NCBI GenBank assembly: GCA_949751835.1
Contig: CATKHK010000115.1
Span: 1-64,000 of the forward strand
Direction: 5' to 3'
Origin: Blepharisma japonicum
Lineage: Eukaryota > Ciliophora > Heterotrichea > Heterotrichida > Blepharismidae
DNA length: 64,000 nucleotides
Each line of letters starts with the position of its first letter. Position 1 is the stretch's first letter. Below, in pieces: positions 1 to 64,000 of this stretch. The notes under the pieces are model-generated. The model did not search any database. It was not told where the DNA came from and saw only the letters and a program-made list of their open reading frames with translations. Position numbers and translations under genes: made by a program.

Positions 1-82
1 ACACCCTAACACCCTAACACCCTAACACCCTAACACCCTAACACCCTAACACCCTAACACCCTAACACCCTAACACCCTAAG
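1..82. repeat. Telomere, about ten CCCTAACA units
   Basis: The window begins with an uninterrupted array of the 8-mer ACACCCTA (CCCTAACA in another phase), about ten perfect units, ending where the sequence changes to AGACTATT. The C-rich strand reads 5' to 3' into the chromosome, as expected at a left chromosome end. This repeat is known from heterotrich ciliates (Stentor, Blepharisma). No degenerate units are seen. Confidence 0.97.
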
Positions 83-559
83 ACTATTTTGTGGAAACTT
101 AAAACTAACGAAGGACTGAGAGGCAAGTGCATCATTTTAATCATTTAATTTTTATCAAGTGTATTGATCTTATAATAAAGGAGCAATCTATATGCCCGTT
201 GCATTTTATTATGAGTGTTTGAAATATTTTTGAATAGAATACTGCTTAATTTTAATCGAAAAAAAAATTATTAGCAAGTATCTTAATATTTATCACAGAG
301 GCTTCTTGCACCAAGTATTTTGGCAAATTAGGTTGCAAAGTATTAAAAAAATTGCTTATAGATCAATCTTTTTTTTATTTCCTAAATTAACCCAACTTAG
401 CTAAAATTGTTAAGTTTCTTTGAAAATAGAGAGACTATTTGAAATTTATACAAAAACACAGAAAATTAATTTCTTTTCAATTATTATTTTATAAATCTAA
501 TTTAAGAAATGCTACCCATTGAGAAGAAATAGTTAATACTTTTATAAAATATTTATATA
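83..559. other. Subtelomeric AT-rich spacer
   Basis: About 480 bases between the telomere and the first gene. Very AT-rich with A and T runs. No frame of useful length on either strand with TGA read as Trp, no tRNA and no repeat recognised. It holds only the 3' flank of the leftward p25-like gene. Confidence 0.6.
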
Positions 560-2527
560 TTATTCATATCTTCTGGAGGGTTTGCTGCTGATCGCTGAAT
601 CGAAACTAATTGAAAGAGTTTTTGCTTTGCGATCATTTTCTTCTTTAGCTCTGAGCTGTATCAGATTACTAGGAATTTTAAATTTATTTGTTCTTGTTCT
701 CCCTGATTTTGCTACAGAAAGCACAGGCCCATTGCTATTCAATATTTTTTCTAAGGTTGCTTGGAGTCTTACAAATGGGGTTTGATTAGAAAATTTTGAC
801 TCCAATGCACATAAAGCCAATCCATCGATGAAGGCATTTCTTTCAATAGTAGAAGTATTTGCTTGATGTAAAGCTTCTAATTTTATTGTATCAGCATGCA
901 ACTCAAAGCTTAATAAAGCATTGAAAATATGAGTTATTTTCTGCTTTGATATTAATTCTGGAAAAATACCAAAATCTGAAGTAAATTTTAAAAATGCATT
1001 AAAATCATATAGATTTGCTCTATCAGAATAGTTGCAAACAAATACTGAGAGTGCTTGTTTCCATATTTTATAAATTTTATTTAGTTCTTCCCCTTCAAGA
1101 GAAGCCCGCAATTCAATGATCCTATCATAAATTTTCTGATTCTCACTGACTTGCTCAAATTTTTTAATATAATTTTCCATAAATAAATCAAAAGCTTGAT
1201 CTTGCTTCACTTCAGAAAAATGTTTCCTTGCAACTAATTCCAAAGCTTTTACAAATTGCTCATAACTCATTTTCGAGCCTTCATCGTATGATATTTTTCT
1301 ATTTAATGCAGATGTAGGTGTATTATTTTTCGAAATTTTTCTGGTTGCTAAAGTATAGATGATTTCAATGTCTTCTTTATTAATTTTGCTTCCTTGGTCA
1401 CTTTGCATTATTCCTAGCATTTCAATAAGTTTTGCAAACTTATTTGATGTGATTCCAACCATACCAAAATATTCGCCTCTGTTGTATTGCTCATACAGCT
1501 TTTCCAGCTTTTCTGTATAATCTGATCCTATTTTCTTTGGTGAAAGAGTTATTGTTTGAGACTTTGATAAAGGGCCAGCTATTTCTATAGTGGATAAACA
1601 ATCAGCTATTCTTTGGCTTTGTAAAAATGTAGTCTTTCCGTTAAAAGGTCTATGAGTTTTCATCTGTAAAGTATGAAACCCAGGAGATAACTCCATTCTT
1701 TCAAGCAACATAATAATTTTTTCAGTCAATTTTACATGAATATCATGAAATTTCCCAATGACTGCACACCTGCATAAAAATAACAAAAACCTTTTAAAAG
1801 TAAAAGCTGATCCGATTTCTTCACATGTAAAAAGTGACAATGATGGTATCACTTCTTGAATTTCTACAAGGTCCTGCCATATTTTTAAAAATTGGGCTCT
1901 GTTAATAACTAACGGTGTTACATTATATTCATTTGAAAATTTATATAGTGCTCTTTCGGATTTTTTGCTTAAAATATCAAATGGTTCTGATGATTTAATT
2001 TCCCAAGGAAAGTAAGATTGGTAAATATCGAGTAAAACCGTTTTCGAGTTGAAAATTATTGCTAAAGAGTCGTTATCTAAACTGAAATCAATCTGTTCAA
2101 AATACTCGATATCGTTTGAGCTTCTTAAAGAGTCATATAGAGGAAAAATGCTCTTGTCTAACAAAATGTATAAAGCTTCTGAGGATTTAATATTTTCGTT
2201 TTCATTTGAAAATATTGCTTTTGCAATTTTTGTTAGAATTTCGCAGAAATTTTGAAATAATATAGATTTATTTCTCTTTAACTCACCAGACACAATAATG
2301 TCGATTGAATTTTTATGTAATAGTTTTCCTTGAATCCCTGCATCAACAAAAAGTAAGCTGAGTTTTTGATGCGATATGGCACTTGTTTTGTTTCTTGTCC
2401 CAATGCAGGAATAAAATAGGAATAATCTTTTCAACTTAATTTTTATCTCTTCTGAAGATAAAGAGTAAACATCTGTTGGTTGAAGTTGCAGTTGATTTAA
2501 TAAAAAAGAATTTTGTGAAGTTTCCAT
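560..2527 (-). CDS. p25-alpha (TPPP)-like protein with two p25/EF-hand-like modules
   Basis: A 655-aa protein ending in TAA, with no in-frame TGA and no intron. Residues about 25-105 fit the p25-alpha/TPPP pattern: a helix ending F(Y)..G, a 'LFVDAGI' stretch, a 'SIDIIVSG' segment in the place of TDVDIVFSK, and a closing 'ILFQNFCEIL'. A second similar module lies at about 345-445 ('KFAKLIEMLGI', 'EDIEIIY', 'SYEQFVKALELVARKHF'). TPPP-family proteins bind and bundle microtubules and are common in ciliated protists, so a microtubule or ciliary role is a reasonable inference. No signal peptide or membrane segment. It is the first gene in from the telomere and is transcribed toward it. The family call rests on pattern; the modules could also be called divergent EF-hand pairs. 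Confidence 0.62.
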   Translation of the reverse strand: METSQNSFLLNQLQLQPTDVYSLSSEEIKIKLKRLFLFYSCIGTRNKTSAISHQKLSLLFVDAGIQGKLLHKNSIDIIVSGELKRNKSILFQNFCEILTKIAKAIFSNENENIKSSEALYILLDKSIFPLYDSLRSSNDIEYFEQIDFSLDNDSLAIIFNSKTVLLDIYQSYFPWEIKSSEPFDILSKKSERALYKFSNEYNVTPLVINRAQFLKIWQDLVEIQEVIPSLSLFTCEEIGSAFTFKRFLLFLCRCAVIGKFHDIHVKLTEKIIMLLERMELSPGFHTLQMKTHRPFNGKTTFLQSQRIADCLSTIEIAGPLSKSQTITLSPKKIGSDYTEKLEKLYEQYNRGEYFGMVGITSNKFAKLIEMLGIMQSDQGSKINKEDIEIIYTLATRKISKNNTPTSALNRKISYDEGSKMSYEQFVKALELVARKHFSEVKQDQAFDLFMENYIKKFEQVSENQKIYDRIIELRASLEGEELNKIYKIWKQALSVFVCNYSDRANLYDFNAFLKFTSDFGIFPELISKQKITHIFNALLSFELHADTIKLEALHQANTSTIERNAFIDGLALCALESKFSNQTPFVRLQATLEKILNSNGPVLSVAKSGRTRTNKFKIPSNLIQLRAKEENDRKAKTLSISFDSAISSKPSRRYE

Positions 2528-3026
2528 TTATGTGCTATTTACATTTGAATAATTATTGTTACAAAATATAAAAAATCAATTAAATTCGTCTTTATTGATA
2601 TAATGATTCAAAAATTATTATATTAAGTGCTTTTATTTTTTATGGTTGAAGCTACTTAAAATTATATTCTGGAATTTTGCTAGATTTATACTCATTATAC
2701 CAATTCCATAGTAAATCATAGCTTATAATAATATTTAAGATTTTTATATTACTTAATATATAATTGTTTTGAAAAAAGTAAGAATAATTTATATTTTAGT
2801 TTTTTATTATATTTTTTACTCTTCGAATTTAGATATCTTATTTTTGCATCTTTTGCTCAAAATCAATTAGCTTGAGATTAGACATCATAAATTCTAAATT
2901 TCGGTAAGCTAAAATATTTCCAAAATAAATCTATCTAATTTGTTTTTATAAGATAAAATTTTTCTCACCACTATTACTTAGATCGTCATATAAATATAAT
3001 AAATATGCTGAATGAAAGAATAATAA
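2528..3026. promoter_or_regulatory. Divergent intergenic region, p25-like gene and first SDR
   Basis: About 500 bases of very AT-rich DNA between two divergent starts. It must hold both promoters, but no distinct element can be named. No supported coding frame. Confidence 0.4.
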
Positions 3027-3926
3027 ATGGACAGTTCGGAAATTGTTTGACTAATTTTCGCAATATTTGGAGCTTTTAAAATCCTTTTTGTTATATTGCC
3101 TTGGCTTTATTGGAAACTCTTCTGTTGCATCGACTTAAAGCAATTTAAGGAAGGGTATGTATGCATTACAGGTGCAACTGACGGAATTGGAAAAGCTCTT
3201 GCCAAAGAATTTGCTAGGTGTGGTTTTAAAATATTAATGCTATCACGTAATCAATCTAAGCTTGAAAAAGTAAAAAGTGAAATCGAGGCTTTATACGCGA
3301 ACTCAGAAATTCAGTTTATTCAAGTTGATTTTTCTACATCACATAAAAATTCTGAAAAGTTTTTTACAGACCTTAATGAAAAACTCAAAAATTTCGAAAT
3401 CTCGGTTTTGGTCAATAATGTTGGTGTTTCAGATCATAAAGATGTTTTAAATGAAGATGATGAAAAAATTGAGAATCAAATTGGAGTAAATATTTATCCA
3501 TCAACTATGCTTAGCTATTTCTTGATTCCAGAGTTCTTACGAAGGTATGAGGTAGACAAAAAGAGATCATTGATAATTAACTTTTCGTCAGTTGCTGAGC
3601 TAATTTATGCTCCTTCTGCAGCTGTTTATAGTGCGACAAAGAAATATAATAATTTTTTTAGTGAAGCCATTGGATATGAATATAAGGACTGCATTGACGT
3701 TGCTACAATAAAGCCAGGCATTGTGATTACAGAGTTGTCAGCAACTATGAAGGGACTAAAATATCCTTTAAAGCTTTATCCAGACGACTATGCAAAATCG
3801 TTGATAAGAAGTCTAAGGACAGGAATAAGCTATGGACATTGGAAGCATTTTATTTTTGGAAACTTTATAGCTTTTATGCCATTTCCTATTCAAAGTTTCA
3901 TTACTCAAAGAATAATGCCTCTTTAG
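3027..3926 (+). CDS. Short-chain dehydrogenase, 17-beta-HSD12 / 3-ketoacyl-CoA reductase type (copy 1)
   Basis: A 299-aa NADP(H)-dependent SDR. The start at 3027 is chosen because the frame runs from this ATG through a TGA at 3048 (Trp in 'SEIVWLIF') and supplies the N-terminal hydrophobic segment typical of ER 17-beta-HSD12/KAR proteins; a standard-code reading would begin inside it. Seen: cofactor motif TGATDGIG near residue 49, NNVG, catalytic Ser in 'NFSSVAE' and YSATK (YxxxK). Family members reduce 3-ketoacyl-CoA in very-long-chain fatty acid elongation or act on steroids; the substrate cannot be set here. Stop TAG. A second SDR of the same type follows 1.2 kb downstream in the same orientation. 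Confidence 0.85.
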
Positions 3927-4025
3927 CTCATTAATATGATTAAGGCAATTTAATAAATAATATACATGCATATAATTAGGTAAAGCTAACAATACTTTTA
4001 ATAAAAAATCTATTAATTAAATTAT

Positions 4026-4280
4026 TTATAAGGAAATTGCAAAAATTGGTAAAATAACTGCATTCCTGCGGCAGTAACATTTAAGTGTATGCTCAAAAAC
4101 TGTTCCATAGCTTGCATCTCTGTTCAATTCTTTCTTTGCTAAATTTGTTACTTCGTTTCAACTGAAGAAAATTGTTTTTCCTAGAAACTTCAGTTCTTTT
4201 AGCCTAGGAAATCTTTTTTCATACTTTTTTCGCTGTTCTAAGATGGAAATATCTGAAGTTGGCTTTTCAGTTAAATCCAT
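4026..4280 (-). CDS. Hypothetical 84-aa protein, visible only with TGA = Trp
   Basis: An ATG-to-TAA frame of 84 residues containing one TGA (4158-4160), read as Trp in 'FFSWNEV'. An in-frame TAA lies three codons before the ATG. The N-terminal half is charged and probably helical ('LEQRKKYEKRFPRLKELK'); the C-terminal part has two Cys and a short hydrophobic end. It is antisense to and about 100 bases beyond the end of the upstream SDR. No family recognised. It may be a small gene or a relic exon; there is no homology evidence. Confidence 0.35.
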
Positions 4281-5141
4281 CTGTTCTTATTAAGACCATT
4301 TCGTATTCAATGAAGGTTTTTCCATCTTTCTCCGTTTGCAGAGACATTCTATTTTGCAAGCTAATTTTGAATATTTAATACTGCAGTCTCTTATGGAAAC
4401 AATGTTTAGGCAGTTAGTAATAATGAGAAGATGAAGTTTTTCTCACATGATGCTCAAGCTTTGGATTATTCAGATATTAGGAGACCAATTGAATCATTGT
4501 ATGCTAAAGAAACTAAAGCAGATAAAAGCATGTATAATAAAATTTTATGATATTGCTATAGAGGGAATGCAATCTCTAAGCACTTTCGGCTCAAAAGCCC
4601 ATTCACAAATAAGCCAAACCATCAATTTTGCAGTCAAAATTTAACTCCCAGATCTTAAAAAGGCAAGATAAATACCAAGCAAATTCAAATTGCAAAGAAG
4701 CTTATTTCGTAGCTGGATTAAATTAATTCAGTCCAATAATGGCTTAAGTCTCTTTATCAAGGGTATATTTATAATTATATCATTGGAAAAGGAAATAATT
4801 CAAAGCTGATAGATCGGCTAATGATGCAAAGATGATGGTGGGTAAAGTTTTGCAAATTTTACATGAGCACTGCTTAAGCCGCCTCTCATATTAGAAAAAA
4901 CGTTTATTTATAATAATTACTCCAAAAAAAAGACTCCATCAGCCACATCGATTTTTGCCTAAATATAAAGAAAATCTTGCAGAATGAGTCTATATTTTGT
5001 CTTAGAAAAATAATATATATTTCGAAATTTTATGTACAAATATTTCATTTGAGCTGCTAACGTAATTTAATAGCGAATGAATTTATCATTAAATATAAAT
5101 TATTTTAATAATGGTGATTGAATTTATCATTAAATGTAATT
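4281..5141. other. Spacer with decayed, formerly coding-looking sequence
   Basis: About 860 bases upstream of the second SDR. Short stretches have coding-like composition on the plus strand (around 4440-4640), but each is cut by TAA/TAG or frame changes and none matches a family I can name. Probably degraded sequence plus the promoter of the next gene. Confidence 0.35.
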
Positions 5142-6089
5142 ATGTGATATTACACTTTGATATGGTGAATAGAGCTTTTCTGTGTGATTGTGACTTGTTG
5201 GACACTCTTTACATGGCTCTGCACAGGTTATTATTTCCTTAGAACTCTCCTTTCAACTAATTCCTTAAAAAAGTATGGGACAGGTTCATGGGCAATAGTA
5301 ACTGGGTGTACAGATGGCATTGGCTTAGGTTTTGCTCGGGTTCTTGCAAAATACAACTTTAACATTGCTTTAATATCCCGAAACCCTCAGAAATTAGAAA
5401 ATGTTAGAGAAGAAATCACACGTATATATGGGGTGGATGCTAAAATTGTTTGTTGTGATTTCTCAGAATGCACTCAGGCGCCTATGGAATTTTTTCAAAA
5501 AGTTTATGAGGAACTAAAAGACTTAGATGTAAGCATCCTTATAAACAATGTTGGGAGTGCTGCAATGGGAAGAGTTCATACTCAAGATATCCACTCTGAA
5601 ATTCTTCAAATGCTTTCTATCAATTTATGGCCTTGTGTATACCTAACAAAAATTTGCTTAAGGAGGATGATGAACAGGAAGCTTCCTAGTGGAATCATTA
5701 ATTTAAGCTCCATTGGTTCTTTGGCACCTATGGCAGGCTTAGCTATTTATGGAGGTACAAAAGGGTTTGCTGACACTTTTACATTATGCACAAGAGAAGA
5801 AGTTAGATATGCAGTGAGAAACGAAAAACTAAGAGAAGTTGATATGATGAGTCTTCAGCCAGCTTGGGTAACTAGCAATATGACAAAAGAGCAGGATAAT
5901 AACCCTTTATTCATCAATCCTGAACAATGTGCTGAAAATGCGTTAAGAGCTTTAGGAAAAGTTCCTTATACAAATGGAAATTGGAAACATATTATAGCCG
6001 GAATAATGTTTAGAAATATTCCAAACTTTATGCTAAATGCTATATCTCTAAAAACAGCGAATGCGACTCAGGAAAAGAAGAAAGCATAA
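5142..6089 (+). CDS. Short-chain dehydrogenase, 17-beta-HSD12 / 3-ketoacyl-CoA reductase type (copy 2)
   Basis: A 315-aa SDR. The start at 5142 is the first ATG after an in-frame TAA at 5109. It puts two TGA codons (5145, 5166) in a Trp/Tyr-rich N-terminal hydrophobic segment, so they are read as Trp. A later GTG (5184) is the only start the standard code allows and is unlikely. Seen: TGCTDGIG cofactor loop near residue 57, INNVG, catalytic Ser in 'NLSSIGS' and YGGTK (YxxxK). The C-terminus ends 'EKKKA', resembling an ER-retrieval dilysine signal (KKxx-like). Paralogue of the SDR at 3027; the pair looks like an old tandem duplication, now clearly diverged. Confidence 0.85.
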
Positions 6090-6722
6090 ACAATTAAATT
6101 ATTTTTACTTAAAATAAGATTTTTTATTAAGTTTTAATATTTTGGTTGATGATACTAAATTATTCTACTGAAATATCCGCTTAAGAGAACTTTTTTTGAG
6201 TTTCAAATTCCTCAATGTTATATAAAATCTGGTTTTAAATTTATAATGACGTTTTAAAAGGATTGCCCTATTCATTTTATCATTGTTTCTAAAGATAAAG
6301 ACGAAACCTTGCAATTTGAAAGATTAAGTACAGGTGACTTAAAAAATACTTCGGCAATTGCTTCAGATTCTTTAGCAAATATCAAAACTGTGCATTTTTT
6401 AATAATAAGGATATTTCCATCAGATATGTGTGACTGCAACAGAGATTGAGAATATGACAGTTTGCAAAAATCCCATTGCATAATTGATCATGAAATTCTA
6501 TGACAAAAATGCTGGACTTACCAGATTTATGGAAGCCAATCGAAGCCTGCCCTTTTAAATTTCAAATCTGAGAATTGCTCAAGATTTAAAAAATTTCAAT
6601 TAGTTTTGTTTGAATTCTAATTAAACATTTGATATTTTTGGATTAAAAGATTAAAATTAAATGATTTTAAATGCTAAATAGTTACAAGATAAATATAGCA
6701 ATTAAAATTTTAAAATTAAAAA
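6090..6722. other. Spacer with possible gene relic on the minus strand
   Basis: About 630 bases. On the minus strand, two overlapping frames between about 6600 and 6270 stay open with TGA = Trp. One holds 'QIWNLKGQ' followed by 'SSIFVIEFHDQL', faintly like the Rag/Gtr GTPase pattern QIWDLPGQ...LIFVIDAQD, but the rest does not follow. I treat it as a possible decayed fragment, not a gene. Confidence 0.25.
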
Positions 6723-6793
6723 TGCATCAGCCGGGATTCGAACCCGGGTCGTAACGATGGCAACGTCACATTCTACCCCTAAACTACTAATGC
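6723..6793 (-). tRNA. tRNA-Gly (GCC)
   Basis: A 71-nt cloverleaf on the minus strand. The 7-bp acceptor stem GCATTAG/CTGATGC has one G-T wobble and discriminator A. The D-arm contains AGGGGTAGA. The anticodon stem TGACG/CGTTA carries loop TTGCCAT (anticodon GCC). The T-arm is CCGGG-TTCGAAT-CCCGG. No intron and no encoded CCA. A T-rich stretch downstream on its own strand could serve as the Pol III terminator. Confidence 0.95.
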
Positions 6794-7009
6794 TTGCTGG
6801 TAAATCGACTTTATTTTTTAATAAATTTAAAGAATCATGATCAGAAAATCTGATTATTGTAATGAATTTATTAGCCCCAATAATTGAATTTATAACTTAT
6901 AAAATTTAATTTCTAAATTCGCTACAAAATGGCCCAGAAAATCCTTTTAAACAATTAATTAATGGGAAATCATCAAGAAGTCGGATAAAAGGAGATATTT
7001 ATATATTTC
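6794..7009. other. Spacer, nothing recognised
   Basis: AT-rich DNA between the tRNA gene and the first arrestin-like relic. No frame or structure supported. Confidence 0.4.
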
Positions 7010-8045
7010 TAGAATGAAATCAAGCAAACACAGGCGGAAATCTCTCAGGAAGTGCTCACATATCCTTAGCAGAACAAATTTCTGATCCACAACTCCTTCT
7101 CATCTTTAAAGGCAGCGAATATGTTAATTTTTAAACAAAGCATACTATAAGCACTGGGAAATCAACAGTAGCATATTATATAATACACACAGGTAAGCAG
7201 CTAGATTGTGAACTTAATCAATGCTACTAGCTTGATCAGATGCAGCAGTTCTTCCAGGGAAAATTCTTTCACATTTCAATTAAAAATTTTATGATTCAAT
7301 TCTTCCAACTTTTTATTCATTTGTTTCTATTTCGGGATAGCAAAAATTGAATATAAAATTAAAGCCCAGCTGAATGTTAAAGATTTGAAACCGATAAATA
7401 TAAGCAAATAGCATCAGTATTTACTAGAAATATTACATTGCCACCTAAGCTATCCCATCTTAAATTAAGAATGAGTCTTTGGGATATGGAAGTATTTTAT
7501 GCTGCTCGGCAAAGAAATTTCAATTGCAAAAGTATGAATAGATAGACTGTATATGGAAACAGATATAGTATAGATATTAATTTAGAGACAAATTTATCAA
7601 ATTTTTCAGTTAGAATTAAAAGAGTGGAAGTTGAGATAAAAAAGGCTATTTTTGTGAATGTGAATAAAATAAAAGACTACACAAACCAAACACTATGTGA
7701 ATAATTTTTTTTATTTGAAATTTTGCCTTGATCATGGATACACTTATAAGTTTATAATAGAAATGCTGGCAAATAAAAAATTGCTATAAAATGAAATTGA
7801 ATTTGATTGCATGCCAATATGTGGTTAGGGTAAAATTACATACAAATTATAGGTACTTTTAATGCTAAGGATTTAAAGAATAAATCAAGGAGTTGCTATT
7901 CTTCCTTTTCCAGTGAATTGGAAAGTATTCCTCATCCAATGACTCCTAAAAATGGAAATCAAATATATTGCCCACTCATCTATAAATCATGAGACTCAAG
8001 ATACAATTTCCTCAAATACTGCTCTTGCCAGATCATTATTATTAG
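7010..8045 (+). pseudogene. Arrestin-like gene relic, A-type copy 1
   Basis: Homologous at DNA level to the relics at about 8240, 14450 and 22130. Frame pieces spell arrestin N-domain features: a 'VLPG..' stretch (arrestin LPPG), 'LPTFYSF' followed by an IEYK-like strand, then C-domain-like strands near 7740-7960. Many stops (TAA/TAG) and frame changes leave no usable frame. Arrestin-fold proteins act as trafficking adaptors; here only the ancestry is informative. Oldest-looking of the four A copies. Confidence 0.5.
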
Positions 8046-8239
8046 AGAGTTTAATTAGTAATTTAGATAAAAAATGCTTTCATAGCTGAAAATGTTAAAT
8101 AATTTTTAATTTTATGCCATTATGGCATTTAGATTGGCATGCTAATTTTTTCAAGCAAAATAATTTTATAAAAAATTGGGTCATCAAGTTCAGCTGTAAG
8201 CCAAATCACAAAGCATGTGAAAATTTCATTCCTTTCGAA

Positions 8240-9150
8240 AATCTAAACAACTTATAAAATTTTTGGCCAATCAAGATGATATTTCATTAAAAGAGCAAAT
8301 TTCTGATCCACAACTCCTACTCATATTTAAAGGCAGCGAGACAATTGACTTCCAAACAGAGCACACCGAAACAGCTGATTTGTGAGCTTAAAGAGGTGGT
8401 ATTATATTTAGCAAATGCAATAGTTCTTCCAGGAAATTATTCTTTCACTTTTCAACTAAAAATTTATATATCAATTCTACCAACTTTTTATTCTTTTATT
8501 TCTACCTTTTGATTCGCAAAAATTGAATATAATGTCAAAGCCCAGCTGAATGCTAAAAATCTGAAACCGATGAAATTAAAACAAATACTATCAATTTTTT
8601 CTCACAATCTTGATCTAACATCTTATCTAAACCCATCTAAGATTACAAAAGAATGCTCGGGGCATGGAAGCATTTTATAGTGCTTTCGCAAAGAAGGAGC
8701 ATCTGCAAAAATATGATTGGATAGATCCACATTTTGAAATTATAGATAGTATCGAGATTAATTTAATCAATTTTAGAGCTAAAATAAAAAGAGTGGAAAT
8801 TGAGTTGATAAAAAATATTATGTGCACGCTAGCAGTTACAATCCAAAGGCAATAAGCCAAGGACAGAATATGTGAAGGAAAAATTTCTATCCTGAAATTT
8901 TTCCTTTAACTGGGACACAGATCCATAAGTTTACAGTGTCTGTAAAAGAAATTATCGCGAATGAAAATGGCTAAATGTTGAAATCGAGTTTGATTACATG
9001 CCAATATATACTTAGAATAAAATTGCATGCAAATTATCGGTGTTGTAAATCTCATGGATTAATAAAGTGAACCAAGGAATTGCTATTCTCTCTTTTCCAG
9101 TAAATGTGAAAAGAGTTCCTCCAATACTTCCTGAAGAATGAAATCAAATA
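8240..9150 (+). pseudogene. Arrestin-like gene relic, A-type copy 2
   Basis: The clearest arrestin series: 'ISDPQLLLIFKGSE' (early strands), 'VLPGNYSFTFQL' (the LPPG..F.F signature), 'LPTFYSF', 'AKIEYNVKAQL' (IRYxVxAxL strand), 'KITKECSGHGSI', then 'KFTVSVKEI' and 'GIAILSFPVNVKRVPP' of a second domain. The frame is broken by several TAA/TAG codons and indels. The same break after 'ANENG' (a TAA where the B-type copy has a Leu codon followed by TM) occurs in the other A copies. Directly followed by the B-type relic, so the two may once have formed one longer gene. Confidence 0.6.
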
Positions 9151-9154
9151 TTTT

Positions 9155-9990
9155 TCCTAAATCCTTTTGAATACAATATTTATGGCAACCCACTTCCTAG
9201 CTTTCATACAGATGCAGAAGGTAGCTATGCCAAAATAAAATATAAACTTAGTGCTCAATTGCATGCCACAAACAGAAAGCCCTTGAAATTTAAAATACCA
9301 ATTTTTGTATTTACAAATTCAATAATTTTGCCCCAAGATATCTGCCCTCAAGTTCTTTCTCTCTAATGCACAGGCTATGGAAGTATATTTTGCTTCCTCA
9401 AAAAGAATATGCAACGGCAAAAGTGTGAATTGAAAGAAACATATTTGGAAACTTTGATGATATTGAAATTAATTTTGAAAGAATTTATCTGGATTTTCAG
9501 CAGGTATTACTAGGGTGGAATTGATGTTTGAAAATACCTCAAAATGAAAGCAAATATATTAAGTCCAAAAGCAGTTACTCAAGATAATTGGAAGCTAAAT
9601 TCTGTCAAAAACCAAAGATAGAAGCGTTTTTAGGAGTCACTCGGTTTAAATTTACAATTTCTGTAAAAGATATATTGGGTGATGAGCATAGTTTAACAAT
9701 GTCTACTCGACTGATTAAATGTTTATTTACGATGACTATTAAATTATTTACAGATCTTTATTACTGCAAAAGCAATACGTTCGATATGACAATTTTTTGA
9801 GCCATACTTTTACCATTTCAAAAGCAAGCTCCTATGTTGTGTGCTCCAATCGATCCAAACAATGGAAACATAAATTCTACCTAAATCAAATATTAATTCT
9901 AACATTCAGAATTCTAATAACCCAAATCCTTTGATTGTGAATTCTTTAGCGTCTGTATATCAGCAATGCTTTAAAGATGAAGATTTTTTA
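9155..9990 (+). pseudogene. Arrestin-like gene relic, B-type copy 1
   Basis: Begins with a good arrestin N-domain stretch in one frame: 'NPLPSFHTDAEGSYAKIKYK', then 'LSAQLHATNRKPLKF' and 'IPIFVFTNSIILPQ', matching LPPSF..YG.I.Y.L.A.L...K...F..PI.V. The frame then breaks several times. A later piece (from about 9588) includes 'KFTISVKDILGDEHSLTMST', resembling the arrestin C-domain. Pairs with the copy at 16755. Confidence 0.55.
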
Positions 9991-10579
9991 GATTAACTAT
10001 AACAATAATAATATTTTATAATATCTTAAATTTAATGCTAATTTTATTATTTAGATCGAGCAATTAAATTTATTTTTCACTGAGGAGAGCTACATCAAGA
10101 GAAAAGTATTATTTTTGAAAACACAGTAAATGAAAATTTGAAAAAAATGAGAAAAAAATAGTTTAATAAGGAAATCAATATCTAGGGAAGGAGAAATGCC
10201 TAATTAAGAACAAGGAAAAATAGATATTCATGGCTTTAGCAAAAACTAAAAATCCATGGAGCGGATTATTTTTAGACAGTTGCAGATAAAATTGAAGAAG
10301 AGATAAAACTTATGAGGTACTCTACAAAAGCGAATAAAATTATGCTAAATTGCCAAACCTTCGAGGGCTATTGATAATTCTGTATTAATTTTGTCTATCA
10401 AAATCTCCGCTAAGCATTAGGAAATAAAATAGCTCTCATCATTGCTTGTTCCTCTTTAGCCCATTTAATAAATTCACAAAACTTGTAATTATCGTTGTTT
10501 TATTGATAAAAATTTGTAATTGATCTACAATTTTTCTAAGCAAATTTATAAAATAATTTCTAAAGATTTATTATAATAA
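9991..10579. promoter_or_regulatory. 5' flank of WD40-TRP copy 1
   Basis: AT-rich, no open frame. From about 10080 it is closely similar to 17730-18215 upstream of copy 2, so the promoter was copied with the gene. No named element seen. Confidence 0.45.
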
Positions 10580-13500
10580 ATGTCAAGTCATCAAGAATAT
10601 AGAGTAGTTTCTGGAACCGCGGATAAAGATTCATATAATAGCGCTATTTCAGCATTGCCTTCTATTGATCAAATTTCGAAGGGTATGTCAAACTATGGAG
10701 ATCCAATTCCTCTTGCAGTAGATTCGCCAGCTATTGCTATTCATAAAAATCTTCTGTATTGCGGCCAAGCTGATGGGACGATGAGAATATATGATCTGAT
10801 AAGAAAAGAATGAACTAGATCTGGATCGCAGCATAAAGGTGACATTAAAATGGTTTGTATATCAAGCGATGGCAACTTCATTTGCTCCAGCTCGCAAGAT
10901 TGCTTAGTTATTTGAAGAGCTGAATTGACTGATCCAAAAAAATTTTTATTTAGTGAGCTTAATGATTGATGCATTACATATGACAATAAATGATTGATAT
11001 CTGCTTCAAAAAACTCTAAACTAGCTATATGAAGCTTAGAGAAGGGAGACCTAAGCATATTATTAGAAGATAGAATGATGATGATCTGCTGTAAAGTAAC
11101 ATCTCAAAATATTCTTTACTCAGCAGGATGAGATAATTGAATCTATGTGTGAAAATTACCAAATGTGTCACCAATTAAGTATTTAAGAGATCATGCCAGC
11201 AGAATCAATTGCTTACAATTATCCAATGACGAGAATTTACTTTTGTCAGGCTCCAGAGATGGAATAATAATAATTTGAAATACCAACAATAATGAATTAA
11301 ATAAAGAATTGATACTGGACTAAAAGAAGTATTGATGATTGAAATTAGCCTTAATGACCAATTTTTTGCTTCTGCATATGGCTGTATCAAAATGTGATCT
11401 TTTGAGAACATAAGTGAACCATTTTTTGAAACTCAACCAGACCCTGTAATAACACATATAAAAATATCAAAAGATTCAAGATTTTTGATTGCTGCAAGCG
11501 ACAGCAACTCCCCAATAAAAATTTATAGCATAAACCCGGAAAATCCAGATCCAATAGAATCTTTACATATAGCTATTAAGCCAGTCACAGGACTATACGA
11601 ATTTAATGATCCGCCCTGCCTTATTACCAGTAGCTCTAAAATTATTAATATCTGAGATATTGAACGGAGAAGCTTAATTTCGCCATCAAAACGAAAGCAT
11701 TCCAATGAATATGACATAATTAAAATGAAAGTGGTAGGTAAAAATGTATTTTTGACCACAAGTGAAGGAAATTCAATTGCATGCTGGAATCTTGATCAGA
11801 TGAAAAAAATTTGGACGTTAACAGATTCTTCTTTGAAATGCGAGTGCTTTGAAATTACCAGAGATGGCAAGTTTTTAATAGCAAGTTCAATTGAAAATAA
11901 TCTCATGGTATGGCAAACATCAAATTTAGAACGAATTTTAAATAAACAAGCTCATAGAAACGCAGTATGCTTATTCTATGCAACTGACGACTCAAGATTT
12001 TTGCTTTCTGCGGCAGAAGGAGAAGGTATAATCATAGTTTGACAAATAGAGGTTTGGAATCAAGTTACAACCTTACCGGCTACAGTGAGAATCTGGTGTA
12101 TTAAAGAGACAGTAGATAGTATAATTGTTGAATATCAAAATTTTGATATATTGTTCTGGAATAAAGCAAATTGAAGCTATATTCCACAAACTTTGTTTGG
12201 CCATACAAAGTCAATAAGCTATTTGAATTTAATCAAGAATAAGGAATTTCTCATATCGGGATCTTACGACTCAACGATCAGAATCTGGGATCTTGCAAAA
12301 TTTGTTCAAACTGGATGCTTATCTTCTGAAAATTTTCCTATAAAGGATATAAGGATAAATCAAACTGAGAAATATTTAGCTGCCTGCTCGAATAAAAATA
12401 AAACTATCAAGATATGAGATATTGATGAAAAATTTGAAGTTACACATCTTGAAAATTCTGACTATGTAAACAGTTTAGAACTGATTTATGATTCAAAGTT
12501 CATTGTTGCTAGCCTGGATGATGGAAAGCTGGTTTTATGGGATTTTGAGCAGTGATATCAAGTAGCTGTGTTTGTTGACTATACTCGACCTCTGAAAGTA
12601 TTGAAAAATCCACTTGATGACTTAACGATTGTGATGGGGTCATGTGATGGACTTGTATCTGTTTACAACCTCACAAAATTAACTAGCCATCCATCTCAAA
12701 GGGCATCACTGTCAACTCATTCAGATCATTTATATGAAAAAATGACATCATCCTCAATTAAAAATGCTATCTGACAAGATGAAATGATGAAATATAAAAT
12801 GACAATTTTTCCTTTGCGAATAAACTGCTTGCATTACTATAGCTCTAAAAAAATAGATACATATTTACAAAAAGCACTTGATAAAAATTTCCCAATTATC
12901 AAAGATTTAAGCGGTTTTAGTCCATTAAGTTATGCAATTAAAAATAATTCGAAGCAATGCATAATTGAGCTGCTTCGTTTTATATCAGAAATCGAAGATG
13001 AAACTCAAAGCATTTTAGCTTTTCAAGCTATAAAAGATGATATTCCAGACCTTTTTGAAATAAATGTAAATATTATTCCATTCCTTTCCTGCTTGCTAAG
13101 AAAAAAGGAAGAGAAATTTCGAAGTCTTCGAAAAGATTTGCCATTCAGATATTTATCCAATACTGTGATGCTACCTAAGTGAGCATTTCTTAGAGAAATT
13201 AACGAAAATCAGCAAAATAAATTAAAGGAAGTTCAATTCTGAAATAGCCACTTTGGATGAGATTTCACTTTGGGTTCACCTGATAGCTTACGATTTCTTA
13301 AAGCAATCAAAAGCAGGAATGAAATTGAAATTTATCAGAGTTATTATATCCAGTCCTTGATTAAAATTAAATGAGAATCACTTAGACCTTTGATTTGGAT
13401 TCATTCCCTTATTGTTTGGATTAATATTGCTTTGATGAATTCTATTATTTTCACACATGACAGAGTTTACTTATCTATATTTGATATTTCAATGTAATTA

Positions 13501-14381
13501 TGTTCTTCTTTGAAGTTTTTCATCTTTTTTCAGATTGATGAAGCTACTTCACTAACACTTGAAACTATTTAGGCCCCCTTCATTATATTTTTTCTTTTGT
13601 ACTAATAGCTGAAGAGGAAAGTGAACAAATTACTTTACCCATTGTTTTTTTTGCAGTTGTGATTAACTATTTTATCGGACTTCAATCATTTCGTGCCTTT
13701 ACCTTTACTCGGTTTTATGTCTGTTTAATTTTTCGAGCAATTAATGATGCAATTTTTCCCCTAATAGTCCTTCTGTACTCCACTCTTGCATTCGCCACCA
13801 TTTATGCATCGACAGATGAAACAGTAAACATATTATCAGCATGAAGGCGAGCTTTTGAACTTGAGGTTGGGGGTTTTGACAATACCGATTATTCATTCTT
13901 ACAGTACTTATATTTCACTTTTGCAGTTCTAATTAACGTTATTGTATTACTAAGCTTACTTGTATCAGTATTAGGGAACTCTTATTCGGAATCAAAAAAA
14001 CAGGAGAAAGAAATTGATACAAAAGAAATGCTGAAAATAATAATTGAAATGGAAACCCTTTATTGATGGCAAAGACCGAATTTCATAAAAAACATTTTTC
14101 ATTGACTTGAATTTATATTAAATTATAATAATAAACAAAAAAGACATTATGTACAGATATGTGATAACCTAAAAGAAAAAAATATAATAAATACGATAGA
14201 AGAGGATATAAGAAAAATAAGAGCTACATTTAAAACAGAAATAAGTTCATCGAAAAGCACAATCAATTTAAAAATTGACAAGATAGAAGAGGATATAAGG
14301 GTAATGAGAGCAGAATTTAAGGAAGAAATGAGTGCATTGAAGAACACAATTCTGCAAGAAATTCGGCGTCGTGAAGCATAA
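10580..14381 (+). pseudogene. WD40 + ankyrin-like + TRP-like channel fusion gene, copy 1 (two frameshifts)
   Basis: A gene of about 1,270 codons with some 25 in-frame TGA codons, nearly all at WD40 or membrane Trp positions ('KIWDID', 'NIWDIE'). N-terminal ~700 residues: WD40 blades ('SGSYDSTIRIWDL'). Then an ankyrin-like pair ('DLSGFSPLSYAIKNN'), a membrane domain from about 13370, an S6-like segment near 13920-13980 ('LLSLLVSVLGNSY') and a charged coiled-coil tail ending at TAA 14379. TRP-family cation channels have this S5-pore-S6 style end, so a membrane channel with a WD40 sensor or scaffold is inferred. Two one-base losses relative to copy 2 (between 11296 and 11315, and near 13480) break the frame; the downstream parts agree exactly with the frame shift. 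Either young pseudogene lesions or sequence errors. Confidence 0.75.
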
Positions 14382-14449
14382 AGGATGAAACTGTGAAAGC
14401 AACATATTTTTTATTGGATAATAATAATAATAAATAATAAAGATTTGAA

Positions 14450-15259
14450 CAGATGCAACAGTGCTTCAAGGAACTATTCTTTCCCATTTCAACTAAAAAT
14501 ATGATTCAATTATGCCAACTTTTTATTCTTTTATTTCTATCTCTGGATTCGCAAAAATTGAATATAAAATTAAAGCTCAGCTGATTGCGAAAAATCTGAA
14601 ACTAATGAAATAGAAAACAAATCATATCAGTTTTTACCGCAATCTTAAGCTACCGTCTTATTTATACCAACCCAAGATTACAAAAGAATGCTCAGGGCTT
14701 GGAAGCATTTTATGGTGCTTTCGCAAAGAAGGAACAATTGCAAAAGCATGAATGGATAGGCCTACATTTGGAAATAAATATAATATTGATATTAATTTAG
14801 AGACAAATTTATCCAATTTTAGAGCTAAAATAAAAAAAGCGGAAATTGAGTTAATAAAAATTATTTATGTGTATGCTAATAAATCCAATCCAGCAGCTAT
14901 AAGTCAAGGACAAAAAATATGAAGGAAAATTTTTTATCCTGAGATATTGCCTGTATCTGGGGGACAGATCCATAAGTTTATAGTGTCTGTAAAAGAAATG
15001 ATGGCGAATGAAAATGGTTAAACAATGAAATATAGTTTGATTACATGCCAATATATACTTTAGAATAAAATTGCATATAAATTATCGGTGTTGTAGATGA
15101 TATGGATTTAATGAAGTGAACCAAGGATTTTCTATTCTCTCTTTTCCAGTGAATGTGGAAAGAGTTCCCTCCAACACCCCCTGAAGAATGAAAATCAAAT
15201 ATTTTATCTTGCTCATCAATAAGTTATGAAACTCAAGATGCAATATCCTCATATACTGC
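14450..15259 (+). pseudogene. Arrestin-like gene relic, A-type copy 3
   Basis: Begins 70 bases after the WD40-TRP copy 1 stop. Carries 'MPTFYSF'-like, 'AKIEYKIKAQL' and 'KITKECSGLGS' pieces, then 'FYPEILPVSGGQIHKFIVSV' and the shared break after 'ANENG'. A C-terminal piece (15120-15250) matches the A1 copy. Shares lesions with the other A copies, so it was copied after it had died. Nearest relative is the copy at 22130. Confidence 0.55.
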
Positions 15260-15946
15260 CCTTGCTAGATCATTTGTTTCACTCTCCTTGGTTAGCGAAT
15301 AAGCATTTTAATAGTCCAGAAGAAGGGTAATTTTTTTCAAAATATTTGCATGAAATTGCATATTAAAATAATATTATTGTGTAGTCCAAGCAGAAAACAT
15401 GACCTGTAGAGTGTGTGTGAGTATGTTTGTCTAGCTGCACCAGTTCTTGATCCCAATGCATGAACATTTTTTATGTGCAATTTAAAAAGTATCCAAGCTT
15501 ACTGTTTAGTCAGAAATCCAGAGAAACTAGTATGCTCTTCAAATTTGCCTTCACATTTGGCAAAAAATCAAAAGCCTCTTTAAGTCAAATGAAAGAAAGC
15601 CACGAGCAGCAAAAAATTATGCCAGTAAATTAGATATAATCTCTTGTTTTAATTGATCAATGACTTGGAATATATTGAAGCTTGGACTACAATGTACGTT
15701 TATATAAAATCAAATTGTGATAAACTTCTAAAGGAAAAAGAATATAGGGCCATTCTTTAATAAAAATTTTATTTAAGTGTAGCATGCATATCTATATGCC
15801 CTTATTTTAATTAAATTTGAATGAAAATCAATAAGCTATGTTTCAAATCAAACACTGGTAGCGACTTTTAAATCCATGGAATCAGAGAGCTCGAACTTTG
15901 CTCTAAAAACTAAGTCCGATAAAATATATAAGTAGATATAATATTA
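15260..15946. other. Spacer between duplicated blocks
   Basis: About 690 bases not present in the second block. A 57-codon frame (15417-15591) stays open with TGA = Trp but has no ATG and no recognised family. Otherwise AT-rich; the end must hold the promoter of the next gene. Confidence 0.35.
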
Positions 15947-16528
15947 ATGGAAAATCAGCTCAACAGTGTACGCTTAGATATATCTCGAGGAGCAATGAAA
16001 GCAGATGCAATTGGATTCGCATCCTTTGGAGCACTCTTTATCGTACTTTCACTTTTCCCATGAAATCAAGAAATATTTCTCTGAAGTGCATTACTTTATT
16101 CACCTTATTTCATTGTTGCGTTTTTTGGCTATAAAAGCTCAAAATCTCACCATAAGTCAACTTTAGAGTGTTATAACGTAATTTTGATGATTATTTGTTG
16201 TTATTTTGTTGTACTTGCAATTTTAGCAATTGTGCTATTTGGTGTTGGCTTATTTGGAGTATTGGAATATGAATGTGGCTATAATAATCATGATAGTTGC
16301 GGCCTCACAGAATGGATTGGTTGACTCGCTGTTTTTTTGCTAGGATTTATGGGGCTTTTATTAACTTCAAGCAGTGTACTTACAATTTTTGCTATAACTC
16401 ATTCAAATAAGACGACTAGTCTTCTATCTGGTAAAATGAAGAAATACCAAGAGCCTTTAATGTATCAGCAGGCACCTCCTGTAATGAACCCAATTTACCC
16501 TCAACAAATTAAACAAGGTTATTATTAA
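15947..16528 (+). CDS. Small four-TM membrane protein, unknown family
   Basis: A 193-aa protein found only with TGA = Trp: TGA at 16061, 16082 and 16322 are read as Trp ('FPWNQ', 'FLWSA', 'IGWLA'). Four hydrophobic segments at about residues 20-38, 42-62, 80-108 and 126-150. A Cys-containing loop between the third and fourth ('YECGYNNHDSCG') is tetraspanin-like in layout but lacks a CCG motif. The tail is short, cytosolic, and rich in Pro, Gln and Tyr ('YQQAPPVMNPIYPQQ'). I do not recognise the family. It sits alone between the two duplicated blocks, and its undamaged frame suggests it is a functioning gene. Start: first ATG, with stops upstream. Confidence 0.75.
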
Positions 16529-16749
16529 GATAGAATTAAAATAATGATATATTTAAATGAAATCAGAATTGAGTATACAGTTGAATTTTGTTTTATTGCA
16601 CTATAAATAATCTTAACAGCTATAAAATATTTGTTTAACATTCAATTTGTAAACTCTATAGAAATAATGCCTTTTTAATCTTAAAATTCTTAATGCTTTC
16701 GAGAAAGTCTAAATAGCTTTTTCATAATTTTGACTTGATCAAAAAATTA
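16529..16749. other. Spacer before the second duplicated block
   Basis: AT-rich 3' flank of the four-TM gene. Nothing supported. Confidence 0.4.
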
Positions 16750-16754
16750 TTTTT

Positions 16755-17585
16755 TCCTTTTGAATTCAATATTTATGACAACCTCTTCCTAGCTTTCATA
16801 CAGATGCAGAAGTTAGCTATGCCAAAATAAAATATAAACTTAGTGCTCAATTGCATGCCACAAACAGAAAGCCCTTGAAATTTATAATACCAATTTTTGT
16901 ATTTACGAATTCAATAATTTTGCCCCAAGATATATTCTCTCAAGTTCTTTCTCGTGAATGAGCATGCTATGGAAGTACATTTTGCTGCTTTAAAAAGAAT
17001 ATGCAACAGCAAGTGTGAATTGAAAGAAGCATATTGGAAACCTTGAATATTGAAATTAATTTTGAAACGAATTTATCTGGATTTTCAGCAGGTATTACTA
17101 GGGTGGAATTTGATGTTTAAAATACCTCAAAATGAAACAAATGAATTAAGTCCAAAAGCAGTTACTCAAGATAATTGGAAGCTAAATTCTGACGAAAAAC
17201 CAAAGATAGAAGCGTTTTCAGGAGTCATTCGCTAAAATTTACAATTTCTGTAAAAGATATATTGGATGATGAGCATAGTTTTACAATGTCTACTCAACTG
17301 ATTAAATGTTTCTTTGCGATTACTATTAAATTATTTACAGATCTCTATTGCTGCAAAAGCTATACGTTTGATATGGCAGATTTTTGAACTGCACTTTCAT
17401 CATTCAAAAGCAAGCTCCTATGTTGTGCGCTCCAATCGATCCATAACAATGGAAACCTAATATTCTACCTCAATCGGCTATTAATCCTAACATTCATGGT
17501 TCTAATAACCCAAATCTTTTAATTGCGAATTCTTTTGCGTTCGCAAAACTGCAAGGGTTTAAAGATGAAGATTTTCCAGATTAAT
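16755..17585 (+). pseudogene. Arrestin-like gene relic, B-type copy 2
   Basis: Homologous along its length to the relic at 9155. Same arrestin-like opening ('LPSFHTDAEVSYAKIKYK'), then 'LQVLLGW'- and 'SPKAVTQDNWKLNSDEKPK'-type pieces, with frame breaks at several places. Some breaks are shared with copy 1, others are not. Not expected to make a protein. Confidence 0.55.
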
Positions 17586-18215
17586 TATAATAATATTTTA
17601 TCCAAGAGCTTACACATCAAATCATTTTAACAATTTAAGTTGCAAAATATTGGGAAATACCGATAAGCTATAGTATGGATTGCAACATTTTAAGCTCTCT
17701 GGGGCTCAGATTTAAAGATCAACCTTGTTTTATATTTTTGAAAAGACGCAGTAAATAAAAATTTGAAAAAATGAGAGAAAACTAGTTTAACAAGGAAATC
17801 GATATTTAGGGAAGAAGAAATGCCTAATTAAGAACAAGGAAAAATAGATATTCAAAGCTTTAGCAAAAACTAAAAATCCATGGAGCGGATTATTTTTAGA
17901 CAATTGTAGATAGAATTGAAAAAGAGATAAAACTTATGAGGTACTCTACAAAAGCGAAAAAAATTATGCTAAATTATCAAACCTTTGAGGGCTATTGATA
18001 ATTCTGATTAATTTTATCTATCAAAATCTCCGCTAAGGATTAGAAAATAAAATAGCTCTCATCATTGTTTGTTCCTCTTTAGCCCATTTTAATAAATTCA
18101 CAAAACTTATAATTATCCATTAAATCTCGTCATTTTATTGATAAAAATTTTAATTCAATCTACAATTTTTTCTAAGCAAATTTATAAGATAATATCTAAA
18201 GATTTATTATAATAA
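17586..18215. promoter_or_regulatory. 5' flank of WD40-TRP copy 2
   Basis: AT-rich, no coding frame. The last ~490 bases closely match 10080-10579. Conservation covers the whole flank, so it reflects recent duplication and does not single out a motif. Confidence 0.45.
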
Positions 18216-21200
18216 ATGTCAAGACATCAAGATAATAAAGTAATACCTGGAACCGCGGAGAATGATTCAAATAATAGTGAACCTCAATCATTGCTTTCTA
18301 TTGATCAAACTTTGAGCCATATCAAGAGCTATGGAGATCCAATTTCTATAACACTAAATTTGCCAGCTATTGCTATTCATAAAAATCTTCTATATTGCGG
18401 CCAAGATGATGGGACGATGAGAAGATATGACCTGATAAGAAAAGAATGAACTAGACCTTGATCGCAGCATTTGAATGGCATTAAAATGGTTTGTATATCA
18501 AGCGATGGTAACTTTATTTGCTCCAGCTCGTCAGATTGCTCAGTTATTTGAAGAGTTGAATTGATTAATCCAAAAAGATTACCATTAAATGAGCTTAATG
18601 ATTGATGCATTACATATGACAATAAATGATTGATATCTGCTTCAAAAAACTCTGAACTGGCTATATGAAGCTTAGAGAACGGAGACCAACTCAAATTATT
18701 AGAAGATAGAATAATGATGATCTGCTGCAAAGTAACCTCTCAAAATATTCTTTACTCAGCAGGAGTAGATAATGGGATCTATGTGATGGACATAAGCAGT
18801 ATAAGCAATGTTTCACGAATTAAGACTTTAAAAGATAACACCAGCAGAATCAATTGCTTACAATTAACAAACGATGAGAATCGACTTTTGTCAGGCTCAA
18901 GCGATGGAATAATAACAATTTGAAATACCAACAATAATGAATTAAACTCAAGATTTAATACTGGATTAGAAGAAGTATTGATGATTGAAATTAGCCTTAA
19001 TGACCAATTTTTTGCTTCTGCATATGACTGTATCAAAATGTGATCTTTTGAGAACACAAGTAAACCCTTTTTTGAAACTAAACCAGACCCTGTAATAACA
19101 CATATAAAAATATCAAAAGATTCAAGATTTTTGATTGCTGCAAGCGACAGCAACTCCCCAATAAAAATTTATGGCATAAACCCGAAAATCCAGATCCAAT
19201 AGAATCTTTACATATAGCTATTAAGCCAATCACAGGACTATACGAATCTAATGATCCACCCTGCCTTATTACCAGTAGCTCTAAAATTATTAATATCTGA
19301 GATATTGAACGGAGAAGCTTAATTTCGCCATCAAAACGAAAGCATCCCAATGAATATGACATAATTAAAATGAAAGTGGTAGGTAAAAATGTGTTTTTGA
19401 CCACAAGTGAAGGAAATTCAATTGCTTGCTGGAATCTTGATCAAATGAAAAAAATTTGGACGTTAACAGATCCTTCTTTGAATTGCGAGTGCTTTGAAAT
19501 TACCAGAGATGGCAAGTTTTTAATAGCAAGTTCAACTCAAAATAATCTCATGGTATGGAGAATGTCAAATAGAGAACGAATTGTAGATACAAAAGCTCAT
19601 AGAAACGCTGTTTACTTATTCTATGCAACTGAAGACTCAAGATTTTTGCTTTCTGCAGCAGAAGGAGAAGATATCATAGTTTGGCAAATAGAGGGTTGGA
19701 ATCAAGTTATACCCTTACCGGTTTTAGCGAGAATCAGATGTATTAAAGAGACAGTAGATAGTATAATTGTTGAATATCAAAATTTTGATATATCTTTCTG
19801 GAATAAAGCAAATTGAAGCTTTGAATATCAAAATTTTGATATATCTTTATGGAATGAATCAAATTTAAATAATATTCCACAACCTTTTTCTGGCCATAAT
19901 AGTTCAATAAGCTATTTCCGGGATAAAGTAAATGGAAGCAAGGATCCACAAACTTTATCTGGCCATAAAAATTCAATAAGCTATTTGAATTTAATCAAGA
20001 ATAAGGAATTTCTCATGTCGGGATCTTACGACTCAACGATCAGAATCTGGGATCTTGCAAAATTTGTTCAAACAGGATGCTTATCTTCTGAAAATTTTCC
20101 TATAAAGGATATAAAGATAACCCAAACTGAGAAATATTTAGCTGCCTGCTCAAATAAAAATAAAACTATTAAGATCTGAGATATTGATGAAGAAATTGAA
20201 GTTACAAATTTTGAAAATTCTGACTATGTAAACAGTTTAGAACTGATTTATGATTCAAAGTTCATTGTTGCTAGCCTGGATGATGGAAAGCTGGTTTTAT
20301 GGGATTTTGAGCAGTGATATCAAGTAGCTGTGTTTGTTGACTATACTCGACCTCTGAAAGTATTAAAAAATCCACTTGATGACTTAACGATTGTGATGGG
20401 GTCATGTGATGGAATTGTATCTGTTTACAACCTCACAAAATTAACTAGCCACCCATCTCAAAGGGCATCACTGTCAACTCATTCAGATCATTTATATGAA
20501 AAAATGACATTATCCTCAATTAAAAATGCTATCTGACAAGATGAAATGATGAAATATAAAATGACAATTTTTCCTTTGCGAATAAACTGCTTGCATTACT
20601 ATTGCTTTAAAGACTTAAATAAACCTTTAAAAAAAGCACTTGATTATAATTTCCCAATTATCAAAGATTTAAAAGGTTTGAGTCCATTAACTTATGCAAT
20701 TGAAAATAAGTCACAGCAATGCATAGCTGAGCTGCTTCGTTTTATATCAGAAATCAAAGATGAAACTCAAAGCATTTTAACTTTTCATGCTATAAAAGAT
20801 GATATTCCAGACCTTTTTGGAAAAAATGTAAATATTATTCCATTCCTTTCCTGCTTGCTAAGAAAAAAGGAAGAGAAATTTCAAACTATTCGAAAAGATT
20901 TACCATTCAGATATTTGTCCAATACTGTGATGCTACCTAAGTGAGTATTTGTTAAAGAATTTAACGAAAAACAGCAAAAGAAATTAAAGCAAGTTCAGTT
21001 CTGAAATAGCCACTTTGGATGAGATTTCACTTTGGGCTCACCTGATAGCTTACGATTTCTTAAAGCAATCAAAAGCAGGGATGAAATTGAAATTTATCAG
21101 AGTTATTATATCCAGTCATTGATTAAAATTAAATGAAAATCACTTAGACTTTATATTTGGGCTCATTCCCTTATATTTTGGATTAATATTGCTTTGATGA

Positions 21201-22063
21201 CTTCTGTTATTTTCACACATAACAGAGTTTGCTTATCTCTATTTTGATGAGCCAATATACTTCTGTTCTACTTTGAAATTTTTCAAATTTTTTCAGATTT
21301 ATGAAGCTACATCACTAACCCTTGAAACTATTTAGACCTCTTACGTTATATTTTTTGCTATTGACTAATCGCTGAAGAGGAAAGTGAACAAATTGCTTTA
21401 CCCGTTGGTTTTTTTGCAGTTGCGATAAACTATTATATCGGATTGTTCTCATTTCGTGCCTTAAGCACAACTCGGTTTTATGTCCGTTTAATTTTTCGAG
21501 CAATTTACGATGCAATTCTTTTCCTAATAATCCTTCTGTACTCCATTCTTGCATTCGCCACCATTTATGCATCGACAGATGAAACAGTAAACATACTATC
21601 AGCATGAAGGCAAGCTTTTGAACTTGAGGTTGGGGGTTTCGACAATACCGATTATTCATTCTTACAGTACTTATATTTCACTTTTGCTGTTCTAATTAAC
21701 GTTATTGTATTACTAAACTTACTTGTATCAGTATTAGGGAACTCTTATTCGGAATTAAAAAAAGAGGAGAAAGAAATTGATACAAAAGAAAAGCTAAAAA
21801 TAATAATCGAAATGGAAACCCTTTTATGATGGAGAAGGCCGAATTTCATAAAAACCATTTATCATATAATTAGATTTATATTTGGATGAAATTATAATAA
21901 TAAACAAAAAAGACATTATGTACAGATATGTGATAGCCTAAAAGAAAATATAATCAATACGATGGAAGAGGATATAAGGGAAATGAGAGAAGAATTTAAA
22001 ACAATCAATTTAAAAATTAACAATATCTGCAAGAAATTGGGCGTCGTGGAGCATGAAGGATAA
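18216..22063 (+). pseudogene. WD40 + ankyrin-like + TRP-like channel fusion gene, copy 2 (one frameshift)
   Basis: About 1,282 codons, ~25 TGA read as Trp, stop TAA at 22061. WD40 region 18216-20540. Ankyrin-like pair 20600-20760 ('DLKGLSPLTYAIENKSQQC'). S1-like segment near 21150-21220 ('LIFWINIALMTSVIF'); further segments at 21230-21300, 21330-21380 and 21400-21500, the last with Arg residues ('SFRALSTTRFYVRLIFRAI'). S5-like 21508-21580. Pore/S6-like 21640-21750, ending 'LLNLLVSVLGNSYSE'. Coiled-coil tail. A single one-base loss near 19184 (CCCGAAAAT; CCCGGAAAAT in copy 1) is the only break. The ion and gating stimulus are unknown. Copy 1 is intact exactly where this copy is broken, and vice versa. 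Confidence 0.78.
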
Positions 22064-22129
22064 AATTGTAAAAGCAACCTATTTTTTATTGAATAATAAT
22101 AATAATATAACTATAAATAATAAAGGTTT

Positions 22130-22744
22130 GAACAGATGCAACAGTTCTTCCAGCGAACTATTCTTTCCCATTTCAACTAAAAATTTATGATTCAATTATG
22201 CCAACTTTTTATTCTTTTATTTCTATCTCTGGATTCGCAAAAATTGAATATAAAGTGAAAGCTCAGCTGATTGCGAAAAATCTGAAACCAATGAAATATA
22301 AACAAATCGTATCAGTTTTTACTCGCAATCTTAAGCTACCGTCTTATTTATACCCACCCAAGATTACAAAAGAATGCTCAGGCCATGAAAACATTTTATG
22401 GTGCTTTCGCAAAGAAGGAACAATTGCAAAAGCATGAATGGATAGATCTACATTTGGAAATAAAGATAATATTGATATTAATTTAGAGACAAATTTATCC
22501 AATTTTAGAGCTAAAATAAAAAGAGTGAAAATTGAGTTGATAAAAAATATTTATGTCTACGTTAATAAATCCAATCCAGCAGCTATAAGCCAAGGACAAA
22601 AAATGTGATAGAAAATTTTTTATCCTGAGGTATTGCCTTTATCCATAAGTTTACAGTGTCTGTAAAAGAAATGATGGTGAATGAAAATGGTTAAACAATG
22701 AAATCTAGTTTGATTACATGCCAATTTATACTTAAGGTTAAATT
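22130..22744 (+). pseudogene. Arrestin-like gene relic, A-type copy 4
   Basis: The least damaged A copy. From 22198 a frame runs through one TGA (Trp in 'IAKAWMDRS') to a TAG near 22612: 'LPTFYSF', 'AKIEYKVKAQLIAKNLKP', 'KITKECSGHENILWCF', then a 'NLSNFRAKIKRVKIELIKNI' strand, all in arrestin N-domain order. It lacks the LPPG-like segment in frame. The C-domain part is shortened and also carries the shared break after 'VNENG'. Could conceivably yield a ~140-aa fragment. Confidence 0.55.
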
Positions 22745-23020
22745 ACAGATAGCAAAAATTAAAGTTATAAATATAAAATCCCGTTTAACTCTCCTAGCAT
22801 TAATGAAAAAATACAGGCAAAATGGCTTATTATGAATACTCTGAATTCAATCAGTTTTCAAGCATTCCTCTATAAATTTGGTTTATATCACAGACTACAC
22901 AAGGAAAATACCTTGAAGGCAATTGGATAGATAAATTATAAAGTTAAATAAAAACTAGCAACTATCCTATTATAATTCATCTAATTGCTATTTTAAAATT
23001 ATATTAAAGTTATTGAAATA
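22745..23020. other. Spacer, 3' flank of HYDIN
   Basis: AT-rich, no supported frame. Lies between the end of the duplicated block and the leftward HYDIN gene's stop. Confidence 0.4.
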
Positions 23021-26000
23021 TTATTCTCCAGAAAGATAATAGATCCACGGAGGTAAATCACCTGCAGTAATGATCATTCTTCCAGTGGGTGGCTTTCCTT
23101 CTTGAGGTTTATACACAACTTGTATAGAAATCGATTTCTTCGAGTCCAGTCTCACAGGAGATTTCGTTGAAATTGTAAAAGCTGGGTTATCAATTCTGAT
23201 TGTGTACTCCATAGGTTCATAGAATGGATTTCTAAAGTCAATGCCAGTTCCTTTTGCAGGAATACACTTGAATGGCCCTTGTGGCATTGGGGACGATGAA
23301 TGCCCAAACAATAAACAAGTGTATTCTCCTCCTTCAGGATGGACTACTGTCATCATTGCTCGGCTTTCTCCAAGTGTGCTTGGTTCATATCTGACAGGCA
23401 GTGAAATCTCTATACCATCCCAATTAGAACAAATAGGTGCATCAATGACAGGCTTGTCAACAAGAAAATCAGCTGGACCTGTGCCATTTATTTTTTCTAA
23501 TTTGATTTGGTATTGGACTTGCTTCTTCAAGAAATGCTGGAACCTAAAAGCTTGCACAAGCTCAGTTCCAAGTGAAGTTGCAAAGTGCAGGTTCCTATGA
23601 GTAGTGTTAGGAATACCTTTAAGCTGCAAAATATAGTTGAATTCTCCAAGTTGGGTCGATTTAACACATAATTTAGATTGCAATTCAGCGACTATGAGTG
23701 GCCTGTATATAACTTCAATTCCTGACTCTGATTTTGGAGGGATTTCAAGCCACTCAGGCTCTATTGAGACATATTCATTATCACACACAATCATAGCTCT
23801 TGTAATTTCTATAGGTGTTTCTAGAGGATTTGCAATCATAATCACTTTTTGGGTCACTTCTCTTACAGGGCTCACTAATTCTACAACTCCTTGCTGTTCT
23901 TGCTGAAGAGCTTTCATTTCTATATTGAAAAATATGTATTCCTTGTTTGCAGGATTTGTAAAGGTGATTTTGAATTTTGTGACCCCAGTTTTATAGGTAA
24001 GGAAATTCAGTTTATATTCTTTGGTGCTGTAGGCTGGAACATCAAAAGTGCTAGCTCCTCTAATCAGGACAGCAGGGTCAGCTTCTCCTTCAATATCCCA
24101 TTTGACTTCAAACCGCTGGACTACTTCAAGCCAATTTTTGACAGGCAAAATCAAGATTTTTGCTACTTTTGCTTTGATTTCTTGGACTACTGTATCAACT
24201 GGCCTAGGAGGCTTAGAAGTTCCAATTAGGTTGAAAAGTAAAGCAGTGCCGTCAGGAAGAGGGAAGAAAAGTGTGGCTTGGTGAAGAAGCTCTGGGGTTG
24301 TCATAGTGATTGGCTTATAAGAAACCTCAAAGTCTGCAACTGAGTTAGGATTGATCTCCAATGCGTTTGCACAAGTCCAATATTTCTTAGTAAAATCTGA
24401 ATTCGTGCTTATACTAGGCTGAATTCGTCATTTGGCAGTTGTAGGATTTTTGACTTGGACTTTTTGTGTCTGAGATTCTCTCACGATAGCTTCAAATCGC
24501 AGATCTTTTGTGGACTCTGGAGTTGGAGGTATACAGGAACCATGGAGAGTAAGGAAAATAGGGTCAGAACCTTGGATATTGCAAGGAATTTTATTGATTC
24601 GAATATCAGGAGAAATGAATGCAGGATGGAAAGTGATATCAAAATAAAGCTCAGCATTGGCTTGAATAATTCCTTGGTCTGGGGTGATGGTGAAATGCTC
24701 GCTATATTTAGAAGAATCCCATTGAAAATGGCAAGGAATGTCTCCAATATTTAGCAACTGGATTGCTTTACTTTGGTGGCTGCCTTGTATGACGACTCCA
24801 AAGCTGACAACTTCTTCCATAAGTTTCAGCTCAATCCCATGACAAGCTCCACTAATAGTCAGCAGCTTCCTCGTTTCCCCATTGTCAAACTTCACTAATA
24901 AATCGTCTGTAAATGGATGAAGTCTTTCTTTTGGCTTAAAGCCTATCTCAATTGGCAAAGTTTGCTTAGGCTTCAGAATGACTTCATTGTCTGGGGTGTA
25001 AGTCACAGAATGCTTTTTAAGAGAATCCAGTCCACTTCCATCAATCAGAGAGAAATTCACAGACCGCTTGGATTTATTGAGAAGTTGCACGGTTTTAGTT
25101 TTTTCAACTCCTGCCCTAGACACACCAAAATCGACGATTTCTTGGTCTCTGCTTCCAAGTTCAAGTTTAACTGGGCAGCCTTCACCTTTGACTTTCACCT
25201 GGATTTTATGAATATTGTTGATATCGAAGTCAATAGTTTCTTGATACACGACATGGTCTCGAGGGGTAAACAAAATTGGAACTAAAAGCTTTTTCTTTTC
25301 GAGCTCAGGATCAGTAGGGGAAGTTGGGAGCAAAACTTGTCCAGGGGCAAGCTGAACGTCAAGATGAGGGAGCCTTTCAAAATTAGTTTCGACAGAAATT
25401 GCAGTGTTGTCATAATTCACGATCTCTAAGTTGACTGTCTTCGTAAGAAGAGTTCTCAGTACAAAGCAAGGCCCGAAATCCTTTTCTAAAAAGCTGAACT
25501 GCACACCAGGCTTTCTTGCGCTTCCTTTACAGATAAATGAATAAGTAGGTCCACTGACGATACTCAGCTGGAACTTAGCTTTGGAAAGCTTATGCTCTGT
25601 TAGTGGGGCGTATTTAAGATAAATGCTTACACTTTCTCCAGATTTAACTGTACCTTGCTCAGGGGAAATTGCAACATAACGAGAAGAGTTAGGCATTTTC
25701 CAAGAAAAATCGAAGTTAAATTTGCCAGAATTCGTGATCTTCACTGATCTGCTTTGACATTCATTAATAAAAATGTCACCAAAATTCACCTCACAAGGCT
25801 CATCAACCAATAAAGCACGAGAATTTTCATAGTGGACTGAATGCGAAATCACATAGCCTACACCTTTTACATTTAGTACCAGTTGCCTAGCCTTTCTTTT
25901 TACATTACAAACTAAGTTATAGTTGAATCTTGTCTCACGCTTCGGTCTAAAAGTAATTTCTATTGGGATTGAGCCTTGAGGAGGGATTTCTCCATTTATA

Positions 26001-29000
26001 GGAGAAACTACCAATGAGTCTCCATAGGATTCTTCTCCTTTGATAGAATCTCGGTCAAAAGAAAATATGAATGGGATGATTTCTTCATTTATGAGCTGAA
26101 TGGTTTCTTTAGCTTTTCCACCAATTAAAAGCTGATTGAAATCAATCATACCTTTTTCAAGAGAAACATGAGGCTCGAGAACAGTCCCAACAATCAGGAA
26201 CTTTTGCGTGATGTTTTCACCTGGAATTCTGAATTTCCAATAGCTTTCATGAGTTCCTACAGTCTCTGGGGTATATTCAAAAGCCATTTCAAATTTCTTG
26301 CCAGATAGAATTACACCTTTAGGGGTTACACAGCTAAACTGCTTCAGCGAGAATTCACTGCCTTCAACTTCTTCAGGCTCCCATAAAAATTCGTAGCCTT
26401 GGCTTGTAGGGTTGACGACATAGAATCTTTTTGTGTTTTTCACTTTGGTTCCCATGCTTTCAAAATCAAGGATCTGGTAATTGCTGTCAACTGGGGCCAT
26501 ATCTTGAGCTTTTTTCTCTCTATAAGAGCTTGGAGGCAGCTCAAAGTGGCAGATCGGTCTAATGCTTTTTCCTTTCAGCTCTATAACAAGTGGCTTTAAT
26601 TCAGGGGCGAGGTTGTTCAAAGAGCAGATTAAGAGTCGCTCATTAATAGATTCTACTTCAGAAGGCGAAAACTTGATATTGATGAACTCGACACAGCCAG
26701 GAGCAATGACTCCTTCTCTTGGAGAAACACTATATGGGCCTGCATCTAATTTCCCAGTGGTTGCAGAACAAATCTTGAATCTATAAGGCATAGCGATTTT
26801 TGCTATATTTTTCAAAGGCAGTTTATAGCTTCTTGATGCAAACATAAGGGTTGACGCAAACCTGATTTCTTGGAATTCACAATTGTACCTTATATAATCG
26901 GCAACAGCAGTGACTTTCAAAGGTACCTGCTTCTGTGTCTTATCAATTTCTGTAAAAGTTGGCTCTTTTCTGACTTCGTTGATTTCAATATTTGCTTCTC
27001 CATCGTCAACTTCTTCTTCTATGACTTCTGATTTTTTCTCTTCTTTTTTCTTTGCGGCTGGTGCTGCCTTTTTGGCTCCTTTTTTCAATGAGGCTTCATA
27101 CTCTTCTTTTTTCCTTTTTTCTTCTTCTTCTTTCCTTTTCATGATTTTCTCATATTGCTTTTGAGTTACCATACGAGTATCAAACATAGAATTGTCCCAG
27201 TCTTCAAAATGGGCTGAAGCTTGGTTAATCTGTATGGTTTGGCAGATTAGGTCTAAATTTTTGTACTCCTGGGTTTCATCAGCTTTAAAAGTCAAGGTGA
27301 TTTTTTTGCTGGATTTAGGGGCTAGATGTCCGACCGAAGGGCTGAAAAAGAAGTGAGGTCTTTCAGGCCACTCGAACTTGATGATTTTGTCTGTAAAGTT
27401 GTGAAGGTGGAAAGTGAGGTATTTCTCTTGCCCGACGATGCAGTCTCCAAAGTTGCACTCGTCTTCTTTGTCGTCTGGGAGGTGGGTGAACATGACATCT
27501 TCTTGGTAGCCTTCTCCGATTAAGGAATAGAGCTGAGACTCATAAGGGTTGCTTAATGTAGTTATCCTCAGCTCATGTGTTGCTTTTTGTACGACATCTG
27601 GGAGGTAAAAGACTTCAAAACTCATGCTGGTTTTTGGCTGAAGAGTTGCACTCATGGTATCCTGGAACTTGAAGTTCTTATGATACTCCATTTCAACTTT
27701 TACAGTAGCTGGGATAACTCCTCCATTCATAAGGTTAATCAGTGCTTTCGACGTCTTTCCAACTCTTGTTTTAGCAAACTTGACAAGTGACTTTCCATCT
27801 TCAGCTAATAAAGGATTTATTTGAGTGACTGTTGGCAAGGTCCCTTCTCCTCTGAGCTCAAAGGTAAGTTTATGTGTCTTAGGATTAGGCTCTCCAAATT
27901 CTACAACTCCTTCAAAAATTCCTCCATATGACAGCATATCAGTAGGCTTAAAAGTGACCTTTACATATTCATGAGAGTGGGGTGGGATATGAACTTTTAG
28001 AGGAACTACTTCAAAAGAGAAACCTTCAGACTTGCTGGTTGTCCTTGGCTTTACTGAAAATGTGATATTAGCTGGTACTTTGGCTGCATTCATTATTTTG
28101 AATTTTTCTATAATTCCTTCATGGTTTTTTGCAGAAGTATAAGTACCGTATAGGAACACGTTTTCTTCAATAGAGAAAATTTTTGAAGGCATAATTGTGC
28201 CTGGGGTTGCTCCTTTTGCGAGCTCTAGAGACTGGACAACAGTTTGCTCCTCGAAAATTGCATCAAAGTCCCATGTGTTTACTCCTGGGATACAGCTTTC
28301 ACCAGCCAGGACATATGGAATTCCTTGAGGATTGTCAGTTGGATCTCTATTAGAAATATTGATTGCAAGAGTTTTTTCATATAACCGAGAACCATCAGCG
28401 TTAAATGTCACATTAATAAGCACAGAGCTGTTTCTTGGAACAGTCCCTTGACTAGGAGAAATGTTAAATGGTCCAATATCAGCAGAAATCACAACTTCTT
28501 TTCCTTTTGCAGGCTTCTTTTCAGCTTGCTTTTTCTTAGCCTCTTCTTTTCCTTTTCCTTTGACTTCTTCTTTAGGCGTTTGCTTTCTAGCTGCCCTTTC
28601 GATTGCTCTTTGTCTTTCATCAATAAGCTCAGTTATTGAGAATTCAAAATCAAAGATCCCTTCATTTTTAACTTCAAAAGTCCTGCTTCGGTTTTCTCCA
28701 TACCTGAGAGGGCCGAAGTTTATATTTCTCAATGGATGAATGCTATACTTGCTGAAAACTGCGTTGCATGCTACATTTATAGGGAATTCCTCATATTTTT
28801 GGCCGCTTCCTCCTTCTAAAATTGCAAGTTTTATGCCAGATTCTTCTTTTGCAGGTTCAATTTTTTTTTCTTTGTCAGTCTTAAACTTCACAACAAATGG
28901 CTGTGTTTGATTAGGTAGAATTGAACCTTCAGTAGGGGAGCAAGCGAACATCTCTCGAGTTTGTTTTTTCTTCATGATAAAATTATATTTGATTTCATAT

Positions 29001-32000
29001 ATCCCTTCATTGACTAAGTTAAATCCACGCTGGGCTTCTTCGAAAACTCTGACATCTCCGAAGTTAATTATACTGTTACCCGGGCCAAAGTCAACTTTTG
29101 CTTTGACATCAAAAGCTTCAGCTTCAATTGAAATAGTCTTTGGATCTTGCTTGACTCCTATTTTCTCTACATCTGTAACTTCAAGAGTTACTTTCTGCTG
29201 GAATTTTTGCTGCTTTATAGCTGTAAATGTGATTGATACAGTTGCTGTTTCTTGAGGCTTTAGAATTCCTTCTTTTTTATCGACTTTGAATTCTGGAGGA
29301 AGAAGATCAATACCAGCTAAACTCCATTTTAGTGAAATTTTGCAGATATTTTTGACTGTTAAAGACTTGGTGATATTTTGGGTCAGGAGAATTCTTTCAA
29401 AAGAAATCAGCTCTGGGTCAACTTCAGCAGTTGGTTTTTCGCCTTGACAGACTAGTGGGAAAATGACAGGGGTAGGGTTTCCTTGGATTAAAGCTACCAA
29501 TGAATCTGTAAATTCACCAATAGCTCCTGGAAATGCCCAGACATTCAAGTCTTTAGTTTCGTCACATTCTAAAGTCATGCTTTCTGGGTCAAAAACAAAT
29601 ACTGACTTTGCATCTCCTATTGAGCTTGCTAAGGCATAGTCAACTTTGACTTGATAAAGCCCGTTATTTGTGATCCTAAAAGACTCGCAGTTGGTTTTCT
29701 TGATTCCTTCTTCATCTTTTCTGTCAGGGTTTTTGCCGATAAGCAGTGGTCCAAAGTCAAATCTGCTTTCGCTCATGATATAGCTTTTTGAGACGTAGCA
29801 GTCAGGAATTGCAGTTGGTCTTGATTTTTTTCGCTTTAGGAAGACGTTTCGAGGGTCTGAGTTTATGACTGGAAATTGGCAAGAACAAGAGCAAGGGAGA
29901 TTGAAGTGCTTAGGGCCTCCCATAATTTCAAACTGCAGAGTATTTTCGTAATTTCCTACTTCTTTTGAAAAGAACTTTACTAATAAATAAGTTGAGCAAT
30001 GAGCATCAACAATCCACCTGGCTTTGCTTTTGTCAAGATTTTCATCTCTTACATCTAGCTTGACTACTGGCTCCTCTCCTTCTTTCACTTCTTGAGGAAG
30101 TGGAGTCTGGTTAATAGGAGTATAAATGCTGAAGCCATTAACAACTGCTCTCTTATGCCTTTGTCTTGGCTTATAAACAATCTGCAAAATTTGTGGAAGA
30201 GGAAGAGGTAAGCTTTCTGGGTCAGGAAAGACTGGGAATGGAACAATTTCAAAAGCAGTAGCAAGAACTCTAGCTTTGCTTGAACTGCTTCCTATTTCGT
30301 TTACAAAAATATTTCCAATTCTTCCTGGCTCTTCTTGGTTTTCCTCAGTATCTTTGGCAACCATATATCCTTGAAATGCAGCCCTAACCTCTTCTTTTTC
30401 TTTGTTAAAAAGTTCAGTTTCTTTAGGATCTGGCTCTCTGAAGTGGAAGATGTCAGTTTCTGGGTCTTCAATCACAATTGACTGAGGCTCTACACGGTGT
30501 TCTGAGTCTGTGTCTATAATAATTAGCTGTATATTTTGTTCTTGAAAAGCTTTAGCAAACAGATGAGCGCCGAATAATGCATTTGGATAGTAGTCACATT
30601 TAAGATCGTCTATTACAACTCCAGCATTGCAGTCTCCATATTTAAGTCTTTCGTCGACCAACTTTTCTAGCATTTCTAGAGGCAAGTGGTTGTAGATTTT
30701 TTCATCAAATGGCACTTCTTCTACCTTTCTGCGGCCTTTTCGAGCTTTTTCTCTATCAGCGATATCTTTTTCTTTTTTAAGCTTCATCTCATCAAGGTAT
30801 TTTTGTATTTCTTCTGCTAAGCTTCCACCCTGCATTAAATGCCACTCAACGATTGAATTCGGAGAAATCAAGACTCTCCCATGTTTTTGTGCTAAATGTT
30901 GGGCTAAGAAGCTTTTTCCTTTTCCTGGTCTTCCCCACACAATTACATTATGTCTATCTTTTTCTGGGATATATCCTGGGAATTTTTCTTCAATTTTTGT
31001 CTCTTCGGCTTCTTCACTCCTTTTTTTGAAATAATCCTCAGCCATCTTTTTCTCTTCTTCTTTTTCTGACTTCAGCTTCTCTTCCATTTCTTTGTCTTTT
31101 TGAGCTTGCTGCAGCTTTCTTTGTTTTCTCTCATAAGAAAGAGCCATGTCTCTCCACACTGGCATGCCAGGTTTTCTAGGCACTAAATATAGAGGCTTTG
31201 AGTCTTTTCTCGGCCCTACTTCTGAGGCGACAGTTAAAGAAGAGGTCATTTCTTCAGTTCCCTGCTCAAATCCTTCAAAATTTCTCATGATTTCTTCTTC
31301 CTCTTTGTACTGCCCGTCAAAATCTAAAGAAAATACTTCAATAGGATAATCTGTAGGGTTTTTCATTTCTACTAAGCTCCAAGCATCTTTGCTATAAGTG
31401 AGCACAGGCCCAAGAAGTACTTTATTAGGAATAAACTCCAAAGTTTGGCCTACGCCGTTTCCTTTTAATGTTAAGATTTTGTTTACTTGGTTGTTGTTGA
31501 TTTTAAATTCAAGCTTCTGGTTAATCGCTTTTTCTTGGGTAGGCGTAAAGGTGACGTCAATTGTGCATTTTTGGTTGGGTTGGAGCATGCCAGAAGGTGG
31601 GTTTATCTGGAATCGTTCCCAGTCAGGAGGAGATCCAGCAGCTGCTGATGGATGCTTTGGTGCATATGCCCATTCACAAGGGACTTCTCTGAAATTTTCG
31701 AACCTTATTTTGGCAATAGATAATGTGCCTATTATCACTCTTCCAAAGTCAATGCTATCACTTGACATATTGAAGTCTGGAATAGTCAAATTTGCTTTAA
31801 AACACAGCTGATAGCTGAGCCCATTTTTAAGCTGAAGGGTGGTAACTGTCTTTATTGGTCCAAACTGCATTGTTTTCTTATTGCTTTGAAAAGTTATTTT
31901 AAAATTGACGCTTTCTCCAGCGTCCAGCCTGTTCACTTTTGCTGGCTCAATAGCTAAGCCATTAAACTTCAAAAACTTCACATCAAAATTGAAGCTGACT

Positions 32001-35000
32001 GGGAGCTGCCCAATATTAGTCATCCTTATCCATTTAGTTTTATCTTTCCCAAGAACCATATTGCCAAAGTTGCATTCCCAAACAGCTCCAGTTACTTTAT
32101 CATGGACTTCTGCCAGCGCTGTGCATAAGCTTTTGCCTTCATCAGTCATATTTGTGGTTTTTCTTTTAAGTGTTTTTGAGTAATACTCATCAATAATCTT
32201 TGTCAATTTTTGGCAGACAAAAATCCTGTCTGCTTCAGATTCTACGTCTATCACAATTTGGTCGAATTTGACAGCCTTGCCAGCTTTACTTTCGTTTTTT
32301 GAGGTCTGGAGGACTGAGTCGAAGCTCATATTTGTAATGTTCCTTTTGGATTTCACCTGTTCTATTAGTTCATCGTGAAGAGCATTTTCAGGTCTTGGCA
32401 AGTGGAAAAGCAAGGCTGGATAGATTCCTAAAGCTGAGATTTTGAAAAGTAAAGGCTCGAAGTGGGCGACTTCTATTTGAAGCAGCTCTTCAACAGTATC
32501 TGGAATCCCAGGGGTTACTTTTACAGTAATTTTAGCTTTTTCTCCAGCTGCGACTTTTCCTTGTGATGGCATTACTTCTACAACTCCAGGCCGAGTGAGT
32601 TTTTCTAAGCTGATTGAGTACTCAAAAGATACCTTTCCAGGGTTTTCAATAAAGAATTCTTGTGGGGATGATTCATTAAATGGAACATTGCCGAAATCAA
32701 TGGAGTATCTTGACAGCTGATACCCAACATTAGAAGACTCTCCCACCAGCGGTATATTATACTCAGTTCCGCCTTCTATAGAGCACTGAGCAGTTGCGAC
32801 ATGCTTTTTCCCAAGCTGAGAATGATACGTAAACTCTACAGTCTCTGATTCTCCTGGTTCTAAGTGCCCCATAACAGGAAGGATATCAAAGTATTGATTA
32901 ACCGAGCTCTCTGTGCTTGCGTCTGCATTTGGTCCTTCTAAAACAAACCTGTTTTCTTCCATAGGGATTTCTTCAATGAACGCCCAGTCATAATTCACAG
33001 GCAAAATGGTGTAATTGGTCATTTTCATGTATACCTTTTTAGAGGTATCATTAAGAATGCAGCCAAAGTCAATAGCAAGTGTTTCAAGTTTTAAGTCAGG
33101 GAAGATGACCTCTCCTATCAGCTCAATATTGTCCTTTTGTGGATGGTCTTGGTGAATTATTTGAAGTTTTTGTGTAGCTTTTCCAGGGATCCTATCATTC
33201 TGGTGGCCAGGGTCAAAGTCAACCCTTAAAGTATCAGTTTGCCCTGGCTCAAGAGAAAACCTTTCTTTACTTATATTGAAAGGTGGGCTGCATTTTATTA
33301 AGAAATTCGCAGGAAGTAGTGAGGCACAAGTGATTTCAAGCATTTTGGAGAGAGGCTCTATTTGGACACCTTTTTCCCAAACATATCTAAAGTGAAGCAA
33401 TGGCTCAGAAAACTGAAGGAATGGCTCAATGAATTTCCCTTTAAGTTCGCATTCGTAGATGACTCTGTCTTTTCTTTCGTTCCCAACCAAGGATGTGCAT
33501 ATTAATTTTTCACTCAAATCTCCTGCTGAAGCACTATTTGCAGTGAACTCAAAAGAAATCTGGGTTTTTGGCTGCAGCAAAATTGAGACAGGACTTACGT
33601 TAAAGATATAGGCATCTTTAGCATCTTTTTCTTTTGTCACTGAAACTCCTGTTGTGTTGTTTGCAGTTGTTCCTCTGTATGTCTGCTTGTTTGGGCTTTC
33701 AACTACAGGTACAAGCACACCTCTTTGGTTTTCTCTGTTCCATTTTAACCTCTGAGGTTTTCTGCCTTTATTCTGTATTGTGTACCTTTTCACATGGTTT
33801 CTGCAAGAGAAAACAGTCCCAAAGTCAATAATTTTAATATCATCGTCACAATAAGCAGTGGTTCCAGTACCTTTTGCCTTTAGCACAATTTCTACATCTT
33901 CTCCTTCTTTGACTACAATATACAAAATTTCATTAAAAGCAATGCATTCATCAGCACAGCACATTACTGTCAAATCTCTGACCTCGCCTGGCTTCAAGTT
34001 CCCTTCTTTTTCAACGACAGAAAAAACTGAGCCTTTGTTTTTCGTGAAAGCGTGGTACTCAGCTTCAATATCAGATTTATTATGAAGAGTTGCCTGCAAA
34101 GGATACTTTTCAAGGACTTTTACCTTTCCAAAGTCCAGCTCTGGAGTCAAAACTTCTACTATAGGCCCTGTGCAGTTAGCTACAAGCGTGATCATGTGTG
34201 GCTGCTGATTATCTCCTAGAACTTTTACATGCATTGGGATCCTTATAAGTCCTGCCTTTTGTGGGAAGAGTGTTATTTTTACAATGGTGCTTGATTTTGG
34301 GTCAATAAAGCCTTCTTCTCGGTCAGGTGTAAAAGCTGCAATAAGCGTGCTTTGTTCGTCCTGTGGGATCATCTCAAACTTAGCTTGCAGTTTGCTTCTG
34401 TTCTTTAGTTCAAGTTTATCTTCATATGGGTGCCTCAAAAAGACGCTCTTAAAATCAATTGTATCTGAAGGAATTAGCTCAACTTTTGGTACAAAGCATT
34501 CAGCCTTTATAGGGAGTGTATGCATGTCTGGGCCTACCCCTTCTATATCTACCACAAGCACTAAGTCATACTTTTTGACTGTCATCGGCATAAAATCAAT
34601 TTGGATATTATGGATTTCTCTAGGCTTCAGATACCCAGAGTTAGGGATTATGTCGAATTCTTTTTTCAATGCTGAAGCGTCCCCTGGAACTCTGATATGG
34701 TAAGTGAAGGCTACCCTTGAAGTGTTCTGAATCCTAATAATATCACTATATGGGAACTGATAAGAGACTTCTCCAAAGTTAATTTCATCTTTATCAAATT
34801 TAAATGAAGGTGGCATTACGTGTCCTTTAAGTGTAAGTGACAGCTCTTCAGAAGACCCTACAAGCTGAATTCTAAAAGTTTCTGAAAATTCACCCATTAA
34901 GTCACTGCAGAATTTTATTTTCAAAGGCTGCTTTCGGTTGTATTCTGAAGTTCCCAGTGTGCCTTCATACTGCTCAAATTTGAATTTAGACCCAAATGGG

Positions 35001-36541
35001 GTGTCAGACTGCAGAATTGTGTATTTGGCTTCAATAGCGCCTTGGTTTTCGATAAAAATGTGTGGGATGTCTTTCATGTCATTCACAAAGACATCGCCAA
35101 TATCATATTCACTTGTGCTTAACAAGGCTTCTGGACCAATTCCAATAGCTTCAAGCGTCAATGGAAGTCTTTCTTCAGAGCACGTCACATTGCAATATGC
35201 TGTACATGTATAATGCAGAGCGCTTTGAGGACAGAACATCACAGTAATTTCCAGTTCCCCATTTGGCCAAATCTTTCCTTTTTGTGGCTCAATTTTGAAA
35301 ATATCGTCTTGAAATAGCATAAGGTCGTCTTCTACTGCTTTCCTAATATTCATATATTTCCTTTCTAAAGTAGCCAAAGCAATTTGTAGCTTTCTTTCTT
35401 TTAAATTTTTGTTTTCTAAGTCGTCATATGAGTCATCACTATCCAGACTTTCCACTTCTTCTTCTATTTCTAGGTTTTCTTCAATCATCATCCTTTCTTC
35501 AGCTTCTTCTTGGGATAGTTGCAGGATTAGCTTGGTTTTTTTGTCGTATTCTTCTCTATCGTTTGCAAAAGCTCTCCATTCAAACTCGACTGGGACATCA
35601 CTTTTATTGATGATTTTTAAGGAGTCTTGAGAACTCAAGGTGATGTAAGCTTTTTTTAAGTCAATAAAAGTCTTACTGAGGTAGACATTTGGGTCATTCT
35701 GGGCTTCTGCAATTATCTTTACATAGGCTTCTAATGTATCGTATGACAAAATCATTTCTTCTTCATAAGCTCTGCTTTCTTGGGCGAAAAACTTCATGAT
35801 CACCTGATCTACTTGCTGCACCTCCAAAAAGCCTTCAGTTTTTTCTGCATTAAAAGGTGGCTGCATTTTCAGCACCCACTTGCTAGCTTTTTCTCCTACG
35901 TTCCTAATGACAACCGGCCTTTCTGTTACATGCTTAACAGGACAAACTCCAAAATTGACGACGTCAGGGAAAGAAATCATCGCCCTTTGTCCTAAGCACC
36001 TAATAGGGACGACAAATTTTTCTCTCTCAGTGACGACCACAAGGTCATAAGAGTAGTCAACTTTGGCTTCTGGGGTAAACTGAATAATGAAATCAGTGAC
36101 CATCCCTGGGGCTACCTTGGTGCCTTTGTTCGACTGAGCGTCAGCCTTGGATCGCACAATTGTAAAAAGCCGAGAATCGGGAGGGATGAGTTTCACCCTG
36201 CGGGAAACCTGATCTTTATTGCGCAGGTGGAGGATGACTTCTTTAGTATCCAGAGGCTCGTAGTTGGCAAATTGAATGACGGTTGGCTCGGGCTGAAATA
36301 GAGGCTCCTCGAGAGGGACATTGGTGTTTGGGTAGTTTGAACAGTCTGCGATGTTCAAGAATTGGATGATTTCTGGGTTCCTGTGAATGTCTGAAAGGGA
36401 ACGACCTGAAAGCTGGTCCTCAATCAGTTTTGATGGGGTTTTCTTGATTACTGTGCCGCTTTGAGACACTACTGAAGACAACATATTTAAATAACTGTTA
36501 ATTAGACCATATTGAGAATATGTTCTGGACTTAGGCTCCAA
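23021..36541 (-). CDS. HYDIN: HYDIN, ciliary central-pair protein
   Basis: A 4506-aa protein, no intron, stop TAA. One TGA (24428-24430, residue 4038, 'TAKWRIQP') is read as Trp and joins what would otherwise look like two proteins; both parts are in the same frame. Most of the length is tandem ASH/MSP-type beta-sandwich repeats of ~100 residues ('F.P......G.....I.F.P'). At about residues 1860-2010 a P-loop domain interrupts them (GRPGKGKS Walker A, preceded by a charged helix), as in animal HYDIN with its adenylate-kinase-like insert. Two Lys/Glu-rich linkers lie near 2660 and 3150. Animal HYDIN is ~5100 aa and forms part of the C2b projection of the axonemal central pair; loss stops normal ciliary beating. 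Trp is almost always TGG here, unlike in subtelomeric genes. Confidence 0.95.
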
Positions 36542-36852
36542 ATATGCAGAAAATGAACTTTATAGTCTCTTTGTGTTAATATAATTCTTTTATATTATAG
36601 CAGAGGTTAGTTAAAAAATATTCTTGAATGTTTAATTAGACTTATTTAGTAATTAGGTCATTATTTTTAAGATTTCATATATGTCTGTAACTGGAAATTG
36701 TAACTCATGAATTGAGATTATTTTATTTTATTTATATTAGAAAAGTCTCATATTATTTAAGAAATGATAAATATTTATTCTCTTATTTTCTTAATTCTAA
36801 TTATGCCAACTAATTTTGGAATATTTATTTTATTTAATATAGATTGCTTGAT
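36542..36852. promoter_or_regulatory. Divergent promoter region, HYDIN and aminotransferase
   Basis: 311 bases, strongly AT-rich, between two divergent starts. Both promoters must lie here. No specific element can be named. Confidence 0.45.
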
Positions 36853-37779
36853 ATGGCTTTACCAGTTTTCAAGTCAAGGTCAGAAATTATCAATGCAATC
36901 AGGGCTACTTATCAGCAGACCTCTTTGACACTTCGTGCAATGTACGATTCTCGTATTGATGCAATAGTCACAGACAATCTCTTCATTAGGATCCCAATCA
37001 TTGATCAAATCAATGAAGGCTGGGGAGTTTTTGATACTGCAAATGTATATCAAAGCAATGTTTACCAGCTTGAAAAGCATTTAGAAAGAATAATGTTTTC
37101 AGCGGCAGGCGCAAAAATTCCGGTTCCTCTCACTCTTGGGCAAATGAAAGAAAAAGTCCTCCAGTTAATATCTCTATTTGACTGCAATAATTTAAGGGTT
37201 AGAGTATTTCTTTCCAAAGGTTTAGTTGGTGAGTCTTCAGAAGCTTCAGGGATATTTTATGCCTTATTGTATACAGACCCCAATCAAATCAAACCAGAGA
37301 CAGTAAAGGAGAGAAGTGTTTCAATTCCTTTGAAGCCCAAAGAATTAGCAGTAATTAAGACCAATAATTATTTGTGTAACACACTTTGCTCTTTGGAAGC
37401 AAAAGAAAAAGGAGGATATATGGGAGTTATGCTTGACGAAAATGGCTATTTAGCTGAATCTGCAATGGCAAATGTTGCTGTCATTCTTCCTGGAGGTCAT
37501 TTCAGGACTCCTTTGCCTGATAAAATTCTCGAAGGAACAACAATTAAGCGAGTCCTTCTTTTTTGTGAAGAACTTGTGAAAAGTGGTGAGCTTCAAAGTG
37601 CAATGAGAGGAAATATATCATTAGAGGAAGCAAAGCACAGTGAAGAAATGCTAATTGTTGGAGGTGATAATATTGTCGGGATAACTGAGTTTGATGGAGA
37701 GCCTATTGGAAATGGAGCTATGGGACTAATTACAAGAAAAATCAAAAACTTCCTTCTGCAAGATCATGTAAGTATTTAA
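36853..37779 (+). CDS. Class IV (branched-chain / D-amino-acid type) aminotransferase
   Basis: A 308-aa PLP enzyme. The ATG at 36853 is used; the frame also extends back to a TTG. Fold-type IV signature: 'VIKTNNYLCNTL' with the Lys that should form the PLP aldimine, then 'GGYMGVMLDENGYLAESAMA' with the conserved Glu, 'NVAVILPGGHFRTP' and 'ILEGTTIKRVL'. The family includes branched-chain aminotransferases, D-amino-acid transaminase and aminodeoxychorismate lyase; the usual 'S.(S/T)N' phosphate-binding segment is 'SAMAN' here. The sequence alone does not settle the substrate. No targeting peptide evident. No TGA codons. Confidence 0.85.
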   Translation: MALPVFKSRSEIINAIRATYQQTSLTLRAMYDSRIDAIVTDNLFIRIPIIDQINEGWGVFDTANVYQSNVYQLEKHLERIMFSAAGAKIPVPLTLGQMKEKVLQLISLFDCNNLRVRVFLSKGLVGESSEASGIFYALLYTDPNQIKPETVKERSVSIPLKPKELAVIKTNNYLCNTLCSLEAKEKGGYMGVMLDENGYLAESAMANVAVILPGGHFRTPLPDKILEGTTIKRVLLFCEELVKSGELQSAMRGNISLEEAKHSEEMLIVGGDNIVGITEFDGEPIGNGAMGLITRKIKNFLLQDHVSI

Positions 37780-37953
37780 CCATTTCATTGCTAAGCAACT
37801 CATGAGTTCTTTAGTTTTTAATTAAATTTATAAAATAGTCTTTAATTCAGCTTATTTAAGACTATTAAAGAAGCGATTAAATAATTTTTTATAATTTCAC
37901 ATTTGAATATTTCAAATCCAATTTTAAGGTTAATTAAATTATGAGAAAAAATC

Positions 37954-38920
37954 ATGAGGAAAAATGGGTTTCGTCGACCTATCAACCCTTATCAAGTATC
38001 TAGCTGAGTCTTCACAGTTCTTTTCACTGCAATCTTTTATATATTGATGCTCCCTGCTTTCCAAGTAGATCAGGCAGTTCTAATTGGCGCTGCTTTTAGT
38101 ATGTTTTTAACCTTATTTTTAATGCTAGGATTTTTATGTACATATTCTGACCCAACTGATCCTGCAGTCATTCAAGGCTTACAAGCAAGAATAAAATCGT
38201 ATAACTCTATTCAGGATTTCAGTCGATGCCAAAAAATATCCAAAAATTTGTAAACTGTGTAGGACCCATGTAAATGCTGGTAGCAAACATTGCAGATTTT
38301 GCAATCGCTGCGTAAATGGATTTGACCATCATTGCAAGTGGTTGAATAATTGTATAGGCAAAAAAAATTACTCAACTTTCGCCAAACTTATCAGTGTCCT
38401 TGAAATTATTTTAATAATGATTGTCGGCACAGGCAGTAGTATATTAGCTGGAGTACTAGAAGACAAAGAAATCAAGCAGAACCTGAAACAAAATTTCAAT
38501 TTTAGTGAAATGCTAATCAAGATTTACATTGTGATTATTTGCATTACTGTAATTATATGTGGAATCATTACACTAGCCAACGCCCAGCTTATTTTGCTGC
38601 ACATTTGGCTCCACTACAAAGGGATATCTACTTATGAGTATATATTAAAAAAACGAAAAGCCAAAGCAAGCGTCTCAAGTGAAAATTCTGTCAAAGGATA
38701 CTCCTTAAACGAGATGTATGAGCCTTACGAAGAAAACCCTGAATACTCAAAAGACCAAACAATGGTAGAAAATAGTCAGGCACACCAAAAGCACAACCTC
38801 TCGTTTGACTCTCAGTCTGAAGCAAATTTTGAAGAAAGTGGAAAATTTGAGAAGAAATGTTTAACAGAAGCTAAAAATTCACTTGAGCGCCATAGTGCGA
38901 ACAGACTTGCTTCAGTGTAA
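37954..38920 (+). CDS. DHHC-type protein S-palmitoyltransferase (one 16-nt intron)
   Basis: A 316-aa enzyme from exons 37954-38198 and 38215-38920. The start gives 'MRKNGFRRPINPYQVSSW', the usual DHHC N-terminus, with Trp as TGA at 38005. The intron (38199-38214, GTATAACTCTATTCAG) restores the frame exactly. After it comes the Cys-rich domain: 'CKLCRTHVNAGSKHC', 'CNRC', then 'FDHHCKWLNNCIGKKNY'; the catalytic Cys is that of DHHC. Four TM segments: two before the domain, two after ('LISVLEIILIMIVG', 'IYIVIICITVIICGI'). A polar, Ser/Glu-rich cytosolic tail follows. The enzyme transfers palmitate to protein cysteines on endomembranes. Its stop lies 11 bases from the convergent WASP gene's stop. 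Two predicted acylation targets lie nearby (46217 and 48219). Confidence 0.92.
38199..38214 (+). other. 16-nt spliceosomal intron in the DHHC gene
   Basis: GTATAACTCTATTCAG, GT..AG. Removal shifts the frame by one base and joins 'ARIKS' to 'ISVDAKKYPKICKLC', giving an uninterrupted zinc-finger domain. Without removal the upstream frame ends 50 bases later. The size matches heterotrich introns. Confidence 0.9.
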
Positions 38921-38931
38921 TAAATGTGTCA

Positions 38932-39882
38932 TTAATCACTGTCACTCCAATCTGAGCTCTCTTCTTCTAAGTCGTACTTTATGAGTTCTGCCCTTCTTTC
39001 AGCGATTTTTGTAGCTAGATAGTTAGTGAACACGACTTCGTCTTCGCTTCTTTCGGGCATTTCTTTCTGCAGAGTTGCTTTTCTAGCGTTTGACATATGC
39101 CGAATTAACTCCATTTGTGCTTCATATAAGGTCTGCTTTCGTATGATTTCTTCAAGCTGTTTGTCTTCTTCGTCAGGAATTATTGTGATTTCTGGCTGAG
39201 GCTCTTTGGATAATGATAAAGTCCTTGTGGCGCTTCGAGATCTAACGATTTCTTCCATGATCACAGCAGCTGTTCTACTATCCCTAAGCTCACTTTTCCT
39301 TATTCCAGCATTTTTAAAGATTCTTTTTAGGTCTTGGGAGAGTTGGTTTAGATTGAAACATTTATTGGCGGAGTCTCATATAACTCTACCCATCAATTGG
39401 ACTGCATAAGGTTGGCTTATTTCGAAGTTTTCTTCTTCATTTTGCTGCTTTTTGGATTTTTTGGGGTTTTTTGACTTTGAGTCTTCAAGTTTTTGGTTTT
39501 CAGGCTTAGGGGAAAAAGACCGGATTTTTTGTTTGAAACTTTCAGCTTCATTTGGACTGCAAAAGTAAATTCCTATCTGGCCGCCGGGGATAGGAAAGCA
39601 GAAAAATGACTGAGAAAGCTGGTCATAAAAGTTAAAAAAATCATAATAAAGCTCTGTCTCAAAAATGAGATCAAAGGTGTTCAGATCATACATTCTCATT
39701 AAAGTCGTTTGTAAAATTCTGTCGATTATCAAACAAATTGCTCCATAAAGCCCTGAATCTCTTCATGACTGGTTTTTTCCATCATTTGCATAAAGCTTTG
39801 CGCTAGCGGTTGCTATTAATGTGCATGTGACTGCTATTTTTTCATTTAATTCTTTTATGATTTCTTCAGAAATTGTTGACAT
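38932..39882 (-). CDS. WASP-like Arp2/3 activator, minimal form
   Basis: A 316-aa protein found by reading TGA as Trp at 39763-39765 and 39376-39378; ATG at 39882, TAA at 38932. Residues ~15-115 are a WH1/EVH1 domain ('LIATASAKLYAND', 'GAICLIIDR', 'MRMYDLNTF', 'ELYYDFFNFY'). Then a basic stretch (KNPKKSKKQQ) and a GBD: 'ISQPYAVQLMGRVIWD', then 'LSQDLKRIFKNAGIRKSELR', in WASP order. The CRIB core lacks both His residues and the Gly of ISxP..F.H..HVG. The C-terminus has a connector-like helix ('YLATKIAERRAELIKYD') and an acidic tail ending 'EESSDWSDSD', the Arp2/3-binding A motif with its Trp. There is no proline-rich region and no clear WH2 motif. Likely an actin nucleation factor; Rho-GTPase input may be weak. 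Confidence 0.85.
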
Positions 39883-40578
39883 TTTAATGAAAATAATTAT
39901 TGGATATGAAGCTGATATTATAATTGAGATTTTTAATTACTATTGTTACTCTGAATTTATTTTGCTTAGAGTATCTTCTTATATATAAAAGATTCAATAT
40001 TAATTATAATTTAAATATTTAAATTCTGATTAGTGGTGATTTCAATAGATGAGTCATTATTTCTACTTTATTTTATTTTAAATATGAGCCAAATTAAATC
40101 ACTTTTTAATATTTAATTATATAATGTTGGTCAATTTAAAATCTAAATTATAGCAATAAATAACAAGCTTTAAATTAATTTGTTATCAGCATTTCATATC
40201 AATAGTAATTAGATTAGTTTTCATCTTATTAGACTTTGTTATTTATTATGATTCTTTAAACTTTTAAACATATTTTATATTTTCTTTTCTCAGATTCAAT
40301 ATTTTATGTATATATTAGAAGCAATGATCAATTTTTTCTTAAGAGGAATCAATATTTCTATTTATAAAGCTATTAACTATATTTCATGATAAATATCTCA
40401 TTATAGTGATCTTCAATAAAAAACGCAATTTTTGATTTCATTTTATTAAAATTAGGTAATTATTTGTATTAATCCATTCCATCTTTTTTGAATTTGAAAG
40501 CTCCTTAAGGAGAAGGTGAAACCAGACGCGACTCGTGATTTTGTGGCAAAGCCATATTAATAAATAATTTAGCGGGAA
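39883..40578. promoter_or_regulatory. Divergent intergenic region, WASP and MCM3
   Basis: About 700 bases, extremely AT-rich, with no supported frame on either strand. Longest clean non-coding gap among the active genes of the right half. No element recognised. Confidence 0.45.
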
Positions 40579-42873
40579 ATGGAAGTAGAGAACCCTACGA
40601 AGGACTGGACCAGGCTTGGAGTCGTTGCAAATGACCTTTTCCAAGAAGATCTCTATCAAGAGCGAATCCGCGATATGATTGCAAATGATTCAACCAGACT
40701 AGCAGTCTCGCTCGACGACATTCGCCAAAAAGACCCAAATCTGCCAGATATGATTTTTAATGAGCCTATTGGCGCAATCCGCGAGCTTGAGACTGCATTA
40801 AAAAATGCTGTCATGAATGAAGTCGAAGCTGGGAAGAAAGTGACTCAATCTTACCGCATCACTTTTGAAGGCAATTTTGGGGTATTTTACATAACTCCAA
40901 GAGGGCTGAAATCGGCCTATACAAATAAACTCGTAAGAGTCCAAGGAATAGTTACCAGAATGAGCTTGGTGCGGCCTAAGCTGATGTCTTCTTCTCATTA
41001 CTGTGATGCCACCAAAAAATTTGTTGATAGAGAGTACAGCGACCAATACGACTTAGAGACTCTTAGAGACAGCTCCAGAAGCAATGCAATACCTACTCAT
41101 GACCCTGATGGTCACCCTTACAGTTTCGAGTATGGATTGAGCAAATACAAAAATCATCAAACTTTAACGATCCAAGAATTACCTGAACGCTCACCAGTCG
41201 GCCAGCTGCCAAGATCAATAGAAGTTATATTAGAAGACGATTTGGTTGATAAGGTGAAGCCTGGCGACAGAGTTGATGTGGTCGGTGTTTATAAAACTAT
41301 TAGTACAGCTTCATCCGGAAGTGTTGGAATTTTCAAAACAATTCTTATCGCTAGCAACGTGGTTGCAAGAGGCCTTGACCTAACTATGCCTAATATGACA
41401 GGTACTGATATCAGAAATATCAAAGAACTCAGCAAAAAGACTAATTTGTTAGAAATCCTTGGAACTTCTTTTGCACCTTCAATCTTTGGCCACGACCAAA
41501 TCAAAAAAGCACTTGTTTTATTATTGCTTGGAGGAATAGAAAAAAACTTAGAAAATGGCACCCACTTGAGAGGAGATATTAACATCATGTTTATTGGTGA
41601 CCCATCAACTGCAAAATCACAGCTTCTACGAAGTATAATGAATATCGCCCCACTTGCAACCAGCACAACAGGGAGAGGTGCTTCAGGTGTAGGTCTAACT
41701 GCTGCAGTCTCCAAAGACAGAGAAACCGGAGAAAGAATTCTGGAAGCTGGCGCTATGGTTTTGGCTGATAGAGGTGTTATATGCATTGACGAATTCGATA
41801 AAATGAATGAAGTTGATCGTGTCGCCATTCATGAAGTCATGGAGCAGCAAACAGTCACCATTGCAAAAGCTGGGATCCATACCTCGCTGAACGCAAGATG
41901 TAGTGTGGTGGCTGCTGCTAATCCTATATATGGAAGCTATATGAGAGACAAATCCCCAGCTTGGAATATTGCACTGCCAGATTCTTTGCTATCTAGGTTT
42001 GATTTATTATTTGTAGTCCTCGACCAAAAGATGCCAGAAATTGACCGACTAATTGCAAGCAGAGTCATCCAAAACCACTGTTACTCAGGAAATGCCAATA
42101 TTGATGATATGGATTTGGATAACCCAGTGATAGAGCCACTACCTGAAGAAGGAGTGCATGATGAAGAAGACAGCCCTGTTTATATCAATTATGAAGGAAG
42201 AGACGTCCTCCACAGAAATTTCTTGAAAAAGTTCATTTATTATGCTAAAAAAACAGTGGAGCCTAAGCTTACCAATGAGTCAAGCAACTATATTGCTCAG
42301 TCGTGGGCGACTTTAAGGTCGAAAGAAGAGGAAGGAGGGAGGCATAGAATTGTTCCTATCACCGTGAGAACACTTGAAACACTTATCAGGCTTTCAACTG
42401 CGATTTCTAAAGCTCATCTTTCACAAACTGTTAAACTTGCTCACTGCGAGGAAGCTTTTAATTTATTGAAATTTGCTATTTTCCAAGAAGAAGAAAAAAG
42501 AGTGCTCCCACAAGCCGAAGAAGACGTCGAAATGGCCGATGTTTTGACATCACTTGGAAGCAAGTCCAAGAAAAGACAAAGAAAAAGAGAAGACGAGTCA
42601 GGAAAGGTAAGCTCACTGGTTTCAAAATCAAAAGCAGGCTCTCGAGCTGTAACAGAAGACAGCAAAAAGCTGATCTTCAGATGTATGACAGAAAACGTAA
42701 GAAATCTTGATGTCCCATCTATGAAAGTCCCCGATCTGTGGAAACTAGTCAAAGAAATCCCAGAAAGCAAAATTGCAAGCCAAAGAGAATTGGTGGAAGT
42801 GGTCAAAGATCTAGACAAAGATCAAAAGGTCCTGTACAATGAAGAGGACAATTCAGTTATTCTTATACTTTAA
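40579..42873 (+). CDS. MCM3: DNA replication licensing factor MCM3
   Basis: A 764-aa MCM subunit, no TGA, no intron. N-terminal OB region with the MCM3 features 'VRPKLMSSSHYCDATKKF' and 'EYGLSKYKNHQTLTIQELPE'. AAA+ domain at ~285-520: Walker A 'GDPSTAKSQLL', Walker B 'VICIDEFDKM', the 'TTGRGASGVGLTAAV' hairpin region and the arginine finger 'SRFDLLF'. A charged segment with an NLS-like run (KSKKRQRKRE) follows at ~670, then a winged-helix C-terminus. MCM3 is one of six subunits of the MCM2-7 replicative helicase. In a ciliate it would serve both nuclei. Slightly shorter than human MCM3 (~808). Ends 51 bases before the tectonic gene. Confidence 0.97.
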   Translation: MEVENPTKDWTRLGVVANDLFQEDLYQERIRDMIANDSTRLAVSLDDIRQKDPNLPDMIFNEPIGAIRELETALKNAVMNEVEAGKKVTQSYRITFEGNFGVFYITPRGLKSAYTNKLVRVQGIVTRMSLVRPKLMSSSHYCDATKKFVDREYSDQYDLETLRDSSRSNAIPTHDPDGHPYSFEYGLSKYKNHQTLTIQELPERSPVGQLPRSIEVILEDDLVDKVKPGDRVDVVGVYKTISTASSGSVGIFKTILIASNVVARGLDLTMPNMTGTDIRNIKELSKKTNLLEILGTSFAPSIFGHDQIKKALVLLLLGGIEKNLENGTHLRGDINIMFIGDPSTAKSQLLRSIMNIAPLATSTTGRGASGVGLTAAVSKDRETGERILEAGAMVLADRGVICIDEFDKMNEVDRVAIHEVMEQQTVTIAKAGIHTSLNARCSVVAAANPIYGSYMRDKSPAWNIALPDSLLSRFDLLFVVLDQKMPEIDRLIASRVIQNHCYSGNANIDDMDLDNPVIEPLPEEGVHDEEDSPVYINYEGRDVLHRNFLKKFIYYAKKTVEPKLTNESSNYIAQSWATLRSKEEEGGRHRIVPITVRTLETLIRLSTAISKAHLSQTVKLAHCEEAFNLLKFAIFQEEEKRVLPQAEEDVEMADVLTSLGSKSKKRQRKREDESGKVSSLVSKSKAGSRAVTEDSKKLIFRCMTENVRNLDVPSMKVPDLWKLVKEIPESKIASQRELVEVVKDLDKDQKVLYNEEDNSVILIL

Positions 42874-42924
42874 CAAGGAATTTCATAATTAATTTTAAGG
42901 TAATACTTAGGCTTTTATTTAAAA

Positions 42925-44754
42925 ATGAAGTTTTGGGTTTTCATCTTGGCGCTCTACTTTTCTAAAGCTTCTGAAAGCAATGATATTTCTTCAAACGAGG
43001 ATCCAGGCACCTGTGTATGCGATTTAACGAAAAACTCTTGTGATGCCTTTTGCTGCTGTGACGATGATTGTACATCTGCTGTAACCCAGCTTTGGGAAGG
43101 CACAGGCTCTGGCACAAACTTATGTGTGAGTTCAAGGTTTGGTAATAGCAATCGGTTTTCGTGTATTGATGACTCTGAAGTCTACAAGATAAACTCGAGA
43201 AGGGGATTGAAAAAGACTGATGATTCCAGCAATGATTTAATTTGTGTCACTGTTGATAATGCTCAGCCATTTGGCAGCTTTCATACACTTGTAAGTGAGG
43301 CATCTACAAGCAAAGCGACTGATAGGATAGACTTAACAGTTGGCTACTCTGATGTGATCTATGCCCCAAAGCCAACTTATACATGATATAGAGATTACCA
43401 AGTAGAAGTGAATGTATCAAGTAATGAAACGACAACAGGCGTAAAAACAATTACTGAAACTCAGACTTTTGTGTATTTGACCCCTGGGGTTGTGATGGGG
43501 TCAGTATATTCAGGATGGGCTCATTATTATAACAGATGGACAATCCCTGGCCCTGACAGCTTTGGGATTTGCAATGATATGAACACAATACAGTGGCTTT
43601 ATAGGGCAGATCCTGGGCCATGTACAAGAGCTTATACAGGGAGCTCTTTTTCATCAGTTTGTGTATCAAGTCTAAGTGTTAGTACCTACATGACTAATAT
43701 ACAAATAGTCCCAGGAGCCACTAATGAGACCACAACTTCTATAAACTACTACCAAATTTACAAAAGGGACACCTTAACTAATACCCAGACACTAATTCCT
43801 ATAACTACCTTAACAACGACTTTTGATTCCGCCAATTGCATTTGCAAAAATGCATTTTTAGAGGCTCATTATACAGTATGGAGTAATGATAAGCAAAATG
43901 CGACTAGTCAGATTTATGCAACTGTGGTAGTTGCAGATTTAAGCTTAAGCTCGTGCACTTCTACTGTTATTGGGAACGTTACTCAGCAATTTTCTGTGAA
44001 ATTTTTAACTACTTCTGGGCTTGAGCAGAAAAGGTCTGGAAATCCTGGATATGTAAAAGGGAAACCTGTTTTAGCTGGGACTTTGTCTGATAATGTTATT
44101 AGCCAGTTTGATGATGGAATTCAGCTTTATGGAGCCAGTGCAGCTGGAACTTGCATTTCTTCATCATCAACTCCTATAATGGGTAACATAAAAAGTGTGA
44201 ATTTTGGGCAGGATGCAGTGTATTCTTGCTACTTAGAGTACACTTTAAGCCAGCTGGAGACTGGATGTACTGTTGACAACTTGCAAATGAGTATTTTTTC
44301 ATATCAAAATATTGCTTATATAGGAATTTTTGGAAATGCTGATACAGGTACTCTTTCAGACTGGATTGCAGTGAACACAGATGCAATGGCAAACCCAACA
44401 GCTGAATTCAATTCTACATCTAAAACCTGCAAATTGCCAAACTTGGTCAGTTATGACATTTTTTATACAGAAACTGGAGACTTGAACAACCCACAGCCAA
44501 AAATAGTATATGTGAAAAAATCAGTAAAAAATAACCCTTGGGAATTCAAAAAGCAACTGTCAACAGACACACAAACATTTTTAAATACAGTTGTCTTTAG
44601 CTTTATTGAATATAAAGAAAAATATGATCCCTATGGAACTCCTCCGCTTAACCCTGTCAAAGTGATGCCAGACGATGTGATTTACCCATTTAGATACTCT
44701 TATGGAAATTATTTAGGTATATTTTCGGGAATATGCATTTGTTTAATAATTTAA
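42925..44754 (+). CDS. Tectonic-family ciliary transition-zone protein
   Basis: A 609-aa secretory-pathway protein. Signal peptide at 1-17 ('MKFWVFILALYFSKASES'). The tectonic Cys signature follows at once: 'CVCDLTKNSCDAFCCCDDDC'. One TGA (43384-43386, residue 154, 'PTYTWYRDYQ') is read as Trp and joins the two halves in frame. The long extracellular/lumenal region is rich in Asn, Thr, Ser and Cys with many potential N-glycosylation sites. The C-terminus 'IYPFRYSYG' plus a short hydrophobic end (GIFSGICICLII) might be a tail segment. Tectonics belong to the MKS/B9 complex at the ciliary transition zone, which gates membrane proteins. Same strand as MCM3, 51 bases away. Which tectonic paralogue cannot be told. 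Confidence 0.88.
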
Positions 44755-45202
44755 TATAATTTATAATAATATATAATAAAACTTTATGAAATTTAGCAAT
44801 ATATTGCAAGTTTGCATATCAGCTCCTTCTATCATCTTTCTATAGTAATATGGATACCTTCCTGAATAAGTCAGCCTTTTTTAGCAGTATCTTTCCTCAC
44901 TTTGCATTCAAGCTTGGCTTTTAACCTAGCTAATATAACACTTTTTTATTTGCTTTTTAGTTTATTAAGCTCATTTAAATCTTATCTTAATTCTTTAGCA
45001 TACATAATTTGGCTCTATATAAGATTTTATATAGGTTTTTGTAAATTTTTTCTTTAAATAGGTTCTTGTAGTGTGAAAGAAAAATAATCAATATAAAGAA
45101 ATAAGCTCAATAGGCAAGCATTTTTGGCTTTGACTTATTGAGAGTTTCTATAATTATGGTATCAATTGCCGTTTTGAAAATGACCATATATATAATAAAA
45201 CG

Positions 45203-45275
45203 AAAAAGCTTTCTCTAAATTTCCTGGGAAATTCACTCAGTCAAAAATATGCTGAAATTCCTAGGAAAGCTTTTT
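45203..45275. repeat. Imperfect inverted repeat
   Basis: Arms AAAAAGCTTTC (45203-45213) and GAAAGCTTTTT (45265-45275) are reverse complements. Further partly matching sequence lies inside (AAATTTCCTGGGAAATTC and GAAATTCCTAGG). Could fold as a stem-loop or be a miniature element remnant. No target-site duplication is seen. Confidence 0.4.
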
Positions 45276-45544
45276 ACATGTCTTCATGGCTAATTCAATA
45301 ATAAACAGTACTTCTCGCAGATCAGATTATCCCAATTAGAGTGAGTCTTTGAGGTTTATTTAAGCCCTTCTTTTTCTTGTTAGCTTCAAAATCGAATTGG
45401 AGCATCATTTTTGTCTGTTGGTCGAGAAAAAGGGCCTAACCAGCCAGACTACAAAGTCCAGCATAACAAATATCTCCTGCAAGCTAAGCTAAGGTCAGCC
45501 TTATGATCCGGAAACTTGGAAAATATCTCTCCCCATTTTAATAA

Positions 45545-45690
45545 AAGTTACTACTAATTTTAATTCTTAGGGTCTAGCTTAACAGCTTTTTGAAATAGTG
45601 GATAGTTTGTAATAACATTTAGCTTGGAAAAATTGAAATCCTAATTCACGATATCTATTAGCTTTTTCTTTATTAATGGTATCTTCTAAA
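45545..45690 (-). pseudogene. TPR-like gene relic
   Basis: The minus strand reads 'ANRYRELGFQFFQAK' in one frame and, after a shift, 'LFQKAVKLDPKN' in the next. Together these resemble one TPR helix pair (..A..YRELG..FF.A.. / ..F.KAVKLDP.N). Stops and the frame change make it non-functional. Short, so the call is tentative. Confidence 0.3.
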
Positions 45691-45746
45691 ATACATAGCA
45701 GTTGCTCCTCTTAAAAATTACTTTCAAAAGGTGGGGGATATAATTT

Positions 45747-46034
45747 ATGAGCAGTAGTCCAAGGCAAAGTTTGCAAAAAACAATCTTGCTTTACGATGAA
45801 ATAATTAGTGAGCACCCTATGCTTAAAAAAGCTATAGCTGAGCTATTAAGACTTGTTGAAGAGAAGGAAAAAGAAATTGAAGAAATAAAAAGCAGCTCTC
45901 CTTTAACTTCCCAAAGCACAGAAATCCAAGAAAATGAGCCAGAACTCTCCAATTCCCCACCAACTGAGAAAAATGGTTTCATAAAAGATGAAGAAGGTTT
46001 TACAATAAATGTTAACAAAAAATCTCAAGCATAA
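45747..46034 (+). CDS. Small coiled-coil protein, hypothetical
   Basis: 95 aa, ATG to TAA, no TGA. Residues ~8-50 form a strongly charged amphipathic helix ('AIAELLRLVEEKEKEIEEIK'), likely a short coiled coil. The rest is polar and low in order (Ser, Glu, Pro rich). No known domain. The clean frame and coding-like composition support a real gene, but nothing confirms expression. Same orientation as the next small gene. Confidence 0.5.
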   Translation: MSSSPRQSLQKTILLYDEIISEHPMLKKAIAELLRLVEEKEKEIEEIKSSSPLTSQSTEIQENEPELSNSPPTEKNGFIKDEEGFTINVNKKSQA

Positions 46035-46216
46035 ATTTAAAATAAAATAGTTAACATTTATATTAATCCAATTCAAAATGGAGCATAATTCATATTATTA
46101 TATGTTGGGATGAACTAGACTCCAGATTACAAATACCTCTGGAAAGGTTAGTACCCTAATTTATTTAGAATAATACCTAACTTGCCATTATAAATAATTA
46201 TTCGCATATTTCAATC

Positions 46217-46480
46217 ATGGGCTGCTGTCACAATACAAGTATTGATCATGATTTTTTCATGGGTTCATCTCCAAATCAATCAGGAAACGATGCAAGAGAT
46301 GATGGTGTCGATAATCTCTCATCCAGCCAAGTTTACCTGAAGAAATCAGAAGGGAAACAAATTTTCAAACTCAAAACTCCGAGCAGCCAAAAGCCTGTGC
46401 TTCCAACTCCAACTTTCGGAAGCCTAAACAGTAATACCTCTCCATTTAGATTTGAAGATGGAACTAATAGTGTAAGATAA
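46217..46480 (+). CDS. Small protein with N-terminal acylation motif (MGCC), hypothetical
   Basis: 87 aa, ATG to TAA. It begins MGCCHNTS: Gly2 is a possible N-myristoylation site and Cys3-Cys4 possible palmitoylation sites, the pattern of membrane-tethered signalling proteins. The rest is polar and disordered, with Ser/Pro-rich phosphorylation-like sites ('PTPTFGS'). No domain recognised. Converges on the kinase gene, whose own N-terminus MGVCC has the same kind of motif. Function unknown; a membrane-bound adaptor is only a guess. Confidence 0.5.
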   Translation: MGCCHNTSIDHDFFMGSSPNQSGNDARDDGVDNLSSSQVYLKKSEGKQIFKLKTPSSQKPVLPTPTFGSLNSNTSPFRFEDGTNSVR

Positions 46481-46568
46481 CTCTTTAACGAGATTTACAA
46501 TTTTAAAGCTAATATTTCTTAACTAAATATAAGTGGCAAAACTTAGTTTCTAAGATAAGTAAGCTTGT

Positions 46569-48219
46569 CTAGCTTTGAGTATGATTTATAGACGACATTT
46601 CTTCAAGGACTTGACTGTTTCTTCTAATTGTAAGCCTTCTTTGTGACAGCCTCTTAGCTGGTGGTCTTTCGAAAACTGAACTCTCATCATCTTCCGTATT
46701 ATTAACAGTAATTTGTTCAGAAAAGCCTAAATAATTTTTACAAGTCATAATTTCTTTGAATTGGCTGAAATCCATATACTCGTTAACCTGCAGTTTGAAT
46801 TCCTCTACAATATCATTAAAATCGTCATCTGATATAAAACATCCTGCTTTTTGTAATGCATATTTTAAATTTTTAACAGTAATACGTCCCTTATTTTCAA
46901 TATCGAAATGCAGGAAAATTGCTCATAAGCTTTCCTCATCCAAAAACCTCCTCCTATCCATTGCAGCGATCAAAAACTGTGTATAATTTAATTTCCCCTT
47001 CCCAAGATAGCTCATCCCTCTAATAATTAAGTCAAATTCATCTGCAGCTACATCATACCCATTTCTCTTCATAGCCTGCACAATATCTTGAGGAGTCACA
47101 AATCCAGTCTTTGATATATCAATTTCGTCAAAAGCAGCATGCAGATCTCCAAGCTGGTCTTCTGAAAGATTTCTGACTAGCACCTTCATAGCTTCTCTTC
47201 ACAGCTTGCTTGGGGTTTTAAAGCTTTTAATTGAGTTAAATACTTCAAGGTTTATCCGGGCACGCATATCTGCATTAAAAGAGTTAAATCACTCATGTCT
47301 CAATGCTTGGCTGATTGTAATTCGCAGTTCTGGGTTCAATACAAACATTTTGGCGATCAGATCTTTGGCAGGCTCTGATATATTTTGCCATACTGGGCTT
47401 TCAAAATTATAGTCCGCAATCATGATTTTTCTGAATAAATCGTTTATGTCTAGTCCTTTAAAGGGCTGCTTTCCTGATAATAGTAAATACATGAGCACTC
47501 CAAATGATCACACGTCACATTCTTTCCCATATTTAGATTTGAGGACTTCGGGGGCAAGATAATATGGAGTTCCCACCATAGTAGTCATTGCGTCATCACC
47601 AAATTTAATGGACATCCCAAAATCTACAAGCTTTATTTCTGCGTTGGGCTCTGAGCTGACCAATAAGCAGTTTTCAGGCTTTATATCTCTATGTGATATT
47701 TTAAGGCTATGCAGATGATTAACAGCTCCTAATAAGCTTTTCATTATCTGTGCCACTTCTGTCTCAAGAAGTGTCCCTTTACTAATTAAATAGTCAAGTA
47801 AATCCCCTCCTGTGCAGAGTTCCATGACCATATGTATATATTTACTATCCTCAAAAATTTCATAAAGTTTTACTATATTGGGATGGTCCACTAACTGAAG
47901 GATTTCCAATTCTCTTCTGAGCATTCGCAAACCTTTTTTTATTTTTTCTTTACTGATTGATTTAATTGCATAATGCCTCCCTTTTAGCATTTCACTTCGG
48001 TCAAAGATAGAGCGGTTGTTATTTTTAATTATTTTAACAGCCTCTCTTACAGTTCCAAACTGTCCATAGCCTATTATTTTTACGAATTCATAATATTTCC
48101 TGATGCCTGTTTGGAAGATTACTTTCTAGACGTGTGCATGCAGAAATGTCTGAGTTTTCGATTGGCTGGCCGAGTTTAGGTACTCTTAGATGATGATCAG
48201 CGACACAGCACACTCCCAT
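46569..48219 (-). CDS. Calcium-dependent protein kinase (CDPK) with one 16-nt intron
   Basis: A 544-aa protein, exons 48219-48123 and 48106-46569. The N-terminus MGVCCVADHH fits dual acylation (Gly2 myristate, Cys4/Cys5 palmitate). Kinase ~38-300: Gly loop GYGQFG, 'YAIKSI', catalytic 'HRDIKPEN', DFG, 'GTPYYLAPEV'. Three TGA codons (47508, 47289, 46923) are Trp at conserved sites ('DVWSFGV', 'HEWF', 'LWAIF'). The CDPK junction ('KSFKTPSKLWREAM') precedes four EF-hand positions. Only the first has a good loop (DISKTGFVTPQD); the others lack several acidic ligands. CDPKs phosphorylate Ser/Thr targets on Ca2+ release. Calcium sensitivity may be reduced. Stop TAG. Divergent from the protease gene, 37 bases between starts. 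Confidence 0.92.
48107..48122 (-). other. 16-nt spliceosomal intron in the CDPK gene
   Basis: On the minus strand GTAATCTTCCAAACAG. Removal joins 'CTRLE' to 'SIRKYYEFVK' in frame and connects the acylated N-terminus to the kinase; unspliced, a TAG lies just upstream. Same length as the DHHC intron. Confidence 0.88.
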
Positions 48220-48257
48220 TTTTTAGTTCTTTTATATTTGGATTAAGTTTATAAATA
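48220..48257. promoter_or_regulatory. 38-bp divergent promoter, CDPK and papain-like gene
   Basis: The two ATGs face away from each other across only 38 bases, all AT-rich. Both 5' UTRs and at least the start sites of both genes must fit here or overlap the opposite coding sequence. Confidence 0.6.
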
Positions 48258-49184
48258 ATGATTTGGGTATTATTAACTATAGTAAATCTAGCCCTAGGAA
48301 AAAGCTACAAGGTGATGAGCTTCGATGATTTTTTACAGAAATATGAAAAGCATTATGAGAGTATTGAAGAATATATGCTGAGAAAGAGAATATACGAAGA
48401 AAACGCGAAATATATAAAAAATATAAATAATGGGGAAAGTGATGAAGGAATTATAAATTGGTTTTCTGACATAGAAGTCGGCAGAAATAAAGAAAAGAAG
48501 GTTAATTCAAAAAGAGTAGCTAGCTACCCAGAGGAATGGGACTGGACTTTAATGGAAGCAGTCACTGAAGTGAAAAATGAAAGAGGCTGCAACAGTTCGT
48601 ATATTTTTGCAGCTGTAGGAGCTGTAGAGTCTTTGCTTTATCTCCAGGGGAAAACCAATGGAACTCTTTATGAGATGTCTGAGCAAGTGATCCTTGACTG
48701 TGATAAAAAGGCAACTTGCAAAGGAGAAGATATCGCAGTGCCGCTTGACTTCATGCAGAGCATGGGAATTGTAATTGAAGCTTTTTACCCATATGAAGGA
48801 AATAACTACAGGTGCCAGTTCGATTTGATGCCTCCTGACCTATTATTTAATATTTCTGGCTATAGGCAAATCCAGCCAAATAATTATACTGCACTATATG
48901 AAGCAATTACAATAAATCCAGTTGTGGTCTTTATGAATATTGGATCTGAAGATTTTTTCTCATATGAGATGGGAGTTTATGGAGAAGATCTATGTCAGAC
49001 TTCTCCTCTAAATCATGCTATGCTTGCTGTTGGATATAGTGAAGGGGAATTTATAAAATTCAAAAATTCTTGGGGTCCGAATTGGGGCATGGACGGATAC
49101 GTGCTAATTGAAGTTAATAGTGCCAATGAAAGCAAAGGTGGGGCATGCGGGATGCTAAAATATGGACTAATCCCATATCTTTAA
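48258..49184 (+). CDS. Papain-family (C1A) homologue with Ser at the catalytic Cys
   Basis: A 308-aa protein with signal peptide (1-15, 'MIWVLLTIVNLALGKS'). An I29-like propeptide follows ('FLQKYEKHYESIEEYMLRKR...N...NWFSD'). The mature domain starts near 95. The active-site region reads 'NERGCNSSYIFAAVGAVES', where papains have NQGxCGSCWAF: the disulphide Cys is kept but Cys25 is Ser, Gln19 is Glu and Trp26 is Tyr. The catalytic His ('LNHAMLAVGY') and Asn ('KNSWGPNWGMDGY') remain. Comparable Ser-type members are known (Plasmodium SERA proteins, silicateins, TINAG), mostly lacking normal protease activity. Likely lysosomal, vacuolar or secreted. A pseudoenzyme or altered-activity protein is inferred. 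No TGA, no intron. Confidence 0.9.
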   Translation: MIWVLLTIVNLALGKSYKVMSFDDFLQKYEKHYESIEEYMLRKRIYEENAKYIKNINNGESDEGIINWFSDIEVGRNKEKKVNSKRVASYPEEWDWTLMEAVTEVKNERGCNSSYIFAAVGAVESLLYLQGKTNGTLYEMSEQVILDCDKKATCKGEDIAVPLDFMQSMGIVIEAFYPYEGNNYRCQFDLMPPDLLFNISGYRQIQPNNYTALYEAITINPVVVFMNIGSEDFFSYEMGVYGEDLCQTSPLNHAMLAVGYSEGEFIKFKNSWGPNWGMDGYVLIEVNSANESKGGACGMLKYGLIPYL

Positions 49185-49239
49185 TTATATTTAATTTTTT
49201 ACACTAATAATCCTTCTATTAATTTGGCAAGAGGTTATA

Positions 49240-50268
49240 TTAACTCAATATTATTTTTTCATCATTGTCTTTTAAATATTCATCTTGCTTTACTTCTTTA
49301 AACCTCGCATTGTTAAGTCTTGCTGCATACACATAAGATGGGACTGTAAAGAGACAGCTTCCTCCCTCATGGAGCATTCTTTTGTTGTCAAGCAATAATA
49401 ACTGCGTCATATCAAGAGGGATCCAAAACCTGGACATGTCCATAGCTTGCTCCAGCCTATCTATATGCGCAAAGTACTCATTTCCACAAAGCATTACCTC
49501 TCTTGACTCCCTCGAATAATTAATTTCTCCGTTCTCTCCTAAATGTGGGTGCTCGCCATAAAACATGAAATCATCAGTTTTCATCCTATAAGGGACTTTT
49601 GTCTTTTTTAAGTACTCATAGGTTTCTGAGCCTTTTAGCTGTGAATGCACTCTAACGCCATCTATTACACTTACACCAGTATTTGTTTGCGTCATACCTA
49701 AAACTGAAGGCACCTGCTCCATATAGCAGCCTTCATTGTGAAAAAACTCATCATGAATAAAAGAATCAGCATAAAAGTGCATAAAAAAAGCCCTAGCAAC
49801 GTCTTGCACTTGCTTTTCTGTCATTTTCTGTCCTTCAAATTGGATAATTGCGCCTCCTTTTCTTTGAATTTCAATCAAAATTATATCAATTTTTTGTTTA
49901 TCAAAGGTATTGCCTGAGCCTATTTTTAGAAATTTTTCATGGAAATCGGAGACTCCTTGATAGGGCAATCTTTCTAGGGGTGGGAAAAAGCTCTTCTCGT
50001 GTGAGATATGGTAGAGATACTTGGATGGAAAATCGAAGGCATTGGCATCTTCCCAAATAATTTTTAAGATTTGTTTTTCTCTGTCAAATAAAATCCCATC
50101 TACTCTGAAATTAGGCCAAAAAATATTTTTTTTGTGTAGAGTGCATGATCTTCTCAATCAATCATAGGTAAAAAGCGTGGGTTTTCCGAATTCCCAGACA
50201 CATTTGATCCCTGAAGGTTCCACGATAATGTCAATGATGTGATATTTTCTTATTAGTGTTTTCCACAT
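49240..50268 (-). CDS. 2-oxoglutarate/Fe(II) dioxygenase, gamma-butyrobetaine hydroxylase-like (TauD family)
   Basis: A 342-aa enzyme. The ATG at 50268 was found by reading TGA at 50158-50160 as Trp ('FTYDWLRRSC'), which adds the N-terminal domain of this family ('CVWEFGKP', WLRxxC). The catalytic domain carries a likely metal triad: 'FHNEGCYM' (H-x-E in place of the common H-x-D) and the distal His in 'LLLDNKRMLHEGG', with 'NTGVSVIDGVRVHSQL' between. Relatives BBOX1 and TMLHE hydroxylate gamma-butyrobetaine and trimethyllysine in carnitine synthesis. The substrate here is not proven, and the unusual H-x-E deserves care. Stop TAA. Converges with the papain-like gene, 55 bases away. Confidence 0.8.
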
Positions 50269-50628
50269 TTATGAAAATATATTCTCATGCAAGCAATGTA
50301 GGAAAAATTGTCTAGGTCTAAGAAAAATTAGGAATTCATTAGAATTTAATATTTTTTTTAGAAGAAGCCTAACAGTCATGGAAAGAAGACGACTCAGAAG
50401 CTGCTATTGATTTATGCATCAATAAATATGAGATTAAAAGCATTAACAAAGTAATCTTAACATAAACATAAGCTGGCAAATATTTTAAATTAATATATAA
50501 TGCTTTAATAAATTTTTGTCTTCGAATCAACAATATTGCATACTAAAGTTTTAATATTATACAAGATCTAAGATAACTAGTTTATCCTATTTAAATGATA
50601 CCGTTAAGAAATATTAATTAATAAAAAG
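50269..50628. other. Spacer between dioxygenase gene and tRNA-Val
   Basis: About 360 AT-rich bases with no supported frame. It must include the promoter of the leftward dioxygenase gene. Confidence 0.4.
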
Positions 50629-50701
50629 TACAAGCGGCGGGGATTGAACCCGCGACCTTCTGCGTGTAAGGCAGATGTGATAACCACTACACTACACTTG
50701 C
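50629..50701 (-). tRNA. tRNA-Val (TAC)
   Basis: A 73-nt cloverleaf on the minus strand. Acceptor GCAAGTG pairs with CGCTTGT (a G-T wobble closes the end), discriminator A. D-loop AGTGGTTATC. Anticodon stem TCTGC/GCAGA with loop CTTACAC gives anticodon TAC. T-arm GCGGG-TTCAATC-CCCGC. No intron, no encoded CCA. Confidence 0.94.
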
Positions 50702-50775
50702 TCTTAGACTTTTAAATTCAAAACTCAATAAATACTAGGCTACTTATTATTTAATTTTGTTAATATATTAACATA

Positions 50776-51957
50776 TTATTCAGAACTGTCTGATTCTGTT
50801 CTTTCATTGCCTTCTTCTTCGTTTGACTCTACATCTATACATTGATCCTGAGCTGATTTTTCTGCATCTAAAAGACTTTGTGTGATCAAGCTCATTTGTT
50901 TTTCGGAAGCCTGCTCAGCTTCACCATTTATTTCTTCTTCCTGATCCTCTGTGCTATTGCTTTGTATAGAAGATGTGCTTGCCTTTTTCAAAAACTCAGC
51001 TAAAAGTGATTGGTGATGGTCTATCAGCTCTGTTGACGATTTTCCAATCTTTTTTTGCCTTTTTCTTGGCCCTTCAGTATTTTCTTCAAACTTTTCAACC
51101 CAATTTTCAATATCTCGGGCATAAACACCGCACATTTGAGCTGAAACGTCTACGTTTTCTGTTTGATAATAGCTAAAAAGTGAGTTTCTAATAGTATCTC
51201 TATCATAATCCCCTTCAGAATGTATCGCGTCATTATCACTTGGCTCTTCTCCTTTTTCTATCTTATCAATTCAATTCTGCAGCTTATAAATAGGCATCCC
51301 CAGGTCTTTTGCTAATGCTACTTTTGGGACACCTTCTTTAATTTTGCTAACAATTACTTTTTTAGATTCAGCAGATTTCAATAAATCATAAGGAGAAATT
51401 TCTCCTAAAATAGCCATGATTTTCTTTTTGGGGAGTTTTAAAGATTTGCTTATATATTTTACAGCCTGGCCACTTTCGCGGAGTTTTACACATTCTGATT
51501 TTAATTCTAGACTGTTGTGTTTTTCATCATCAGGGCATTGTGAATAGTCGCCAATTGAGTGAATAATATCAAGCTTAAGGTTGAAAAGCTTGGAAATCAG
51601 GAGAGGGTTGATATTTTTGGAATAAAGCTCACGGATACGGGTTTTCATAGTTTCTACATGATTGGAGAGCTGAATATCAGCATCTTTTAAAGGCTTTTTT
51701 GCAGGGATAAAGGCTTCCTTTGGTCTTTTTGAAGGAAGAATTGGGTCAGATTTCTTTTCAGGTATATTAAAGAGTTTGAATTTTGGATCAGTTATTTTCG
51801 ACATTGTGAGAGGAAGAAGTTGCTCTTTAAAGAATGTTGTCATTTCTGAGTTGAAGTTTTGGACAAAGCCGTTGAACCTTGAGTGAGTTGATTCTTGAAT
51901 TTGGAGAAATCGCTGGAACGCATCTAGGACTGCAGTATTCTTTTCATTTCTTGCCAT
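50776..51957 (-). CDS. Putative DNA-binding protein with tandem HTH-like repeats, unknown family
   Basis: A 393-aa protein; a TGA at 51271-51273 is Trp ('KLQNWIDKI') and joins two parts in frame. The middle (~105-280) holds four stretches that look like successive helix-turn-helix units of 35-45 residues: 'IRELYSKNINPLLISKLFNL', 'LRESGQAVKYISKSLKLPKK', 'IKEGVPKVALAKDLGMPIYK' and a more distant one ending 'ARDIENWVEKF'. Units 2 and 3 end in W- or I-containing third helices like homeodomain/resolvase HTHs. An NLS-like run (PRKRQKK) follows and the C-terminus is acidic (EEEGNERTESDSSE), which suggests a nuclear regulator or chromatin factor. I do not recognise a named family. Confidence 0.65.
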
Positions 51958-52111
51958 TGTAATATTTTTTATAAGCCCCCAGTTTTGATAATTTTTTATT
52001 TTATAAAATTAAAACAGTTTGAGTCATAATTTTTAATGAAAATTATTTATTTATTTTGAAATTATTTATAAATACTTATTAAAGCACAACTTAAATAAAG
52101 TGAATTATTTA

Positions 52112-55100
52112 TTACCAAACTGGCTTCTGGCAAAGCAGCGCCACACCTCTCAATTTCCATTGGTTCTGCTGTGGGCTATCACATCTCAGCTTGACATTGA
52201 AAATGAAATATCTATCCGTTCTTTGTTTGTACTTATAGCAAGGGCAGCTGTACATGCCGAAATCATCATAGTCTTTTCCTCCTTTGGTCTGTTTATCTTT
52301 GACTCTAGCTCCAATATAAATATTTGGCATATCCACATAAGTGTCTTTTCCAGTCAATTCTTCTAGTCTTCCTCCGTCCTTGCTATTATTCCACCTAGCT
52401 CCTTCCAAGAAGAGCCCTTTAATAAGGACTCCTTTTTCAGGGATATCTTTAGGCCTTTCCGATTTATCTCTGACCTCTGTCTTTTCTTCGACATCATCAA
52501 GTGCCCAGTTTTCAGCTTTCATTTGTCGGGTGTATTCTTGCTTGACTGCTGTTAAGAAGCCTTGTGGGTTGAAGAAGTAGCCAAGGTTATAGATTGGAGG
52601 TCTGCCGTCTTTCAGCCAGTTTCCAAGCTGGGAGTTTCTGTCTTGGAGACCACTTACCCAAGAGCCTAAGGTGGAGTCCAGCCATGAGATTTCGCTTGCG
52701 TTGGCGTCGTACTGCCATTGCTTTGGTACTCTGGAGTCATAGATGGCGTCAGCTGCATCTTGGAGCTCTGGTGTCAAGATGATGTTACCAGCTCTGACTT
52801 CAATTAAGTCGTTAAGTGTTCTCCTGACAATTCCAATAACGTTTTGTAGCCTCATGATTTCTTGGAATAAGAAAATATTAAGTGGTATCTTGAACCCGTT
52901 TTTCTCTTTATCAAGTCCTTTCGGTCCTGTAAGTCTTCTGACCATATCTCTGACGTCAGGTTCTAAATAATCTGGTGGCAGCTTAGAAAGATACTCCAAC
53001 ACGTACTCATGCACAATATCATCTCTAGATTTCCCACTTGAAGAATCACTTTCTTTAGGCTGAGTCATCTGGATCGTCGCTAAGACTTCGTTGCCTTCTC
53101 TTCTCCTAAATGTGATATCTGCGTTTTGGTTCAAATAGAACAGTGATGGGTACTCAAATGCTGGGAGGGCGCTGATTTGTTCTCTATATCTACTAATTTC
53201 GGTGGAGTCAATCACTTTATAAGAATTATCACCACTGCCAGGGCCTGAGCTAAAGGAGAAGCCAGTGCTCATAATACGCTCATCAATCCACTCAGCACCA
53301 AATGCTTGGATTAGCTCGAAGTCCTTTTCATCAGTAATTCTGCCTCCAAACTGGATGTCACAGACCATAAATCTGACAATATCCCAGTCCGGCTGGCTGT
53401 TTTGAGCTTCTTTTTGGTTAACGTGGCGGTCTAAGAAAGTAAGGGAAGCTTCAAGGTCAGAGGTGTTAAATTCGTAAGGAATGCACCAGCCGAGTGGACC
53501 GAATTTCCTTCTTTCAATGATGACGGAGTGCAGGAAGCAAATAGCATAAGTGATTTTTCTCCATTTGTCAGTGTCGTGGCGCTCTAAGAAGTCTCCATCA
53601 ATGGTGGTGGAAAATGTCCTTGTAAGGCCAGCTTTAAGACCTTTAGGAGGCTCATCTGTGGCTTTGATAGCCATTTGTAGCAGACCGATAGGGAAGTTAG
53701 CTCTAGGCTCACAAGTAAGCCAAAGTCTGAAGTCAGGGTCAATTTCTTCGCCTTTGCCAAGTAGAGTTTCCATTCTTGCCATGAATTCTAAGCCCAAGTG
53801 ACAGTTGTATAAGATGACCCAGCTTCCATTGAAAAAGCTTGCTTTCATAGCTTCTAATGCAATTACGTCTTGTCCTTCACCCATAGAAACCTTTTCAATG
53901 TTATGCTTACGCTTCTTTTTAGCTAGATCTTCTATTTTATTAGTAGGATCTGCACCAGGGGAAAGCAAATACAAGATAGGCACCCTGCAGTTACTTTCTT
54001 CTAAGATATCATCAATACCATCAGCTACAGGTACAACAAACTCTCTGCCTAGCATGCTTTCAATGAAATCTATAGCGCACATGCCAGTTCTGTCTTCTCT
54101 TAAAGACCTTACCAAAGTAAAGTGTATGAATTTCCCTATACCTTGCTCAGACTCTATTGTTTCTCTATATTTCGGCACTGCTATTTTTTCAGGCTGGTTG
54201 TTTTCAAACCATGCTTTCCACTCATTTTTCCTTTCTTCAATATCCTGAGGCAGATCACTGAAAATGCACAAGTGTTCTTTTCCGTAGTAATGCTTAGATA
54301 GTGCGATAATGTTTTTCCATACATCAATATCAATAAAATCGCCACTCTTATTAGGAGGAATTGCATTTTTATCAAGAGCTTTACCACCTTTAAGCAGTAA
54401 ATCTACATCAGTTTGTGTAAGTTTGCCACCAATAACTAAGATTTTCAGACAAATCATAAGCAGGAAGGTCAGCTTGTCCTTTTCAAAGAGACCTCTATTG
54501 ACGTATCTGTAAGCTACATAGGTGAGCTTATTGGTGATATTTTTGACTCTGTCCTGATTTGTGCTAGCCTTTTCAGCTATGTCAATACTTTCATCGAATT
54601 TCTGCAAAAATTGGTTGAGGGAAGTGTTGTACATCCAGTTGACTGTGCTCATTTCGACGATACTGAAGTATAAGAGGGAGCCTCTAGTAGCTACTGGCCT
54701 GTAGATTTCTCTTTTTTCGTTGATATCGATCTGTTTTTCTTGGGCCTCGTCAAGTTTCACCTGGACTTCTTTAGCTTTGGCTTTGGTATTGTTTAAGACT
54801 TCTATAAGTTCTGTATCATCAATAAGGTTGCCTTCAGTGTTGGTCAGCCTTTCAAGCAGATTTTTGTTGTATTGTTCAAGAGATTTGGCGTTTGCGGTGA
54901 CTTCTTCAAGAAGCTGCTGTAAAGATTCTTCTAGTGACCTCTGCTCTTTGCTGAGGACTCTTCCTAGCAGTTGTTGCTCAAGCCCACTAATAGTGACAGT
55001 AAAATCAATGATGGTAGTTTTTGCAGCAAGTTCAGGAGAGAAATGAGGGTTTCCAAGCCTAGAAGTCATGAAAAGTTTGAACTCGTCATCCCACTCGATG

Positions 55101-58100
55101 CTTTGTCCTGACAAGGTGACATATTTTTTCTTATTTTTTACGATTATTTGTTTTTCAAGAAGTGGGTCAAGCTCTGGATCAACTTCGTTTTCAATGTTTT
55201 CAATTAGAAGAGACCTACCATTTTCTAAGCAGTTTCGGACTTGGTCCATGAATTTGCCAGTCTGTGTACAAACGGAAAGGTTTGCACCTTCTTTGCTGAG
55301 GATCCATTTATAAGCTTGTCCTTGAGGGTCAATCATCAATGGGAATCTGCTAGCTCTGGTGACCATAATACCGTTTTGTGTGCTTAGATCATCTTTTGGA
55401 AGACCTTGTAAGTTCCATTCTGAGACTGTAGTTTTTTCTACTAAGAAAGAAGTTAAATCCAGATTATTTGAGACTGGGATTTGGTTAGTGTTGAGGTCTT
55501 GAATGAAATAGTCTTTCATCATCATAGTTCTGAACTCAGAGTTGAAAGGCCCACAGTAAGACATAAATGCGGTTGAAACTGCGACATCTCCAACTAGCCT
55601 TTTCTTTAAGTCCGCGAAGCCTTTAGAGTCTTCAGTCCACCTTGCTTTTTCATCTGTAAGTCCTGAAATAAGTTTATTGGCTTGATCAGTTTTTCTCTTC
55701 AATTTATTCATGTTTTCTTCTAAGGCTTTCTTTTTGCCGAGTTCTGTATTATAGTTGTCCTGCAGCTTGGCAAGCTTGTCTTGGGCTTCTTTCAGTTCTG
55801 CTTCTGCAGCTGCCAACTCTGTCATAGCTGCTTCCAATCTTTGGTTCTGTACAGTCAAATAGTCCATCTTTGGCTTCACAATTTTAGAAGCTTCATGATA
55901 CTGAGTCATAGCCCTAACCCAAATGCACAGGCCTTCAGCAGCTGCACTAGCTGACTTGGCAGCAGCTGCATTAAAGACTTCTAAGTTCAAATAAGGTTCA
56001 AGCAGTTCACAAGTTTCATCATTAATATTATCCTTTTCTTTCTCCGAAAAATCAATAAGCTTCTGCAAGAATCTTGGGTCAGTGATCATGCTTTTAGCTG
56101 ACTCGTCAAAAGAGTCTTGTATAAATTCATAAAGGACGTTCTTAACTTTGATCTGTTTATATGTAACTGGGATGAGGGGAAGACTCAAAATGACCAATAC
56201 ACCATCAAAAATAAGCCGGATCATATCGACTGGAGCTTTATTAGTTTTGACTTCATTGATATCTTTAGATGTAATAGAGTCAACAGCCCTCATAGCACTA
56301 TGCAAGAAAGGCAAGGCTTCTTGGAGCTCTCTGTCAGCTTCTTCTTTCTGTACACGGATTTCGGCAGCTTGCTGCTCACATTGGTCTTTTCTTTCAGCGA
56401 CTTGGTCACTTTGCTTTTGGGCTTTTGATTTTTCGACATCAAGAGTTTTGACGAGCTGGTCTGTCTTTTGTTCAGCCTCGTGGATTTTTTGTTTTTCCTG
56501 TTCCAGCTTGATTTGCATTTCTTTGACGTCAGCTTCTGCTTGTTTCAGTTTGTTTAAGCCTAAGGCGACTCTTTTTTCTTGGCCTTCGAGGACCTCGACT
56601 TTCATTTGGTAGACTGTTTTGTAGGAGGAAATGAAGGAAAGATAGGATTTTGGAGTCACGTAGACGTACCTTCTCATTTTGTTATAATAAAGAGTGCAGA
56701 CGTCAGTAACCATGTTGTGGACTTTACCCATGTGGGCTTCTAGGTTTGACTTAACTTCTGGGGTAGCATGAATCGTGAAGTTTGATATGAAGCTTTTAGA
56801 GACACTTATAAGGGCTTCTTTTGGCCATGGCAAGAACCAGTTGATTGTGGAGCCATTAAAGATGGCTGGGAACTTTCTGAATCTTTCTCTGAACTTGTCA
56901 CCTACTGGACTGAAACATAGCACGATATGCAAATTGGCTCTGACTCTGTCGATAAAGTAATTATAAAGGTCAAGATTAGTAGGGTCAGGAGCTTGAGGCT
57001 TTTCTTTGCCGTAAAATGTTCTCATATCTGCTAGAATGATTTCTCTGTCTTCTTTAGGCAAAAGACCAGCAACTTCTCCAGTGGATAGAATTGAGTTGAT
57101 GAACTCTAAGAATGTTTCCTGCTTAATTTCAGAATCAGTCATAATAAATGTAGTCCTCTTCCCTTCATGGCCTGACCATTTATAAAGCTGCAATAAATCA
57201 GCGAAAAGTGCGTTTTGGTTATAGGTCTTGGTCAGCTGAATCTGATGGGTTATATGTTTTCCAATAAACGCAGCCAGTCTTGTCAAAGACTGTTTTCCAG
57301 ACCCACCGACACCGACTAGAAGCATATTTCCTCTATCCATCTGTATAGTACGTGAAATTCTCAACAAATGTCTTATAGCGTCTTCGAAAAGGACCAAATT
57401 CATAGTTTTTCCTCTTGAGTTTTCATTATAAGATTCTAAGAACTGCGCGATCTTTTTCTCAATCACAGCAATGCTCTTAATGGCTTCATATACTTTTGGT
57501 GCTTCTTCCTCTAGTTCTCCATCATCGTTATACTTGTCTTTCCTTTGGAAATCACAGAAAAGTAGTCCTTCTCCAAGCTGGTCTTCAGTTTCGGCTCCAA
57601 AGTGCTGCTCAGTGACATCTTTAAGCATAGCTTTAAGCTCTTCTTTATTGTCATGGGTCGTCAGCTTATCTTCAAATACTCTTTGACACTCATGCTTCCA
57701 CAGTCCTACAAGGAAAACGCCAGGCTTAATGTTCCCGATATTTTTGGCGGATTTAATAACTTCACGGCCTTCTCTAGTTTTTATACATTCAAAGACACCT
57801 TGGAATACTCTTGAAAGTTCTCTCATATTGAACAAGTAATGGAATTGTGAAGGAGTTGGCAAGAACCTCTTTTTGACTCTTTCCCATAAGGTGATGGTGC
57901 TTCCAGTAAGTTTATTAGCAATAGTGACCACGTCTTCTCCAAAGTTTTTAGTAGTAAAAGCGCTTCTGATGATAGTTCCATAGATGTTATCAACTGATTC
58001 TTTAGATGGCAGAACCATATTGAAGCTGAAGAAGTGACGTTTAAGCCTGCTTGGAATATCATTTCTACCTCCTCCAGGATGGTTCATTGCAGCTATAAAG

Positions 58101-61100
58101 ATCAAGTTCTCGATCTTTTTAAGTTCTCCAATCTTATCTTTTTCTAAGAAATAATACCCACCTTGTTCAATCAGCTGTCTTACAATTTCTAGCGTAATCT
58201 GGTCACCCCATTCATTGACAAATGGCATGCTGATATCGTCAATAAACACAAGCAGAGTTTTGTTGTTAGGTGGACAATAGTTTCTACCTGTTTTCTTTTC
58301 TAAATCAGAGTCAATGGAGTCTTGGAACATCTTAGGCAGCGTTGCTGAAGAAAAGTTCATCTTCTTCATGACAGTGTTTTCTGGGAGTTTTTGGGTGTAC
58401 ATAAAGATGGTAGAAGTTTTGGCTGTCCCTGCACCTCCGACTAGTAAGACTTCTTTTCTTAGCTCATGGGTCTTTGACAGAGACATGATAAGCTTGATTA
58501 AATATTCAGACCTGGTCGAGTCCATAGTAGGGATTAACAGCTGGGCAAAGGTTTGGCCTGGCTGTCGTTCCCAAGAGTCTGCAACCCATTTAACCCAGTT
58601 CTTGGTGTTTGGATCAAACTTGTACTCGTATAAGGTTTCTCCAGCTTCTACATTAGGTAATGGAGCACCCATGCCTGACAAGTAGTGATGGAACTTGTGC
58701 CTGTCTTCTGGCTCAAACATACCGCCAAGAGTCCAAGTCATTGCATATAAGAAAAGCCTTTCGTATTGGACTGGCTGCAATTCACCATCAGAAAACTGGT
58801 TTAGTAAAACGGTCAGTAAGGTAATTAAGCTGGAAACTTGTACTGCGTAATTTTGAGGCATGACTGGAACTAGCTTGTTGCCTGTCTTGTAGAGGTTTAC
58901 CATGATGTTATTGTCCTTGAGGTATTTATCGACAAGTCTTTTAATGTGCTGCATTTCTTGGACTCTTCCAGTTGTGGTCGCTTTTTGTGAAGACTCTCTA
59001 TTGTTGCACCAGGCTGTAACTATAGGCTCCCAGCCTAAATCAGATTCAGACAGATAAATGATACCGCAGCGGGACACAGTAGCAGGGGAGGCGTTTTTTA
59101 AGTTTTCGACCTCAAACACAAGTTTTACGTTATCAGTCATAGGGATTCTATCATTATTTGCAAGGGTCAAAATCTTGGAATCGTCAAGGACACTATTTAG
59201 AGACTCAATCCACAAGGTATCGACAGGCCCATCACAGACAATCCAGGTGTTGTATTTGTTAGCTCTGTTATTGTACCTTTGCCAAAGTTTACTGAAAACT
59301 CCGGATACCCATTCGTCAGTGACTTCAATCTTTCTGCCATACAGCTCTTCAGCAGTCATAGCTTTCGGGTTCAATTTTTGTAGACGATGCGAGGTGCCTT
59401 CATTGGTAAGGACAGTAGTCAATACATTTATAATGGTACTTTTGCCAGATCCAGTAGGTCCGACGATCATGAACCCATGTCTGACTAGTGAAGTTTCATA
59501 GACCTGGATGATCTTTAAGAACCAGTCTTCATTTTTGATGATTTCGCACTCTTGGATGGTTTTTATTAAGCCTTTTTCGACATTTCCATGGTGAAGTTTA
59601 GGTGGCTCTGGTTGGTCTGGGAAGATATCTCTTAATAGCTGTAAGAATAGTGGCACATCATCAGCTACAAGTTTGGATAAGTTCATATCTCTGAGAGTTC
59701 TCATCAGCAACATTTCTTCATCTGCAGTCATTTCGTTACGTTTAATGTTACCTGCACTTCTTAAAACTGAGTTAATGTTTCTAAGACCGAAATCATAGTG
59801 TTTTTGTTTAGAAAGCTGTTCTTCACATAAAGCATAAAGAACTGTGAATTTTTTGGAGAGAGGGTCGTATTTGTCGTAACCTTGGGCGGCGAGTTTGACT
59901 CTAATAATAACTCTTCTGTTAGGAACCATCATAGCCACACCTCTAAATAAGACTTTCATATTTTCTGGAAGTTCTTGACGACCTGCATAACCAGGATTCA
60001 TAGTGATAAAGTAAGCTACAGAAGGTATTAAACTGATTGGCAAGCTTTCTCCAGGGAAAAGACAGGTCTTTTCTCTGTATTTTTTAGCTTTATTGATAGC
60101 AGCTACTTGCATGGCAACGACAGATAAGACTTCTAGGTAAATTCTGTTAAACTCGTCGAAGCATCCCCATAGGCCAGACTGACAAAGTCCTTTAAAGATA
60201 GTGGCCATATCTTTGTATTTGTGCTGGTTTGAGCAGTTAGTGACGACCACAAAGACACCAAGTGTCCTTCCCATATCTTTGACAGTCTCTGTTTTGCCAG
60301 TTCCTGCAGGTCCAGCAGGTGCTCCTCCATAGTTCATGCCTAAAGCTTGTGCCAAAGTAATATAGCACCTATCAGTGAGTGGGGTAATGCAGAGTCTTTC
60401 TTTAGTTCCTAAGTACTCATAAAGATATTCAAAGTCTTGATCAGTAATAGAAACTGTCAGGGTGTCATTTCTCCAGGTTTGCCTTGTTCTCTTAAGCCAC
60501 TCAAAGTTGTTTTGAGAGTTTCCTTTAGAGCTTGCATCTTTTCCTAGATTGCTAATGAGCTCATCAAGGACATCTCTTTGATACACATGTACAGTGACGA
60601 TAGTCGTGATTTTAGTTCTTATCATATCATTTGGCAAGTCTCCTAAAATCATATCTCTGATTTGATCCCAAATTTCAGTCATTTTGTCTCTTTTAGAGTC
60701 TGCTACTTTTCTGTCCTTCGCTTTTGACAAGCAATCTTCTACGTGATAAGTCCACAGAAGCTGCAGTCCAACAAGTGAAGCTTGTGCACAGTATCTTTGA
60801 GCGAAGTCTTTATACTGCATCTGCATACAGTCGCGTGAGGCGTTTCTTAGAATATCTTTTACAGTTTTTCTCATTTCGTCTTCAAGCTTCTTCAGCCAAT
60901 CTTCTATATTTCCTTCTGCTTTGACTGGGTCTGAAAGTTCGATTAATTCGTAATTTTTGCCAATTGAGCTCATCATATGTGTAATAAGTTTTCTGTCTTT
61001 GGCGTCAAATTGCACCCTGGTGATAGCGTCAAAAAGGTTTTCTAAGAAAGTTTGGATTGAGGTAGGCTCTGAGCCCTGACTAAGGATACTCAAAAGTACT

Positions 61101-64000
61101 GGATCAGACACGAAGAAGAATCTGGCGAACTTGTTTCTTTTCGCTTCTAAATAGTTATCTAGGGACTTCTGGCATGTTTCCAGTTTCTCTTTTAAGCTTG
61201 GCAGCAAGTTTTTAAGCATATCATTCTGACAAGCTGGGATAACCACTTGTGTTTCGACAGCTTTTTCCATGATTTTTACCCACATCTTGTCAGTGTTCTG
61301 GAACAGTCTGGCCTCAGTTGGCATTTGTCGAGAAATATCACCGCCCATGAAGACAGGCTCTAAACTTTGCCACATAATTTGGACTCTTTGCCACAAGTCA
61401 ATGGTTTCGCTTACATCAGAATAAAGATTGAGGCAGCTGACGACTTCAGTTTTGAATGGTGCTACATGTTTCATAGCATTCATGGTCGTTAAGTCAGCTT
61501 GGGCTTCATCAAGGGCTTCCATGATTTCTGATACTTTTCCTCCTAGCCTACAGAGATAATCTCTTCCTCTAAAGGTGTCGAAATCAAAGGTTTCTACGGT
61601 CCATTTCGCTTTGATTTCTCCTAGTTTTATTTCAATTTTCAGCTGCTTGTCAGCTGACTCTATGATTTCTTCAATTTCTTCTTTGGATTTTAGAAGGTCT
61701 ACTTCTAGTAGTTTTGATAAATAGAAAACTTCATCGTTTTTCTGTGTTAAATCGTGCCCAGTTACCTGAGACAGTTGATCCCAATGTCTTGGTTTAATTG
61801 ATGGCTTGCTTAAGTCTTCTAGCAAAGGTAAAACTTGGATAAAGGTATCGATTTCAGTCCTGAGTTCATTGTAAGCATCCCATTCTTTAAGCTGTCTAGG
61901 AAGCTTCTTGCACATATTGTCGAAGTTAGTGACTTGATCTGTCATATCAGCTAATTTATCAACGGCGTCACTCCATATCATTTCTTTCCAAGAGTTGACA
62001 GTATTGATAACTTGTACATACAAATCATATAGCTGAGTAAGTAGTCCCAGCTCTTTTTTAGTTTGCTCTAGTTCTGGGTATGGCTGATGTGGGAGACCGA
62101 ATAGTTCTTCTCCTGCGTAGTAGATTTCATAGTTTCTTTCTCTGACTGAATATTCTTCTTTAAATCTTCTAAGTCTTTCGACTGCATCTCCTGGATTAAT
62201 TCCTTTGACCATTGGCCCATTTCTTTCATAGTCTTTTCGGAAATCCCTTACGTCAGACACCAAAGCACTGACATTTCTAATGAGTTCTTTTTTAAAGCTG
62301 TTTTGGGTCTCTTGTAGCTGATTTTGTCTTTGTTCTCCTAGTTCTACTAGTGATTTCCATTTGGATTTTAGTATATGTCTATGATCTTGCTCATCTTTTT
62401 CCATGCCTGTGGCAAGGTACATGTCTAAGATGTTGTACATTTCTATGATAGGCTTAAATTCGAGCTCAATTTCACCTTCTTTTTGTCTGACTTCTTTTAA
62501 GGTGTGCATGACGTAACGTAAAGTGTCGATTCCAGTCACGTCTTTTTGGAGTTTTGCCTTGGTTTGGTTGATGTATTCTAAGATGTTTTCCAGTCTGCTT
62601 TTAGCACGCTTGTGGAGGTCTTTGGAAAATACAGCTTTCCAGTGGTGGACGTATTCTTTGAGGCCGTCTGCAATGGCTTTAGTTTTGAGAGCCATAGCGC
62701 CAATTTGGAAAACGTCTTCAACAGTCTCAATATCATGCTCTACTGAGGTGAAATATTTAAGTTTTTCTTCAAAGTCGTCCAATGTAGGGTCTTTTTTATT
62801 GAACTCAGACAGTTTTTTCTCTGGATCTTGGGTCCATAGCCATGAAAATCTCTGGAAAGATTCTAAATACTGGGTGACTGTATTTTTAGTCCCATGAATA
62901 GACCCAGTTAGTAGCAAAATGACTTTGACGATTTCTTTATCCTGAGCAATCATATCATAAAAGCTGTCCTTTTTCTCATTTTCTGCCTTATCCTGTTGGA
63001 ACCAATTCACTACACTTTTCGAGCATTTCAATACAGCAATGGCAGCTCTATTAATATGTTCCTGGACATCTTCAATAGAAGGTGTTATTTTTACCTTAAC
63101 GTCATCAGATCTCGACTCCAGATGTACGGTGACTTCAAAGAAAGGTGACTGCTGTGTAGGGATTGCAGTTCCTCTGGCTTTTTTCCCACACACTCTTTCT
63201 TTCATCGCATTTAGCGAGTTTTTAGTGCAATGTAACAGTGCTTGGTACATAGTCCAGTTATAGTATTTCTTAAGCTTGACGACTTCGTCTTGATTTATAG
63301 GCTCTACATGCTGGTCAAGTGGGTAAGATTTGATAGTCTGTAATAGGTCGTCGACAGCTCTTTCTACTTCTATGTTTTTGCTCATTAAGAATTCAGTTTG
63401 GGTCTTTGCTGAGTTTCCTTGGAGTTCTACGAATTCATCCTGGGTATATGTTTTGCCGTTTTCTGGCATTTCGACTAGTATAACTTTGCTGATAGCTTTT
63501 AGGTTGTTTTCGACTCTGTTTTCTATGATGTCGTTAATACTTATAATAAGCTGTTCTAATTTTTGAAGACCAGAGTGGACGTGGTGGAGGTATCCGTCAA
63601 TATTCATAGAAGTCCATGTCAAGGTGACGATTCCAGGCCTAAGCTTGTACTCTAAATCTTCGAGGTGAGGACCTAGCAATGTTTTCGTGATTGGTCTGAT
63701 TTTCCCTAAGACTCTTTCGTATTCTTTAAGCAAGTAGTCAAGCTCACTGTAGTAATGCTTGATTTTTTCTTCTTGAAGCAGCACAATTCTAGCACTTTCA
63801 GGAATTTCGACACCCATTCTGTCTAAGCATTTAGCTTCTCTGATAAGCTGGAAAATTTCGTCATCAAGGTTTACATACAGTTTTTTGTCTTCGCTTGGCC
63901 ATAGTAATAGAGCATGGAGGCCTGTTTTGCTTCTTTCTATTTCGTCGCACCAGGCTCTCAAGTACATGTACTCGAATAGTGTCAAAGTTTGTCCGATTCT
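52112..64000 (-). CDS. Axonemal dynein heavy chain, outer-arm gamma (DNAH5/8)-like, 5' end outside window
   Basis: At least 3,962 residues are in the window. The frame continues upstream past 64000, so some 600 N-terminal tail residues are missing if the length is usual (~4,500-4,600). Four P-loops in order: AAA1 GPAGTGKTE (~60287-60313), AAA2 GPTGSGKST (~59433-59462), AAA3 GGAGTAKTS (~58415-58440), AAA4 GVGGSGKQS (~57289-57315). The stalk coiled coil and microtubule-binding tip lie at ~56600-55700, then AAA5/6 and the C-terminal domain. 'WGCFDEFNRI' marks AAA1. The C-terminal 'RTDRYFIF...W.LRGVALLC' resembles DNAH5/8 chains, which is why outer-arm gamma is favoured. It drives ciliary beating by microtubule sliding. 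Not one TGA and no intron in the visible ~11.9 kb. Confidence 0.9.
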   Translation of the reverse strand, partial: RIGQTLTLFEYMYLRAWCDEIERSKTGLHALLLWPSEDKKLYVNLDDEIFQLIREAKCLDRMGVEIPESARIVLLQEEKIKHYYSELDYLLKEYERVLGKIRPITKTLLGPHLEDLEYKLRPGIVTLTWTSMNIDGYLHHVHSGLQKLEQLIISINDIIENRVENNLKAISKVILVEMPENGKTYTQDEFVELQGNSAKTQTEFLMSKNIEVERAVDDLLQTIKSYPLDQHVEPINQDEVVKLKKYYNWTMYQALLHCTKNSLNAMKERVCGKKARGTAIPTQQSPFFEVTVHLESRSDDVKVKITPSIEDVQEHINRAAIAVLKCSKSVVNWFQQDKAENEKKDSFYDMIAQDKEIVKVILLLTGSIHGTKNTVTQYLESFQRFSWLWTQDPEKKLSEFNKKDPTLDDFEEKLKYFTSVEHDIETVEDVFQIGAMALKTKAIADGLKEYVHHWKAVFSKDLHKRAKSRLENILEYINQTKAKLQKDVTGIDTLRYVMHTLKEVRQKEGEIELEFKPIIEMYNILDMYLATGMEKDEQDHRHILKSKWKSLVELGEQRQNQLQETQNSFKKELIRNVSALVSDVRDFRKDYERNGPMVKGINPGDAVERLRRFKEEYSVRERNYEIYYAGEELFGLPHQPYPELEQTKKELGLLTQLYDLYVQVINTVNSWKEMIWSDAVDKLADMTDQVTNFDNMCKKLPRQLKEWDAYNELRTEIDTFIQVLPLLEDLSKPSIKPRHWDQLSQVTGHDLTQKNDEVFYLSKLLEVDLLKSKEEIEEIIESADKQLKIEIKLGEIKAKWTVETFDFDTFRGRDYLCRLGGKVSEIMEALDEAQADLTTMNAMKHVAPFKTEVVSCLNLYSDVSETIDLWQRVQIMWQSLEPVFMGGDISRQMPTEARLFQNTDKMWVKIMEKAVETQVVIPACQNDMLKNLLPSLKEKLETCQKSLDNYLEAKRNKFARFFFVSDPVLLSILSQGSEPTSIQTFLENLFDAITRVQFDAKDRKLITHMMSSIGKNYELIELSDPVKAEGNIEDWLKKLEDEMRKTVKDILRNASRDCMQMQYKDFAQRYCAQASLVGLQLLWTYHVEDCLSKAKDRKVADSKRDKMTEIWDQIRDMILGDLPNDMIRTKITTIVTVHVYQRDVLDELISNLGKDASSKGNSQNNFEWLKRTRQTWRNDTLTVSITDQDFEYLYEYLGTKERLCITPLTDRCYITLAQALGMNYGGAPAGPAGTGKTETVKDMGRTLGVFVVVTNCSNQHKYKDMATIFKGLCQSGLWGCFDEFNRIYLEVLSVVAMQVAAINKAKKYREKTCLFPGESLPISLIPSVAYFITMNPGYAGRQELPENMKVLFRGVAMMVPNRRVIIRVKLAAQGYDKYDPLSKKFTVLYALCEEQLSKQKHYDFGLRNINSVLRSAGNIKRNEMTADEEMLLMRTLRDMNLSKLVADDVPLFLQLLRDIFPDQPEPPKLHHGNVEKGLIKTIQECEIIKNEDWFLKIIQVYETSLVRHGFMIVGPTGSGKSTIINVLTTVLTNEGTSHRLQKLNPKAMTAEELYGRKIEVTDEWVSGVFSKLWQRYNNRANKYNTWIVCDGPVDTLWIESLNSVLDDSKILTLANNDRIPMTDNVKLVFEVENLKNASPATVSRCGIIYLSESDLGWEPIVTAWCNNRESSQKATTTGRVQEMQHIKRLVDKYLKDNNIMVNLYKTGNKLVPVMPQNYAVQVSSLITLLTVLLNQFSDGELQPVQYERLFLYAMTWTLGGMFEPEDRHKFHHYLSGMGAPLPNVEAGETLYEYKFDPNTKNWVKWVADSWERQPGQTFAQLLIPTMDSTRSEYLIKLIMSLSKTHELRKEVLLVGGAGTAKTSTIFMYTQKLPENTVMKKMNFSSATLPKMFQDSIDSDLEKKTGRNYCPPNNKTLLVFIDDISMPFVNEWGDQITLEIVRQLIEQGGYYFLEKDKIGELKKIENLIFIAAMNHPGGGRNDIPSRLKRHFFSFNMVLPSKESVDNIYGTIIRSAFTTKNFGEDVVTIANKLTGSTITLWERVKKRFLPTPSQFHYLFNMRELSRVFQGVFECIKTREGREVIKSAKNIGNIKPGVFLVGLWKHECQRVFEDKLTTHDNKEELKAMLKDVTEQHFGAETEDQLGEGLLFCDFQRKDKYNDDGELEEEAPKVYEAIKSIAVIEKKIAQFLESYNENSRGKTMNLVLFEDAIRHLLRISRTIQMDRGNMLLVGVGGSGKQSLTRLAAFIGKHITHQIQLTKTYNQNALFADLLQLYKWSGHEGKRTTFIMTDSEIKQETFLEFINSILSTGEVAGLLPKEDREIILADMRTFYGKEKPQAPDPTNLDLYNYFIDRVRANLHIVLCFSPVGDKFRERFRKFPAIFNGSTINWFLPWPKEALISVSKSFISNFTIHATPEVKSNLEAHMGKVHNMVTDVCTLYYNKMRRYVYVTPKSYLSFISSYKTVYQMKVEVLEGQEKRVALGLNKLKQAEADVKEMQIKLEQEKQKIHEAEQKTDQLVKTLDVEKSKAQKQSDQVAERKDQCEQQAAEIRVQKEEADRELQEALPFLHSAMRAVDSITSKDINEVKTNKAPVDMIRLIFDGVLVILSLPLIPVTYKQIKVKNVLYEFIQDSFDESAKSMITDPRFLQKLIDFSEKEKDNINDETCELLEPYLNLEVFNAAAAKSASAAAEGLCIWVRAMTQYHEASKIVKPKMDYLTVQNQRLEAAMTELAAAEAELKEAQDKLAKLQDNYNTELGKKKALEENMNKLKRKTDQANKLISGLTDEKARWTEDSKGFADLKKRLVGDVAVSTAFMSYCGPFNSEFRTMMMKDYFIQDLNTNQIPVSNNLDLTSFLVEKTTVSEWNLQGLPKDDLSTQNGIMVTRASRFPLMIDPQGQAYKWILSKEGANLSVCTQTGKFMDQVRNCLENGRSLLIENIENEVDPELDPLLEKQIIVKNKKKYVTLSGQSIEWDDEFKLFMTSRLGNPHFSPELAAKTTIIDFTVTISGLEQQLLGRVLSKEQRSLEESLQQLLEEVTANAKSLEQYNKNLLERLTNTEGNLIDDTELIEVLNNTKAKAKEVQVKLDEAQEKQIDINEKREIYRPVATRGSLLYFSIVEMSTVNWMYNTSLNQFLQKFDESIDIAEKASTNQDRVKNITNKLTYVAYRYVNRGLFEKDKLTFLLMICLKILVIGGKLTQTDVDLLLKGGKALDKNAIPPNKSGDFIDIDVWKNIIALSKHYYGKEHLCIFSDLPQDIEERKNEWKAWFENNQPEKIAVPKYRETIESEQGIGKFIHFTLVRSLREDRTGMCAIDFIESMLGREFVVPVADGIDDILEESNCRVPILYLLSPGADPTNKIEDLAKKKRKHNIEKVSMGEGQDVIALEAMKASFFNGSWVILYNCHLGLEFMARMETLLGKGEEIDPDFRLWLTCEPRANFPIGLLQMAIKATDEPPKGLKAGLTRTFSTTIDGDFLERHDTDKWRKITYAICFLHSVIIERRKFGPLGWCIPYEFNTSDLEASLTFLDRHVNQKEAQNSQPDWDIVRFMVCDIQFGGRITDEKDFELIQAFGAEWIDERIMSTGFSFSSGPGSGDNSYKVIDSTEISRYREQISALPAFEYPSLFYLNQNADITFRRREGNEVLATIQMTQPKESDSSSGKSRDDIVHEYVLEYLSKLPPDYLEPDVRDMVRRLTGPKGLDKEKNGFKIPLNIFLFQEIMRLQNVIGIVRRTLNDLIEVRAGNIILTPELQDAADAIYDSRVPKQWQYDANASEISWLDSTLGSWVSGLQDRNSQLGNWLKDGRPPIYNLGYFFNPQGFLTAVKQEYTRQMKAENWALDDVEEKTEVRDKSERPKDIPEKGVLIKGLFLEGARWNNSKDGGRLEELTGKDTYVDMPNIYIGARVKDKQTKGGKDYDDFGMYSCPCYKYKQRTDRYFIFNVKLRCDSPQQNQWKLRGVALLCQKPVW

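What the first reader, a model, noticed from the sequence alone, without database searches (positions are those of the whole stretch)
10580..22063. WD40 + ankyrin-like + TRP-type channel fusion, present in two tandem copies
A ~700-residue WD40 array joined to an ankyrin-like pair and a six-TM-style channel domain with an S6 ending in LLNLLVSVLGNSY is an unusual architecture; TRP channels normally carry ankyrin arrays, not WD40 propellers, at the N-terminus. With TGA as Trp the parts are one continuous gene. A propeller could gate or tether the channel. This is the best candidate in the window for an undescribed system.
Basis: partly seen in the sequence, partly recalled or inferred. Interest (0 to 1): 0.75.

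Follow-up and report, generated by a model that had tools for sequence, protein, structure and literature searches.

The report
WD40-capped TRP channel gene family
The window holds two decayed copies of a gene that joins a long WD40 propeller array to a TRP-type ion channel, and the same ciliate genome carries dozens of intact relatives in which the channel is conserved while the propeller changes faster, as if one cell kept a repertoire of different sensor heads on one pore.

Summary
The fusion is real. The two window copies are probably decayed members of a large, mostly intact family in the same genome.

Of 40 fetched paralogues, 37 encode one uninterrupted ORF of 1173-1377 aa with a WD40 array (14-16 blades in six regular members), an ankyrin-like pair and a six-TM domain; one of the 37 lacks the pore. 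The channel is TRP-type, closest to TRPV among solved structures (Drosophila Inactive, E 7e-17; TRPV3). A channel-only query finds 79 loci; 73 have propeller sequence in the same ORF or within 2.3 kb upstream. Propeller and channel trees largely agree, so the fusion is old.

The window copies carry three one-base frame shifts that 15/16-bp introns cannot repair. Copy against copy, dN/dS is 0.98 (0.76-1.31), against 0.35 for an intact pair of similar divergence: probable pseudogenes, 10-22 kb from a telomere.

In four intact pairs dN/dS is 0.12-0.24 in the pore part and 0.38-0.69 in the propeller; the family is enriched near contig ends. Inferred mechanism: a TRPV-like cation channel whose variable double propeller binds partners and tethers or gates a conserved pore. 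No printed description was found in the library searched; other heterotrichs were not testable.

The parts
1..80 (+). telomeric repeat (permutation of CCCTAACA) at the contig start
   Evidence: the same repeat is reported for Blepharisma in PMC9942806 (passages)
9162..15079 (+). first unit of a tandem duplication holding copy 1 and flanks
   Evidence: blastn self-comparison in pieces, 88-92% identity to 16755-22751
16755..22751 (+). second unit of the tandem duplication holding copy 2 and flanks
10580..12740 (+). copy 1, WD40 array (broken by a one-base frame shift near 11303-11323); end approximate
   Evidence: frames; Pfam WD40; comparison
12800..13230 (+). copy 1, ankyrin-like pair and linker; limits approximate
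   Evidence: Ank_2 E 0.035; by correspondence with copy 2 in the family alignment A2
13230..14381 (+). copy 1, six-TM channel domain and helical tail (second frame shift near 13475-13497)
   Evidence: Ion_trans E 0.0056 on 13425-14378 (below cut-off); matches
18216..20510 (+). copy 2, WD40 array (one-base frame shift near 19176-19192)
20573..20995 (+). copy 2, ankyrin-like pair and linker domain
   Evidence: Ank_2 E 0.0057 (below cut-off); conserved in A2
21167..21739 (+). copy 2, S1-S6 transmembrane domain; pore segment with conserved Gly near 21626-21650
   Evidence: family-mean hydropathy; Ion_trans E 6e-5; TRP matches
21740..22063 (+). copy 2, post-S6 helix with invariant Glu and charged helical tail
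   Evidence: alignment A2

Best explanation
The window carries two decayed, telomere-near copies of a large family of TRP-type channels in a Blepharisma-like ciliate. Shown at sequence level: 37 intact ORFs each encode a WD40 array (14-16 blades detected in six regular members, so probably two propellers), a short ankyrin-like pair with a linker, a TRPV-like six-TM domain (pore missing in one) and a helical tail; the fusion is old and inherited largely as a unit; in the pairs tested the pore part is more constrained than the propeller; the window copies evolve close to neutrally. Inferred: four subunits form a cation (probably Ca2+-passing) channel; the double propeller hangs from each subunit on the cytosolic side where TRPV channels carry ankyrin repeats, binds a partner (cytoskeleton, signalling protein or intracellular ligand) that differs between paralogues, and passes that binding on through the ankyrin/linker region to the pre-S1 and post-S6 helices, tethering or gating the pore. 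Duplication and loss near chromosome ends keep renewing the set of propellers, and the window shows the loss side of that turnover.
For: One-ORF architecture in 37 of 40 fetched paralogues; WD40 matched in 38 of 38 aligned members; Ion_trans in 29 of 38 C-terminal parts at E <= 0.01, best 3e-14. TRP matches: profile to Inactive E 7e-17 and TRPV3 2e-14, the 60 rows shown of 176 all being TRP channels; single proteins to TRPV3, Inactive and TRPA1; NCBIfam trp in 3 of 3 proteins, below its cut-off. 73 of 79 channel loci have propeller sequence in the same ORF or within 2.3 kb upstream on the same strand. Propeller and channel trees share 22 of 35 splits; distance correlation 0.69 against at most 0.19 in 2000 permutations. 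Propeller less conserved than the 6TM part in 11 of 13 pairs chosen from the tree; in four pairs dN/dS 0.38-0.69 against 0.12-0.24. dN/dS between the window copies 0.98 overall and 1.05 in the channel piece. Enrichment near contig ends.
Against: No functional data, no expression data and no usable structure: both AlphaFold runs failed (mean pLDDT 38.3 and 34.6). The ankyrin match is weak (5 of 38 members at E <= 0.01) and shorter than the TRPV domain. At the aligned TRP-box position no tryptophan is common; the conserved Trp of the family lies further on, in an LLFW motif. One of the 37 intact ORFs (L040) lacks S5-pore-S6, so at least one paralogue cannot conduct. Trees of the two parts differ in 13 of 35 splits. 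Two of 13 pairs go the other way on conservation, in one of the four dN/dS pairs (L026/L037) the intervals overlap, two of the four pairs share L013, and no propeller dN/dS exceeds 1, so relaxed constraint or misaligned blades are possible. Six of 79 loci show no propeller, one of them (C11:424926) without an evident reason. Nothing shows that the propeller gates rather than merely localises the channel.
Confidence: 0.6

Rival explanations
1. The propeller is only an address label: it anchors a TRP channel to ciliary or cortical scaffolds and plays no part in gating; differences between paralogues reflect different places in the cell.
For: Among the 60 PDB matches shown of 1011 for the full-length profile are ciliary WD40 proteins such as CFAP52, along with many others; WD40 propellers are commonly scaffolds (established knowledge); no gating evidence exists.
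Against: None direct; the ankyrin/linker region between propeller and pore is also rather conserved (dN/dS 0.14-0.38 in four pairs), which suits coupling as well as tethering.
Confidence: 0.3
2. Propeller and channel are separate genes that happen to sit side by side, and the fusion is an illusion of reading UGA as Trp.
For: In the window itself the frames are broken.
Against: 37 of 40 fetched paralogues are single ORFs across the parts; at C129:18131-21598 (not fetched) the channel and propeller matches lie in one 1256-aa open frame with no stop codon of any kind in the matched stretches; trees of the two parts largely agree.
Confidence: 0.03
3. The window copies are functional and their frame shifts are sequencing or assembly errors.
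For: All three breaks are single-base length differences between similar tandem copies, where assemblers err. The overall interval of dN/dS (0.76-1.31) overlaps that of the fastest intact propeller (0.56-0.87, L013/L014).
Against: dN/dS between the copies is 0.98 against 0.35 (0.26-0.47) for an intact pair of similar divergence, and 1.05 in the channel piece where four intact pairs give 0.12-0.24; the neighbouring 13.5-kb ORF and 37 of 40 paralogues carry no break.
Confidence: 0.15
4. The channel is not TRP-type but a member of another six-TM family (voltage-gated, polycystin).
For: PKD_channel matches 4 of 38 members; a weak Cav3 match appears for copy 2 (E 0.05); the TRP-box Trp is not at its place.
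Against: The best matches are TRP in the profile search and in three single-protein searches; NCBIfam trp in 3 of 3 proteins.
Confidence: 0.07

Closest known systems
TRPV channels (Inactive/Nanchung, TRPV3, TRPV1-6)
   Same: S1-S6 with pore loop, S6 end (family consensus NLLisilgdt aligned to TRPV3 NMLIALMGET), conserved Glu after S6, a KW pair before S1, ankyrin-like repeats before the pore (alignments)
   Different: WD40 array at the N-terminus; only a weak ankyrin-like pair instead of a six-repeat domain (six is recalled); no Trp at the TRP-box position
TRPA1 / TRPM
   Same: Weaker matches to the same six-TM region
   Different: Their own large N-terminal regions (recalled) were not specifically searched for; Pfam shows WD40 there instead
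Long WD40 arrays in solved structures (2ymu, Apaf-1 C-terminus, CFAP52, PWP2)
   Same: Long WD40 array, blades of about 42 residues
   Different: Here in one ORF with an ion channel
Chlamydomonas TRP channels (TRP1, ADF1/TRP15)
   Same: Protist TRP-type channels; a TRP-like channel in the PDB (6pw4) also matches; its identity as algal TRP1 is recalled
   Different: In the passages of PMC5068960 shown (12 of 18 places) WD40 is mentioned for FAP16, a different protein; no fusion described there

Membership tests
TRP superfamily | six-TM domain with pore loop between S5 and S6 | tested here: met
   Family-mean hydropathy peaks; Ion_trans in 29 of 38; 37 of 38 aligned C-terminal parts keep the pore stretch, L040 lacks it
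TRP superfamily | closest sequence matches are TRP channels | tested here: met
TRP superfamily | TRP box after S6 with conserved Trp (motif recalled; TRP families without it exist, also recalled) | tested here: not met
   No Trp among the five commonest residues of post-S6 columns 410-439 in 38 members, though an aligned helix with invariant Glu is there; a conserved Trp follows in the LLFW motif
TRPV subfamily | six N-terminal ankyrin repeats (recalled) | tested here: not met
   Only an ankyrin-like pair; Ank_2 in 5 of 38 at E <= 0.01. The pore resembles TRPV, but the family is not filed as TRPV
TRPV subfamily | groups with TRPV in a tree of TRP channels | not tested
   Ranking of matches only; no TRP reference set was available to build a tree
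WD40 propeller proteins | repeats of about 42 residues matching the WD40 profile | tested here: met
   38 of 38 members match Pfam WD40; 14-16 repeats in six of the 37 intact paralogues, 4-13 detected in the rest
WD40-TRP fusion family of this report | channel and propeller in one uninterrupted ORF | tested here: met
   37 of 40 fetched paralogues, one of them without the pore; not met by the two window copies

The most novel reading that the evidence does not exclude
A single-celled organism keeps a receptor-like repertoire of dozens of TRP channels (37 ORFs verified intact, up to 79 loci) in which a conserved pore is read out by a faster-diversifying intracellular WD40 double propeller; the repertoire grows and decays near chromosome ends, and different propellers sense different intracellular partners or ligands.
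Probability: 0.3. Interest if true: 0.82.

Novelty: new variant of a known kind. Interest (0 to 1): 0.66.

Why it matters
TRP channels are known by ankyrin and other N-terminal extensions (established knowledge). A WD40 double propeller in that place, in dozens of intact paralogues, offers a natural experiment in how a cytosolic domain is wired to a TRP pore. It also gives a candidate set of channels for the sensory behaviour of heterotrichs. The split between a conserved pore and a changing propeller makes a repertoire hypothesis directly testable.

Tried and rejected
Two genes side by side: rejected by one-ORF paralogues and largely matching trees. Small introns as the cause of the frame breaks: rejected by frame arithmetic, since 15- and 16-bp introns cannot give a shift of 2 mod 3. 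Another six-TM family: weak matches only. Structure prediction: both runs gave unusable models (mean pLDDT 38.3 with three window sequences, 34.6 with one), so no fold search was run. Relatives in viral contigs and prokaryote genome contigs: none found with six peptide patterns each.

Counting notes. One search lists 84 rows. I merged two split pairs and dropped three short rows (two on C81, one on C201), leaving 79 loci, the two window copies and some fragments included. Loci without propeller evidence (6 of 79): C151:48601, C91:3, C11:424926, C75:134592, C217:5582, C19:262276. The last three have internal TAA/TAG stops, C91:3 begins at its contig's start, C151:48601 lies near the estimated end of its contig, and C11:424926 is unexplained. 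The propeller list used was typed, with a few rows cut by eye to their propeller part; upstream meant the same strand and at most 2.3 kb away. Of the three fetched loci that are not single ORFs, L032 is open at its contig's end, L031 ends about 0.1 kb from its contig's end and has a TAA in the matched stretch there, and L038 is split in two frames. The 13 pairs and the four were picked by eye from the tree; one search also gave 0.14-0.51 for the other intact pairs tested, one being saturated.

Contig ends. Lengths were exact for 31 contigs, taken from telomere positions for four and interpolated for the rest, because contigs are ordered by size; the last was set to 5 kb by guess, and the interpolated total is 45.7 Mb against 45.2 true. 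An earlier count said 37 known lengths; 35 is right. The control list (89 rows) was picked by hand from the printed rows (157 matches, not all printed), leaving out tandem arrays and family members, and missed three rows; one search adds them and one entry per array (99). The enrichment shrinks when only contigs of 100 kb or more are used (14 of 54 against 7 of 84, p 0.006), because assemblies also break at recent duplicates.
Full report
Setting. The window begins with telomeric repeats (1-80) and is the start of contig C115 of a 45.2-Mb, 224-contig assembly. The CCCTAACA telomere, UGA = Trp and 28-41% GC agree with what passages of PMC9942806 report for Blepharisma stoltei (41 Mb, 66% AT, UGA to Trp, 15/16-bp introns). 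I therefore read the source as a Blepharisma-like heterotrich; its name was not given.

The observation. Two tandem copies lie at 10580-14381 and 18216-22063, within a duplicated unit of about 6 kb (9162-15079 and 16755-22751, 88-92% identical in pieces). WD40 matches are strong, the ankyrin-like pair is weak, and Ion_trans is matched in copy 2 at E 6e-5, slightly under its cut-off. Neither copy is continuous. Copy 1 has two frame breaks and copy 2 one, all needing a shift of 2 mod 3, which introns of 15 or 16 bp cannot repair.

The family. The copy 2 fragment finds 78 matches in the genome, with 46 of 345 candidates scored. Of the 40, 37 hold one uninterrupted ORF of 1173-1377 aa; two are too close to contig ends to judge and one is split in two frames. 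WD40 is matched in 38 of 38 aligned members, the window fragment included. In their C-terminal parts Ion_trans is matched in 29 of 38 and Ank_2 in 5 of 38 at E <= 0.01. Six regular members show 14-16 repeats at a 42-residue period, the others 4-13 detectable ones; from the length of the array I infer two propellers. One intact ORF (L040) lacks S5, pore and S6, so 36 of the 40 are single ORFs with a complete channel.

How many. A channel-only query gives 84 rows, 79 loci after merging and dropping three short rows. For 73 of 79 a propeller match lies in the same ORF or within 2.3 kb upstream on the same strand, counting the 37 one-ORF members. Of the other six, three have internal stops, one begins at a contig start, one lies near an estimated contig end and one (C11:424926) is unexplained.

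What the channel is. A profile of 38 C-terminal parts matches Drosophila Inactive (TRPV) at E 7e-17, then TRPV3, TRPV2, TRPV6, TRPM8, TRPV1 and TRPA1 (60 of 176 rows shown). Single proteins agree: TRPV3, then TRPM2 and Inactive (L035; one non-TRP match on the tail at E 0.003); Inactive (E 1e-4) with a weak Cav3 match at 0.05 (window copy 2); TRPA1 (E 0.004, L033). NCBIfam's trp model matches 3 of 3 proteins, far below its own cut-off. In the alignment the pore Gly is kept in 35 of 38, the S6 Asn in 36 of 38, and a Glu after S6 in 38 of 38. No Trp is common at the TRP-box position; one follows later in an LLFW motif. I file it as TRP superfamily with a TRPV-like pore, not as TRPV.

One unit of inheritance. 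Trees of the propeller part and of the channel part share 22 of 35 splits, some weakly supported; their distances correlate at 0.69 against at most 0.19 in 2000 permutations. The fusion therefore predates most of the radiation of these paralogues.

Conserved pore, changing propeller. In 13 pairs picked from the tree the propeller averages 50% identity, the ankyrin/linker 62% and the 6TM part 65%; the propeller is the less conserved in 11 of 13. In four close pairs dN/dS is 0.38-0.69 in the propeller, 0.14-0.38 in the linker and 0.12-0.24 in the channel. In L026/L037 the propeller and channel intervals overlap, two pairs share L013, and no value exceeds 1, so relaxed constraint is possible. Misaligned blades could also inflate the propeller values.

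The window copies are decaying. Over 1148 codons the two copies differ with dN/dS 0.98 (bootstrap 0.76-1.31); an intact pair of similar divergence (L026/L037) gives 0.35 (0.26-0.47). In the channel piece alone it is 1.05 over 266 codons, where intact pairs give 0.12-0.24. The overall interval does overlap that of the fastest intact propeller (0.56-0.87). The main piece of each copy against the intact relative L009 gives about 0.4, so constraint seems to have been lost after the split from L009.

Chromosome ends. 30 of 79 loci lie within 20 kb of a contig end, against 13.5 expected under a uniform null and 11 of 99 for other Ion_trans genes (p 2e-5). With clusters collapsed it is 26 of 66 against 11 of 90; keeping only contigs of 100 kb or more it is 14 of 54 against 7 of 84 (p 0.006). 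Of 12 loci in the window's clade (L009-L018 and the two window copies; the sister L040, about 47 kb from an end, left out), 8 lie within 20 kb and 10 within 22 kb of an end. Contig lengths are partly interpolated and Blepharisma telomeres are added at many sites (PMC9942806, passages), so this is suggestive rather than settled.

Mechanism. Inferred, not shown: a tetrameric cation channel in which the propellers occupy the cytosolic skirt and act on the pore through the linker and the post-S6 helix, with each paralogue binding a different partner. The main rival is a pure address label. Both structure runs failed.

Literature. Ten searches of the held library (three returned nothing, and one search listed 10 of 100) gave no paper that, from its listing, describes a WD40-TRP fusion. 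Passages were seen in PMC5068960, PMC7935092, PMC9942806 and PMC10946202; none shown described one, and the last three do not contain the word WD40. The Stentor genome paper is not held. Sequence databases of eukaryotes were not searchable, so entries with this architecture may exist unnamed.

Noticed in passing
window 7195-9157, 14450-15205, 22133-22747: A repeated segment of about 0.6-0.8 kb (71-89% identical copies) flanks the channel copies; one fragment (9049-9363) resembles an arrestin N-terminal domain (E 0.017, below cut-off), and the copies look degenerate.
   Followed up: partly
L040 (G000:C66:219500-226500), around position 1760 on the minus strand: An intact WD40-ankyrin-S1-S4 ORF in which S5, pore and S6 are missing in frame: a possible non-conducting paralogue.
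   Followed up: partly
window 15932-16528: A 198-aa ORF rich in hydrophobic stretches between the two copies; only sub-threshold Pfam matches.
   Followed up: no
window 23021-36559, minus strand: A 4512-aa uninterrupted ORF of HYDIN/CFAP65-type Ig-like domains, also a sign that the assembly is not generally frame-shifted.
   Followed up: partly
window 1-24000 against 24000-64000: GC is 0.28-0.33 in the telomere-near 24 kb, where the decayed copies lie, and 0.33-0.41 beyond.
   Followed up: no
window 3027-3926 and 5112-6089: Two short-chain dehydrogenase ORFs close to the telomere.
   Followed up: no
G000 contigs C95, C16, C71, C26, C51, C159, C6: Clusters of strong Ion_trans matches spaced like multi-domain voltage-gated channels, in tandem arrays (the reading is inference).
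   Followed up: no
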